Shown here: piece by piece, positions 1 to 64,000 of the stretch | Position numbering within the stretch: position 1 is the stretch's first letter | How the letters are laid out: every line of letters begins with the position of its first letter | NCBI RefSeq assembly: GCF_963583255.1 | Contig: NC_084817.1 | Coordinates: 8,562,121 to 8,626,120, forward strand | From: Pyrus communis | Taxonomy: Eukaryota; Streptophyta; Magnoliopsida; Rosales; Rosaceae | Reading direction: 5' to 3' | DNA length: 64,000 nucleotides | Translations under genes and position numbers: made by a program | The notes under the pieces: model-generated | The model's database searches: none | The model's input: only the letters and a program-made list of their open reading frames with translations | What the model was told of the DNA's origin: nothing

Positions 1-44
1 ATAAGGACGGAGAAGCTTAAATAACGCAACAAAAGCAAGCTTGA

Positions 45-546
45 GTAATTATCAATGTCGTTGAAATTACTAAAACAATGAAAAATAGAAAGTCTTACCT
101 CATGTGAAGTTTTCGAAACATCAATTTCGTGTTTCGTTTGTCAAAAATAATTTTTCTCAATCAACGTATTTGTAGTTTCATTGCTTAGAGTTTTGTTCAA
201 CAATGAAGGGTGAGAAGAGTTTTGATAGTTGAAGAAGATAAATACTCGTTAAAAGTAACTTGGGGTGTATATAAATTTTTTATTTTTTAAAAATCTAATA
301 TGATCAAAATTAGAGTAATAAGTCATTTAATATCAAATTTTAACGTGCGGTGCTAGAATAAAAAACAATAAAAAAAATACATAAACAATTAAGCGAGAAA
401 CAATTATCGTGTAATTTTCCGCCAGTGCTACCATCTTCCAAAGTGGCCTTTAACAACGCAAAGGCAACTTCCTCCTTTACGTCGTCTATGGAAACACTGC
501 TGCCGCGTCTAGCCATCCCTTTTACATATGCTCTTCTAGCATAAAC
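45..546. repeat. Direct repeat, first copy (second copy at 2217-2699)
   Basis: This stretch and 2217-2699 read almost the same, base for base, in the same orientation. Both start in the segment 'gagtaattatcaatgtcgtt' and run into the fourth exon of the minus-strand proteasome-like copies. The part left of position 408 corresponds to intron 4 of that gene on the minus strand. It has no counterpart in the intron of the + strand gene beyond its first ~35 bases. Confidence 0.85.
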
Positions 547-1225
547 CATACCAGAGCCCATAATAGCAAATGTCTCGATCTTCCGTTGAAATCCTCTGCC
601 GCTTCTCAAAACCTTGTCATAGCGATAGCCAAAGGAGTATAATATGGGATGCTGCAACATGCTAAAATTGGTTAGATACTGATTTAAGGTTTTTGGCTAA
701 ATTATATGGTTCAACATATCTGAAATCGATAATTACCCCTCCCTCGATTCCCCCAACGAAGCACTTTCCAGAAGCATCATCTGTAATACTGTCTGGGAAT
801 TCTTTCGCGCTATTTGCAAGCTCTTCAATAGTTACGTATCTGCTAGTCTTTCTTAGTTTTTCCGGTAGGTGCGCCCATATAGCTTTAGAAACTCTAACTC
901 TGCCAACCCTAGTCAAAACTATGGATTCGGTAAGCTGGATCATCTTCTCTTTTCCGTCTCTCTCTCAGAGAATATAAAGGGTAAAGACAGTAAATAAAGA
1001 AACAAAGAAAAAACCTAAACACTGTAAAATAAGAAAATAAAAATAAAAACAAGGATTTATAAACTTACTGTAGACGCCAACCCGGCAAGTTCTGGAGTCG
1101 ACCGCCAGTATCGTGTCTTCGCCGTGGATCACCCCTATGTTTGTTGTGCCACCGGAATCTGGATCCTGTATGTACAACCACAGACAAGTTTGATGTGTTG
1201 TGTAATTCCTAGTTTCATTTTGTAC
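408..1225 (-). pseudogene. Proteasome beta-1-like gene, partial copy A
   Basis: Three exons on the minus strand match exons 2-4 of the + strand gene at 5004-8725: 1165-1069, 963-716 and 651-408. Exons 2 and 3 have exactly the same lengths (97 and 248 nt). Exon 4 is 6 nt shorter. Exon 2 keeps the start of the mature beta subunit (Gly-Gly-Thr-Thr) and the AVDSR motif, but the next residues differ (TCRVG instead of ASRDG). The homology to the + strand gene stops near 1225, inside intron 1, so the Asp-rich first exon is missing. The splice donor after exon 4 reads AT instead of GT (406-407), while both other copies have GT there. Exon 5 is not seen and could lie left of the window. I infer a non-functional 5'-truncated duplicate. 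Exon frames have no internal stops, so the decay is recent. Confidence 0.75.
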
Positions 1226-1302
1226 TGTGGAGACTAAATGCGGAGGAAGGATGTGGCTGAACATGGTACAGGTGTTGGTTATTTATTTTATTTTCCTTAA
1301 AT

Positions 1303-2088
1303 GATTCCAAACTTTATTTATACACGTGTCACCACCACCTGATGCCTCAAATTATTACAACGAAAAAAGGTTTATCCTTCCTCAAGAGTATGACAATGAA
1401 AAAAGGTACATCCTTCCTTAAAACTATTACAATGAAAAAAGGTAAGGTACATCCTTCCTCAAAACAAAAAAGGTACATCCTTCCTCAAAATTATTACAAT
1501 GAAAAAAGGTACATCCTTTCTCAAAACGATTATAAGTTGCTTTTTATAAGAAACAGCAAATTTATAAGTTGCTTTTTATAAGCTCGTGTTCAGGAAGTTG
1601 CTTTTTATAGTCTGCAGTAGAATCCAACACTTGCTTTTTATAAGTTGCAAAAATCATCCCAACATGTTCTGGCTAAAATACAAAGATATTGACCCAAATA
1701 TCTTTGTATTAAAAAAAAAAAAGTAGAGAAATTGATTGAAATTGAATTTACCTTTATGATTATGCTCCAGACCAATTGGAGAAGATCATAATCCAAAAAC
1801 TAGGGCAGAAAATGAGTAAAATATACAAAAAATAAAAGGGTAGAAATTGAAATGGATGGAGGGTTTTTGAATATGGTAAAGCTTAAGGAATTAATTGCTG
1901 CTTTTCTTGTGGAGAGAAGTGGTCAATATCTTTGTATTTTAGCCAGAACATGCTCAATATCTTTTGTATTTTAGCCAAAACATGTTGTGCTCAATATCTT
2001 TGTATTTTAGCCAAAACATGTTGGGTCTAAACTTTATTACAGAGTGTTGTTATTGAGTGGTGACACTTGTATAAATAAAGTTTTGAAT
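1303..2088. repeat. Inverted-repeat unit, possible MITE
   Basis: About 32 bases at 1303-1334 (attccaaactttatttatac...) return in reverse complement at 2057-2088 with few differences. Inside are short tandem repeats of 'ggtacatccttcctcaaaa' (1372-1525). A second inverted pair is built on 'ggctaaaatacaaagatatt' (about 1670) and its complement, repeated three times at 1921-2025. No target duplication was recognised and there is no coding potential. It may be a foldback or MITE-type insertion between copies A and B of the proteasome-like gene. Confidence 0.5.
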
Positions 2089-2216
2089 CTGTAATAGTTT
2101 CAAGGCATCATCTGTAATAAAGTTGTGAATCTGTAATAGTTCACAGATGAACATTAAGGAATGAATCTCGTTACAGAGACCGATCCTTTGCCTTATTTTG
2201 TATGGTGTGTAATCGC

Positions 2217-2699
2217 TTGAGTAATTATCAATGTCGTTGAAATACTAAAACAAGGAAAAATAGAAAGTCTTACCTCATGTGAAACTTTTGAAACATCAAT
2301 TTCGTGTTCCATTTGTCAAAAATAATTTTTCTCAATCAACGTATTTGTAGTTTCATTGATTAGAGTTTTGTTCAACAATGGAGGGTGGGAGGGGTTTTGA
2401 TAGTTGAAGAAGATAAATACTCGTTAAAAGTAATTTTGGGTGTATTTATAATTTTTTTTTAAAATCTAATAAGGTCAAAATTAGAGAAATAAGTCATTTC
2501 ATATCGAATTTTAATGTGCGGTGCTAGAATAAAAAAATTACATAAACAATTAAGCGAGAAATAATTACCGTGTAATTTTCCGCCAGTGCTACCATCTTCC
2601 AAAGCGGCCTTTAACAACGCAAAGGCAACTTCCTCCTTTACGTCGTCTATGGAAACGCCGCTATCGCGTCTAGCCATCCCTTCTACATATGCTCTTCTA
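2217..2699 (-). pseudogene. Proteasome beta-1-like gene, partial copy B (exon 4 fragment)
   Basis: On the minus strand 2699-2569 encodes the end of exon 4, including SIDDVKEEVAFALL and the Gly-Gly-rich turn. It is followed by an intact GT donor (2567-2568) and then intron sequence shared with copy A. The similarity to copy A ends at 2699 in the middle of exon 4, in a short repeated stretch (ctacatatgct). This is a broken fragment with no upstream exons. It is one of three versions of the same exon in 6 kb; the other two are at 651-408 (minus) and 6124-6373 (plus). Confidence 0.8.
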
Positions 2700-2809
2700 C
2701 ATATGCTATCGCGTCTGGGTTTTTTGGATCTGTTTTCAAACTCTTTCTTTCTTATCTCTCAATTTCTCTGGGTTTTCTTTGGATTTGTTTTTGGGTTGCA
2801 ATGTGTTTC

Positions 2810-3939
2810 TGTTTGGGCCCAAAATAATATTGTTGGGCCGAGCAGCAGGATGTGCTCGGCCCAAGGCTGTGTCAAATACTAATGGGCCGAATGATAAATC
2901 CCGGGCCAGTTGGCAGGGTCGGTCAAGTCCTATCCTAAGTAGTCCGGATAAATAGAAGAGGTCGAGGAAGTCCTGGTGCGACCAGGATTCCCGACCGGCA
3001 AAGAATAAAGCCTCGAAAAGAGGGAAAGTTCAGAATCCCAGTGGGAGTAGGTTTGTTCGAGTTAGAGTTGAAACGGGACAAGGACTCCCAATCCAGATCA
3101 GGATGCAAATCGGTCTCAAGGAATGGGGTGCTATAAATACAAGAAATCATGCAACAGAAAAACCCCTTCAATTTAGCATACAATCGCCCTGCGCAAAACC
3201 TCTCAAATACCTTGAGATCTTTTCCTTTTCTTTTTCTGCCGATACACTTTCAGTTTGGATAAACAGCACTGTGGAGGCACCCGGCGAGCACCTTCAGTTT
3301 GGATAAACAGCACTGCTGCCGCAGAATCAGCCGACCGAGAAGCACCTTCAGTTTGGATAAACAGCACTGCGTCGAGGTCGACCGGTTACCTATCTAAGTC
3401 TCGGCCGAGGAGGGTTTTCGAACCCTTGTTGGTAGAGGTCACCTTGCTAGCCTTCTCGGCATAGTCAGGTGTTACGAATTGCATTGCTCGGCGTACTGGA
3501 CGCCGAGTGATTTTATGATTGGATACTTTCAAGTAAGTTTCAGGGTTCGGCATTCCGACAGCCGAACTACATTTACCATCAAGACATACATCACATTTGA
3601 GTACTTGTGCCCATATAGTTTGGTCTCGATTCGGCGTGCTTATACTCTTACGAATATAATCACAGTGACCGAATCGGGCTCCGACGATCTGTGAACTCCG
3701 CAGAATTAGTAGCCTTGTCTTCAGGCTATAGAACCCAGAGACCGAGAGTGTTCCTTCTTCGGTCGCAATCGCAAGATAGAGAAGTCAACGACGCGCTCAA
3801 CGCGACATCAACAAATTTTACTCCTTGGCCAAGCTCGGCCGACGAGTTGGCACGCCCCGCATTCAACCGAAGGACGTAGTTAGCTTATTAGTTACTCGGC
3901 CTGCGCGCCACGTAGGTTTTGTAATTTTTAGAGTCAACA
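2810..3939 (+). mobile_element. Solo LTR of the 47.8-61.7 kb Tat-type Gypsy family
   Basis: It starts TGTTTGGGCCCAAAATAAT and ends GAGTCAACA, as do the LTRs at 47804-48983 and 60581-61695. The 5 bases on each side are GTTTC (2805-2809 and 3940-3944), a target site duplication. No internal retrotransposon sequence is present, so this is a solo LTR left by recombination. A TATA-like box (gctataaatac) is near 3130. It contains three copies of a 'cagtttggataaacagcact' unit. Confidence 0.92.
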
Positions 3940-4091
3940 GTTTCTTTTTCTTATTTCTACCAAAAATCATATTTGGAATCAGATTTATATGGAAACAGGG
4001 CAAGTTGCGAGGATGAGTTTTGTTGTTTGCAGCGAGGCACGCGGTCGAGCGTCCACTTTTTAAAACCAAATCCTAAGGAAATCAAAGCATG

Positions 4092-4200
4092 TTGACTTTT
4101 TCTTACGTTGCATACTGTTGTCTTTTTCTTACGTTGCATACTGTTGTCTTTTTCTTAAGTTACGCAATGTTTCTTTGGGTACTGTCTTTTTCTTAATATG
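4092..4200. repeat. Short tandem repeat (about 30-bp unit)
   Basis: The phrase 'tactgttgtctttttcttacgt' is repeated three to four times with small changes. It lies between the solo LTR and the MITE, and has no coding content. Confidence 0.7.
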
Positions 4201-4223
4201 TGCACGATAATACTTTCATCCCT

Positions 4224-4629
4224 AAGACCATCTTCAATGGTTGGGTTAAAAGCCAAATATTTTAACCCGAAAAATATAGCTTTTAGCTCAGAAACAGCTT
4301 TTCTGCTTCAACCGTTATAGCCTAAAATTTTAGCTCGGGATTATTAAAGAATGTATTTAGGCTATTTTTTTGTTAAATTAATTTTTTAAAAATAAATAAA
4401 TATGTAGACTATCGTAAATTAATTTTATGAATATTTTAATCTAAAAAAATTTAAATTCCGATAAATATTGGGTGGAGTTCACTCCGATTCCTGGGCTAAA
4501 TTTTGGGGGGAATTTGGCCTTGATTTAGCATTTAGCATTTAGCCCAAATTTTCCCCTTAGGTTGGAGTGGGTTTGGGGGGAAATTTTGGGGGATAATTTG
4601 GCTTTTAGCCCACCATTGGAGTTAGTCAA
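4224..4629. mobile_element. MITE-like element with terminal inverted repeats
   Basis: The left end (tcttcaatggttgggttaaaagccaaat, 4231-4258) matches the complement of the right end (atttggcttttagcccaccattggag, about 4596-4621). The inside is AT-rich and non-coding. The TIR type ('caatggt...taaaagccaaat') is a common plant MITE form. Exact borders and target duplication are not clear, so superfamily is not assigned. Confidence 0.6.
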
Positions 4630-4699
4630 GGTGTGAAGGTAAGAACCTTCATCCACTGAGTTCATACCTTTAACTTCATACCTTTCGAAAGTATTACGA

Positions 4700-4915
4700 T
4701 TTGTAATAGTTTATAAACAAACTTTTAATTGAAACTATTTGTAATAGTTTATAAACAAACTTTTCATTGAAACTATTTGTAATAATTTATAAACAAACTT
4801 TTAATTGAAACTATTAGTTGCTCAAGTATCTTATAATTGAAACTATTAGTTGCTCAAGTATGAACGCGTTCCATCTTTCCATTGTAATAGTTTTCATGTA
4901 TAACTATTAGTTGCT
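4700..4915. repeat. Tandem repeats upstream of the proteasome-like gene
   Basis: A unit of about 50 bases (gtaatagtttataaacaaac, followed by ttttaattgaaactattt) occurs three times. It is followed by two to three copies of 'attgaaactattagttgctcaagtat'. The array ends about 90 bases before the ATG at 5004, so it lies in the presumed promoter. A TATA-like stretch (gatataaat) is at about 4951-4959. Confidence 0.7.
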
Positions 4916-5003
4916 AAAGGGCTCAAACACATAGTTGCTCAAACACAGTATAGATATAAATTTTCCACTTGATTCATCCACAACCTGTCAACCACCCAGC
5001 CCC

Positions 5004-8000
5004 ATGGATATGCAGCCTTCTTCCTACGACGACTATCCACCACCTCCATCATATTACCCTCCCTATAATGACCAGTACTACGGCGGGGGCGGCTACCGCG
5101 GGGGCGTCGACGACAGCGACGATGCGGACGACGGCGAGGAAGGCAGGGACGACGAGGACGGAGATGACAGCGGCAACGACAACGACGGAGATAACAGCAG
5201 CGACGATGGAGACGACAGGGTGGACGACGACGGAGACGGCGGCGGCGATGACAGCGGCAACGACAACGACGGAGATAACAGCAGCGACGACGACGATGGA
5301 GACGGCAGGGTGGACGACGACGGAGACGGCTGCGGCGATGATGATGACGGCAACGGCGATGACAGCGAGGAGGACAGCAGTGAAGAGTACGACGACAACG
5401 ACCACGGAGATGACAGCGGTGACGACGACAGAGACAGTGGCAACGACGACGGCGGAGACGACAGTGGCAATGAGGATGAGGTCCGTACTCTCTATTTATA
5501 ATTAGTTACTTGATAAATATCACAAACACTAAATTAATCTGTCAAAATGAAACTAGGAATTACACAACACATCAAACTTGTCTGTGGTTGTATATACAGG
5601 ATCCAGATTCCGGTGGCACAACAAACATAGGGGTGATCCACGGCGAAGACACGATACTGGCGGTCGACTCCAGGGCTAGCCGGGATGGCGTCTACAGTAA
5701 GTTTATAAATCCTTGTTTTTACGGTGTTTAGGGTTTTTCTTTGTTTCTTTATTTACTGTCTTTACCTCTTATATTCTCAGAGAGAGACGGCAAAGAGAAG
5801 ATGATCCAGCTTACCGAATCCATAGTTTTGACTAGGGTTGGCAGAGTTAGAGTTTCTAAAGCTCTATGGGCGCACCTACAGGAAAAACTAAGAAACACTA
5901 GCACATACTTAACTATTGAAGCGCTTGCAAACAGCGGGAAAGAATTCGCAGACACTATTACAGATGATGCTTCTGGAAAGTGCTTCATTGGGGGAATCGA
6001 GGGAGGGGTAATTATCGATTTCAAATATGTTGAACCATAGTTGGCCAGAAACCTTAAATTATGTTGAACCATAGTTGGCCAGAAACCTTAAATCAGTATC
6101 TAACCAATTTTAGCATGTTGCAGCATCCCATATTATACTCCTTTGGCTATCACTGTTATGACAAGGTTTTGGGAAGAGGCAGAGGATTTCAACGCAAGAT
6201 CGAGACATTTGATACTATGGGCTCTGGTAGGGTTCATGCTAGAAAAGCATATGAAGAAGGGATGGCTAGACGACGCGGTAGCGGCGTTTCCATAGATGAC
6301 GTAAAGGAGGAAGTTGCCTTTGCGTTGTTAATGGCCGCTTTGGAAGATGGTAACACTGGCGGAAAATTACACGGTAATTGTTTCTCGCTTAATTGTTTAT
6401 GTAATTTTTTTTTTTTTTTCTTCTTCTTCTTCTTCCTCTTCTTTTTTTTTTTTTTTCTTCTTCTTCCTCTTCTTTTTTTTTTTTTTTTTTTTTTCTTCTT
6501 CTTCTTCCTCTTCTTTTTTTTTTTTTTTCTTCTTCTTCTTCTTCCTCGGGGGGACGGACGAACTGGGTATTTTTTTATATGTATTTTTATTTATTTTCCT
6601 CTCACTTCTTCTTCTTCTTGTTTTTCTTTTGCAGGGTGGGTGGGTATGTTTGGGGGGGGGAGGACGAGTTTCCCATTTTATTTTATTTTATTTTCCTTCT
6701 TCTTCTTCTTCTTCTTCTTCTTCCTTCGGGTTGGGTTGGGGATGTTTTTTTTTTTTATTTTTTTTTATTCTTCTTCTTCCTCTTCTTTCTTTCTGGGTTG
6801 CAGGAGGTTGGGTTTGTGGTGGGGGGACGAACTGGGTTTGGTTTGGGGTTTTTTTTTTATTTTTTATTTTTTTTTTCTCTTCTTCTTCTTCCTCCTTCTT
6901 TCTGGGGTTGCAGGAAGATGGGGGAAGAGAGAGAGGAGGGAGGGACGAAAGGGAGGTTTATTTTTTATTTTTTTATGTACTTTTTATTATTATTATAATA
7001 TTTAAATAGTATTAAATGATTTTTTTGTTTTTAATAATATTTTATTAATTTTTTAATAAAAAAATGAATCCCAAATCAAGCCACGTCATCATTTAACTGA
7101 GAAATAAATGGCCAAACTAACGGAATGTATAACATTGACACAAATTCTAAAGATGAGGTATGGCATTGTCAATTTTAAAAAATAAGGTATGAAAGTGTTG
7201 TGACACCAATAGTTAAGGTAGTTTTTTGTACTTTATCTTTTTTTATTTATGAACAAATTAATAAATATACTACTGATTTTTATTTTTTATTTTTTTTAAT
7301 ACTAATGATTGCTTTTGCCTTTTTCTATTATGTTGGCAGTGGCACACGTGTCCCTTTTTTTTTTTTTCTTCTTCTTCTTCCTCTTCTTTTTTTTTTTGTG
7401 TGGTGGTGGGGGGACGAACTGAGTTTTCCCTTCTTTTTTTTTTTTTTTTTTTTTTCCCTCCTTCCTCTTCTTTTTTTTTTTTTTTATTTCTTCTTCTTCT
7501 TCCTCGGGGGGACGGACGAACTGGGTATTTTTTTATATGTATTTTTATTTATTTTCCTCTCACTTCTTCTTCTTCTTGTTTTTCTTTTGCAGGGTGGGTG
7601 GGTATGTTGGGGGGGGGGGGGGGGAAGGACGAGTTTCCCATTTTATTTTATTTTATTTTCCTTCTTCTTCTTTTCTTCTTCTTCTTCTTCCTTCGGGTTG
7701 GGTTGGGGTTGTTTTTTTTTATTTTTTATTTTTATTCTTCTTCTTCCTCTTCTTTCTTTTTGGGTTGTAGGAGGTTGGGTTTGTGGTGCGAACTGGGTTT
7801 GGTTTGAGGTTTATTTTTTATTTTTTATTTTTTATTTTTTTTTCTCTTCTTCTTCTTCTTCCTCCTTCTTTCTGGGGTTGCAGGAAGATGGGGGAAGAGA
7901 GAGAGGAGGGAGGGACGAAAGGGAGGTTTATTTTTTATTTTTTTATGTACTTTTTATTATTATTATAATATTTAAATAATATTAAATGATTTTTTTGTTT

Positions 8001-8725
8001 TTAATAATATTTTAATAAAAAAATGGTCTCAAATCAAGCCACGTCAGCATTTAACTGAGAAATAAATGGCCAAACTAACGGAAGGTATAACATTGACACA
8101 AATTCTATAGATGAGGTATGACATTGTCAATTTTAAAAGATAAGGTATGAAAGTGTTGTGATACCAATAGTTGAGGTAGTTTTTTGTACTTTATTTATTT
8201 TTATTTATGAACAAATTAATAAATATACTACTGATTTTTATTTTTTATTTTTTTTAATACTAATGATTGCTTTTGCCTTTTTCTATTATGTTGGCAGTGG
8301 CACACGTGTCGCCAACAGTTGGGTATCACGTGACATCTAGAAACCCCATTGAGTCTTACGTACTGTTTTTTGACCGTTTGGGAGCTACTAATGAAAACGC
8401 GGTGTTCGCGGTCTATCAAGCGAATCAAGTATCGAAAGAAGGAGTCGGTAACATTTGCTCAGATTATGGGACTGTAGCGTTTGAAGGTCATCCTTTGGCC
8501 AAATTGCGTGGCAATTATTACATTCAAAGAGTTGTTTTCCAAGAAGAATCATCTGTTGATAAACTGATTCAAATGGCAGAAGTCGACCGTGGAACTCAAG
8601 TTCAATTTTCGAGCGAGGGTAGACTCAAGTATCTATCACTGCAAATTGGCTCTGAAGTGTACAAGATTTATGTTGCAAAATGTTCGGTAACTTTTTTAGA
8701 AAATTTAAATGTTCTCGATGAATGA
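5004..8725 (+). CDS. Proteasome beta-1-like protein with Asp-rich N-terminal extension (5 exons)
   Basis: Proposed exons are 5004-5480, 5600-5696, 5781-6028, 6124-6373 and 8298-8725. All introns are GT-AG, the phases agree, and the total is 1500 nt (499 aa). Exon 1 starts at the first ATG (CCCATGG). It encodes a Pro/Tyr/Gly segment and then about 120 residues almost only Asp, Gly, Ser, Asn and Glu. Exon 2 begins the Ntn-hydrolase fold with GG-TTNIGV. Counting the first Thr as 1, Asp17 (AVDSR) and Lys33 (KEKM) fall in the catalytic positions of beta subunits. MIQLTES and the GSG loop resemble beta-1 (PBA1/PSMB6). Asp of the late D-x-x-S site is kept, with Thr for Ser. Exon 5 adds 142 residues that I do not recognise and that normal beta-1 lacks. 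The short intron 3 (95 bp) has a duplicated ~35-bp piece; reading through it gives a stop. Function is uncertain: a variant peptidase subunit or a decaying paralog. Confidence 0.65.
6393..8297 (+). repeat. Duplicated CTT-rich intron 4 of the proteasome-like gene
   Basis: The intron (6374-8297) consists mainly of two tandem copies of a segment of about 960 bp. Landmarks recur at this distance: 'ggggacggacgaactgggta' near 6549 and 7508, 'aactaacggaa' near 7113 and 8073, and 'tgttggcagtggcacacgtgtc' at 7331 and 8290. The last landmark holds the 3' splice site and the first ~15 bases of exon 5, so intron-exon border sequence was included in the duplication. Long poly-T and (CTT)n runs fill both copies. 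They give long Phe/Leu-only open frames that are not genes. Confidence 0.85.
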
Positions 8726-8879
8726 AGCTCTTGCTACAAGTTACCCGAGCATGTTGACCGTCCACTTCCACTTCCAATTGGATGCTAGGGTGAAAGGGAT
8801 TGCTAGAAGAGCATTGATCGCTTCTGTTCCAAGGTCATGTAATATTGTTCCTTCTGTTGCTGTTGAAGTTAAAGTTTAA
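8709..8879 (+). other. 56-codon open frame overlapping the gene's 3' end
   Basis: An ATG at 8709 opens a frame of 56 codons ending at TAA 8877-8879. It overlaps the last codons of the upstream reading frame and lies before the CACTA insertion. The peptide is not low complexity (for example ARVKGIARRALIASVPRS). I do not recognise it. It could be a lost C-terminal exon of another gene, or chance. Confidence 0.25.
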
Positions 8880-8929
8880 GATGAACTTAGTTTGTTGCTT
8901 CAGTCTAAATTGAATTAAAGGGGTTATGG

Positions 8930-11900
8930 CACTACTAGAATTTTGGCTAAAAGACACCTTTTTTATTGATGTCTATTGTTAATTGTGGACACTCACATTG
9001 GTGACAAACCTCAATTGTCATCAAGCAGCCACTAAATTAGAGAACATGTCCTATGTAGAGGACTCTATTGTAACAATGGCTACCCTTACTACATTGGTGG
9101 CATCTAAAAACAATGTCACCCCAAATCATTGGTAGCATCTGAAAACAATGCCACCCCTAAATCATTGGTGTCAAAGTCGCAAATTATGTTTAAAAAAAAA
9201 GGGGTGCCTTGTATGGTACGGGCACACAGATTGCAATTTCTTTATTTAATTTTTTTTTTTTGCTGGATGGTGAGAAAACAAATTGTAATATCATTGATAT
9301 ATGAATACAACTACAAATTTGCATAACTGATCTCTTATACAATTTTGCACAAATGTTGGTAACAAAGACCGTTAACAAATAGATCGAAAATTTAGATCCC
9401 TTACTGAAATCACAATTACGTTACAAGATTAAGCTACTTCAAACTTACATTTGCTCCTTACACAAAGATAACAGCTTCCTATATGCATAACACCATTTTA
9501 ACTAATACAACGTGCTCGTTTTGTGAATCCTTATAACATCTTTACTCCAAGCTATTAGTGATCTGTGGGGGAAAAAATGGAAACACATGAGATGGAATAT
9601 AGAAATAACTAGCAAGGCAGCCAGCACGATGCTGCAGGTTTTAAAACAATATAAAACATGTGAAACCCTATTTATATACATATAGAAATATCAAATCTAT
9701 TCGTACTTATCACCTAAGATTAAGAAAGTTTTACAAAGTTTGATATTAAGGAGGAAAATAAGGAGTAAAGAAACTCTTTAATCTCAACAACTACAGTCTG
9801 ACAATTAAAAGTTTTAGCAACAGAGTATGCATGCTTGACCCAACATTTCACCATCTAAACAATAAAAGGAATCAAAATATCAGTCAATTATATACATGAG
9901 TTTTTTATTCTATTTATGAAATAGATGACACAAATATCCACTTTGGTTGGATCAATGATTGGAACAAATTTGCAATCACTTAAAAGTTATAAATTCTTTA
10001 TAAAGTATGATGGCTTACCATAACTTCAGTGTCTTGAAAACTTTATTTAGTGTGCAGACTTGCATGACTAATAACTTGAACAAAAACATTTGATTATCAT
10101 TAGTAGTGACAGATATAAGGAAGGGAAAAACAAACGATGGAAGACAGAATTTTGGATAGCAGAAGATTAGCAAATGTGATTAACATGTGAAAAAAAAAAT
10201 TATAAGCAATTGAGAGGAAGATTGAGATAGAAAGACACATATGTTACACTTTTATTGTATGAAATACAACTTCATATGTATACTCTTAACTGGAAGATTG
10301 AAAACCATGCTATAACCAAAACTAAAGAGGACAGTAATGTCATAGCATGGGGAGAAAAAGAAAGAAAAGAACATACTTTCCAGCTTCACCAAGTATACTC
10401 TTAAGGTTCTCCACTGAATGATCCTTAGGTAGGTTCTCTACCAAAACAGTGCACTATAATGAACAAATTAGACGCTTGAAGTTTCCGAAAAATAATACAC
10501 AAAAAAATTAAGAACAAAAACTTAAAAAATTAAAGTCAAGTTTGGAAGGATACCTTTGCTATCAACTTTTCTGTGACCGGTAACAACAAAATTTAATTAA
10601 GACTGTAGTTTATGTAAAAACTCCAAATTTATTTCACTAGTCAACGAAATGAGCTTTAGAGAATGACAGATTACCAAAACCAAAAGAGAAACTAAGATTT
10701 GGAGTTAGCTTTATGAAGAGATTACATGTAACATAAAAATGAAATAAGACCAACCAAAATACAATAAATAAAAATGAATTCCATGATAATACTACCAGAC
10801 TAATTATGGAGTAGTAGCAAGTAACGATGATAAGAAATTACCAGAGCTAGGCTCCAAAACAGGGCACTCTATTCCTATGGTTGCCATGATCCCTCAATCA
10901 GCTTTCTCTAACCTTGAAACATATTAAAAAAAACAGCAAATCAACCTTGAAGCATATATCAAGCATAAAACAAACACTAAAAACAAATAGTTTTCCAGTT
11001 TCTAGACTCCGAACACAGAGTACAAGAAGAGCTCTCACACATTACAGAGTAATCACATATGTTAAATAGTATTTCACAACATTGTATATATGTATATTTC
11101 AATAATAATTACAGCTACTAGAAACAAGTAACAAATTAAGAAGTGGAACATTAACAACTTACTTCTTCACCGGGTATTACAATTGCCCACACTCTAATTA
11201 ATAAATAAACATACTTCCACAATTCAACTTTTTATCAAACTTTAATCAGATAAATAAAATTCTTGCCAATGAACTTGTTAACTCACCTTCAAACCATTCG
11301 CAATTTCCATCTTCTCCTCCATAGTTAATTCTTTCCACCCCTTGACTGTCAATGGAGCGCTATTTGATCTTTAATTACATCAAGAAAAAAAATCATTAGT
11401 ATTAAAATAAAAAAACTGTTTCAATCACTTACCCCTTGGATGTAAACTCATGGTTGAGGCTACTGACGAGGCTTTCTGGTTGCAAACGTTTTTGTTGTGG
11501 TTATGGGGTTGAACCAGCTCTGACTTCATCACACCCATTGCCGACCAATCCCTAACAAGTTCTCATCAAAATTTCTCGAAGTTTCAATTTTTGAACCAAC
11601 AAAAGCTAAACATTAACAGAACAGCATCAACAACCAAATAATATCAACCCAATCAAAAACCATAAAACCCAGAATTCCAATTACCATATTACGCATCAAA
11701 ATCACCCACCCAGGCTCCAGTTAGTCCTTATTGACAAATGACAACATCCCAATGTAGTACTCAAGACCGTCGGAGGTCCAACTCCGGCAGGCTTGGCCGG
11801 AAGACCCACGGTCACCGTTTATTAGATCTGAAATTGAGGAAATTCGGCTACGAATTTGTAGAAACTAACTTGGGGATTGTAAAGAGGACAAGAAGAGGAT

Positions 11901-12298
11901 TATGGAGGTATAATATGACGGTCATTGGCAACCGGTGGACGGCGGCGTTGTCTCGTGAGAAGAGGGGGAGAGAGGATACGGGAGGGAGGAGAGAATGAAT
12001 GGGGAAGGGAGGAGAGAGAATTAAGGGGGAAGAGAGGAGAGAGAATGTAGGAGAGGTGTTTGTCGTTTGTTAAAGGGAAGAGAACATTAATAGCTTTTTG
12101 TTTTTAGTTTTTTTTTTTAATTGTATTTTGCACAAAGGGTTAGCTTAGCACCGATCATCGGTGGCTCTCTACTTAAAAGCGACCAACCTCAACTTAAACG
12201 ACACCAAAAATAAACAACAGTGGTATTCTTTTTTACATCGACACGGATAGCAAATGGTGTCTTTACAATGGTGTTCTATAGCCCTTTTTCTAGTAGTG
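8930..12298. mobile_element. Non-autonomous CACTA (En/Spm-type) transposon
   Basis: The left end is CACTACTAGAATTTTGGCTA and the right end is the complement CTAGTAGTG, preceded by tctatagccctttt. The bases TGG flank both ends (8927-8929 and 12299-12301), which is the 3-bp target duplication expected for CACTA elements. Subterminal repeats are visible on the left ('attggtagcatctgaaaacaatgccacccc' variants at 9095-9175) and right (ggtgtc/ggtgttct near 12250-12285). The 3.37-kb interior is AT-rich with only short frames and no recognisable transposase, so it would need one in trans. Confidence 0.9.
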
Positions 12299-12301
12299 TG
12301 G

Positions 12302-12771
12302 CCCTGTGAAGTTCTTGTTTCAGTTCTTCAATGCCAATGTTTGTTACAGATGGTAGTATTAAAAGTGGAACCTCTTTTGATTACTTGAAGTTCTTGTTTC
12401 GAATTGAATTTCTTGTTTCAATTATTCAATGCCAATGCTTGTTCCTATGTTGATTACCTGAATTTCTTGTTCCTTTTGTTACGTATGATTTGCTGTGTAT
12501 CAAGTTCATTGTACAGGACCATGAAAATGTCCGACAATCTCTTGAGTCCCATGGATGAAGAAACAACTCTCACATTGCCCGCCTTTCATATTCTCTGTTG
12601 GAGTTCATGAAAAGTTGGCAGCTAACAGTAACAGCCTTGCTTAACTAACTCTACGAGATTATGATACAGTAGTACATTAATTTGTCGTAGCATCCCCCTC
12701 CATCCCAAACATGAGATTGGCAAAACATTAGAGAAGAAAAACTAATCAAGCATTGGACTTGGCATAATCAC
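12302..12771. other. Unassigned sequence right of the CACTA element
   Basis: The phrases 'gttcttgtttcaattcttcaatgccaatg' recur twice. No coding region or known repeat is recognised. With the CACTA element removed, this continues the sequence that ends at 8929. Confidence 0.4.
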
Positions 12772-12794
12772 AGTAGTAGTAGTAGTAGTAGTAG
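12772..12794. repeat. (AGT)n microsatellite
   Basis: Seven to eight AGT triplets lie at the left edge of the segment shared with 45.7-46.7 kb. The second copy has only about three triplets. Confidence 0.85.
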
Positions 12795-13747
12795 ATTTGC
12801 CATACAAGAATCAATCAATGTTAGAAAGAAATGATGCCAATGCCAGTCATTGTGAAACTACCTCTAAGATTAATGCTTTTGAGTGCAAACTCGGGGCCTT
12901 CGCCTTTGCCAGTCATTCGCATATGGATGCCCCGTCAAGCATGCATTCCTGTGGCTTTAATTCACAACACTTCCAGTTGGATGCATGATTTCCAGGAGGC
13001 CAATGAAGAACTAGTGGAGTGAGTAAAACTAAACAATCATGATGGATGCCTCCTAATGAACACCTAAAATTCTTCATTGAAATATGCAGCATTCATGGGC
13101 AATATGCAATCATCATGTTTGACGTTACCGCTAGGTCGACATACAAGAATGTCCCTGCATGGCACCGTGATCTCTGCCGGTGAGTTGGCTAAATTATTTT
13201 TGTGTCAAGTCTAATGTTTCTTCATTTATTTATTTATTTTTTTACATTAGTTGGTGATGGTTTGGTATATTTGATTCCTCACGTTAGTATTTCAGATTGT
13301 GCTAGAACATCCCTATTGTTCTCTGTGGCAACAAGGTTGATGTGAAGAACAGGCAGGTTAAAGCCAAGCAGGTTAGCTTCCACATAAAGAAGAATCTGCA
13401 GTACTCAGATATCAGCAAAGAGCAACTACAACTTTGAGAAACCCTTCCTCTACTTGGCGAGGAAGGGTGGGTGGAACTAAATGTGGGGGAGCTATAAGGA
13501 CAACGGATGGGAGAGGAGGTGCAATTCCATTCTTCTCGGATTCAGAAGAGCTCAAAATTTGTGAGGGATTCAGTTGCTTCCTTACAACTCCCATCAGAAT
13601 TCAAATTTCATAGTTCTTTGAGATTAACTAAATAAGAAATTTCACAAATTCTTAAAAATAAAATTCAATCATTTATATTCCGTCACTTTTGAATTCCTTA
13701 GTAATCATAAATCTCTTTGTCCAAACGCGGTGTAGAGGAAAGTTGAC
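12795..13747 (+). pseudogene. Ran GTPase pseudogene, copy 1
   Basis: After an intron-like AG at 13086 the sequence 13087-13180 reads as the Ran segment [15 protein letters not shown], then [13 protein letters not shown], followed by a GT donor. A second block at about 13296-13477 reads [23 protein letters not shown], then [24 protein letters not shown]. These include the NKxD guanine-specificity motif and the SAK motif of small GTPases. Breaks are visible: a TAG for Glu just before NIPIVL, a frame loss around KKNLQY, and an early end after LYLARK. The N-terminal P-loop and the acidic C-terminus of Ran are absent. The upstream part (12795-13085) is shared with copy 2 at 45.7 kb but is not Ran. 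An intron is present, so this is a duplicated gene fragment rather than a processed copy. Confidence 0.85.
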
Positions 13748-15127
13748 TGATAGGTGCATTATTTATCATATTTTCATATTAATTATCCCTAAGTTTTGTT
13801 AAGGAATTGATTATAAAAGAACCTTATTACTTTCCTTTTCTCAGTTTCAGCCATTTTGTGCACTTAGAACATTTTTGGTGATAATTCGACTTCCCGGAGG
13901 ATTTTTGATGCAAGGTTAATTGGAGAAGGAAGCTAAGAGGCTGAAGATTGTTGTGTCCAAATTTCATAATTTTCCATGGAGCCATTCATTCCAGTTTTAC
14001 AAATCAATTCCGCAAAAGTAATTTTCCCGTCAGAATTGTGCAGCTGCAGGAGAATGAAGATTTGAAGGCTTTCCTGATTTTTCCTAGTGGCGTGTGATAT
14101 ATGCCTGGAAAGATAAGAGATAAATCTACGTTTCCCATATTTTTACAGAATTTTCCAGAAGATAAATCGACCCCAAAACTGGCGTACAAGGCAGATGACG
14201 TGTTTCCCAAGTCAAGAAGGATTCTTTCCTAGTTTGTGTCATTAATTGTTTAGGAGTTTGTTTTATTTTAGAAGACTTTCTCCCAGACCTTTTGAGGTTT
14301 TTCTAGTATAAATAAGGTCCCTAAGAAACCATCCATCCATCAATCAATCCATCTATCCATCCACCACCACACCATACTACCATACTACCATCTCCGCAAT
14401 AAGTGAAGAGAGCTTAGGGACGTGCTTTGCCATGGATTCCGGGTTCTATTTTTTTTTTATTTTTTATATTTATGTGTAACTAAGTTATTTTCTAAGGTTT
14501 ATGATGAAGCCATGACATGAATATTTGCGAAGTACTTTGTTAATTATTATCCGATTATATACCATGTTATATTCTTAATTTTTGTGGGTATTTTATTCTA
14601 GATTCGGGTTTCTAATTACTAATCACCTTTAGGAATTTTGCATCTAGAGATTTAGATAAATCTATGAGGATGACCAATATCAATTAGGTTTATTGAAACT
14701 AAGATTAAGAATTGTAGACAAACTAGTGAGGATGACCAATATCATGTAGAGATACAAGAGTTGATGCCTGACCACAGATTAATTCATACCTTAGAAAGAA
14801 CAACTTTTAACATTGGCATGGTAATTGGATATTAATTGGCTCTAGGAAAAGTAAATAAGATTGTTAGGTTTTCTTGTGTCGTGTGTTTGTTTTAGTTAAT
14901 TGTCTTTTATTTTTCTTGTTAATTTTAGTCTTAATCAATTATTCAATTCAATCTATTCTTTGTCTGTTTAATTAAGTCTAGCATGATTAATCGGTTAAAT
15001 TGGTGTTAAAGCAATCTCTGTGGGATCGACCTCGTATTTGCATATATTACCACAATTGATTCGTGCGCTTGCGAGTTTAATTTGGTTTAAATTAATCTAT
15101 TATTTAGGTTAGTTTAAATATACATCA
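13748..15127 (+). mobile_element. Solo LTR, Athila/Tat-type Gypsy
   Basis: It starts TGATAGGTGCATTATTTATC and ends ATATACATCA, with TTGAC on both sides (13743-13747 and 15128-15132). The segment 'ctgtgggatcgacctcgtatt' near the right end is typical of Athila/Tat LTRs. A TATA-like box (gtataaataag) is near 14308. The second Ran pseudogene keeps the unoccupied site around 46640. The length is 1380 bp. Confidence 0.9.
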
Positions 15128-15149
15128 TTGACCAATTTGAAAAAGTTTT

Positions 15150-15713
15150 TGTAAGATCCCACATCGCCCAGGGGTGAGGATCCTATAAGCCTTATATGTA
15201 TATTCTCATCTCTACCTAGTACGAGGCCTTTTGGGAACTCATTGGCTTCAGGTTCCATCGGAACTCCGAAGTTAAGGGAGTTCGGGCGAGAGCAATCCCA
15301 TGATGGGTGACCCACTGGGAAGTTGCTCGTGAGTTCTCAGAAACAAAACCGTGAGGGAATGGTAAGCCCAAAGCGGACAATATTGTGCTACGATGGAGCC
15401 GGACTGGGATGTGACAGAATGGTATCAAAGCCACTCTGCCGTGTGGTGCGAGTGTGCCGACGAGGATGTCGGACCCCTAATGGAGGTGGATTGTAACATT
15501 CCACATCGACCAACGGAGAGGGGGTGATGTGCACATAAATGCCCACCTCCATATAACACGAGGCCTTTTGGGAGCTCACTGGCTTCAGAGTTCAATGGAA
15601 CTCTGAAGTTAAGCGAGTTCGCGCGAGAGCAATCCCAGGATGGGTGACCCATTGGGAAGTTCTCGTGTGAGTTCCCAGAAACAAAACCGTGAGGGTGTGG
15701 TCGGGGCCAAAGC
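15150..15713 (+). mobile_element. Cassandra TRIM element, right LTR truncated
   Basis: The left LTR is 15150-15416 (TGTAAGATCCCACATC...GGGATGTGACA). A methionine-tRNA-type primer site, TGGTATCAAAGCC, follows at 15420-15432. About 60 bases later a second LTR begins at 15492 (TGTAACATTCCACATC) and can be followed to about 15713, where similarity fades. Both LTRs carry a 5S rRNA-like block (15253-15333 and 15589-15671) with 'aactccgaagttaag' and 'gatgggtgaccc', the internal promoter region of 5S genes. This is the hallmark of the Cassandra family. There is no coding capacity. Confidence 0.92.
15253..15333 (+). promoter_or_regulatory. 5S rRNA-like internal Pol III promoter in Cassandra LTR
   Basis: The block contains the box A-like 'gaagttaagggag' and box C-like 'gatgggtgaccc' of 5S rRNA. 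It also has differences from plant 5S (for example 'catgatggg' for 'aggatggg'). It is part of an LTR and is not a ribosomal gene. Confidence 0.8.
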
Positions 15714-17644
15714 ACGAAGGTGAGCTTAACGTGGACTATGAAGGACGTGCTATTTTGAAGTACTGTGATTGGTGTGAGGATTACTGTAGCCACTGGACTG
15801 AAGAATGCAGGTCCATGCCAAAATAGTGAATTGGTCTAGACCTTGTCTTGGTGAGTAACTAGTCGGAGGAAGATCGAGTCCTTGTTGTTATGTTTACAAG
15901 TCTTGTAAGCGCATCACGTTGGGTGTAATGAATCTAATGATATGGTGTTATTTGCAACAGATGGTTCTGTATATATAAAGAAGGGCTACCCTACTTTTTA
16001 AACTTGTTTCATTGTTTGCTTATAAATTTTTGTGCTAGTAAATTAAATGGTTGGTATGATGACATTAAGACGCTCTCAAACTCATTACTAATTTAATCTA
16101 ATCATGACTCTTTAGATTTTGTGGCATTTCTTAGCAATCCATGGTTAAATCGGCTCCGTCATACAAGTGTTGCCTGTTTCATTGGAGTGATAAATTTTTT
16201 TTATGAGACAATTGGGTAGACAAGATTTTATGTTAGCATTTATTTATGTTAGCATTTATAGTACGATTTACCCCACTTTAATTTTCCTAATACCATTAAA
16301 GGTGCTCTCAGCCTTTGCAAAAGACTGGTTCTCCTATACCCGACGACTAAAGCATTGCCCGTCGAAAACAGTTCGTCGAACAAATGCCTTTGCACAAACC
16401 AAAACGTCAACTGTTTTGGCCCGACAAACGTTTGTATTCCGTCGGGTAAAGGTTATTTGCCCAACGAAATACTATTTGTCGAACAAATGGTCATTGCTGG
16501 TAGTGCAAAAGAACATGAAGCATGTCTCTTTTCTCTCATCCACTACCCTCTTAGTCTTCCGTAGGTGTCGAACATTAGAGGGTTCTTAGTCTTCCATAAG
16601 TGTCGAACATTAGAGGGTTCCTAACTTGGAACTTTGGAGAACACATGCAAGGAAGTTCAAGCGGAAGAAACCTGGAGCTTGGAGCTTGTAGGACGGAGCT
16701 TGGAGAAGTACCAACGAGAGCTTAGAAAGCATGCTACAAAGGTAAGCTTCGAAACAAAATATAGTTTAGAAACTTAATTTTTTTCACTCGGGCAGTATAG
16801 AGTATTCAAAAGCTTATAAAATGTAGAGTATTCACCCAACCACCTTTAGTAAAGCTTATAAAATTCTACAAGTTCACCCAGGACATTCCACAAATACCCT
16901 TATTGAAGCCCATTGTCATTCACCCTAAGAATATGTAAGTTCACCACAAAATAGGGGTGCAATCTGGAATGGTGTATCTAATTCTGACTGTAAAATTTTA
17001 GATATCGAATATTTTTCAAAATTGGTTGACTGAACTCATTCCTATGCATTAAACTCTTAAGTGTTTCAAACATATTCTTACAAAAAGATTTTTGAGATAT
17101 TCCGACTTTTTATAGTAATTCACTCAAATTATATATATATATATATATATTTTTTTTTTAAGGAAAATTGATATATTAGAGCAATTCCATCCCTAAAAAA
17201 ATACCCAGCCCATCTAATCCACTTAGTGAACAGTGATACATCCCAATAAACAGTAATAAGTCAAATGCATCTCCACCCTTAAAACTAAATAGCCTAGTCA
17301 ATTTTATTAAAATTTTATTAATTTTTATTATAAAAAAATAATTTGACTTTTATTTTCTAACTCGGTTTCTCTCTCTCTCTCGGTTTCTTTCTCTCTCTCG
17401 CTCGGCTCAGTCTCCGGGTCTCTTTCTCCCTTGTTCGACCGCTGCATATGCATTGCACATGCCTCTACCTCAAGGTCAAGGTAAGAAACTGCACCTTCCT
17501 GTTCGAATTGGGATTAGGGGTTGGGATTTCGAATTCAAAATCAAAGGTAAAGTTAAGGATTGTGATTTTGAATTCGAATTGGGATTAGGGATTCTAAATT
17601 GGCATTAATTAGTATATGTTATCAGTTTCAATTGACTAGGTTTT
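15714..17644. other. Intergenic sequence with CACTA-end remnant
   Basis: No gene is recognised. At about 16340-16505 there are repeated 'cgtcgaacaaatg/cccgtcg' motifs, ending in 'attgctggtagtg', which looks like one end of a different CACTA element (complement CACTACCAGCAAT). No matching left end was found. A segment at 16727-16815 (gctacaaaggtaagcttcgaaac, then atatagtttagaaacttaat) recurs at 30252-30535 with an insertion. A CT-rich stretch is at 17365-17410. Confidence 0.45.
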
Positions 17645-18087
17645 TGTTGGAAATTCAAGTCAAAACAAGGTTGCTATTGTTGAAAATCAATGTCAAAGTT
17701 AGGCATGGAAAATTAGGCAATGTTAGGTATGGTTGAATAAAAATTATTAGGTGCAATTAATGTGTTTTGTGTGGTAATAAATAATCTTAGTTTAATCATT
17801 TGGTTTGCTATAAATACCCAAGCTCTCAAGCATTGTAAATCATCCCATCCAAATCCCACTTCCAATTGTGAAGAAGCTTGTAAGCTTTCTTATTCCAATA
17901 GTTTGTAAACCTTTTTCATATATCAAAGTCCAAGTGTTTTGCCAAAGCTTGTTGCTTCCCTCCTTTCTCTATTTCTTTCTTTGTCCAATTTTATTTGAGA
18001 GTGCAAAGTGAAAGAGGTGTGATAGAGTTTGTAAACTTATCACCCACATATTTTGGTATTGAGTTAGTAAACTGTCAAATACCAACA
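17645..18087 (+). repeat. 5' LTR of the Copia element
   Basis: It has TG/CA ends, with a TATA-like box (gctataaatac) at about 17809 and a likely transcript start shortly after it. It ends directly before the primer binding site. Confidence 0.95.
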
Positions 18088-18089
18088 AT

Positions 18090-18102
18090 TGGTATCAGAG
18101 CC
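18090..18102 (+). promoter_or_regulatory. Primer binding site, initiator tRNA-Met type
   Basis: TGGTATCAGAGCC lies two bases after the 5' LTR. It is the standard sequence complementary to the 3' end of plant initiator methionine tRNA. Confidence 0.93.
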
Positions 18103-18131
18103 AGAATACCATTCTGGCAGGTGCAGCAGTT

Positions 18132-19178
18132 ATGGCGTCCAACTTAGTGCAACTCCAAGTTCCCACATTGAAGAAAGAAAATTATGAAAGATGGTGCATC
18201 CAATTCAAAGCATTGTTTGGATCACAGGAGCTATGGGAAGTTGTCAGTAGTGGGTATGTTGTACCCACTGCCGAGCAAGAAGCCGTATATACTACGGATC
18301 AAAGGAACACTCTCAAGGACTTACGAAAGAAGGACCAAAAGGCGCTGTATCTTCTATACCAGGGTTTGGAAGATTCAACGTTCGAGAAGGTTGCAGAAGC
18401 AACAACGAGCAAGCAAGTATGGGATACACTCAGTACAATCTACAAAGGAGTAGATCGAGTCAAGAAAGTGAGGTTACAATCACTTCGAGCAGATTTTGAA
18501 ACTGCTCATATGAATGAAGGGGAGAGCATCTCCGACTATCACTCAAGGCTCATTGCGATAGTAAATCAGATGAGGAGAAATGGCGAGAGACTCGATGAAG
18601 TACGAGTTGTGGAGAAGATACTCCGGTCACTCACATCTAAGTTTGAGCATGTGGTGACTGCCATTGAGGAATCCAAGGATTTGGAGGTGATGAACGCAGA
18701 AGAGCTACTAGGATCCCTCCTAGTTCACGAGCAACGCATTCAGAAGAATGCAAGCCCCACAACGCTAGAGCAAGCTTTGGAGTCAAAGTTGAATATTGAC
18801 AAACCAAATAAAGGTCGTGGGCAGTGGAACTCACGTCGTGGGAGCTCATCCAACCGTAGCCGAGGACGAGCCCGAGGAAGAGGTCGAGGCTATGCACAAA
18901 ATCAATGTCAGTCTCAGGAGTGGAGATCTACTCGAGGAAAGGCGCATATCCAGTGTCACAACTGTAAGCAATATGGACATTATGCCAATGAATGTTCACA
19001 TAAAAATGGTGAGCATGTCAACATGGCAGAATCAAGTGGAAATACTGATGAAGAACTTACAGTCTTACTAGCACACCATGGTATTTGGACTCTGGTGCAA
19101 GCAATCACATGTGTGGAAAGAAGGAGTTTTTTGCCGAACTCAAAAAAAAGGGGCCTATGGATCTGTAAGTCTTGGTGA
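18132..19178 (+). CDS. Copia Gag polyprotein
   Basis: The ATG is 45 bases past the 5' LTR. The protein starts with the typical Copia Gag N-terminus ([18 protein letters not shown]) and continues with the UBN2-type domain (about residues 50-200). An Arg/Gly-rich stretch (residues 225-265) and a CCHC zinc knuckle, [14 protein letters not shown] (around residue 277), follow. These form the virus-like particle and bind RNA. The Gag reading is convincing to about residue 318. The last 30 codons are out of frame relative to the protease, because an indel separates them from the DSGAS active site at 19088. The frame therefore ends early, at 19178. Confidence 0.92.
19088..19168 (+). pseudogene. Copia protease active-site segment in a third frame
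   Basis: The protease motif [10 protein letters not shown] is encoded from 19088 in a frame different from both Gag (before) and Pol (after). This frame stops at TAA 19166-19168. The change to the Pol frame lies around an A8-G4 run at 19142-19153, a likely slippage site. Thus two indels flank the protease and break the single Copia polyprotein. Confidence 0.8.
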
Positions 19179-22131
19179 CTCCTCAAAGTTGCCAGTTGAA
19201 GGCAAAGGGAAGATCAAGATCATCCAGAAGGATGGAAGAGAAGAATACATCTCCGATACCTACTACATACCAGGTATGAAGAGCAACATTCTGAGCATTG
19301 GTCAACTGCTCCAGAAAGGGTACATTATACATATGGAGAACATGCTTCTCACTCTCAGGAATGCAAGGAGAAAGCTTATTGCACGTGTTCGAATGTCAAA
19401 GAACCGGATGTTTCCGTTGAATTTGAACACAAAGATTGGAAGCTGCAACATCGGTGTAATGGAAGATGTGTCATGGAAATGGCATCTTCGATTTGGCCAT
19501 CTTAATTTCAATGGCCTAAAGTTGCTGTTAAGTGGAGGAATGGTTCGTGGTCTACCCCAGATTGAAGCCACACGCCAAGTATGTGAAGGTTGTGTGCTTG
19601 GCAAGCAAGCACGGCTATCGTTCCCTGTTGGTGATACATGGAGAGCAAAGGCACCACTGCAGTTGGTGCACACAGATATATGTGGTCCATTGGATCCCAT
19701 GTCTTATGGAGGTAATAGGTATTTTATTACCTTCATTGATGATTTCAGTAGAAAGACTTGGGTCTATTTTCTCAAGGAGAAGTCAGCTGCCCTAAAAATT
19801 TTCAAGGAGTTCAAGGCACTCACAGAGGCAGAAAGTAACCACAAGCTTGTGGCTGTGAGATCAGATAGAGGTGGAGAGTACACCTCCAATGCTTTCCAAG
19901 CATACTGCAAGGAGCAAGGAATTAGGCATCAACTTACTGCTGCTTATACCCCACAGCAAAATGGGATAGCCGAAAGAAAGAATCGAACCATCCTTGACAT
20001 GACAAGGTCCATGCTTAAGGAGAAGAGTTTGCCAAAAGAGTTATGGGCAGCAGCTGTAGCTTGTTCGATTTATTTGTTGAATCGATGTCCAACAAAGAGT
20101 GTCAAGAGGATGACACCACAAGAGGCTTGGAGTGGATACAAGCCGAATGTTACACACCTAAGAATTTTTGGGTGTGTTGCATATGCTCAAGTTCCAGAAG
20201 CCAAGAGGAGGAAACTTGATGATAGAGGTGAGAAGTGTGTGTTTGTGGGCTATAGTGAAGAGTCCAAGGCATACAAGCTCTACAACCCACTAACTGGCAA
20301 ACTAGTGGTTAGTAGAGATGTCATCTTCAGTGAGGAAGAGACATGGACGTGGAACAACAAAGAAGTCAGTAAAGAGAAGATCGTCTCCACTGATTTTGAA
20401 GAACCAGAAGTTGTACCACCGATTGAGCAACAGCCTGCTCAAACAATCACAATAACTCCAGTGCACAGAATTGCAAGGAGTGGTCCTACATCTAGTGAGG
20501 AAAGCAGCTCCTCAACTCCAGTGAGGTTAAGGAGTCTCACAGAGATTTATGGACAAGAAGAAGAAGAAGAAACCAACCTTTTCTGCTTGTATGCAGACCA
20601 CGAGCCTTTCTCATTCAATGAAGCTGTGGAAGAAGATTGTTGGAAGAAAGCCATGGAAGAAGAGATCCATGCCATCGAGAAGAATGACACTTGGGAGCTG
20701 ACAAAGCTCCCACCAAATCAGAAGGCTATTGGTGTCAAGTGGGTTTACAAGATCAAACGCACTGCAGATGGGAGTGTGGATCGATACAAATCAAGGCTTG
20801 TAGCAAAGGGCTACAAACAGAAGTATGGAGTGGACTATGATGAAGTCTATGCTCCAGTTGCGAGACTTGACACGGTAAGATTGCTAATCTCTCTTGCCGC
20901 ACATCATAAATGGAAAATTTATCAACTAGATGTCAAGTCAGCCTTCCTTAATGGAGTACTTGAGGAAGAAGTGTACGTGGAACAACCGGAAGGCTTCCAA
21001 GTACAAGGAGAAGAAGATAAGGTGTATCGTTTGAAGAAGGCTTTGTACGGCCTCAAGCAAGCACCACGAGCTTGGAACTCAAGGATCGACAACTACCTTC
21101 ACCAAAATGGATTTCAGAAATGTCCATACGAGCATTCAGTTTACATGAAGAATGGTGAAAAATGGGAGTTCTTAATTATTTGTCTCTATGTAGATGATTT
21201 ATTGTTTACAGGAAACAATGAGGCAATGTTCCATGAGTTCAAGCAATCCATGTTCAGTGAATTCGAGATGACTGACAATGGATTAATGTCATACTTTCTT
21301 GGCATAGAAGTGAAGCAAGAAAGTGATGGTATCTACATCTCTCAACAAAGGTACATGAGAGACATATTGAAGAAGTTCAATATGGACAAGTGCAACACTG
21401 TCAATACCCCAGTCGCAACTGGATTGAAGCTGTCCAAAGGAGGAGAGGGTGAGTTTGTAAACTCAACAGTGTACAAAAGCCTCGTTGGAAGCCTAAGGTA
21501 CCTTACAATCACAAGACCTGATATAGTTTATGGTGTTGGACTCGTGAGTCGATACATGGAAACACCAAGGGAGTCTCATTGGCTGGCCGCCAAGAGAATT
21601 TTGAGGTACATAAGAGGTACTCTAAACTATGGTCTATTTTATAATTTTGGTGAAGATGCAAAATTATTTGGTTATTCAGATAGTGATTGGGGAGGTGACC
21701 AAGATGAAAGGAAAAGCACAACTGGCTATGTGTTTTTTCTAGGATCAACAGCTTTCTCATGGACTTCAAAGAAGCAATCAATTGTTGCTTTGTCATCATG
21801 TGAAGCCGAGTATGTTGCTGTAGCCTCAACCGTGTGTGAGGCAATTTGGTTAAGAAATCTGTTGAAGTCAGTGTGTCATCCACAAGTGGAATCGACTGTG
21901 ATTCACGTAGATAACGTGTCTGCAATCAAACTTGCAAAGAATCCTGTTCAACATGGAAGGAGCAAGCACATTGATACCAGGTTCCATTTTCTAAGGGACC
22001 ATGTGAAGCAAAAGACAATTGAACTTGTCTACTGTCACACCAAGGAACAAGTGGCAGACATCTTCACAAAGCCATTGCCAATTGAAACATTCCGGCTACT
22101 GCGTGAAATGCTAGGAATGAAGGCGTTTTGA
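19150..22131 (+). CDS. Copia Pol: integrase, reverse transcriptase, RNase H
   Basis: The frame is open without stops to 22131. In order it has a pre-integrase zinc finger (H-x4-H...CEGCVLGKQ), the integrase core with the D-D-E residues ([24 protein letters not shown]), a [13 protein letters not shown] C-terminal segment, reverse transcriptase ([31 protein letters not shown] and the catalytic YVDD) and RNase H ([25 protein letters not shown] and the C-terminal [14 protein letters not shown]). These enzymes copy the element RNA into DNA and insert it. All catalytic motifs seen are intact. Only the link to Gag and protease is broken. An upstream ATG at 19078 in this frame is unlikely to be the natural start. 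Confidence 0.93.
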
Positions 22132-22143
22132 TTTGAGGAGGTG
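22132..22143 (+). promoter_or_regulatory. Polypurine tract of the Copia element
   Basis: The purine-rich stretch ttgaggaggtg ends directly at the 3' LTR start (TGTTGG). It is the expected primer for second-strand synthesis. Confidence 0.85.
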
Positions 22144-22586
22144 TGTTGGAAATTCAAATCAAAACAAGGTTGCTATTGTTGAAAATCAATGTCAAAGTTA
22201 GGCATGGAAAATTAGGCAATGTTAGGTATGGTTGAATAAAAATTATTAGGTGCAATTAATGTGTTTTGTGTGGTAATAAATAATCTTAGTTTAATCATTT
22301 GGTTTGCTATAAATACCCAAGCTCTCAAGCATTGTAAATCATCCCATCCAAATCCCACTTCCAATTGTGAAGAAGCTTGTAAGCTTTCTTATTCCAATAG
22401 TTTGTAAACCTTTTTCATATATCAAAGTCCAAGTGTTTTGCCAAAGCTTGTTGCTTCCCTCCTTTCTCTATTTCTTTCTTTGTCCAATTTTATTTGAGAG
22501 TGCAAAGTGAAAGAGGTGTGATAGAGTTTGTAAACTTATCACCCACATATTTTGGTATTGAGTTAGTAAACTGTCAAATACCAACA
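22144..22586 (+). repeat. 3' LTR of the Copia element
   Basis: 443 bp, matching the 5' LTR except for one base noticed at 22158. Confidence 0.95.
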
Positions 22587-23015
22587 GTTTTGGCATTTTT
22601 TCAGTCGTTCAGTCATCCCTTAATTCTGGGATTTGCTTGTACATCATGCATCCTTTCCCGAATGCTTTCGGTTCAGTTTTCAGATGGCCCTTTCATTAGA
22701 AACACAATCACATAACCAGCTCCCGTCCTTCTCCCTCCGTGGCTCCTTCCATCCCGACACCCTCTCCCACCTCGACCAGCTTCGTTCCTCAGCCTCCACA
22801 ACAACTCCCTCTCTGGCGCAAAAAAGAAAAACAAAAAACAAAAAAAAGGTGGCAGACGTCATGTAGGCTGGGCCATGGCTTTGTCGATTCTGGACTGGCT
22901 GGAGACCAGCTTGGGCTGGGTGCCAGCCTATCTGCTGGGTTGGAGTGGATTGGCTGGATGCCGGCCTAAAGAGTTCCCGGTGGAACTGCTCTTATTGACT
23001 GAATGAAGATTATAA

Positions 23016-23411
23016 TCAAATCTTGGTCAAGAAGGTCCTGAATAAAGTAGGAGGCTCCTCAAACCAAACTAGTTCATTGCCAATTGACAAGGCAAACCTA
23101 GCCAATCTATGTGCAACACCATTACACGTTCTAGGTGTATGCAGGAACTCCGTAGTGTGAAGAAGGCGCGCAGCATAAGTGACGTCTTCAGCAAGAAGCC
23201 CCATGGCAGACAAACTCCCAGAATGATTGCCGATGAGAGTAACAGCTTGGGAGGAATCTCTCTCCACCACCATGCGGTGAACCCCGAGTTGCTGTGCAAG
23301 TCTCACACCTGCCAGCAAAGCCAGCAACTCCACTTGAATCACTGATCCCACTCCCATCTTCCTCCACACACCAGCTGCCAAAAAAACTCCCACGCTATAT
23401 TTTGTAATCAA
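23016..23411 (-). pseudogene. LINE-type RNase H domain remnant
   Basis: The minus-strand frame contains the plant RNase H-like (RVT_3) pattern: VELLALLAGVRLAQQLGV with an acidic residue, MVVERDSSQAV, and near the end CNGVAHRLARFAL. This matches the C-terminal RNase H of non-LTR retrotransposons and their relatives. Upstream reverse transcriptase is not seen. The first strand and its catalytic Asp are missing or changed. It is a fragment inserted in repeat-rich DNA. Confidence 0.75.
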
Positions 23412-24611
23412 GTTTTGTATTTATTGTTAATTTTGGATACATTTTGTTCATTGTTTTATATTGAATGTATACTTATATAACACAAAATTAATTGAATTCA
23501 TACGTGTTCATATACCAAATATTAATAAAGAACAATAAATTTCATGACTGAAAAATTTAGAAAGTATTAAAAAAACTTAGAATTTCTAAACTAAGTTTCA
23601 AAATTACTGAAATTACTCTGGTTCCGAAAATTCCGGATTTGAAAAGTGTGATCTGATCCAACCCGATTCCAAAATTTTGGAACGGAAGTTGAAAAGGTTA
23701 TTTCTGATATGTTCCTTCCGACAAATACCCCTACAACAAACACCCGCATACAACCGACGTTCTTTAAAATCTTGAAACAAAAAGTGAAAGATCTGGGTTG
23801 GAATTTGAGTGTATAAATATGTTTTTGTAAATGGATGACAAAAATTCATGGACAAAATGAATCGAGTTGAGTGCGGTCTTGGTTGACTGAACTTGTCTCT
23901 ATGCGTTCAACTCTTGAGGTCTAAATACTAAGTAGTTGTTCAGCAAATGACTTCCGAATGTATTCTATGTTGTTTGGTGGACGACGCCCAAAAGGTGTTT
24001 AGAATGTTTAAAAAGTCACTTTTTCCCCACCCGCTTATATTATTAAAATATCCCTAACAATTTTATTTTCTAAATAAGTAATATAAGGAATGACTGAATT
24101 TGGAAATTTTAGGAAAAATCGCACAGCTACAAGTGTCTTCGTCCAACCTAGGCGAAAGCAATCACAACCAAATATTACACATGACGTTGGCAACTCATTT
24201 TCTCTGTCGCTGGGATAGTTAGATTCCCTTTTTTTTCTTCTCGTTTCTCTGTTTCTCCCTCTCTTTCTTTCCTTATTAGATATGGATTTAAGATTCATAT
24301 CCATATTTGTTCAGGAATTGCAATTCAAAAGTAAGGGTTGAAAAGTAGGGAGAAAAGAAGAGAGAATTTGAGGTGGGTGGGGTGGACGGAAAAATAGAAG
24401 ATGGTTGGCGACGAGACGAGTTAGAACGGGTGAGGATGAAGAGACAAAATGGGGAGGTTGCTGGGCAACTTGGGCCATTTGTTTCATATTTTAGTTTTTT
24501 TTTAATTTCTATTTTCTTTTTTCTTTAACGTTAGAGTATTAATTTTTAACAGGGTATTTGAAGTCTTCTCATATAAGGTTAAATTTGGAAAAAACAAGAT
24601 TATGACGTGGA
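23412..24611. other. Non-coding AT-rich stretch
   Basis: No gene or bounded element is recognised. 'ttggttgactgaact' and the next ~40 bases near 23881 resemble 17023-17062, so an old shared repeat is likely. Confidence 0.4.
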
Positions 24612-24619
24612 TATAGCAG

Positions 24620-27600
24620 TAGACCTGGCATTCGTGTCGTGTTTCTCGTGTTCGTATCGTTTTCGTGTCATACCCGATAGCTTAACGGGTCGTGTCGTGT
24701 AATACCCGTTAAAGTAAACGGGTAATATGACCCGACCCGTTACCCGTTAAGAAAAATATATTTTAAATCAATAAAAATGAAAATGAAAAACATAATTTGA
24801 CCCAAAAAAATGTAAAACATAATACTAAATCAGTATATGCATACTAAATTTCGGAGTTGACCCCTTAATGAAAGTTGTAAAGCTTTTTATTACAAGTGAT
24901 TACATTTTTCACACTTCTACAATAATTATTATTAATTTTATTAATCTTATTAATTTTTCACTAAAATAAATAACATTGTTCATGAGATTTGGAGGGTTTT
25001 AAAAATCTAAACGACCATGTAACCTTGCCAATGGAACTCAAAGCTTACATGTTATTCCTTTTACAAAATCCTCAATTTTCATAGATCATCATGACATAAG
25101 ATTTTGTGGTATATATCCACTTCTGTAAATATTTTAAATTGACGATCAAATTAGTTCATTGTATTCATATAGGATTAAGGAGTGTAGCTGTAAAAAATCA
25201 TCAAAATCAAAGTTAAAATAACCGTTAAATCGTGATTTTTCGTTTATAACCGTCGAAACATTTTGTCTCGTTACTTGATCTCTAAATGTTTGTTTTTTGC
25301 AATTTCTGGCGTATGCGATCTCGAAGCATATATAAACACGTTTGATGGTTGGATCATTGAAATTAGTTTCATATGATGCGTATCCCATCAAAACGATACA
25401 TTAACTAACACTTAAAATTTATTTATATTTTCATTAAGTATAACATAAGATTTTGTGGTATCCACTAATGTAAATATTTTAAATTGAAGATCGAATCATT
25501 CATTGTATTCATATAGGGTCAAGGAGTGTATCTATAAAAAATCATCAAAATCAGAGTTAAAATAACCGTTAAATCGTGATTTTTCATTTATAATCGTCGA
25601 AAAGTTTTGTCTCATTACTTGATCTCTGAATGTTTGTTTTTTGCAATTTTTGGCGTATGCGATCTCGAAGCATATATAAATAAGTTTGACGGTTGGATCG
25701 TTGAAATTAGTTTTGTAGGATACGTATCCCATCAAAACGATAAATTCACTAACATTTAAGAGTTTATTTATACTTTCATCAAGTATAACATAAGATTTTG
25801 TGGTATCCACTAGTGTAAATATTTCAAATTGAAGATCGAATTCATTCATTGTATTCATATAGGGTCAAGAAGTGTAGCTGTAAAAAATCATCAAAATCGA
25901 AGTTAAAATAACCGTTAAATCGTGATTTTTCGTTTATAACCGTTGAAAAGTTTTGTCTCTTTACTTGATCTCTGAATCTTTGTTTTTTGCAATTTTTGGC
26001 ATATGCGATCTCGAAGCATATATAAACAAGTTTGACGGTTGGATCGTTGAAATTAGTTTCATAGTATGTGTATCCCATCAAAACAATAGATTCACTAACA
26101 CTTAAGAGTTTATTTATACTTTCATCAAGTATAACATAAGATTTTGTGGTATCCACTAGTGTAAATATTTTAAATTGAAGATCGAATTCATTCATTGTAT
26201 TCATATAGGGTCAAGGAGTGTAGCTATAAAAAATCATCAAAATCGGAGTTAAAATAACCGTTAAATCGTGATTTTTCATTTATAACCGTCGAAAAGTTTT
26301 GTCTCATTACTTGATCTCTAAATGTTTGTTTTTTTCAATTTTTGGTGTATGCGATCTTGAAGCATATATAAACAAGTTTGACGGTTGGATCGTTGACATT
26401 AGTTTCGTAGGAAGTGTATCCCATCAAAACGATAGATTCACTAACACTTGAGAGTTTATTTATATTTTCATCAAGTATAACATAAGATTTTGTGGTATCC
26501 ACTAGTGTAAATATTTTAAATTGAAGATCGAATTCATTCATTGTATTCATATAGGGTCAAGGAGTGTAGCTGTAAAAAATCATCAAAATTAGAGTTAAAA
26601 TAACCGTTAAATCATGATTTTTCGTTTATAACTGTTGAAAAGTTTTGTCTCGTTACTTGATCTCTAAATGTTTGTTTTTTGCAATTTTTGGCGTATGCGA
26701 TCTCGAAGCATATATAAACAAGTTTGACGGTTAGATCGTTGAAATTAGTTTCGTAGGATGCGTATCCCGTCAAAACGATAGATTCACTAACACTTAAGAG
26801 TTTATTTATGCTTTCATTAAGTATAACATAAGATTTTGTGGTGTCCACTAGTATAAATATTTTAAATTGAAGATCGAATTCATTCATTGTATTCATACAG
26901 GGTCAAGGAGTGTAGCTGTAAAAAATCATCAAAATCGGAGTTAAAATAACCGTTAAATCGTGATTTTTTGTTTATAACCGTCAAAATTTTTTGTCTCGTT
27001 ACTTGATCTCTGAATGTTTGTTTTTTGCAATTTTTGGTGTATGCGATATCGAAGCATATATAAACAAGTTTGACGGTTGGATCGTTGAAATTAGTTTTGT
27101 AAGATGCGTATCCCATCAAAATGATAAATTCACTAACACTTAAGAGTTTATTTATACTTTTATCAAGTATAACATAAGATTTTGTGGTATCCACCAATGT
27201 AAATATTTTAAATTGAAGATCGAATTCATTCATTATATTCATATAGGGTCAAAGAGTATAGTTGTAAAAAATCATCAAAATCAGAGTTAAAACAACCGTT
27301 AAATCGTGATTTTTCGTTTATAACCGTTGAAAAGTTTTGTCTCGTTTCTTGATCTCTGAATATTTTTTTTTTGCAAATTTTGGCATATGCGATCTCGAAG
27401 CATATATAAACAAGTTTGACGGTTGGATCATTGAAATTTGTTTCATAGGATGCGTATCCCATCAAAACGATACATTAACTAAAACTTAGAGTTTCTTTGG
27501 GTTAAATATTAGGCGGGAAATGGATGGATATAGACTGCAAAATTTCCCAAACATTAGACGGGAATGGATGAAACTCTTGAAATATTAGGCGGGAAATTAA

Positions 27601-28042
27601 TTATTATAATTTTTTTATGTGTTTGGTATTTTTATATTACTTGATATTTTTATTTTTAATGTGTTTTATGATTTTTAATCTCAATATTTGCCTATAATAT
27701 ACTATAAAAATAAATAAATAAATAAAACTTAAAATTTAAAGTTTATATAGAATAATAATTAATAAACAATATATACATATTCATTATATCTATTGCATTT
27801 TATAGTAAGTTTTTTTTAGTAGTTTAAAAAATTAAAATCATCAAAATAGCATTTTCTTATCGTGTCGAAACAGGTTACCCGCGTGTCACTCTCGTGTAAA
27901 CCTGTTAAGGACCCGTTATTAACGGGTTATTATCGTGTGACCCGATAATGACCCGATTAGTTATCGTGTTGACCCGAAACCCGTTATTTTCGTGTCGTTT
28001 ACGTGTCGTGTTAACGGGTCGTGTAAGAAATTGCCAGGTCTA
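24620..28042. mobile_element. hAT-type non-autonomous transposon carrying satellite DNA
   Basis: The ends TAGACCTGGCA and TGCCAGGTCTA are perfect inverted repeats. The same 8 bases, TATAGCAG, flank them (24612-24619 and 28043-28050), which is the target size of hAT elements. About 150 bases inside each end are dense in 'acccgtta/aacgggt' and 'cgtgtcgtg' motifs in both orientations, likely transposase-binding subterminal repeats. The centre (25087-27490) is a tandem array of 346-bp units. No transposase is present. Confidence 0.93.
25087..27490. repeat. 346-bp tandem satellite array, about 7 units
   Basis: The segment 'gaattcattcattgtattcatatagggtcaaggagtg' recurs with exact 346-base spacing (frame starts at 25858, 26204, 26550, 26896 and 27242 on the minus strand). 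The first and last units are partial and more divergent. Each unit shows a minus-strand frame of up to 120 codons. Because 346 is not a multiple of 3, the frames do not join, which argues against a protein. Differences between units are mostly single substitutions. Confidence 0.93.
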
Positions 28043-28385
28043 TATAGCAGCATTCTAATAAAAATTACAAATATTATTAAATATTAGGGGTAATATACAT
28101 TCTTTCATTTTGCCTAATTGGAGATGGTTTCCTTTAAAGTCCAACTGCTTTGGAATTAATGTAGGGATCTACATCTACTCGTCGTTTATTGGGACTGCAA
28201 CTGCAAGTACTCCGTCATTCTCATCTAATTCAATGAGTTTCACACCCAAAATTTTATCCTCTTCCCTTTTCTTTCCCTAGCTACCAAATTATATCAGATT
28301 TTGAATTCCCAAGTTGAGAATTTGTCATGCGTGAAATCTAACGTGCACTTTAGAATTATCATTTCATTACATTAATTTGTAATAC

Positions 28386-29324
28386 TGTGAACACGGAAAT
28401 TTCTTGAAACAAGAACACGTGTACAAAAATAATATTTTGTGTTTAATGATTTTGGGGTTACAATCTCTCTCAAATTTGGTCCTCTGATTCAATCTTCGTA
28501 AGATGTAGATTTGTTGATCTAAGGGCCGTCGAAACTTGATCTTGGATGAACGGTTGGAAGTTTCTTCAAGGGCCTTCGGGCCTTTGATCTTGAAGGTTGA
28601 GGGAAGTTTCTCCAAGGGCCGTTGGTCTTGATCTTGAAGTTTGATGGAAGTTTTTTCAAGGGCCTTCAGGGCTTGATCTTGAAGGCGGGCCTCAAGGATT
28701 TGGCGGAGAACGAAGAGAGCTTTTTTGATCCTTCGGAATTCTTGGGAATTTGGATGCTTGAGAGCTTTGGAGTTTCAAAGCTTCAAGGATTTGGGGAATT
28801 CTCTTCCAATTTGAGAGTAGAGAAATTTATTTGTGAATTCCTTGATGCTTGATACCTTGATGGAGAAGCCTATTTATAGGCTTTGAGAATGAATCACCAC
28901 CACAAAATTTTCCCACCCAAGCACTATTACCTAATTTTCCCACTTAATGCAATATTGAAATTGAAGTGGTCTAACATATGGCCTAATTTCCCACTTAATG
29001 CAATATTGAAATTGAAGTGGTCTTATTTATGGCCTAATTTCCCACTTAATACAATTTTAAACTTGAAGTGTGCTTGCTTTGTCATTGCCCAAATGAGAAA
29101 AACTTGCTTTGATCTGTAATGGATTGAAATGTGCTTACCTTGTCATTGCCCAAATTGAGAAGAAAAACTTGTTTAATCATCCAAGGGTATTTCTTCCTAT
29201 TTTGTTGAGTCACACGCCATGTGTACAATTTGTACGACATGTGGCGTATGCCATGTATGCCCTGACACGTCAAAACTTTAATGCGTTGGTGAGCATTTGT
29301 TTCACCGAAATTTTGATGTCTACA
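28386..29324 (-). mobile_element. Solo LTR, minus orientation
   Basis: AATAC flanks both sides (28381-28385 and 29325-29329). Read on the minus strand it begins TGTAGACATCAAAATTTC and ends with the complement of TGTGAACACGG. A TATA-like box in the minus orientation (cctataaatag, about 28869-28880) supports the strand. 'tcaagggcctt' and 'gatcttgaagg' repeats lie at 28510-28690. It has no gene; the short frames inside are chance. Confidence 0.85.
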
Positions 29325-29494
29325 AATACAAACTTAGTTGGAGGAGTATTTAATATTTGTGAAAAATTATTTCTCTTGACTTGTCGTTGATTGTAGCGGT
29401 TAAGATGGTTGAAAAGTTGATTTGAAAGATGAGCAATAAAGGGTGGCCAAATTAAGGATGAAATGTGATTGATTTATTTCATTTAAATCGAAGA

Positions 29495-29992
29495 AGAGTA
29501 AATTGTAGCAATGGTCCCTCAACTTTAATCATATTGGAGCAATGGTCCCTCAACTAAAATTCCATTATCATTGATCCCTCAACTCATCAAAATGTGTAGC
29601 TATGATCATTTTCATCAACTTCATTATAATTTTGTCAAAATGAGTTATCTTGGAATGACTATTGCTACAATTGGGGTCTCTCAGCTCATCAAAACATGTA
29701 GCTATGATCATTTTCGTCAACTTCATCAGAATTGTGTTAAAATGAGTTATGTTGGAAGGACCATTGCTCCAATTGGGGTAAAGTTTAGGGACCATTTATC
29801 CAATTGAGTTAAAATTGAGGGACCATTTCTCTAGTTGGATTAAAGGTGAGGGACCAATGGTAATGAATTTTTAGTTGAGGGACCATAGTTGCACGTTTTG
29901 ATGAGTTGATGGACCAATGGTAATGAATTTTTAGTTGAGGGACCATTACTATAATTGAGTTAAAGTTAAGGGATCATTACTACAATTTACTC
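29495..29992. mobile_element. MITE with 9-bp target duplication (MULE type)
   Basis: The left end (GAGTAAATTGTAGCAATGG, then TCCCTCAACTTTAA) and the complement of the right end (GAGTAAATTGTAGTAATGA, then TCCCTTAACTTTAA) form inverted repeats of about 35 bases. AATCGAAGA flanks both sides (29486-29494 and 29993-30001). A 9-bp duplication is typical of Mutator-like elements. Further 'gagggaccat' blocks repeat inside. It is non-coding. Confidence 0.9.
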
Positions 29993-30001
29993 AATCGAAG
30001 A

Positions 30002-30815
30002 ATGTTTGTTTGTTTAATTGTTTTTTGTGAAAAGAGTACGATACTCATTAAGATGGATATAGAATATGTACAAGATAGTAGGATAGGGTGCTTACTTAAT
30101 GGGTCTTTATAAAAAAACCTTGGTGGGGATTTCAACTTGATCGAAGCGAAAAAAAAAGCGTCTCACACCAAAAAAATTACCGAATTAACTATTCTCTATT
30201 AGAAGGTCTATGATTACATCCAGAAATTACTCGAACGAAATTCGTTTTTGAAAGCAAGCTACAAAGGTAAGCTTCGAAACCTTCTCTAGGTGTTGGTTTG
30301 GAGCAAGCATTATATATTTCTACTAAGCCATGATTCGTGGAAGGGGATCTAGGAAGTTCTGTATTCATGCTTCCGTGCGCTTAATTTATCTATTTGCATG
30401 TATTGTTGATCTTGTTGAATCTTTGCCTGCATGTCACCTCTTTAAAGACTATCTAGCTTAGTCTCCCAAACAAAATATAGTTTAGAAACTTAATTTTTTT
30501 TATTTTTTTTTCACTTGAGCAGTATAGAATATTTAAAATAATGTGATTTAACTTCGTATTTGACGAGAATCAAACGTAAGACCTCTCACTAGTACTTGTG
30601 GCTTTAGCACTTGCAATTCTATAACATGAACTTAATTGTGAAGTATTAATTTCTCATTTTTATGTTGAATTTTAGTATTGAAAATTACTAATATTTTTCA
30701 TGTATTTCTTACTCTTCTGTCGAACATTTTCATAACCTTTCTGCATTGTATATAAATGAGCAACTCCACAAAAATTTTACCGTGTCTTTGTGTATAACAG
30801 ATACCTAAATAACAG
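30002..30815. other. Non-coding stretch with diverged repeat
   Basis: 30252-30535 shares 'gctacaaaggtaagcttcgaaac' and 'atatagtttagaaacttaat' with 16727-16815. Here about 190 bases separate the two halves. Nothing coding is recognised. Confidence 0.45.
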
Positions 30816-32241
30816 GGGAACTTTAACGGAAAGCTCATGCTACTGTTTACTTTAACGAAAAACCATATTTTTACATTAAAAAGTCAATCCTGGTACTATT
30901 CACTTTATCCTTTATTTTGTGTTTATCGTTAAAACTTAGAGTTTTCAAACCCTTTTCATTAGTTTTCCTAAATGATAAATCATTGAATGCGTTGTCAAGA
31001 TCCAACGGTCACATATGTCAGTCGATAATATACACATTGGTGCTTATTAAAATATTATACAACTTCATTTATCAAGAAATATTCACCGCAATAAAAACTG
31101 ACAACGCCCGAGAGGATTATTTTGAGGAGTGAGGTAGGACATCCACTACTACAAAACACACAACGTCCCATTAATAGCAAGCATTACATTGTTGCATTTT
31201 TTTTTTTTGTACAAGTGCTATTGAATAGACGTCATCTAGTTTGTAAGAGTTTATTTGATATCCTATTTGAATATTTTTTATCATTTCTCAAAACATTTCT
31301 TGAGAACTTTTCTTGAAAATAATTTTTTTTAAAACTCAAAATTTTACTTGGTATGCGATTTAAAAATTCTAAATTTTACAACTTAAACTGGACAAAGAGA
31401 TCCAAAAATAGAGGGGTTGAGGGAGGAAGAAGAGAGAGGAGGAAAAAAAGTAAGACATGATTGGAGGAAAGAGAAGGAAAAGAGAGGATCGGAGGAGATA
31501 TAGATGAAGATGAGTGAAAGAAAGAATCGAGAGAAAAAAGAGAGCAGATTGGAAGAGAGGCGAAAAAGGTTAAAAAAAAAAAGAAGAGAAGGCGGAGAGA
31601 GAAAGAAGAAAAGAGAGAGATAGATTTGGAGTAAGAGGGGAGGAAGGAGAGAAAAGAAATGATGTGTTTAAGCTTAAAAACTCTAAAAACTTACTTTTTG
31701 TATTTTTGGAGAATAAACTATAATTTTGAGTTAGTCTTAAATTCAGTTTTTGAAAATAGTCATACCAAACAAGTTTTTAAGGCCTAAAACTTGAAAATTG
31801 TTTTTGAGTTTAAAATGTTGTATTCAAGTAGAGTACCAAATAGACCTTAAATATTTTGTGCTATTTAAACGAAACACGTAGTGACACTAGAGCTAGATGT
31901 AACATAGTTGCTTATGGTTTGTAATTGAGCAACTTTACAAATTTTTTTTTATACTCTCGTGTATGTCAGACACCGAATAAATGGAGTGTCATATATGTTG
32001 TGAATTGAATTCATCGACCACAAATGTCAATAGGACATAACATACATTGTTGGATAGTAAAAATTTCTGCAAAAGATAAAAAAAATAAGAAAAACTAATG
32101 AAAATGGCTTGAAAATTTTGAATTTTAATGATAAGGACAAAATTAAGGGTAAAGTGAATAGTACCAGGTTTAACTTTTTAGTGTAAAAATATGATTTTTC
32201 GTTAAAGTAAACTGTACCATGGGCTTTTCGTTAAAACTCCC
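30816..32241. mobile_element. Transposon-like element with long (about 160-bp) inverted ends
   Basis: 30816-30980 (gggaactttaacggaaagct...) matches the complement of 32085-32241 over its full length with moderate divergence. This includes 'actttttaatgtaaaaatatg' and 'aagtgaatagtacc' blocks. The interior holds a strongly purine-rich tract (31400-31650). It has no transposase. The superfamily is undetermined because I could not fix a target duplication. Confidence 0.75.
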
Positions 32242-32425
32242 AAAAAAATATGGATGTGGTCCAATTTTGATTTTCGAATGAAGAGTATGTACAATATGGA
32301 AGGGTCTCACCGGATCGGGGTTTTTGTCTCTTTCTCCCCTATCTGAAAATTTTGATAGTTTAACACATCGTACGTTTTTTGATCTGTGAGTTGACTATAG
32401 ATAGATTAATTAAAGCATATGGTTG

Positions 32426-33393
32426 TATTTGGGCCCAAAATATTGGTGTGGGCTGAGTTAGGAGTTGTTCTCGGTCCGGCAGTATGGTTCTAGAATTATC
32501 GTGAATTCTAATGGGCTGTTCAATTAAGATTGGCCGAGTCCTCGTATGAGGCGAACTGGTGGAAAGTTGAATCCTAACATAACAAGGAGTCTCAATAGGA
32601 CGAGGATGCTGAGATGTGAGAAATGAATGTGGCCAGATAAAGAGTTTGGTTAAAAGTCCTAATGGAGGAAGGATTAGTCGAGACTTGGTTGGATTAGGAT
32701 AAAGAATCCTAATCCGAGTATAGTTCTGGTTTGGCCGTGGCGAGATTGGCTGCAATAAATAAGATGGGGGTGCGTCATTCTAACCCTCTCCAATTCAACA
32801 CACAAAACTACCTTGCGCAAACTCTCGCTCTACGCGAAACCTCTCAACAACCTTGAGATTTTTTCTGCCAACACATCTTCAGTTTGGATAAACAGCACTG
32901 TGAAGGAAACCGATGAATATCTTCCATTTGGATAAACAACACTGTTACCGTAGAATCAGCCGACCACGGAGCACCTTCAGTTTGGATAAACAACACTGCG
33001 TCGAGGCTGACTGGTTATCTATCCAAGTCTTGGTCGAGAAGGATTTTCGAATCCTTATTGGCAGAGGTCATCTCATTAGCCTTCTCGGCGAAGTGAGGTG
33101 TTATAGGTTACTACATTCGGCACATTGAAAACCGAATTTGATATTGAACTTCGCAGAACTAGCAGCCTTGTCTTCAGGCTCCATAACCGGAAGGCCGAGA
33201 TGTCTTCCTTCCTCAGCTGCAGTCGCAAGATCAAGAAGTCAGCAGCTCACCCAACGCCACATCAACATATTTTACTCCCTGGCCGAACTCGGCCGACGAG
33301 TTGGCACGCCCTGCACACAATCGAATGACGTAGTTAACTTATTAATTACTCGGCTTGCGCGCCACATAGGTTTGATAGTTTTTAGGGTCAATA
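32426..33393 (+). mobile_element. Old solo LTR of the Tat-type Gypsy family
   Basis: It is clearly related to the LTRs at 2810, 47804 and 60581 (start ..TTTGGGCCCAAAAT, end TTTAGGGTCAATA, 'cagtttggataaacaacact' repeats) but more diverged. GGTTG flanks both sides (32421-32425 and 33394-33398). Both terminal dinucleotides are mutated: TG to TA at the start and CA to TA at the end. Confidence 0.85.
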
Positions 33394-33913
33394 GGTTGAA
33401 AGATCCGTTATTTATGTTTTAAAAAACGATAATGTCTATTTTAAAAGAAAGGAGTAGACTAAGCCTTATAATAGACTAGTTATAATAATATAGTTCAAAT
33501 TCATCTTTGATGACAATTGAACTTAGAATCTCTCACTTACAAATGAAAAGAAAATCAGGGGTGGATGCATTAAGGGGCAAGGAGGGTCAACTGGCCCTCC
33601 AAACTCTGGTGAATCTAACTTGGATGCTGTCCTTTTGAAAGTTAGAATTACCCTTCGCTCATTCGACAAAATCGGCAATTTATCGGCCAAAACAGAATTC
33701 AAAGTCTGAAAGTCGGAAAAGATTTCCCATGTATTTCACTGAAGTAGCCGTCAATTACTGGGTTGCAGTCTCGCAGGGTATGAGGCCTTGTGAGATTCAC
33801 AGAGGACAACCTGAAACCCTATTTTTCTATTTTATGAACGACGTCGTCTTGTACTATTTTGATATGTGGCATAATATGCTTAATCTAGAATCCTATCAGC
33901 ACAATGAGTGTGA

Positions 33914-33916
<3 letters not shown>

Positions 33917-33956
<40 letters not shown>
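33917..33956. repeat. (CT)n microsatellite
   Basis: Twenty uninterrupted CT dinucleotides lie inside the hAT remnant. Confidence 0.95.
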
Positions 33957-33957
<1 letters not shown>

Positions 33958-34214
33958 ACAAATACTAATTTCTTTAATTGTTAAGTGAATAACAATGAAT
34001 ATATGTGGAAAGAATAACAATAAATAATAATATTCATCCTTTTTGTAATTATATCAACAAATAATATAAACTATATGTGTTTTTAGTTGCTAGACTTTAT
34101 GCTTTGTAGCTCCATTTCAATTTGTGTTGATAAATTGATGAAAGTTTTTATTTAGATTATTGAATGAGTTGCGTTTTGTCTGAGGTGTTGGTTTGTATGA
34201 GTTTATAATCATGT

Positions 34215-34449
34215 GTATTTGCTAATTACATTGGCTTTGGTTATATATGTTGCTACTGCTTCAGCTTTTAGCGGAGAAAGCCCTTTTTAATGAATATTGT
34301 GAAGAGTCCATTGCATTATCGAATAAGTGATCAATAGTTGAATGATAGCATGGTGTTCATATCAAAAGCAATGTTTTTTCTTCCATTGATAATGAAGCTA
34401 TAATGCAGCACTTTCATAGTATAAAAATGCGCCCTGGACAACTGTAACC
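34215..34449 (+). pseudogene. hAT transposase C-terminus (ZMYM1-like), broken
   Basis: At about 34255 the frame reads VATASAFSGE, close to the ATASAERAFS motif of the hAT dimerisation domain. In another frame 34365-34449 reads SSIDNEAIMQHFHSIKMRPGQL followed by a stop, which is the usual end of plant ZMYM1-like hAT transposases. Frameshifts and stops lie between them. The catalytic part is not seen. Confidence 0.7.
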
Positions 34450-34888
34450 TGTATTGTTATATGTTGTATAAATTACGAATGATGGAAACATGGTTTAATT
34501 TTTGAGGTTATATGTCTAGGAAATATTTGTGAATTTTTACATGCAACCCTCCAAATATTTTTTCCTAAATCCGCCACTAGAAAGAATATGACGAAACCAT
34601 AGTACTTAGTGGCGTAGGCAAGCAATATATTGAATGTACATAATAGCAATGTACATGAGCTTTCAATAGGCATGACGACGCGTGCTTACAATAAAATTTC
34701 ATTTTGGACTCTTCCATTATGCTCATATTAGAAGCTTGATTATGTATGTATTATTTATTTAGTGTGTAAAGAAACTTCATGATGAACTTCTAAAGATGGA
34801 TAATGGTCTTTTTTGGCGGGCGGGGTTGGGGGGGGGGGGGGAGAGGAGGGAGGAGGGAGAAACCTAAACTCTAATGGTCGTCTGTATT

Positions 34889-37600
34889 TAGGCAATCATG
34901 CTACGTACCATCCAACAAATGCTTTTGAGAGAGGCTCAACGCCGTCTCAACCCTCCGATGATGGAAGTGGTGAAAAAGGAGATAATCAAACTCCTTGATT
35001 GTGGAGTGATTTACCCCATCTCCGATAGCCGTTGGGTTTCACCTATCCAATGTGTTCCCAAGAAATCTGGAGTGACGGTTGTGGAGAATGCGGAGAATGA
35101 GCTTGTGCCCACCTGAATCCAAACCGGTTGGCGTGTATGCATTGATTATAGGAAGATAAACGCCACCACAAGGAAGGACCACTTCCCATTGCCGTTCCTA
35201 GATCAAATGCTTGAGAGGTTAGTGGGTCATTCATTTTATTGTTTTCTTGATGGATATTCTGGTTATAATGAAATTGTTATTGCCCCGGATGATCAAGAAA
35301 AGACCACTTTTACTTGTCCCTTTGGAACGTTTGCATATTGACGCATGCCATTCGGTTTGTGCAATGCTCCTGCCACGTTTCAAAGGTGTGTGGTTAGCAT
35401 ATTTTCTGATTATGTTGAGAGGATTATTGAGATATTCATGGATGACTTTAGTGTGTTTGGTGATTCCTTTGATCATTGTTTGGCGAATCTCACTTTAATC
35501 TTGAAACGTTGTGTTGAAACAAACCTTGTGTTAAATTGGGAGAAATGCCACTTTATGGTTAAACAAGGTATTGTTTTGGGTCATATAATATCTGAAAAAG
35601 TAATTGAAGTTGATAAGTCTAAAATAGATCTTGTACGCTACTTACCCTCTCCTACTTCGGTGAGAGAGGTTCGTTCTTTTCTTGGTCATGCAGGATTCTA
35701 TCGACGATTTATCAAGGACTTTTCCAAGATTGCACAACCCCTATGCCGTCTCCTTCAAAAGGAAGTATCTTTCGAGTTCAACGAGGCGTGTGAGAAAGCA
35801 TTCAACCATCTCAATGACCTCCTCACCACGGCACCAATCATCACTCCACCAGATTGGTCCATTCCCTTTGAATTGATGTGTGATGCATCGGATTATGCCC
35901 TTGGAGCTGTTTTGGGCCAAAGGAAAAACAAACAGCCACATGTTATTTATTATGCTTCACGCACTTTAAATGATGCTCAATTGAATTATTCTACAACCGA
36001 AAAAGAACTTTTGGCGGTTGTATTTGCATTAGATAAGTTTAGATCATATCTAATTGGTACTAAAGTAATTGTTTTCACTGACCATGCAGCCTTGAAGTAT
36101 CTTCTCACCAAAAAGGAGGCCAAACCAAGGCTCATTCATTGGATGCTCCTACTTCAAGAATTCGACATTGAAATTAGGGACAAGAAGGGATGTGAAAACG
36201 TGGTGGCTGACCACCTAAGTCGAATGGTGCGTGAAGAAGAGGCCCTTCCCATTTCAGAAACGTTTCCGGATGAACAACTTCTGTCCGTTGAGGTAAGTAC
36301 CCCTTGGTATGCCGATTTGGTTAATTTTTTGGTGTCTAAGCAAGTTCCTAACACCTTAAGCAAGGCCCAACGTGATAAACTAAAAAAGGATGCACGTTTT
36401 TATGTTTGGGACGACCCTTATTTGTGGAAAATCTGCCCGGATCAGATTGTGCGTCGTTGTGTTCATGAATTTGAGTTTAATTCCATTTTGAGTTTTTGCC
36501 ATACATATGCATGTGGTGGACACTTTGGCACACAACGCACATCGTGTAAGGTTCTTGAAAGTGGTTTTTATTGGCCTACATTGTTTAGAGATGCTAGGGC
36601 TTTTTGCTTAACATGTGATCGTTGTCAAAGGACAGGAAGTTTAGGACAAAGAGACCAAATGCCACAAACCCCAATCCTTGTTGTTGAAATCTTTGATGTT
36701 TGGGGTATTGATTTTATGGGTCTTTTCCCTATCTCTTTTGGTTTTACTTACATATTACTTGCAGTTGATTATGTGTCAAAGTGGGTGGAAGCTAAAGCCA
36801 CCCGAACTAACGATAGAGTTGTTGCAGATTTTGTCAAATCTAACATTTTCTCTAGATTTGGGATGCCTAGAGTGCTAATAAGCGATGGTGGGTCTCATTT
36901 TTGCAACCGCACCATTGAGGCGTTGCTCAAGAAGTACAACGTGATGCATAAGGTTTCCACACCTTATCATCCCCAAACCAGTGGTCAATTCGAAGTTTCA
37001 AATCGAGAAATAAAGCAAATCTTGGAAAAGACCGTTGGGCCAAATAGAAAAGATTGGAGCTCGCGTTTGGAGGATGCATTGTGGGCGTATCGAACGGCTT
37101 ACAAAACGCCCATTGGTATGTCCCCATTTCGGCTAGTCTATGGCAAGCCATGCCATTTACCCATGGAGCTTGAACACAAGGCACATTGGGCGTTCAAGAT
37201 CTTCAATATGGATGTGGACACGGCTGGAACCCATCGGAAGCTACAATTGAATGAGCTCGAGGAGATTAGGCATGAGGCTTATGAGAATGCCCGGATTTAC
37301 AAAGAGAAGACCAAGGCAATCCATGACAAGATGATTAGAGGCAAAACCTTCTCAATTGGGCAGAAAGTGTTGTTATTTAATTCCCGTCTTCGGTTATTCC
37401 CTGGTAAGTTACGTTCTAAGTGGGTTGGTCCATTTGTTATCACTAATGTTTTTGTGCATGGTGCAGTCCAAATACAAAGTTTGAAAACTGGACAAGAATT
37501 CAAGGTGAATGGCCATAGGTTGAAACCCTACTATGAGAACTTTGTTGAGCATGTTGTGGAGGAGATCCCATTGCATGCCGTGAGCTCCAATGGGGAATGA
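34889..37600 (+). pseudogene. Gypsy Pol: reverse transcriptase, RNase H, integrase
   Basis: Reverse transcriptase starts inside the thumb/finger region (LLREAQRRLNPPM) and continues with VVSPIQ-type [56 protein letters not shown] and the catalytic FMDD. Two in-frame TGA codons (35114-35116 and 35339-35341) stand where relatives have Arg, as expected from CGA to TGA change. From 35345 the frame is open for 751 codons through RNase H ([14 protein letters not shown]), the HHCC zinc finger (H-x..-H..CLTCDRCQ) and the integrase core ([30 protein letters not shown]). The Glu of the D-D-E set is retained. It is dead only upstream of the active site. Confidence 0.9.
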
Positions 37601-39553
37601 GCATACCATCGTCCGGCTGCAAGACGTTAAAGCAAGCGTTTCGTGGGAGGCAACCCATGCAATCACCAAGGAGAGGATGGCATTTACACTCCATACCCAG
37701 ATTTGCGTCCCTAGCCTCTTCTCTTTGTTATTTACATTTTGCCATGCTTAGTGTGTTTAGTTGCTGTTTGTGTGTTTACTTTTGTTTGGTGTGATTTTAG
37801 GCTTGAAACATTGAGGACAATGTTTGATTTAAGTGTGGGGGGGGGGGGGGGGGGGTAACTAAGTGTTGTTGATGCAAATTCGTGGGATTTTATCACCCAT
37901 AACTTCCAATGTTGTTCCTTGCTGTTTTTAAGTGTTTTTAAGCTATTTTAGAGTGTTTTAGTGTGTGTTGACTTAAAAATCCGAAAAACCCATAAAAATT
38001 TGAAAAATTGTTTTGAAAAACCCAAAAAGAGTTGTTTTTGTGTGTTTGTTTGTGTCGTAGGTTACCTTCCAACACAATGATGAGGATTTGGTTTTTAATT
38101 GCATGATGGTTAAAGAAAGTTACAAACATGGATGGACGTTTGATATACTCTTTGGTTTATGCTTGGTTGTAGTTATAGTTTACAAATTCACATGTAATCA
38201 CAAAGGAAAATTAGTTTTTGTAACATGCTTGAAGGAATGAACTCAAACTAACGCTACATCCCTGTGAGACTTGAGCCTAAACGTTTATTTGGAGAGTAAT
38301 AATCTGTGCATCATTGTTTTCTAAAGTCGTTGCATGATCTCATTATTCATTGCTTGGTTACTACTTAGAATGCGTTTCATCACTATAGTTCCAAATGCTA
38401 GAACTCATGCCCATTTCATTCAAAGCATGTTATTGAATTGCATAACACATATTCAAGATGAAGTTGTGTAGTGACCACCATCAAAGCCAAATAGCCGTGT
38501 GCCCTTAATTCATTTTGTGTTAAGTTTAACCCCATTGAGCCGTGTTAGCCCATGTTCTTTGTTAACCCATATTATCCTCACCTAGCCTAGATTAGGACCA
38601 TCCATACCCTTGTTCTTGAAGCATAGTAAGCATGACTTAAAATGAATTCCTTTTGAGTAATGTGTTGCAGAAAATAAGTGTGGGGGAAGGATTATTGATG
38701 TGAGTTTATGTGCCATAGGCACGGCTAGAAAAAAAAAAGTTGTGAAAAAAGAAAAAAAGAAGTGAAAAAGAGTTGAAAAGAGGTGAAAAGAGTTCCAAAG
38801 TATTGGTTGTTGAAGTAAGGGTCCAAAAACAATGAATTAGGCCCTAAGAGTTGTTTGAATCGTCCCTCCATGTCTAAAAGTTGATTTCTGCATTCTAAGT
38901 GAATTCTAAGTCTTAATTTCATTACTTTGCTTGCTATTGCTTAAAGAACTTTTGTTTATCCCTATCTTTCCTTGTTAGCCAATACCCCAAGCCCCGTTAC
39001 AACCCTTGACTTCTATCTTGAGTGTTGTGCATTTCAATTTGTGGAGTTTGAATCTGGTATGAGCATATGGTGTCACTGGTTCTCGCATCTAAGTAGTAGC
39101 ATTCCATTCATGAGATCATATCTAAACATGTTTAATTACTCCAGAAATTGCTTTCTTTGTTATAACATATGTAAGTACTAGTCTTTCATGTTTACATCAA
39201 TCTTCTCACATATAACTATTGTAGGGTGTGTAGTCAGAAAATCTGAGTGAAAATTGAGTGCATAACTAGTGAGGAATTGAGGGAACTCTCTAAGGCATGT
39301 TACTACATTCAAAATGTGTTTTAATTGATTAAATGCGAGCTAGTGAATGGTGACTATGAGTAAGTATGTGCTCGAGGGGAAGGAAGACTAAAAGTTATGT
39401 GAGTAATGATCTTTGACATGTCATGTTTCATTGGAAATCCCTGAGGCAAACATTGGAAGGTTTAGGTTATGTTTTGTTTGTTTTGTTTTGTCTTGTTTAC
39501 TTTAGTTGTTTTGTTTTGCTCGAGGACTAGCAAAAGCTAAGTGTGGGGGAATT
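37601..39553 (+). other. 3' untranslated region of the Gypsy element
   Basis: No env-like frame is seen. An 18-19 base G run is at about 37837-37855. A polypurine-like motif 'aagtgtgggggaa' occurs here three times (about 37832, 38667 and 39538); only the last directly precedes the LTR. Confidence 0.6.
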
Positions 39554-41791
39554 TGATAGGAGCATATTTAGGCGACTTAGCTAGGTTATTCTTGTGCATT
39601 TGTGCTATTATTTCCTAGTTAATATCGTATTACAACTCAATTTCGTGTGTTTGTAGGTCCTATGGGTCAAAGTACCAAGAAAGTGCATTTTGGTGCAATT
39701 TGGAGCAATTTTGGACACTAGGTGGATAGCTTACATATGGGCCAACATGGATGGACGAATTTGGACTTCAAGAGGCTAGAAATGTGATAAGAAGAGGAAG
39801 GAACTAAGCTAGGGACAAAGTGGATAAGGAAAGAGCTCAAAAGAGGAAACATTATCCAAAACCTTATCTAACCTTATCCAACATTATCCAAAACATTATC
39901 CAAACCTTATCATGTCTTAATCCTAATTGCAAGGGGACCTAAATAGGTAATTCTAGAACCTATTTCTAGAAGCATCCTAGTCTAGAAGGCCCAAATCAGC
40001 CACAAAACCCATTCTTTCTAGAAACCCTAGAAAAGTGGCGCCCTAAACCTTTCTAGAAGGCTTTGCCCTGCCTTGCAAGCAAGCCCACCTTTCCCTCACA
40101 TCAGCCGCACCTTCCTAGGCCCTAATTCCCTTTGGATTCTGATTTCCAAGGCCTAATCCCTTTTGGATTTGGGTTACACAAGCCTATTATGAAACTATGT
40201 GGGCCAAAACCTCCTCCTAGGTGGATTTGATTAACCATAGCCGAACCCTAGGGCCCTAGTCCACTAAATCTGTTAAGCCTAACCCTAATCTACTTAACCC
40301 TAGGACTATATAAACTTAAATTGAGCCAAAAATTCGTACACCCCCTATGCTATACAGAAAACCCTTGTGCCGCAACCCTAATCATCCATTCTTCAACATC
40401 CCACATCTCAGCCGTACCCTTTAGACACCCTAGGGTATTCCCTATTCATTCATTCACCCTAATCCCTCTTAGCCGCAAGCACCATCACCCTAATACCTTC
40501 AATCCGTCACTTCTCCATCCATTCCAGCAACCTTCCATCTCTGCCGCAACCATCCCTCTACTCCAGCCACCATACTACACCTCCATACACCACCCACACC
40601 CCTTGCCGCACCACCATACCATCCTAACTCCCTTCCTAAACCAAAATCACATCCAAAAATCCCCTAAACCCTCTCTGCCGCAGCAAGGAGAAGAAGCAAG
40701 ATGAGCTTGACGTGCAGAAATTCAAAGTGGAATTGTTGGGCGTTTTAGGTGTAATCAATCTTTTGTTCTCTATGTTTAATTTCAATTTTGTTTCTCTTTC
40801 TGTGAACATGAGAGGCTAAATCCCTAGTTAGCTAGGGGGTGATTCAAAACCATGTTTATGTTTGCAATATAAATTGATTACCTTCAGTTGGAATTTCATG
40901 AGTTGTGGATTCAATTTGTTTAACTGCTTGATTGATAACTTATTCGTGTATGTTTATTGAGAGTGCACACTTAGTTTTCATGCATGAATATGATGCTAGA
41001 ATATAAGTGAGTTTCACCTAATAGTTACAGACTTATATTCACAAGTAGTGGAGGTCGCTTATAACCGATCGCGTTAATTGAATTCTTGGCACTAGTTTCA
41101 TGCTCATCATAGTAACGAATGCCTCGTCAGCACTTATAGTTTTCATGTTGCTTAATGATCTTTGATTGTATCTTTATTGTGCTTTTCACGTAAAGGGCTT
41201 TTGGAGAATGTTTTGAATTGTTGTATGCTCTGTCCCATCCAATTCATTAGTTTCATGATTCATCAAAAGACCAACTGAAAATCATCTTGTGTGCAAGTGT
41301 GACATGTGTGGAGAAGAACCTTCTAGCTAGCATTCCATCCATATTTTCATCAAATTCGTATTTACAATCTGTTTTATTACAATCTGTGTTCTTTGTTTTA
41401 ATTTCATCAAAACTAAATCCCCCTTTACTTTAGTGTTTCAATTTAGTTAGAAAGTGTCTTAGTTTGTGTTTCTAAGTGTTTTGATTCAATTTATCACCCA
41501 AATTCGTCCAAATTAGTGTAGGTGTTCAAAACTGCCCAGATTGTGTTTTTAAGGCAGTTTTGAGTGTTTTGGTGCTGTTTTGAGTCTTTTGGTTTGTTTT
41601 AGTGTTTTAGTGTTTAGTTTTGCATTCTTTGAGTCTAGTTTAGTGTTTTAACCTTTGTTTTACGTTTTTGAGTCAGTTTTCAATGATTTAGCAATCCCTC
41701 CTAATCCCCGGTTTAGAACGATCCCTACTTATACATATACTACAATTGTCAAAAGAGGGTTTTAATTTGTGTGCTTATATATTTCGCATCA
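39554..41791 (+). repeat. 3' LTR of the truncated Gypsy element
   Basis: It begins TGATAGGAGCATATTTAGG directly after a polypurine tract and ends near GCATCA. A TATA box (ctatataaac) is at about 40306. The 'aacgatccctacttatac...' segment near the end is typical of this LTR group. The Pro/His-rich 127-codon frame at 40321-40704 lies just after the TATA box and is probably chance. The right border is inferred from the ending and from the start of Copia sequence after it. Confidence 0.7.
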
Positions 41792-41809
41792 CCGCACTCT
41801 AAAATACCA

Positions 41810-44800
41810 TTTCAACTTTTGTGTCAAAAGAGGACATACAGAGGACAGGTGCAAAATTAAGAATGGAACATGAGTGCCTAATCCTAATGGAGGCCATGGC
41901 AACAAAACTGGTCGAAAGCAATGACCTCAAGGAGGTTTTTTTTTCCCGTCCTACTACCCATGCATTGGAAACAACTTTAGGCCCTCAAGGACTATCCATG
42001 TCGTAGCCAACACATCCTCCTACATCTTCCAATCCGTTGAGTGCACTTTCTGCAGATCAAATTCAACAATTAACTCATGCTCTCTCTTTGATTTCTTCTG
42101 GTAATGGGAACACTTATGCAAATGTCGTAGGTCCAAAATCTTTTTCTGTTACTTCCATTAATTATGTGTTTACTAAGCCATGAATCTTGGATAGCAGAGC
42201 TACATATCATACTGTTTCTGATTCCACTTTATTTACTAACACCAAACCTCCGCCTATACTCGTTGTTAATTTGCCCACTGGTTATTTAACCCCAATCACT
42301 TGCACTGGTACCATACCATTTAATTCTGATATAACTTTAGCCAATGTCTTGTGTGTTCCGTCTTTTAATCTCAATCTCATGTCTGCTAGCAAAATCACTG
42401 ACTCTCTCAATTATTGTGCCATTTTGTTTCCCACCTTTTGTGTTTTGCAGGACTTGGCTTCAGGGAAGATGATTGGTTCGGGTAAGATGTGTGGTGGTCT
42501 TTACTACATGTCGCCTATCCACCGGATACTTACCTCTCATCAAGTCTCTCATCCTTCCAATTTATGGCACCAACGACTTGGACATCCATCCCCTTCTCGT
42601 CTTAAATTAGCTTCTTCTTTGTTGCTTTCTAATGCTATTTCCCTTGACAATAATTGTAGTGTTTGTCCTTCGGCCAAACAGACCAGACTTCATTTTCTTT
42701 AAGTTCAATATCAACTCATGCACCATTTGTTTTATTACATTGTGACAAATGGGGTCCCTACAAAATTCCCACTCACTCTGGGCTCGTTTTATCCTTACAA
42801 TTGTGGATGATTTTAGTCGATGCATTTGGGTGTTTTTAATGTCTAAAAAATCTGAGACACAGAATCTCCTACAGTCTTTTATCACTTTTGCTCACACTCA
42901 GTTCTATGCTACAGTTAAAACCATTAGAGTAGACAAAGGGTTTGAATTCTTCTCCATGAAGGATTATTTTCAATCTAATGGCATTGAACTTCAATGCACT
43001 TGTGTTTACACCCCCTAACAGAATGGGGTCGTTGAACGCAAACATCTCCATATTCTTACAGTGGCCGGTGCTTTATGCTTTCAGTCCAACATACCCATCA
43101 TCTTTTGGGGTGATTGTGTACTCACTGCCGTTTATATCATCAACCGTTTACCTTCACCCCTTCTCTCCAACAAATCACCCTTTGAACTATTATACAACCG
43201 TCCACCTTCCCTTGAACATCTTAAAGTTTTTTGATGTCTCAGTTATGCTACCATTGTCCATCCTACCCACAAATTTGAACCTAGAGCTCATTGATGTGTT
43301 TTCGTTGGCTATCCCACAGGCCACAAAGGATATAAACTTTATAACTTGGAAACTAAACAATTTTTGACCAGTCGCGATGTCTCATTTCCATTTTCTACTA
43401 TTTCATCTCATGATTCTCATCTTCTTGCCATTAACCCCATAAATCAGGACCCCACGTCTCTTTTCCCCATTTCCCATTTAACTCCACCTCTTCATGCATC
43501 TGACACCATCATCGATTAACCTCCTTTAACCCCACATGGTGCTGACCCCACTTATGTCCCCTCACCGACTGACACTCCCACTCCACATATCCCACATATT
43601 TCCTCTCTCCCAGACATCCCTCTCCAACCCGTGCCTGCATCTCCTCCATTACTACACGTTCCCACCCCTCTTGAACCCCCCACACATTCTCCTAACCATC
43701 TCACTGGCTCTTCTACCAACCCTGAAATTCCCATCTCTTCCCTTCCCACTTTTCTTTCTCTTAGGCAGTCCACTCATCCCAAATAGCTACCGGCATGGGC
43801 TAAAGACTACCACATGTCCAACCAAGTCAATTACTCATCTCTGACACGACGTTTTACGAAAAGTACCCGTTATCCCATCTCTGATTTTCTTTCCAACTCT
43901 CGTTTCTCTTTTGCCTATTGCTCATTTTTAGCTAACATCACAAGTCCATCTGAGCCTACCACCTATGCTGAAGCTATTCTTGATCTGAACTGGCAGCAAG
44001 CTATGCAAACAGAATTAGATGCATTACACCATAATCACACTTGGGACTTCGTTTCTTTTCTCGCTGGTCATAAGCTTATCGGCTTAAAATGTGGCTTTAA
44101 AAAAGAAATACAAGTTTGATGGTTCTCTTGATCGTTACAAGGCTCGTGTTGTTGCAAAAGGATACACACAGGTTAAGGGAGTTGATTACCAAGAAACCTT
44201 TTCACTCGGTACCAAACTCACCACTTTGCGTTGTCTCCTTACCATTGCTGCTACCTACATTTGTTTTATTCACCAGTTAGACGTTCAAAATGCTTTTCTT
44301 CATGGCACTCTCCATGAAGAGGTCTACATGGATCCCCCTCCGAGTCTTCGCTGACAGGGGGAGAATCTTGTATGTCGACTCAACAAGTCCCTTTACGGAC
44401 TCAAACAGGCATTCAGAACTTAGTTCACCACCTTCTCAAACGCTATTCAGAATGTCGGATATTATCAATCGAAAGCGGATTGTTCTTTGTTCACCAAGGT
44501 CAGAGGTACTTCAATCACTGTCATTCTTATTTATGTGGATGATATACTTATCACATGAAATAATATCCAAGAGATAGAACAACTCAAAGCATTTATTCTC
44601 AAATGTTTCCGCATCAAAGACCCTGGTGATCTAAAGTATTTTCTGGGTATTGAGTTTGCACGCTCAGAAAAAGGAATTTTTATGTCAAAAAGAAAATATG
44701 CACTTGATATTTTACGAGACTCAGGGTTACTCGGTGCACTACCAGATTCTTTTCTGATGGAACAAAACTTGGCACTTACATCCACAGAGGGAGCATTGTT

Positions 44801-45720
44801 GAATGACCCAACTAAATACAGAAGGTTAGTTGGGAGATTGATATATCTCACTGTTACTAGACCAGACATCGTTGATCCTGTTTGTACTTTGAGCCAATTT
44901 ATGCACGAGCCACGGGAACCGCATTGGGATACAACTATGCAAATCCTTAGATATATCAAAGGGATTACTAGTCAAGGTCTACTATTTTCTGCCAACAATA
45001 ATCTAGACTTGAAAAAGTTTTGTGATTCTGACTGGGGACGATGTCGTACCACGAGAAGATCAGTTACGGGATATTGTGTTTTTCTTGGCAATTCACTCAT
45101 TTCGTGGAAGTCCAAGAAGCAAGATAATGTGTCCAGGTCATCAGCTGAGGCAGAATACAGTGCTATGGTAAATACTTGCCTGGAAATAACTTGGCTACGT
45201 TACATATTACAAGATTTACGAGTTCCCTAGAAAACTCCTGCTTCATTGTTTTGTGTCAATCAGGCAGCCTTGTACATCGCAACAAATCCTGTTTTTCACG
45301 AATGTACCAAGCATATTGAGATAGATTGTCATATAGTTCTAGAGAAATTACAAGCTGGTATAGTTCGTCCTACGTATGTGCCTACGCTTTTTTAGTTAGT
45401 TGATATATTCACGAAGGCTTTAGGGAAGGATCAATTTGTGAAGCTGTGAGACAAGTTGGGTGTTCGTAATCTTCATTCTCCAACTTGAGGGGGGAGTATT
45501 AAGAATATATTGTAATTAATGTATAATATTGTATTTGCCTAAACTAGGGAAGGCTATTCCATGTATTGTGCGGATCACGACTTTATAGGATTAGAATCAG
45601 GATTTGACTTTATCACTTGTATTTGTATATATATATGGGCTACATAGCCTCTGTTCAACATACAGAAAGCATTCAGCCATATTATTCTTTCATATATTCT
45701 TCCATATATCAATCCCAGGA
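41810..45720 (+). mobile_element. Degenerate Ty1/Copia element
   Basis: It begins with a Gag zinc-knuckle remnant (CVKRGHTEDRCKIKNG, 41817-41864). It then has the protease (LDSRAT; the usual Gly is Arg, 42187-), a pre-integrase finger (LWHQRLGHPS), integrase pieces to 43370, reverse transcriptase pieces with [10 protein letters not shown] and YVDDILIT followed by a stop (about 44530-44557), and RNase H (CDSDWGRC, SSAEAEYSA, 44990-45230). Many stops and frameshifts separate them. A polypurine tract (cttgaggggggag) is at 45486-45498 and is followed by an LTR-like sequence that starts TATTAAGAATATATTG and is not clearly bounded. No 5' LTR is found. Confidence 0.85.
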
Positions 45721-45739
45721 ACTACCTAGCTCTTTCTTA

Positions 45740-46663
45740 TTTGTAGTAGTAGATGATTTGCCATACAAAAATCAATCAATGTTAGAGAGAAATGATGCCA
45801 ATGCCAGTCATTGTGAAACTACATATGGATGCCCCGTCAAGCATGCATTCCTATGGCTTTAATTCACAACACTTTCAGTTGGATGCATGATTTCCAGGAG
45901 GCCAACGAAGAACCAGTGGAGTGAGTAAAACTTAACAATCATGATGGTTGCCTCCTAATGAACACCTAAAATTCTTCATTGAAATATGCAGCATTCGTGG
46001 GCAATATGCAATCATCATGTTTAACGTTGCCGCTAGGTCGACATACAAGAATGTCCCTACATGGCACCGTGATCTCTGCCGGTGAGTTGGCTAAATTATT
46101 TTTGTGTCAAGTCTAATGTTTCTTTATTTTTTTTGTTATTACATTAGTTGGTGATGGTTTGGTATATTTGATTCCTCACGTTAGTATTTCAGTGTGTGAG
46201 AGAACATCCCTATTGTTCTCTGTGGCAACAAGGTTGATGTGAAGAACAGTCACGTTAAAGCCAAGCAGGTTACCCTCCACATAAAGAAGAATCTGCAGTA
46301 CTATGAGCTATCAGCAAAGAGCAACTACAACTTTGAGAAACCCTTCCTCTACTTGGCGAGGAAGGGTGGGTGGAACTAAATGTGGAGGGAGCCATAAGGA
46401 CAACGGATGGGAGAGGAGGTGCAATTCTATTCTTCTCGGAGTAAGAAGAGCTCAAAATTTGGAGGGATTGAGTTGCTTCCTTACAACTCCCATTAGAATT
46501 CAAATTTCATAGTTCTTTGAGATTAACTAAATAAGAAAATTCACAAATTCCTAAAAATAAAATTCAATCATCTCTATTCCGTCACTTTTGAATTCCTTTG
46601 TAATCTTAAATCTCTTCATCTAAACATGGTGTAGGGGAAAGTTGACCAATACGAGAAAGTTTT
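45740..46663 (+). pseudogene. Ran GTPase pseudogene, copy 2
   Basis: The segment matches 12772-13747 nearly throughout, with an 88-base piece of copy 1 missing near 45823. The Ran part reads GQYAIIMF, then [15 protein letters not shown], an intron with GT/AG, then [15 protein letters not shown] to [12 protein letters not shown]. Asp of the DVTAR motif reads Asn (FNVAAR). A 2-base gain before NIPIVL shifts the frame where copy 1 has a TAG. The independent defects show that both copies decayed after duplication. At 46638-46642 it has a single TTGAC, the unoccupied target of the solo LTR in copy 1. Confidence 0.85.
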
Positions 46664-46953
46664 GTTTTAAAAATGATGAACATGAAACGGCAACTTTCAT
46701 CCTTTCTTCTCAATTTGGTTCATGGGGAACATTGATTCAACAACCTGAAATATTTGAGCAGTGATCTTCCTATTCAACAAGTTCATCAGAAGGTTTAAAT
46801 CATGATAAGTTAAATTGCACCAGTTTAAGCGTAAAGTAGTAAATATTGAAATTAATGGGCAAGATGTGCTGAAAATTATGGGCCAAGTCTCTAATTAGAC
46901 GTTAAAATTGACGAATAAGTTAAATGGGTGCAATTTGAAAGTCACCTGGTATA

Positions 46954-46985
<32 letters not shown>

Positions 46986-46996
46986 AAAGAGGGGTT

Positions 46997-47027
<31 letters not shown>

Positions 47028-47803
47028 GGATGGGGGTGGTTGATATAGATGCCTATGTTTTAAAAATTTGAGATTAAACATTTATGCCTTTTAGACCGGG
47101 GGGGGGGGGGGTTGATATAGATGCCTATGTTTTAAAAATTTGAGATTAAACATTTATGCCTTTTAGACGTTTGATTAAATATCTTCCTACAATTTAAGTG
47201 CCAAATGGATTAGAAGTAGCCTTTTTTATAATTTAAATTACCCAACTTGCCATTATATAAATATACCTTTTAATTCCTAGATAATACATCAAAACTCCTA
47301 AAATCTTGTAGATAAATATTGTAGAATTTAATTCCAATAAAAAGTCTTTCAAAATACCCATGAATGCAGCTTGCCATTATATTTAATATACCTTTTAATT
47401 TTCTTAGATAATATCTCAAAACTCCTAAAATCTTGTAGGTAAATATTGTTGTATTCAATTTTAATAAAAAGTCTTTCAAATTACACATGAAACGTAGATT
47501 TCTTCTTGGTACATATTTGATATCTTACTTAATATATCTTCTTGGTACATATTTGGTATGTTTGTTTTCTTTTTTGTATGTATTTGGTAAGTTTATATTT
47601 ATTTAAAAAAAAACATATTTGGTACATATATTTCCTCTTGATTAAACATATATTTCTCCTTGGTACACATTTGGTACGTTACTTTATATATCTTCTTGGT
47701 ATGTATTTGGTACGTTCAGATCTTTTTTTGTATGTATTTGGTACATTTATATATTATTTTGGTACGTTTATATTTATTTAAAAAAACATATTTGGTACGT
47801 TAC
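46664..47803. other. Simple and tandem repeats left of the Tat element
   Basis: Poly-A (46951-46989), poly-T and poly-G runs (47005-47035) come first. Next are two copies of a ~70-bp unit (gttgatatagatgcctatgt...; 47038 and 47111) and two copies of a ~125-bp unit (cttgccattatat...; 47246 and 47370). Last are many 'cttggtacatatttggta' repeats (47505-47800). The last group continues after the Tat element at 61701, which shows the element was inserted in it. There are no genes. Confidence 0.7.
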
Positions 47804-48983
47804 TGTTTGGGCCCAAAATAATATCGTTGGGTCGAGTGTAGGTTTGTGCTTGGCCCAAAGCCGTGTCAAAAGTACTATGGGCTATCTGGTGATTCCGGGC
47901 CATTCAGCAGGGATGGTCGAGTCTTATCACAAGAAGGAGTAGTTCAGATAAGCAAAGGGGTCGAGGAAGTCCTAGTGCAATTAGGATTATCGACCAACAA
48001 TGAATAAAACCCCAAAAAGGGGTGAGTTTAAAGTCCTAATGGGAGTAGGGTTGTTCGAAGCAAAGTTGGAACAAAACAAGAAATCCCAATCCAAATATGA
48101 GTTTAATTCGATCTCAAGAAGGAGTTGGTGCTATAAATACAAGACATCATGCAACAATTCAGGACCTTTAATTCAACACAGAATTGCCCTGCGCAAAACC
48201 TTTCAAACATCTTGAGATTTTGTATTTTCTTTTTCCCGTTGACACACCTTTAGTTTGGATAAACAACACTGTGAAGGCAACCGGCGAACACCTTCAGTTT
48301 GGATAAACAGTATTGTTGCCGTAGAATCAGATGATCGAGGAGCACCTTCAGTTTGGATAAACAGCACTGTTGCCGTAGAATCAGTCGACCGAGGAGCACC
48401 TTCAGTTTGGATAAACAACATTGCATCGAGGCCGACTGGTTACCTATCCAAGTCTCGGTCGAGAAGGGTTTTCGAATCCTTTTTGGCAGAGGTCATCTTA
48501 TTAGCCTTAAGGTGTTACGAGTTATGACATTCGGCGAACTGGACGCCGAGTGATTTTATGATTGGATACTTACAAGTGAGTTTTAGAGTTCGGCATTCTG
48601 ACGGCCGAACCACATTCACCATCAAGACATACATCACCTTTGAATACTTGTGTCCGTATAGTCTGGTGTCGATTCGACGTGCTTATACTCTTACGAATAT
48701 AATCACTGTGACCAAGTTGGGCGCTGATGATTTGTGAACTTTGCAGAACTAGCAGCCTTGTCTTCAGGCTCGAGAATCCAAAGGCCGAGATTTGTTCCTT
48801 CCTCGACCGTAGTCGCAAGATAAAGAAGTCAGCAACGCGCTCAACGCAACATCAACAAATTTTACTCCTCGGCCGAGCTAGGCCGACGAGTTGGCACGCC
48901 CCGCATTCAACCGAATGACGTAGTTAACTTATAAATTACTTGGCCTGCGCGCCACATAGGCTTTGTAATTTTTAGGGTCAACA
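47804..48983 (+). repeat. 5' LTR of the Tat element
   Basis: 1180 bp, starting TGTTTGGG and ending GGTCAACA. A TATA-like box (gctataaatac) is at about 48131. After it, 'cagtttggataaacagcact' units occur four to five times (48250-48420). One unit of about 57 bases is extra relative to the 3' LTR. Confidence 0.93.
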
Positions 48984-48986
48984 TTT

Positions 48987-49005
48987 TGGCACGCCCAATG
49001 AGACC
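48987..49005 (+). promoter_or_regulatory. Primer binding site of the Tat element
   Basis: TGGCACGCCCAATGAGACC begins four bases after the LTR with the TGG required to pair with a tRNA CCA end. Tat relatives are said to use an arginine tRNA; that match is from memory and was not checked. Confidence 0.7.
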
Positions 49006-49027
49006 TTGTGCTAGACCTTCGGAGTTC

Positions 49028-51046
49028 ATGACCATTGAGACACGGTCTGTAAAGAAGAAAACAATCATGGGAAAGTCAACAATTGACTTATCAGTGCAAG
49101 GCCCTGGGCAAGATTTGTCTGAGGCACAAAATCCGATCATTGTTGCGCTACCCGAGGCTACAAGTGCAACACGCCGAGATAAGGAAATTTGTCTCGGCGG
49201 ACAGCCTCGCAATCCATATATTCCCAACCAAATAGCAGGCGTTTTCGTTGAAGGAATAATGGAAGATTGTGACGAAGATGGTGGGGAGAGTTCTGATCCG
49301 CCAACTAGATCGTTTCTTCGAAGACGACTTGATAACAATATCGACAGGTCGAGTAGTTAATTGGCCAGAAATTGAATGATTTACTAGATGTAATACGAAG
49401 CAACAGTGATACACAAACCAGGATGCTTGAACTGTTGGTCAGTAAAGCCTTCAGAGATGGCCATGTCGGCCAACCCCGGCAGCCTTCTTTTACGAATGTT
49501 GCATTGCAAGCCGAGAAATGATCCGCTCGACTACAACCAATTGACTTAGAGAAAATAGACAGATCAAGCAATAGATCTGACGGACCTGACCAGGGAGTAG
49601 AAGCAGCATCTGTCAATATGACTGAGGTCCAAATAATGATCAACTCGGCCCTAAAAAAAGGGCCGAAGTTCCCAAAATTCATCCACCCGTACGCAACTTA
49701 TGTAGAAAGGTTCGAATACCCTAGGGGCTTCAAGGTCCCCGATTTCAGTCTGTTCGCCGGAGAATCGTCCTTATCCTCGTTAGAACATATGGCTCGATTT
49801 ACGGCGCAATGTGGGGACGTCAATAGTGACTTCCATAAACTACGGCTATTCAACTTTTCACTAACAGGGTCAGCTTTCGCTTGGTACATTAATCTCCCAC
49901 CAAACTCCGTCTAGAGTTGGGAGGAATTGGTCGAGAAATTCCATGAACAATTCTATCGACCAGGGATGGAAACGTTCGTTTCATCGTTGGCTAGGATGGC
50001 TCAAGAGTCCGACGAATCCCCAATGGAATACTTAACAAGGTTCAAGTAGGCCAAGAATTGGTGCCGAGTACCTCTTCCTGAAGTTGAATTTGTTAGAATT
50101 TCCCTAACGGCCTGGACGTGGAATACAAAAAGAAATTCCTGGGGGCAAATATTTGAGATATGTACAAACTTGCTCAACACATTGAGTAGTATGATTATTT
50201 GCTCCGAGAGGAAAAAATATTGAAGTCCCCATCCCAGGGAACGCTATACACGAATCCCACGGTTAGCTACGCATTGGCCGAAAGCGAGGACCCCCAGTAT
50301 GCCAGTGTGGACGCGGCTGAAATAGTGATAGATAAACCATACGTTTGCAAGGCATTAGCTCAAGTAAGTCCCAAAGACGCCAAAACCCACTCGGCCACCG
50401 AGGAGATGAGTAAAACATCGAAAGTTTACACTTTCGATATCACCAAAGCCGATGCAATTTTCGACCAGTTGTTGCTAGCAAAGATCATCAAACTTCGGCC
50501 ATGACACAACATCCCTAAGGTCGAAGAATTGAAGGGAAAAACATATTGCAAGTACCATACTTCAAACAAGCATGCTACTAATAATTGCGTTGTGTTCCGT
50601 GATGCGATTCAAAATTGGATCCAGAAGGGTAAGCTAAAATTCCCGGAGAAACAGATGGCGGTCGATGTCAATCCCTTCCCCTCAACAACAATTGGTATGA
50701 TGGATGCTCATATCCCTAAAAACAAAGGAAAAGGAAAGGCCGAATACGTCTCGGTGCAGCAGGTCCGTAAGCAGAATGGTCAACCAAGACTGAAGATTGA
50801 TTTATTTTCAAATGTGCCATCCACGGAACCTTCATGGCCGCCCATCGTTGAATCCATGTCAGGTTCTAGTTCCGAAGAAACCGACGAATCAATGGTTTTT
50901 TGCAACCACTGTAAAACACAAATTGAACCTAAAAAGAGGGCATCTCCGGCACTAATTTTAGGCCCACCATTTGCGACCGCTACAAAACCACCAAGGGAAC
51001 TCGGTGCCGGCCCACGACGCCAAGTGTTTGAGAGACTCGGTCCATA
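49028..51046 (+). pseudogene. Tat Gag, interrupted
   Basis: Gag pieces lie in consecutive frames. They are an N-terminal part (49028-49360), the retrotransposon gag domain at 49618-50170 (KLRLFNFSLTGSAFAWYINLPP, then WEELVEKFHEQFY, then ESPMEYLTRF) and a Cys/His segment at about 50540-50650 (YCKYH...NNCVVFRDAIQNWI) typical of Tat nucleocapsid. In-frame stops are at 49912-49914 (TAG for Trp) and 50047-50049 (TAG for Gln), and there are frame changes. The product would form the RNA-binding particle. Confidence 0.85.
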
Positions 51047-52172
51047 AGTACAAGCAAAAGACCCAGCCCCAGTCAGATGACGTCTTGACTTTGATGCACC
51101 ATTTTATAATGAAGATTATTACTCGCGCAACTCAAGCAGTTCAGGTTCGTCAGTCGATCGAAAAACCTTTAAACCGCTTAGGCCACGAGACCAACGTTGG
51201 TACAGTTACAATTATCTAACTGGCCTATATACGACGTTATCTAAGTCTCAAAAATGTCGTCGCCAGCGGATAGATTGCATGGCTCGACGACAAGAAACGC
51301 AGGCCACTTCGACTACCCGGTGGCAGCCAAAAGAGGCAGTAGGAAGCTGTGACGATTGACTGACCCCGACTATCATGATCGAATTATTTGAGGGGAAAAC
51401 GGCAGCTGCTCGCGACTTTAAGACCACCATTGAAGAGTCCGAGAAATGCATCAAGCTTCTTCTTCGGCCTAGGTAGATGAGAGCACGTCTTAAGCATTTT
51501 AGACAAGAGGCCGAAAGGAAACTTTCCCCGCTACCACCGCCGGAACCGTTAGTCAAAGTATGATGCAATTTGCACCCCCCATTCCTTGGTGAATCCTTGG
51601 AGTACATTCGGGAATTTCATAAGAAATATTCTGCCAATGACTTATACGGACTACCCAAGGCATGTTAGGAAGCCCTCGACCTAGCACTAACTTGCCCTGA
51701 TGCCAAGCAAATTATCCAAAAAACTTCCGATCCAGCAATGAAAGCTAGGTTCCAGCATATACGCGAAGCTCGGGTCCTCGGCTTTGAGGTCGACCAATAC
51801 ACAGATATAGACACCGCCGAATTACCCTTTTCACATGAAGACCTTCAGCATTTGCGATATCATTTCGAAGTTTTCTCAGCTGTATCTCTTTTCGGCTTTA
51901 CGACCGATGAGGAAAATTGTGTGGCACGTTTAGACGTATACCTGGACACAAGGAACGTCTGCATTGCCTATGAAGAATGAGCCTGTAAAGTACTACAAGA
52001 ACGAAACCAATCTTCGGCAGTAAACGCGCTCGAGGAAGATAACCATAATAGGATAGATTCAGTCCGTACGCCTCAGGAGCAGGTTCATACCGAAGCGCTA
52101 AATAGTCCAATTGAAGATGTTTCAACGACTGATACTACGTCTACTACTCTGGAAGACGATGACCAAGACCCG

Positions 52173-52985
52173 ATGGGTCCTTCGGTCCTCGAGCATATGG
52201 AGATTAGTATGGTCCATGTCTTACCGGCTGAGTTCCAACCAAGCACCTATCAGTCAATTTTTTTGGATGGGGACATAGTTGCCGAAGAAGCAACACAAGT
52301 GGATTTCGTCGCTACTGATGAAGATGAGGAAGTCAGTAAAGGCGACAACCTTAAGGCACCCCTGGCCGAATTATTTCCCCGTTCCCCTTCTGTTAATCTC
52401 CAACATGTAAAGCCGTTATACGTCACGGCTCATATTGAAGGATATCCCATTTCCAAGGTGTTTGTTGACTGTGGAGCCACAGTCAACATCATGCTGATTT
52501 TCGTCATGAATGCATTACGCCGTTCTAATGACGAGTTTATCCCATCAGGGATAACGATGAACAGCTTCATCGGCGACAAGTCTCAAACCAAAGGAGTGCT
52601 TCCGTTAGAAGTTAGCGTTGCCGGTCGTAACCACATGACGACATTCTTTATAATTAATTCAAAGACTGACTATAATACATTGCTCGGTTGCGGTTGGATC
52701 CATCAAACAAGTTGCATTCCTTCATCACTATACCAAGTTCTCATTTTTTGGGACCGCAAATCGGTCGTAGTGCACCCAGCCGATAATCAGCCATTTAAGA
52801 CCAACATGATTCAAGCTCGCTATTATGACAATCACGTCAGCTATATCACCCTCCAAGGTTTTAATGAGGATAGACGGCCGACCAGAATTTCGGTTCAGAA
52901 AGCTATCGAGGTAAGCGTTGAGACTGTACAACAGGATTCGACGAGACTCGGCTTAGCAAATCTAATTACCAATGCCGATGATTGA
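52173..52985 (+). pseudogene. Tat aspartic protease region
   Basis: The 270-codon open frame contains LYVTAHIEGYPISKVFVDCGATVNIM, where Asp and Gly of the active-site D-x-G-A are kept with Cys between them, then TFFIINSKTDYNTLLGCGWIH, the conserved second half of this retropepsin group. It releases Gag and Pol proteins in active relatives. Sequence between Gag and this frame (51047-52172) is open only in pieces. Confidence 0.8.
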
Positions 52986-55900
52986 CATCGCCAAACAAGA
53001 AAGGCGTTGGGCTGCGGTTTCGTTGACCATGGAACGTCTGCTGGCCCATTGCTACGCCATTGCAAAGCAACCGCATTCAGGTATAAACTTAATCGAATTT
53101 TTGGCTGAAGCAGATAGCAGCCCCGTTCTATCGTTCGACAAAGTTCAGGCCGCACCGGTCAAACTCGAAGATAATCGGCCCCAGGTTAAGGACCTATTGG
53201 AAGAAATCAATGTTGGCACAGCCGATAAGCCTCGACCATTGTTTATCAGTGCGTTGTTACCACTTTCTATGAAGGTCGAGCTTTGTAAATTGCTTCATGA
53301 ATTTAAAGATTGTTTTGCGTGGAATTATCATGAGATATCAGGCCTTGACCGAAACCTCGTCGAACATGAGTTACGCATCAAAGAAGGGTGTAAGCATTTC
53401 CGACAACCCCCACACCGGTTCTCGACAGAAGTACAACTCGGCATAAAGGACGAATTAGTTCGGCTTCTGAAAGCCGGGTTTATTCAGACCACTCGGTATG
53501 TCGAATGGTTGGCCAATATGGTCCCGGTGTTAAAGAAAAGTGGAGCCCTCCGCATTTGCATCGATTTCCGTAACTTAAATCTGGCCACTCCCAAAAATGA
53601 ACACACAATGCCAATCTCAGATTTACTAATTGATGCCGCAGCCAATCATGAAATACTATCATTCATGGACGGCCATGCCGATTACAACCATATCTTTATC
53701 GCTGAGGTTGACGTCCACAAGATCGCCTTCCGTTGCCCGGGGGCATTCTGTACCTACGAATGGGTTGTCATGCCATTCGGCTTTAAGAACGCCGGCGCCA
53801 CATACTAGCGATCCATGAATACGATATTCCATGACTTGATCGGTACGGTCGTAGAAGTTTATATCAATGATGTGGTGGTGAAATCGAAAAGCCGTCGAAC
53901 ACACTTGGATGATCTTTGGCAAGCATTCCTCCGCATGCGACAGCATAATCTCAAAATGAACCCGGCCAAATGCACCTTCGGTGTATCGGCCGGTAAATTT
54001 TTAGGTTTTTTGGTGCACCATCGCGGCATTGAAGTCAATGAAAATAAAGCTCGCGCAATCATTAGCACTCCACCCCCGACAACCAAGAAGTAACTCCAGT
54101 CATTGCTCAAGAAGATAAATTTTCTCCGCCATTTCATCGCTAATTCGACAGGCAAAATGAAAGCATTCTCTACGCTCCTCAAACTTAAGGATTCCGACAA
54201 GTTTGAGTGGCGTGAAGAACACCAAATGGCTTTTACGAAAATCAAGGTTTTCCTTTCCATGCCACCAGTACTAGTTCCACCTTGTCGCGGTAAACCTCTC
54301 AAACTGTACATTTCGGCAGCCGCTAAATCCATTGGTTGCCTCCTCGCGCAAGATAACGATGTTGGGCGTGAACAAGCTATCTTTTATCTCAGTCGCAATA
54401 TGAATTCACCGGAGCTCAATTATTCACCCGTCGAAAAACTGTGCTTAGCTCTGTTTTTTATCGCATCAAAACTTCGGCACTACATGCTCCCATCAGTTAC
54501 GCAGGTCATTGCCCAAACAGATGTTATTCGTTACATGCTCACTCGGCTTATCGTCAAAAGCCGAATTGGGAAATGGACAATGGCTTTATCAGAGTTCAGT
54601 TTGCAGTACGTACCCCAAAAGGCTGTCAAAGGCCAAGCTTTCGTCGATTTTTTGGCCCAATACACTTTTCTTTATGGCTTTGGGGGCAGGGACGTCGACA
54701 TCGGCTTAATCACAACACCCGACAACCACTGGACGATGCATTTTGATGGTTCCAGCACCTCGACCTCGGCTGGTGTTGGTATTGTCATTCAATCGCCCGA
54801 CCACTATCGCTGGTATTTTTCTCTCAAGTTAGATTTCGGCTGTACAAATAATCAAGCTAAGTATGAAGCTCTTATCATTGGCCTTCATGTCCTGCATGAT
54901 TTAAGAGCAACCCGTGTTCTCATCCTTGGTGATTCTGAACTGGTGATTAACCAACTCAACGGCGTTTTTCGTTGCATGAGTTGTACTCTGGCGCCCTATC
55001 ACATAGTCGTCACCTATTTGGCCGAGTCATTTGAATGGATTACATTTGAGCACATTTCGCGTATTCGAAGCACTGACGCTGACGAACTCTCCCAAATTGC
55101 CTCTAAAGCACAACTCACAGGGGGTAAGCTAAGCCGGGTAACACCCACAGTCTTGCGATTATACCCAGCCTTGGTCAATCAGCAAATTCTCCAGCGCAAT
55201 CACGTGATACGCACGAGGGTGATGTCGTTACCATCGTTACTAGAGTGGGGAGACCCCGTAGAAGTATGTATCGTCGAGACACTACCAGGCGATTGGAGAA
55301 AGACGATTCTACGATATCTCGATAACCCCAACAGGAAACACGACCGAAGAACGAGGGTCCACGCCACGAATTATGTGTCATACCAAAATGAATTATACCG
55401 AAATGATGGGGATAGGTTATTTTACTGTGCCTCGGCCTATAGAAGGTTGTCCAAGCAATGGCCGAAGTACATGAAGGAATTTGTGGAGCTCAGCAATCAA
55501 GACGTAAAATGCGCTGGTTGCTTCAACGACACGGCTACTTCTGGCCAAGTATATTAAAGGATTGCATCGAATACGCATGAGGATGCATACCGTGCTAGAT
55601 TCATGGACCAGTGCAGAGAGCCTCAGCTGAATTACTTCACTCAATTACTAAACCATAGTCGTTCAGGGGATGGGCAATTGACGTAATCAGCAAAATCACA
55701 CCATCTTCTGGAGCGGCAAAACACGCATGGATAATAGTAGCAACCGATTACTTCACTAAGTGGGTTGAGGCAAAATCATACGTCGAATTAACAGCTAAAG
55801 AAGTTTACAGTTTTGTAAAGGAAAATATTATGACCAGATTCGGCGTGCCAGAAACGATCATAACCGACAATGGCACAATCTTCACAGCCGCCAGGTTTAG

Positions 55901-56543
55901 GGAATACATGGCAAGTCTGAATATCCGACTTGAGCAGTTTACGCCGTATTACCCACAAACGAATAGGCAGGCCGAAGCAAGCAATAAGGTATTAATCGAC
56001 ATTCTTGAAAAAATGGTAAGAAAGAGGCTTGGGATGTGGCATTTAAAGTTAAATGAAGCACTATGGGCCAATCGAATTTCACCCCGGTCCGCCATCGGAA
56101 CAACTCCTCCTTACGCGTTAACTTACAGACACGACGCTATGTTACTAGTCGAGCTAAGTATAAACTCATTATGAGTGATCGAGCAGAGTAGTTTGCTTAG
56201 TGCCAAATATAGTCAAGCTATGTGACAAGAGTTAGAAGACTTAGAAGAAATTCGAATCGACGCGTGTAATTTATTAATAGTAAAGAAGAAAATTGCCGAG
56301 CGAGCTTATAATCAACGCGTCAGACAAAAAACGTTCGGCGAAGGAGAATTGGTTTGGCAAACTGTGTTGCCCGTAGGAATTAAAGACCCCAGGTTCGGCA
56401 AATTGTCACCGAATTGGGAAGGACCATTCATCGTCCACAAGGTTCTCGGCAAAGGGGCATATCATCTTAGAGACCGGACCGGGTTAATTCATAAATTACT
56501 AATCAATGGGAAGTTCTTAAAGAAGTATTATCCGGTCACATAG
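52986..56543 (+). pseudogene. Tat Pol: RT, RNase H, second RNase H, integrase
   Basis: Reverse transcriptase covers about 53340-54090 (RQPPHRF, ALRICIDFRNLN, VVMPFGFKNAGATY). The catalytic box at 53860-53871 reads YIND instead of YIDD, so the first catalytic Asp of the pair is Asn. RNase H lies at about 54190-54660 (FYLSRNMNSPELNYSPVEK). A second, archaeal-type RNase H is at 54730-55100 (MHFDGSSTSTSAGVGIV, YEALIIGL, LGDSELVI). Integrase has its first Asp near 55675 (WAIDVI), then ITDNGTIF and QAEASNK. A C-terminal segment ends at 56543. In-frame stops are at 53806-53808 and 54091-54093, and the integrase zinc finger is frameshifted around 55440-55560. This copy cannot make active polymerase. 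Confidence 0.9.
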
Positions 56544-56631
56544 GAAATGCAAGAATAGTCTATTTCATTAATAAGCTCGTAAAAACAAGTATACAAGTAC
56601 ATATGGTTGACCTATTTATAGCTAGATACGC

Positions 56632-59600
56632 TTAAGGTGAGGAGGGAAGGAGAGTTTCGAGAACAGCCTTCAATTCTAACCACCTCACTTCACCCATCGT
56701 GACCTCGGCCTGCCGATTCCTCTTATCCATCTTCAGCCGCTCGACATGCCGCATATTAGCCGCATATTCGGTCAGGCAGGATTTACCACTCGACTCGAAA
56801 TCTCTTGCTAGCTCGGAAGTAACTGCTGACCTCCGGTTTTGAAGTTCCGTAATTTGACTGTCAAGGTCGACCCGCGCTTCTTTTTTCGTCTTCAGCATAT
56901 CGATCCGTGGATGCAAAGCTTCTTGAACGACCATCATAACTTTGAAGTCATCTTCGGCCCAGAGAGCTATCTCGAAAATACCGAAATACTCTGGAGTTCG
57001 TTCCAGAGCAGAAGAAGCTCGAGTAATAGCTTCATTGCTTAATTGACCATCAACCGCAAGATCGTTCAGATATGTCCCTACGGAGTCGAGGCCCTGGCAC
57101 TCAAGGATTTGTGACGCCGAAAGAGATAGCAATTCCTACAGCTTGATGAGGGCATTTGGTTCGGTCGTTGACGAGAAACTTTTTGTTGCGGTCGCTGAAC
57201 AGCCAGCCGCCCCCAAGGTAGTCACAATCAAGGCGTCGAGCTCGACCTCCCATGAAGGCTGCATAGGAAGAAAAATGTCAGCAAAAGGAAAGTTATATGG
57301 AATGCATAACAGAGGGAATGTGTTTCTAGACCTGCCGGGAGGAGACTTCAGCCATGTTCTCTGGTTCATTGCTCGAACTTAGAGAACTTAATGGCCGAGC
57401 CCAGTGCCTAAGACCGTTTCTCAATTCACGTGACCGATAGAGGTTATCTACATTTGATGGCCACTGAGGTGGCCAGGAAATATAGATAACACTCTTCGGC
57501 GCATAAAATTGTCGGTGAAATGAACGTTCGGGTACCTGACATTTAATATTTTCCTGAGTTCAGATGCGTCATAATAAAATTAATAAAGAAAGAAAAGTGA
57601 GCCTTACAAAAATCGAGGTAACTTCTTGTGAAAGAATGTTGAGGTCTTCATCTTGTGGATGGAACGGTGTTTCGGCCGTCACCTCAGGCTCAACTAGGGG
57701 TCTCTTCCCACGATCGGTCGTAGGAGGATCCGGTTGGACGGCTGCCTCGACCACATGGGGAGGATTGACGGAAGAAAGGTTGGCTGGTTGAGGGCGATGC
57801 TCCAGCAGAGTTTCGTCACCCTAGTCGCTCTCATCGTCCTGAAATAAAAAGCTGTTACAACTTGAAAATTGGATAAACGAAGATCATTAGCAATGGAATC
57901 ATACCTCTTGCGGAATGATCGTCGGTCATTAGATGGGGGATGCCTCGACGAGGCGGCAGTCTCCTCCAAAGCAAGCGCAACGATCAGCTCCGAAGCCACA
58001 GCTGGAGTAGTAGCCGGTTCGGCCATAACCTCAGTTATCGGTACAACCGAGTGATGAGATGGCAATAACAGTTGGTCCGTCGAGGCCTGGACAACCGGGA
58101 CGGGAGGAGAGACGATAAGAGCGGTCGTTCCCGTGGTCTGGCTAGAGATGACGTGAATCTCCCATTCCCCTTTTTTCGCCAATTTCTTGACACGTTTCTA
58201 AGGTCGAGGAGCGTCATCTCCCGTCTCGGCGTCCTGATGGGGTCGCTTGGTCGGCGGGGTTCGCCCAGTAGTTTTAATTTTCTTTGAGGAGGGGACCAAT
58301 TTTTTCTTGGCCACCGCCGCGGCGACCACGTCCTCTCGTTTCATCACACAACCACCTGAGATAGCAAAGTCGAATCAGTAACATTGAGCAAGTAGTTAAA
58401 GTACAAAGGAAGAAACGATAATATACCTTGGGTCGTTTCTTTGGATTGGGCTGCAGGAGCTTGTTTGGGTCGATCGTCGAAGATTTTATTAACCACGTCT
58501 TTGGCCGAGACGCTAAATAGGTCACATGTGTACTCTTCCCACCAGTCCCCAAAGGTGTCAGTACCCAAAGATTCAAGAATGGTCGGTCGGAGTCAAAAAT
58601 TTTTACACTTATCCTGAAACTCTTGTTCTGTCGTTTTACACTCCCTCTCGAAGGAACTAGAAATGCGTTTTCGACTTAAGAGGGAGCGAGAAACGAGCAG
58701 GGATACTGGGCAACCTTAGAGGTAGCCGAGCTACCGGGCAACGAAATGGGGATGATAGACTTCCCAACTGGCTCGCACGAGTGTCGCAATCGAGGGGAAG
58801 GTTGCGTGTCAATACGAACGACCCTCAGTATTGACGAAGATCAACATCTTCAGTCTTATCCCATGCTGTTTTCGGAAGCCTGATCGAGACAGGGTATTCC
58901 TAACGCCAACATAGTAAGAATTCGTCGTCAGAAAGGACGTCCAAGCTGAAGAAGTGTTTAAGGACTTCATCAGCCCGGTAAGGAGGCGCTGGTCGAGAGG
59001 CCAATTGAGGACTAAGCGCTGCGGTAGGTTGGAAAACGAGGACTTCGAGCCGAAGTGTGGAAAAATAAACCTGTAGCCAGATTTGGAATACCCAGAGGGG
59101 TCTGTTCTGGTGCAGGTCGATTTTGTTGATGGTTGTTTCGGCCAAACAACGGAAGAGATTGGCGAGGATGGTCGGACTGAGCGCCGATGAGTGACCCCTA
59201 GCCAAGGCTTGAACTACCGGCATATTCTCGACCAAGCATTTATTCGACTTGGTACAATAGATAAACTTGTTGTACCAGTAGAATAGAAAGGCTTCGTGCT
59301 CGCCTTTCTTCAAGCTCGCCTGCCCACGACCAGCAAAGTGGAGGATGAGGTTGTTGTAGTTGAAAAAGTTCTTATGCAATTTTTGAACTTCTTCTTTCGA
59401 GGGTTCCTGACCTCCTCGGCTGAGTGTCTCGACGGCTCGATTGTCGAACAGTGCTTTTAGGTCGAGGTTCGACGGGCACCCAGAAAAAGCAACATCTATT
59501 GGGAGACCAGATGGGGAAGTCCCAAGGATAGTTGAAATATCAAGGACAGTTGGGCTGAGAGGGCCGAAAGGAAGGATCATGGTGTTGGTGGCCGAACACC

Positions 59601-60000
59601 ACAAACTCAGAGCCGCTATGAGCAGCTATTTATCCATAGTGATCTCCATGGTTGAGATCTTGAAGGCGTCGTAAATGCTAAGAACTTCCCATTCTTTGCC
59701 GAAGAATGTTTCCATTTGTTTGACCCAGGCTGCCTAGGCTGCAGTGTTCGAGGGCCAAGCTCTTTGGGGCCGTGCCAAGCACCATTTCGACCAGTCAAAC
59801 CCTTGCAGCAAGGGTGTTACGCACTGTTCCTTGAGGAGGTTGGTGATGCACGATAGCACTGCATCTTTAAAAAGTGGCCCCAGAATTTTATGAGTGGTGT
59901 TTAGGTCGCCCTCAAAGCGTAGCGTTTTGATAGCGCTCCGGTCGATGAAATCTTTGCATTTGTTGCACTCGTCGGAGAGCTTTGAGAGGAAGGAAGCCAT
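56632..60000 (-). pseudogene. Antisense multi-exon gene with plant mobile domain, carried by the Tat element
   Basis: On the minus strand an ATG at 60000 opens a long exon to 58427. It encodes a plant mobile domain (PMD) protein: METFFGKEWEVLSIYDA, STMEITM, LWCSATNTMILPFGPLSPTVLDIS, HEAFLFYWYNKFIYC and WEVYHPHFVA. Further exons, judged by GT/AG borders, are about 58354-57905 (Lys-rich, possible nuclear signal), 57838-57608, about 57390-57332 and 57258-56632 (a Gln/Glu/Lys-rich likely coiled coil with stop at 56632). Stops interrupt it (for example 59734-59736, 59626-59628 and 58900-58902), mostly TAG for Gln. PMD proteins in plants include MAIN-type silencing factors. Antisense extra frames with this domain have been described in Tat retrotransposons. 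The splice borders are mine and are untested. The host role is unknown. Confidence 0.75.
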
Positions 60001-60564
60001 TGGTGAGGATTCAAAGGTTCACGTAGGTTTAAAAGGGGTTTGTGAGAGATGAGCTTGAGATCTTCTGGTTTGAGAAAGCAAGAATAGCTAAAGGAAGTTT
60101 CAAAGTGTCTGAAGGCGTGGAATGCAAATGAAAGAAATTTAGGTATTTATAGGCATTTCAGAAGGAAGATCAAACGTTTGGTATTCGGAAGCGCTAGATT
60201 TTTGAATTTGAGGGAAAATCAACTGAGAAATGGCCAATCATTTCGGATATCTCGGGAATCTTCAAGGATATGATCAAGGTTTTTGGGGATTTGGGACACA
60301 CGATTGCGTGCGGCAGCGGTTTTAATGCATTAATGAGGAAGAGACGTTTCGACAGGCGCACGCTTTCGAGGGCCATGATTGAGAGTTGCTAGGTTTATCG
60401 GAGAATCGACACGTGGCAAGACATCAGGAGTAACGAAGATCGTGCAATCATATTCCATAAATGCGCATGGTAATGGTTATCGAGAACAGTTAAGTCTAAA
60501 AGCAAAAGATGTTTTCGCTTCTTCAAGGTCAAGATCCGACCAAAGGTTGGCAGTCGACAACCTC

Positions 60565-60580
60565 AGAAGCGAGGGGGCAA
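60565..60580 (+). promoter_or_regulatory. Polypurine tract of the Tat element
   Basis: The purine-rich 'cagaagcgagggggcaa' ends exactly at the 3' LTR start. Confidence 0.8.
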
Positions 60581-61695
60581 TGTTTGGGCCCAAAATAATA
60601 TCGTTGGGCCGAGTGTAGGTTTGTGCTCGGCCCAAAGCCGTGTCAAAAGTACTATGGGCTGTCTGGTGATTTCAGGCCATTCAGCAGGGATAGTGGAGTC
60701 CTATCACAAGAAGAAGTAGTTCAGATAAGCAAAGGGGTCGAGGAAGTCCTAGTGCAATAAGGATTCTCGACCAACAATAAATAAAGCCCCAAAAAGGGGT
60801 GAGTTCAAAGTTCTAATGGGAGTACGGTTGTTCGAAAATCCCAATCTAGATATGAGTTTAATTCAATCTCAAGAAGGAGTTGGTGCTATAAATACAAGAC
60901 ATCATGCAACAATTCAGGACCTTCAATTCAACACACAATTGCCCTGCACAAAACCTCTCAAACATCTTGAGATTTTTTATTTTCTTTTTCCCGCCGACAC
61001 ATCTTCAGTTTGGATAAATAACACTATGAAGGCAACCGGCGAACACCTTTAGTTTGGATAAACAACACTGTTACCGTAGAATCAGCCGACCAAGGAGCAC
61101 CTTCAGTTTGGATAAACAGCACTGCGTCGAGGCCGACTGGTTACCTATCCAAGTCTCGGTCGAGAAGGGTTTTCGAATCCTTTTTGGTAGAGGTCATCTT
61201 ATTAGCCTTCTCGACGAAGTAAGGTGTTATGAGTTACAACATTCGGCGTACTGGACGCTGAGTGATTTTATGATTGGATACTCACAAGTGAGTTTCAGAG
61301 TTCGGCATTCTAATGGCCGAACCACATTTACCATCAAGACATACATCACCTTTGAATACTTGTGTCCGTATAGTCTGGTGTCGATTCGACGTGCTTATAC
61401 TCTGATGAATATAATCACTGTGATCGAGTCAGGCGCCGACGATTTGTGAACTTCGCAGAACTAGCAGCCTTGTCTTCAGGCTCGATAATCCAAAGGCCGA
61501 GATTTGTTCCTTCCTCGGCCGCAGTTGTAAGATAAAGAAGTCAGCAACGCGCTCAACGCAACATCAACAAATTTTACTCCTCGGCTGAGCTCGGCTGACG
61601 AGTTGGCATGCCTCGCATTCAACCGAAGGACATAGTTAGCTTATTAGTTACTCAGTCTGCGCGCCACGTAGGCTTTGTAATTTTTAGGGTCAACA
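60581..61695 (+). repeat. 3' LTR of the Tat element
   Basis: 1115 bp, shorter than the 5' LTR. It lacks about 20 bases near 60835 and one 'cagtttggataaacag' unit. Over the first ~150 bases I count roughly eight substitutions relative to the 5' LTR, nearly all transitions. Confidence 0.93.
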
Positions 61696-61798
61696 GTTAC
61701 TTTATATATCTTCTTGGTACGTATTCGGTACGTTTAAATATATTATCTGAATGTAGCAGCCTCAAGCTAAAGAATACATCTAATTATCTCACATGATA

Positions 61799-62092
61799 TG
61801 TCACATTCGGGCCCGGGCCCCCACCACATCCTGGGCTCGACTCCACCATAGCACGATATTGTTTGCTTTGGGCCCCAACCACACCCTCACGGTTTTGTTT
61901 CTGGGAACTCACAGGAGAACTTCCTAATGGGTCACCCATCCTGAGAATGCTCTCGCCCGAACTTGCTTAAATTCGGAGTTCCGATGGAACCCGAAGCCAG
62001 TAAGCTCCCAAAAGGCCTCGTGCTAGGTAGAGATGAGAATATACATATAAGGCTCACAGGATCCACTCTCTTGGGCGATGTGGGATGTTACA
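61799..62092 (-). mobile_element. Solo Cassandra LTR
   Basis: On the minus strand it begins TGTAACATCCCACATCGCCC and ends CCCGAATGTGACA. TGATA flanks both sides (61794-61798 and 62093-62097). The 5S rRNA-like block is at about 61912-61996 (complement of 'gatgggtgaccc' and 'aactccgaatttaag'). It is 294 bp with no second LTR, hence solo. Confidence 0.93.
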
Positions 62093-62097
62093 TGATA

Positions 62098-63470
62098 TGA
62101 ATATAAAATAGTGAAAACAACCACTAATTGAAATGGATAAGTCCATTCAAAATTCAAAAATGACGATCACAGAATTTTAACGTGAGAGAAGAAACCATAC
62201 GACTCAAACGTGGGAGAAGAAATTGGTTTCCTAAAAAAAAGGTCACGTACAAAAATGTATCAACCTAAAAGGATATATATATGGAATTTAATAATTAACA
62301 TTTTAAATTTAAAAAAAAAAACACAATAATTACATGTAATATAAATAAATATAAAAATGTTGACATGGCTATTGTTTAGACGTCCTAATCAAATTTCAAA
62401 ATAGAATCAATGTTTAATCTAAAGACTATTAGAAAAGTGCAGTGGATTCTAATTTTCCCAAAAAGAAATGCGCAAATTACATTTTACCCCCTTAGGTTTC
62501 AATGCAATTACAACCTCATACAACATCTTTAAAACATTTCAATCTCATACATTTACTATTATTTTTTTGGAGAAACTTGATATAAGTCCAATTTTTTGAG
62601 CCAATAGTAAAAATAGTCCAATTTATTAAAATAAGTCCAATTTGTTATATTTAATTTTTTAATTATCAATAGTTATATGTTCAATGATAAGATTTATTAT
62701 AAAAAATCAAATTTCTTCCCAATTATCTCTTTGCCTATTTCTTTTTATTTTTCTTTTTGTTATTTCTCCTTCTTCCTTCTGCTTTAAACCCTATTTATAG
62801 ATTTAATTTTTAATTGTTATAATCAACCTATATCATAGGTTAATTATATTTATCTGCCTATATGATAGATTCTTTTTTTTTTTTAATTTTAATTTTTTTT
62901 TATAATCAACCTATCACAGATTAATGTGTCTTACTTGTAGGTATGTTATGTTTTTTTTCTACTTTTTAATTAGGTTTCATATCTCACGTATAGGTATAAT
63001 ATACATTCATATATTTGTTACTTGAGTTAGGGTAGAATGTTTTGCAGATAAATTTATGTTAGTATATTAGTTTTTTTGTTATAAGATATTAATTATATTT
63101 TTTGGAGTTGGAAAATGCATATTATTAGAAGATTTTAATTGATTTTTAATATTTGTAGAAAATATAAAACGAGTATAAAAGAAATAAAAACATATAATTA
63201 GATAATTTGACTCACTCTTAAAAACACTCTATGTTTTTGGACCTGGATCTAAAAACCCCTATTTTTTTCAATTTCATACAATCATTAAAAAAATCTGTTA
63301 AGTTAATCGTTAAGTGATGACATAGCAAATATGGGATCCCCATTTTTGCTAACGTGGCTAAACACTTAATAAAAATTATAAAATATTAAAATAATTAATT
63401 AAAGAAAGTAAAAAAAAAACACCAAAAATCCCTTTAGTCTTCCCCAACCCTTTATCCCCGTCTCCCCCTA
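62098..63470. other. AT-rich intergenic sequence
   Basis: No gene and no bounded element are recognised. Several poly-A/T runs occur and 'tataatcaacctat' recurs (62818 and 62902). Confidence 0.5.
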
Positions 63471-63474
63471 GAGA

Positions 63475-63879
63475 TTAGGGTTTCTGAATATAAACACTCT
63501 CCAGCTGCTCCAAATCAATCTCATAAACCTCTTCCCGTTTCGGCAACTCTACGTCACCACCCTCTGGACACTTTTCCTCCGCATCCCCATCCCCAGGGGC
63601 AAGATTTTCCGGCTGGGAATCACCATTTTCACCAAATCCCACAGGGGCAGGTAGCTCTTCTGCTTGAGCGGAATCAGAATCGCTGGGGTTTTCTAAGAGC
63701 TGAGAGAAGAACCTAGGGTGTTGGAATCTAGTGTGAAAATGAGGAAATTGATCAACTAGAGGAAGAGTTAATGTTTTAGAGGAAAGCACCTTGTGGTTTG
63801 GATGAGCTGCGCACAGCTTCCGTGCTGCCGCCTGCGTCGAAAGGGACGCTGCTCTTGCTGTCACTGCATACCTCCACAT
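63475..63879 (-). CDS. Hypothetical protein with probable mitochondrial presequence
   Basis: The 134-codon frame starts at ATG 63879. The N-terminal ~30 residues (MWRYAVTARAASLSTQAAAR) are rich in Arg, Ala and Ser and free of acidic residues, as in mitochondrial presequences. From about residue 65 the protein becomes acidic (Glu, Asp, Gly, Pro) and ends EVYEIDLEQLESVYIQKP. I do not recognise the family. It could be complete, or the first exon of a longer protein; no later exon is seen to the left, where the DNA is AT-rich and non-coding. The G+C content is higher than that of the surroundings, which supports real coding. The upstream region is cut by the window edge at 64000. Confidence 0.55.
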   Translation of the reverse strand: MWRYAVTARAASLSTQAAARKLCAAHPNHKVLSSKTLTLPLVDQFPHFHTRFQHPRFFSQLLENPSDSDSAQAEELPAPVGFGENGDSQPENLAPGDGDAEEKCPEGGDVELPKREEVYEIDLEQLESVYIQKP

Positions 63880-64000
63880 CTCTATCTCTGGATCTGCTTG
63901 GCATGCCTAATTTACTCAACTCAAACAGTGAGCGACTGTGGTGGTGTTCATATTCAAAAACCCTAGTGGGAGACGGGGAGAAGGGGGTGGGGAAGACGAA

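Follow-up and report, generated by a model that had tools for sequence, protein, structure and literature searches.

The pear genome (Pyrus communis) harbours a family of LTR retrotransposons in which purifying selection has kept intact a gene for a plant mobile domain protein that runs antisense to gag-pol. Judged from sequence comparisons, this antisense gene is very probably real, selected, and intron-containing. In the window, i.e. the whole analysed stretch of 64,000 nucleotides, it occupies positions 60000-56632 of the minus strand, between the integrase and the 3' LTR, and is composed of five exons and four GT-AG introns.

Organization of the element and its antisense gene

The host element is complete at its ends. 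The 5' LTR (47804-48983, plus strand) pairs with the 3' LTR (60581-61695, plus strand), and the target duplication GTTAC is present just before the former (47799-47803) and just after the latter (61696-61700). Alignment of the two LTRs over 1081 sites showed 77 differences (65 transitions and 12 transversions; K2P 0.076), so the insertion is old. The gag-pol region (49522-56543, plus strand), delimited by open frames and Pfam matches, is split into several frames and displays the order protease-RT-RNase H-second RNase H-integrase. The Pfam domains detected were RVT_1 (below the cut-off), RT_RNaseH, RVT_3, and rve. Namely, the frame 54094-55557 contains RT_RNaseH (66-168) followed by RVT_3 (217-334), with rve next at 55659. 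The available text of PMC6317226 gives, as the criterion for Tat elements (Ogre/Retand), an additional RNase H that comes after the first one and before integrase. By this dual RNase H criterion, the element fits the Ogre/Retand branch of Tat-type Ty3/Gypsy elements, as the earlier note had assumed. Also, the window contains a Copia-type gag with a 1019-aa open pol frame that is little broken (18063-22131, plus strand), a second Ty3/Gypsy pol piece with 752 aa open (35342-37600, plus strand), and repeated TTC/TCT-rich stretches with Phe/Ser-rich frames, which are seemingly duplicated (about 6050-8000, plus strand).

Exon 1 of the antisense gene (60000-58427; minus strand, like all the following features; 1574 nt) includes the ATG and the plant mobile domain (PMD) and is broken in the window copy. 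It is followed by intron 1 (58356-58426; 71 nt), the Lys/Arg-rich exon 2 (58355-57905; 451 nt), intron 2 (57839-57904; 66 nt), exon 3 (57838-57608; 231 nt), intron 3 (57536-57607; 72 nt), exon 4 (57535-57332; 204 nt), intron 4 (57259-57331; 73 nt), and exon 5 (57258-56632; 627 nt). Exon 4 is an in-frame cassette whose 5' border varies between the models of different species, while exon 5 encodes a Glu/Lys/Ala-rich C-terminal part and has TAA at its end. An antisense, intron-containing PMD gene had been proposed for this region in the earlier note, which placed its ends correctly (start codon at 60000, stop codon at 56632); all four introns are of the GT-AG type.

The open piece 58900-59625 matched PF10536, the PMD family, with an E value of 3.7e-24 and 86 bits versus a cut-off of 34.9, and in the relative P0001 the entire domain was matched (1-346 of 347). 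Lack of a significant PMD match, named beforehand as grounds for abandoning the idea, was thus not what we found. The long PMD exon was confirmed in its length and domain; it does not form an open frame in the window copy. Over its full length, this copy of the gene is interrupted by nine in-frame stops and by two runs of gaps that break the frame, so it cannot yield the full protein and is dead.

Of the Lys-rich and coiled-coil parts suggested earlier, the former corresponds to the Lys/Arg-rich stretch. It includes KRVKKLAKKG in exon 2, which we take to resemble a nuclear localisation signal. The coiled coil was not borne out in window exon 5: its 3.5-residue hydrophobic moment (heptad test) was not significant, with 229 of 500 shuffles being as high. 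The same test was only suggestive for the reference copy (24/500) and for the apple protein P0074 (57/500). Neither five antisense pieces of the window nor five relatives, all scanned at E values up to 0.1, matched Transposase_28 (PF04195). An AlphaFold2 model of P0001, built with 17 sequences, was discarded (mean pLDDT 38, pTM 0.29).

Family copies, splice borders, and selection

The genome (487 Mb in 29 contigs; the window lies on contig C15) was searched with the PMD piece. At least 150 relatives were revealed on contigs C1-C17, since all of the best 150 among 809 first-look candidates that were scored gave a match; a stop inside the PMD piece, counted by eye, occurred in 44 of these 150. 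Leaving the window itself aside, twenty copies with their flanks were hand-picked from the 29 top matches (two of the nine omitted ones had a stop), and four further copies, shorter and more distant, were fetched beside them. The order of LTR-like sequence, gene, and integrase was as in the window in all 20 copies, with the integrase on the opposite strand; the integrase match was full-length in 19 of them and partial with a stop in one. The earlier note had made its claim depend on other family members keeping the frame open. All five exons were free of stops and frame-breaking gaps in 9 of the 20 copies, a fraction biased upward because these copies were hand-picked from the best matches. 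Among the four more distant copies, two had no stop and none had frame-breaking gaps. The exons of the reference row total 3024 nt without an internal stop. Additionally, about a dozen PMD places on contigs C3, C7, C8, C11, C13, C14, C15, and C16 share an identical score of 436.3 bits and a 602-aa open frame; they probably reflect a recent burst within a single subfamily.

The exon borders are well preserved. Across 21 rows (the window and the 20 copies), 162 of 168 border dinucleotides were GT or AG; the six exceptions comprise three acceptors with AA and three deleted borders. All eight borders were intact in each of the four more distant copies. The ATG and the end stop were kept in 21/21 rows. 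The introns as wholes share 58-68% identity between the window and the reference copy. They were retained in every subfamily looked at, in line with the earlier claim that they survive in the family. P0080 was considered as an intron-less copy with exons 1 and 2 seemingly joined and was rejected, as its residues enter intron 1 and then the middle of exon 2; this is an internal deletion and therefore no proof of splicing.

Upstream of the gene, TATAAA is located 151-157 nt before the ATG in 21/21 rows. In the window, the corresponding element TATAAATA (60144-60151, minus strand) is a candidate for the core promoter from which the antisense gene would be transcribed. A promoter near the 3' LTR had been postulated, and a conserved candidate TATA box is indeed near it; it is not part of the LTR itself but sits about 430 bp from the LTR edge, in the interior of the element.

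The calculation of dN/dS among family copies, suggested in the earlier note as a check, gave low values in the coding frame. These values were obtained by NG86 from pairs that share branches and are, therefore, non-independent. The window versus the 20 copies yielded 0.131-0.180 at a dS of 1.1-1.4, which is near saturation. For 28 pairs of eight non-window copies, dN/dS was 0.105-0.237 (dS 0.05-0.61), while the two shifted frames of the same pairs gave 1.06-2.59. The codon-position patterns, too, match the coding frame rather than the shifted ones. Within the gene, and for the same 28 pairs, exon 1 gave 0.073-0.197, with the PMD exon mostly at 0.07-0.12; exon 2 had the weakest constraint of the exons (0.33-1.27), and exon 4 reached 1.09 in one pair. 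The integrase core showed 0.070-0.109 (about 0.08) when the window was compared with the 20 copies, and 0.036-0.154 in four pairs of copies. Given the similar ranges, the constraint on the PMD exon is near that on the integrase. A chance frame or a constraint imposed by an overlapping frame was considered and judged unlikely: the longest stop-free stretch of the sense strand over the gene region was 167-280 codons in the 20 copies.

Relatives in Rosaceae and PMD type

Protein database searches, in which the best 7999 and 7998 candidates were scored, gave relatives from Pyrus, Malus, and Rosa among the named matches; all of these models are predicted genes. One copy had a PMD exon 93% identical to a Pyrus x bretschneideri protein. 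Exons 1-3 were joined at the same borders in all five predicted pear models that hold these exons (P0001, P0003, P0031, P0034, and P0035), and six of seven predicted apple models (1005-1027 aa) contain parts of all five exons. Two Rosa proteins matched in exon 1 only, with 33-34% identity. The PMD piece of the window shares 85% identity with pear copies and 66-68% with apple proteins. The reverse holds for exon 5 of the window, with 57-59% identity to the apple proteins versus 48-51% to the pear sequences. This suggests, from identity values, that the last exon was exchanged between element lineages and that the element is a mosaic.

When the same genome was searched with PF10536, 119 matches were obtained among 970 candidates (117 scored). 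Seventeen places or pieces scored 140-378 bits, and those of the element type mostly 114-138. A PMD tree was made of 11 element PMDs, 10 other pear places, and two Rosa proteins, and holds no named PMD-A, MAIN, or MAIL sequences. The element PMDs formed one clade (support 100), which was joined by Rosa (89) and then by locus L063 (99), and was separated from two groups of this genome that look genic. The earlier designation of the PMD as MAIN-type was not upheld, since the element PMDs fall outside the host genic groups, with the reservation that the ten places are not proven to include MAIN orthologues. Host MAIN/MAIL proteins (PMD-C) have the PMD in common with the element proteins; the identity of element PMDs to the ten compared pear places, which may or may not belong to MAIN/MAIL, is 21-29%. 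Being Gypsy-encoded and apart from the two genic-looking groups, the element PMDs fit the PMD-A idea proposed by Ikeda et al. 2017 (PMC5418596), in a tree that contains no PMD-A reference.

Locus L063 (C8:12672970-12674160) is a PMD place with an open frame. Its position in the tree falls between the element PMDs and the genic groups, and it, too, may be borne by an element. On contig C14, a cluster at 18.63-18.70 Mb holds several non-element PMD genes, some of which are broken.

Competing explanations, proposed mechanism, and significance

Genic-type PMD genes occur in the same genome, and MULE transposons are described as having captured host PMD genes in the available text of PMC5418596. 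The antisense gene could, accordingly, be thought of as a recently captured MAIN/MAIL-type host gene that is passively carried. We reject this explanation on the tree and the divergence and regard it as extremely unlikely: the element PMDs form a separate clade with Rosa and L063 at the low identities to other pear places given above, and the window differs from the other copies by a dS above 1, yet the structure is common to both. A second question concerns the main product, which might be made of exon 1 (PMD) and parts of exons 2, 3, and 5, with exon 4 being optional or mis-set. Skipping of this exon, which may be optional, preserves the frame (204 nt). Pear models P0001 and P0003 read into intron 3 and then stop, and the other three of the five skip exon 4. 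Seven of eight apple models examined start exon 4 about 21 codons later, and one skips it. At the place of this apple acceptor, the window has AG, while 19 of 20 pear copies have CG or TG and one is deleted there; the 5' border of exon 4 is thus provisional across species. Against a product of this kind, acceptor 3 is AG in 21/21 rows and in 4/4 further copies, and no other exon is as similar at the nucleotide level between the window and the reference copy as exon 4 (171/204 identical). We consider it somewhat unlikely.

For the preferred reading, a real and selected antisense gene, the following mechanism is proposed. The element family would bear an RNA-polymerase-II-type gene opposite to gag-pol, with an internal TATA promoter, five exons, and four short introns. 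Such a gene would need its own promoter, for which the TATA box is a candidate. As the introns are present in the genomic RNA as reverse complements, they would stay there and be recopied at each retrotransposition, and splicing would be confined to the antisense transcript. The predicted product is a PMD protein of about 1000 residues, and its basic stretch could bring it into the nucleus. There it would most likely act in trans, as an accessory factor that regulates the cycle of its own element. That it acts on chromatin or transcription of the element is a tentative proposal.

Alternatively, the protein could counter host silencing, e.g. by competing with host MAIN/MAIL or by loosening heterochromatin. 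The selection on the gene and the roles of MAIN and MAIL1 in silencing speak for this idea, which has already been published for element PMDs in general (PMC5418596, PMC8616336, in the portions available); the position of the PMD outside the MAIN type in our tree speaks against it, and it appears rather unlikely. The antisense transcript itself might pair with the genomic RNA and set the copy number via small RNAs, the protein being secondary. The accessible text of PMC7264820 suggests such a role for antisense ORFs found in other plant elements. However, codon-level selection holds only in the right frame, so the protein counts, and a primarily RNA-based role is highly doubtful. Splicing might also mark the antisense mRNA as self, with the introns shielding this transcript from the silencing of the intronless genomic RNA. 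This is improbable; if it were true, a PMD regulator with an independently evolved, HBZ-like layout would be produced although the remainder of the element is under repression.

Several parts of this picture are in print: Gypsy elements with a PMD, Tat elements with antisense ORFs, and the conjecture of counter-silencing. According to the available portions of PMC5418596, PMC6317226, and PMC9289625, the PMD is the most frequent extra domain, occurring in 57% of Ogre elements, and PMD-A1 and A2 are exclusively Gypsy-encoded. The PMD-carrying Gypsy elements of Ikeda 2017, Neumann 2019, and Alvarado-Marchena 2022 likewise have PF10536 in an extra ORF; introns in the PMD gene, its orientation, and a selection test, all given here for the pear family, go unmentioned in the accessible parts of these papers. 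The antisense ORFs of Retand, Grande, and RIRE2 are likewise conserved and located between pol and the 3' LTR, opposite to gag-pol (PMC11963269, PMC7264820). In the text available from these sources, they are described as ORFs and carry Transposase_28 or other domains, not a PMD, and gene23 of Grande has an upstream antisense promoter. HBZ of HTLV-1 is also encoded antisense in an LTR element, near the 3' LTR, and has a spliced form; in contrast to the internal TATA box and PMD of the pear gene, the accessible text describes a TATA-less 3' LTR promoter and a 206-aa bZIP protein (PMC3504254), and the likeness is an analogy only. A look at spliced antisense transcripts is called for in the available part of a 2020 review (Vicient and Casacuberta, PMC7264820). 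In a search of open papers, which is weak evidence of absence, no description of introns came up for an antisense PMD gene or for any other antisense gene of a plant LTR element.

Because every copy of a retrotransposon passes through RNA, intron loss is expected in its genes. The presence of four introns across diverged copies, together with a constraint near that of integrase, would mean that the antisense placement lets the element own a spliced gene. Genes of this kind are filed as ordinary host proteins in annotations, e.g. as 'proline-rich protein 12-like' or 'F-box protein', which calls for caution. The pear gene would be a plant counterpart of retroviral HBZ in layout, and the family would offer a clean system for addressing the role of element-encoded PMD proteins, which has been left open in the literature.
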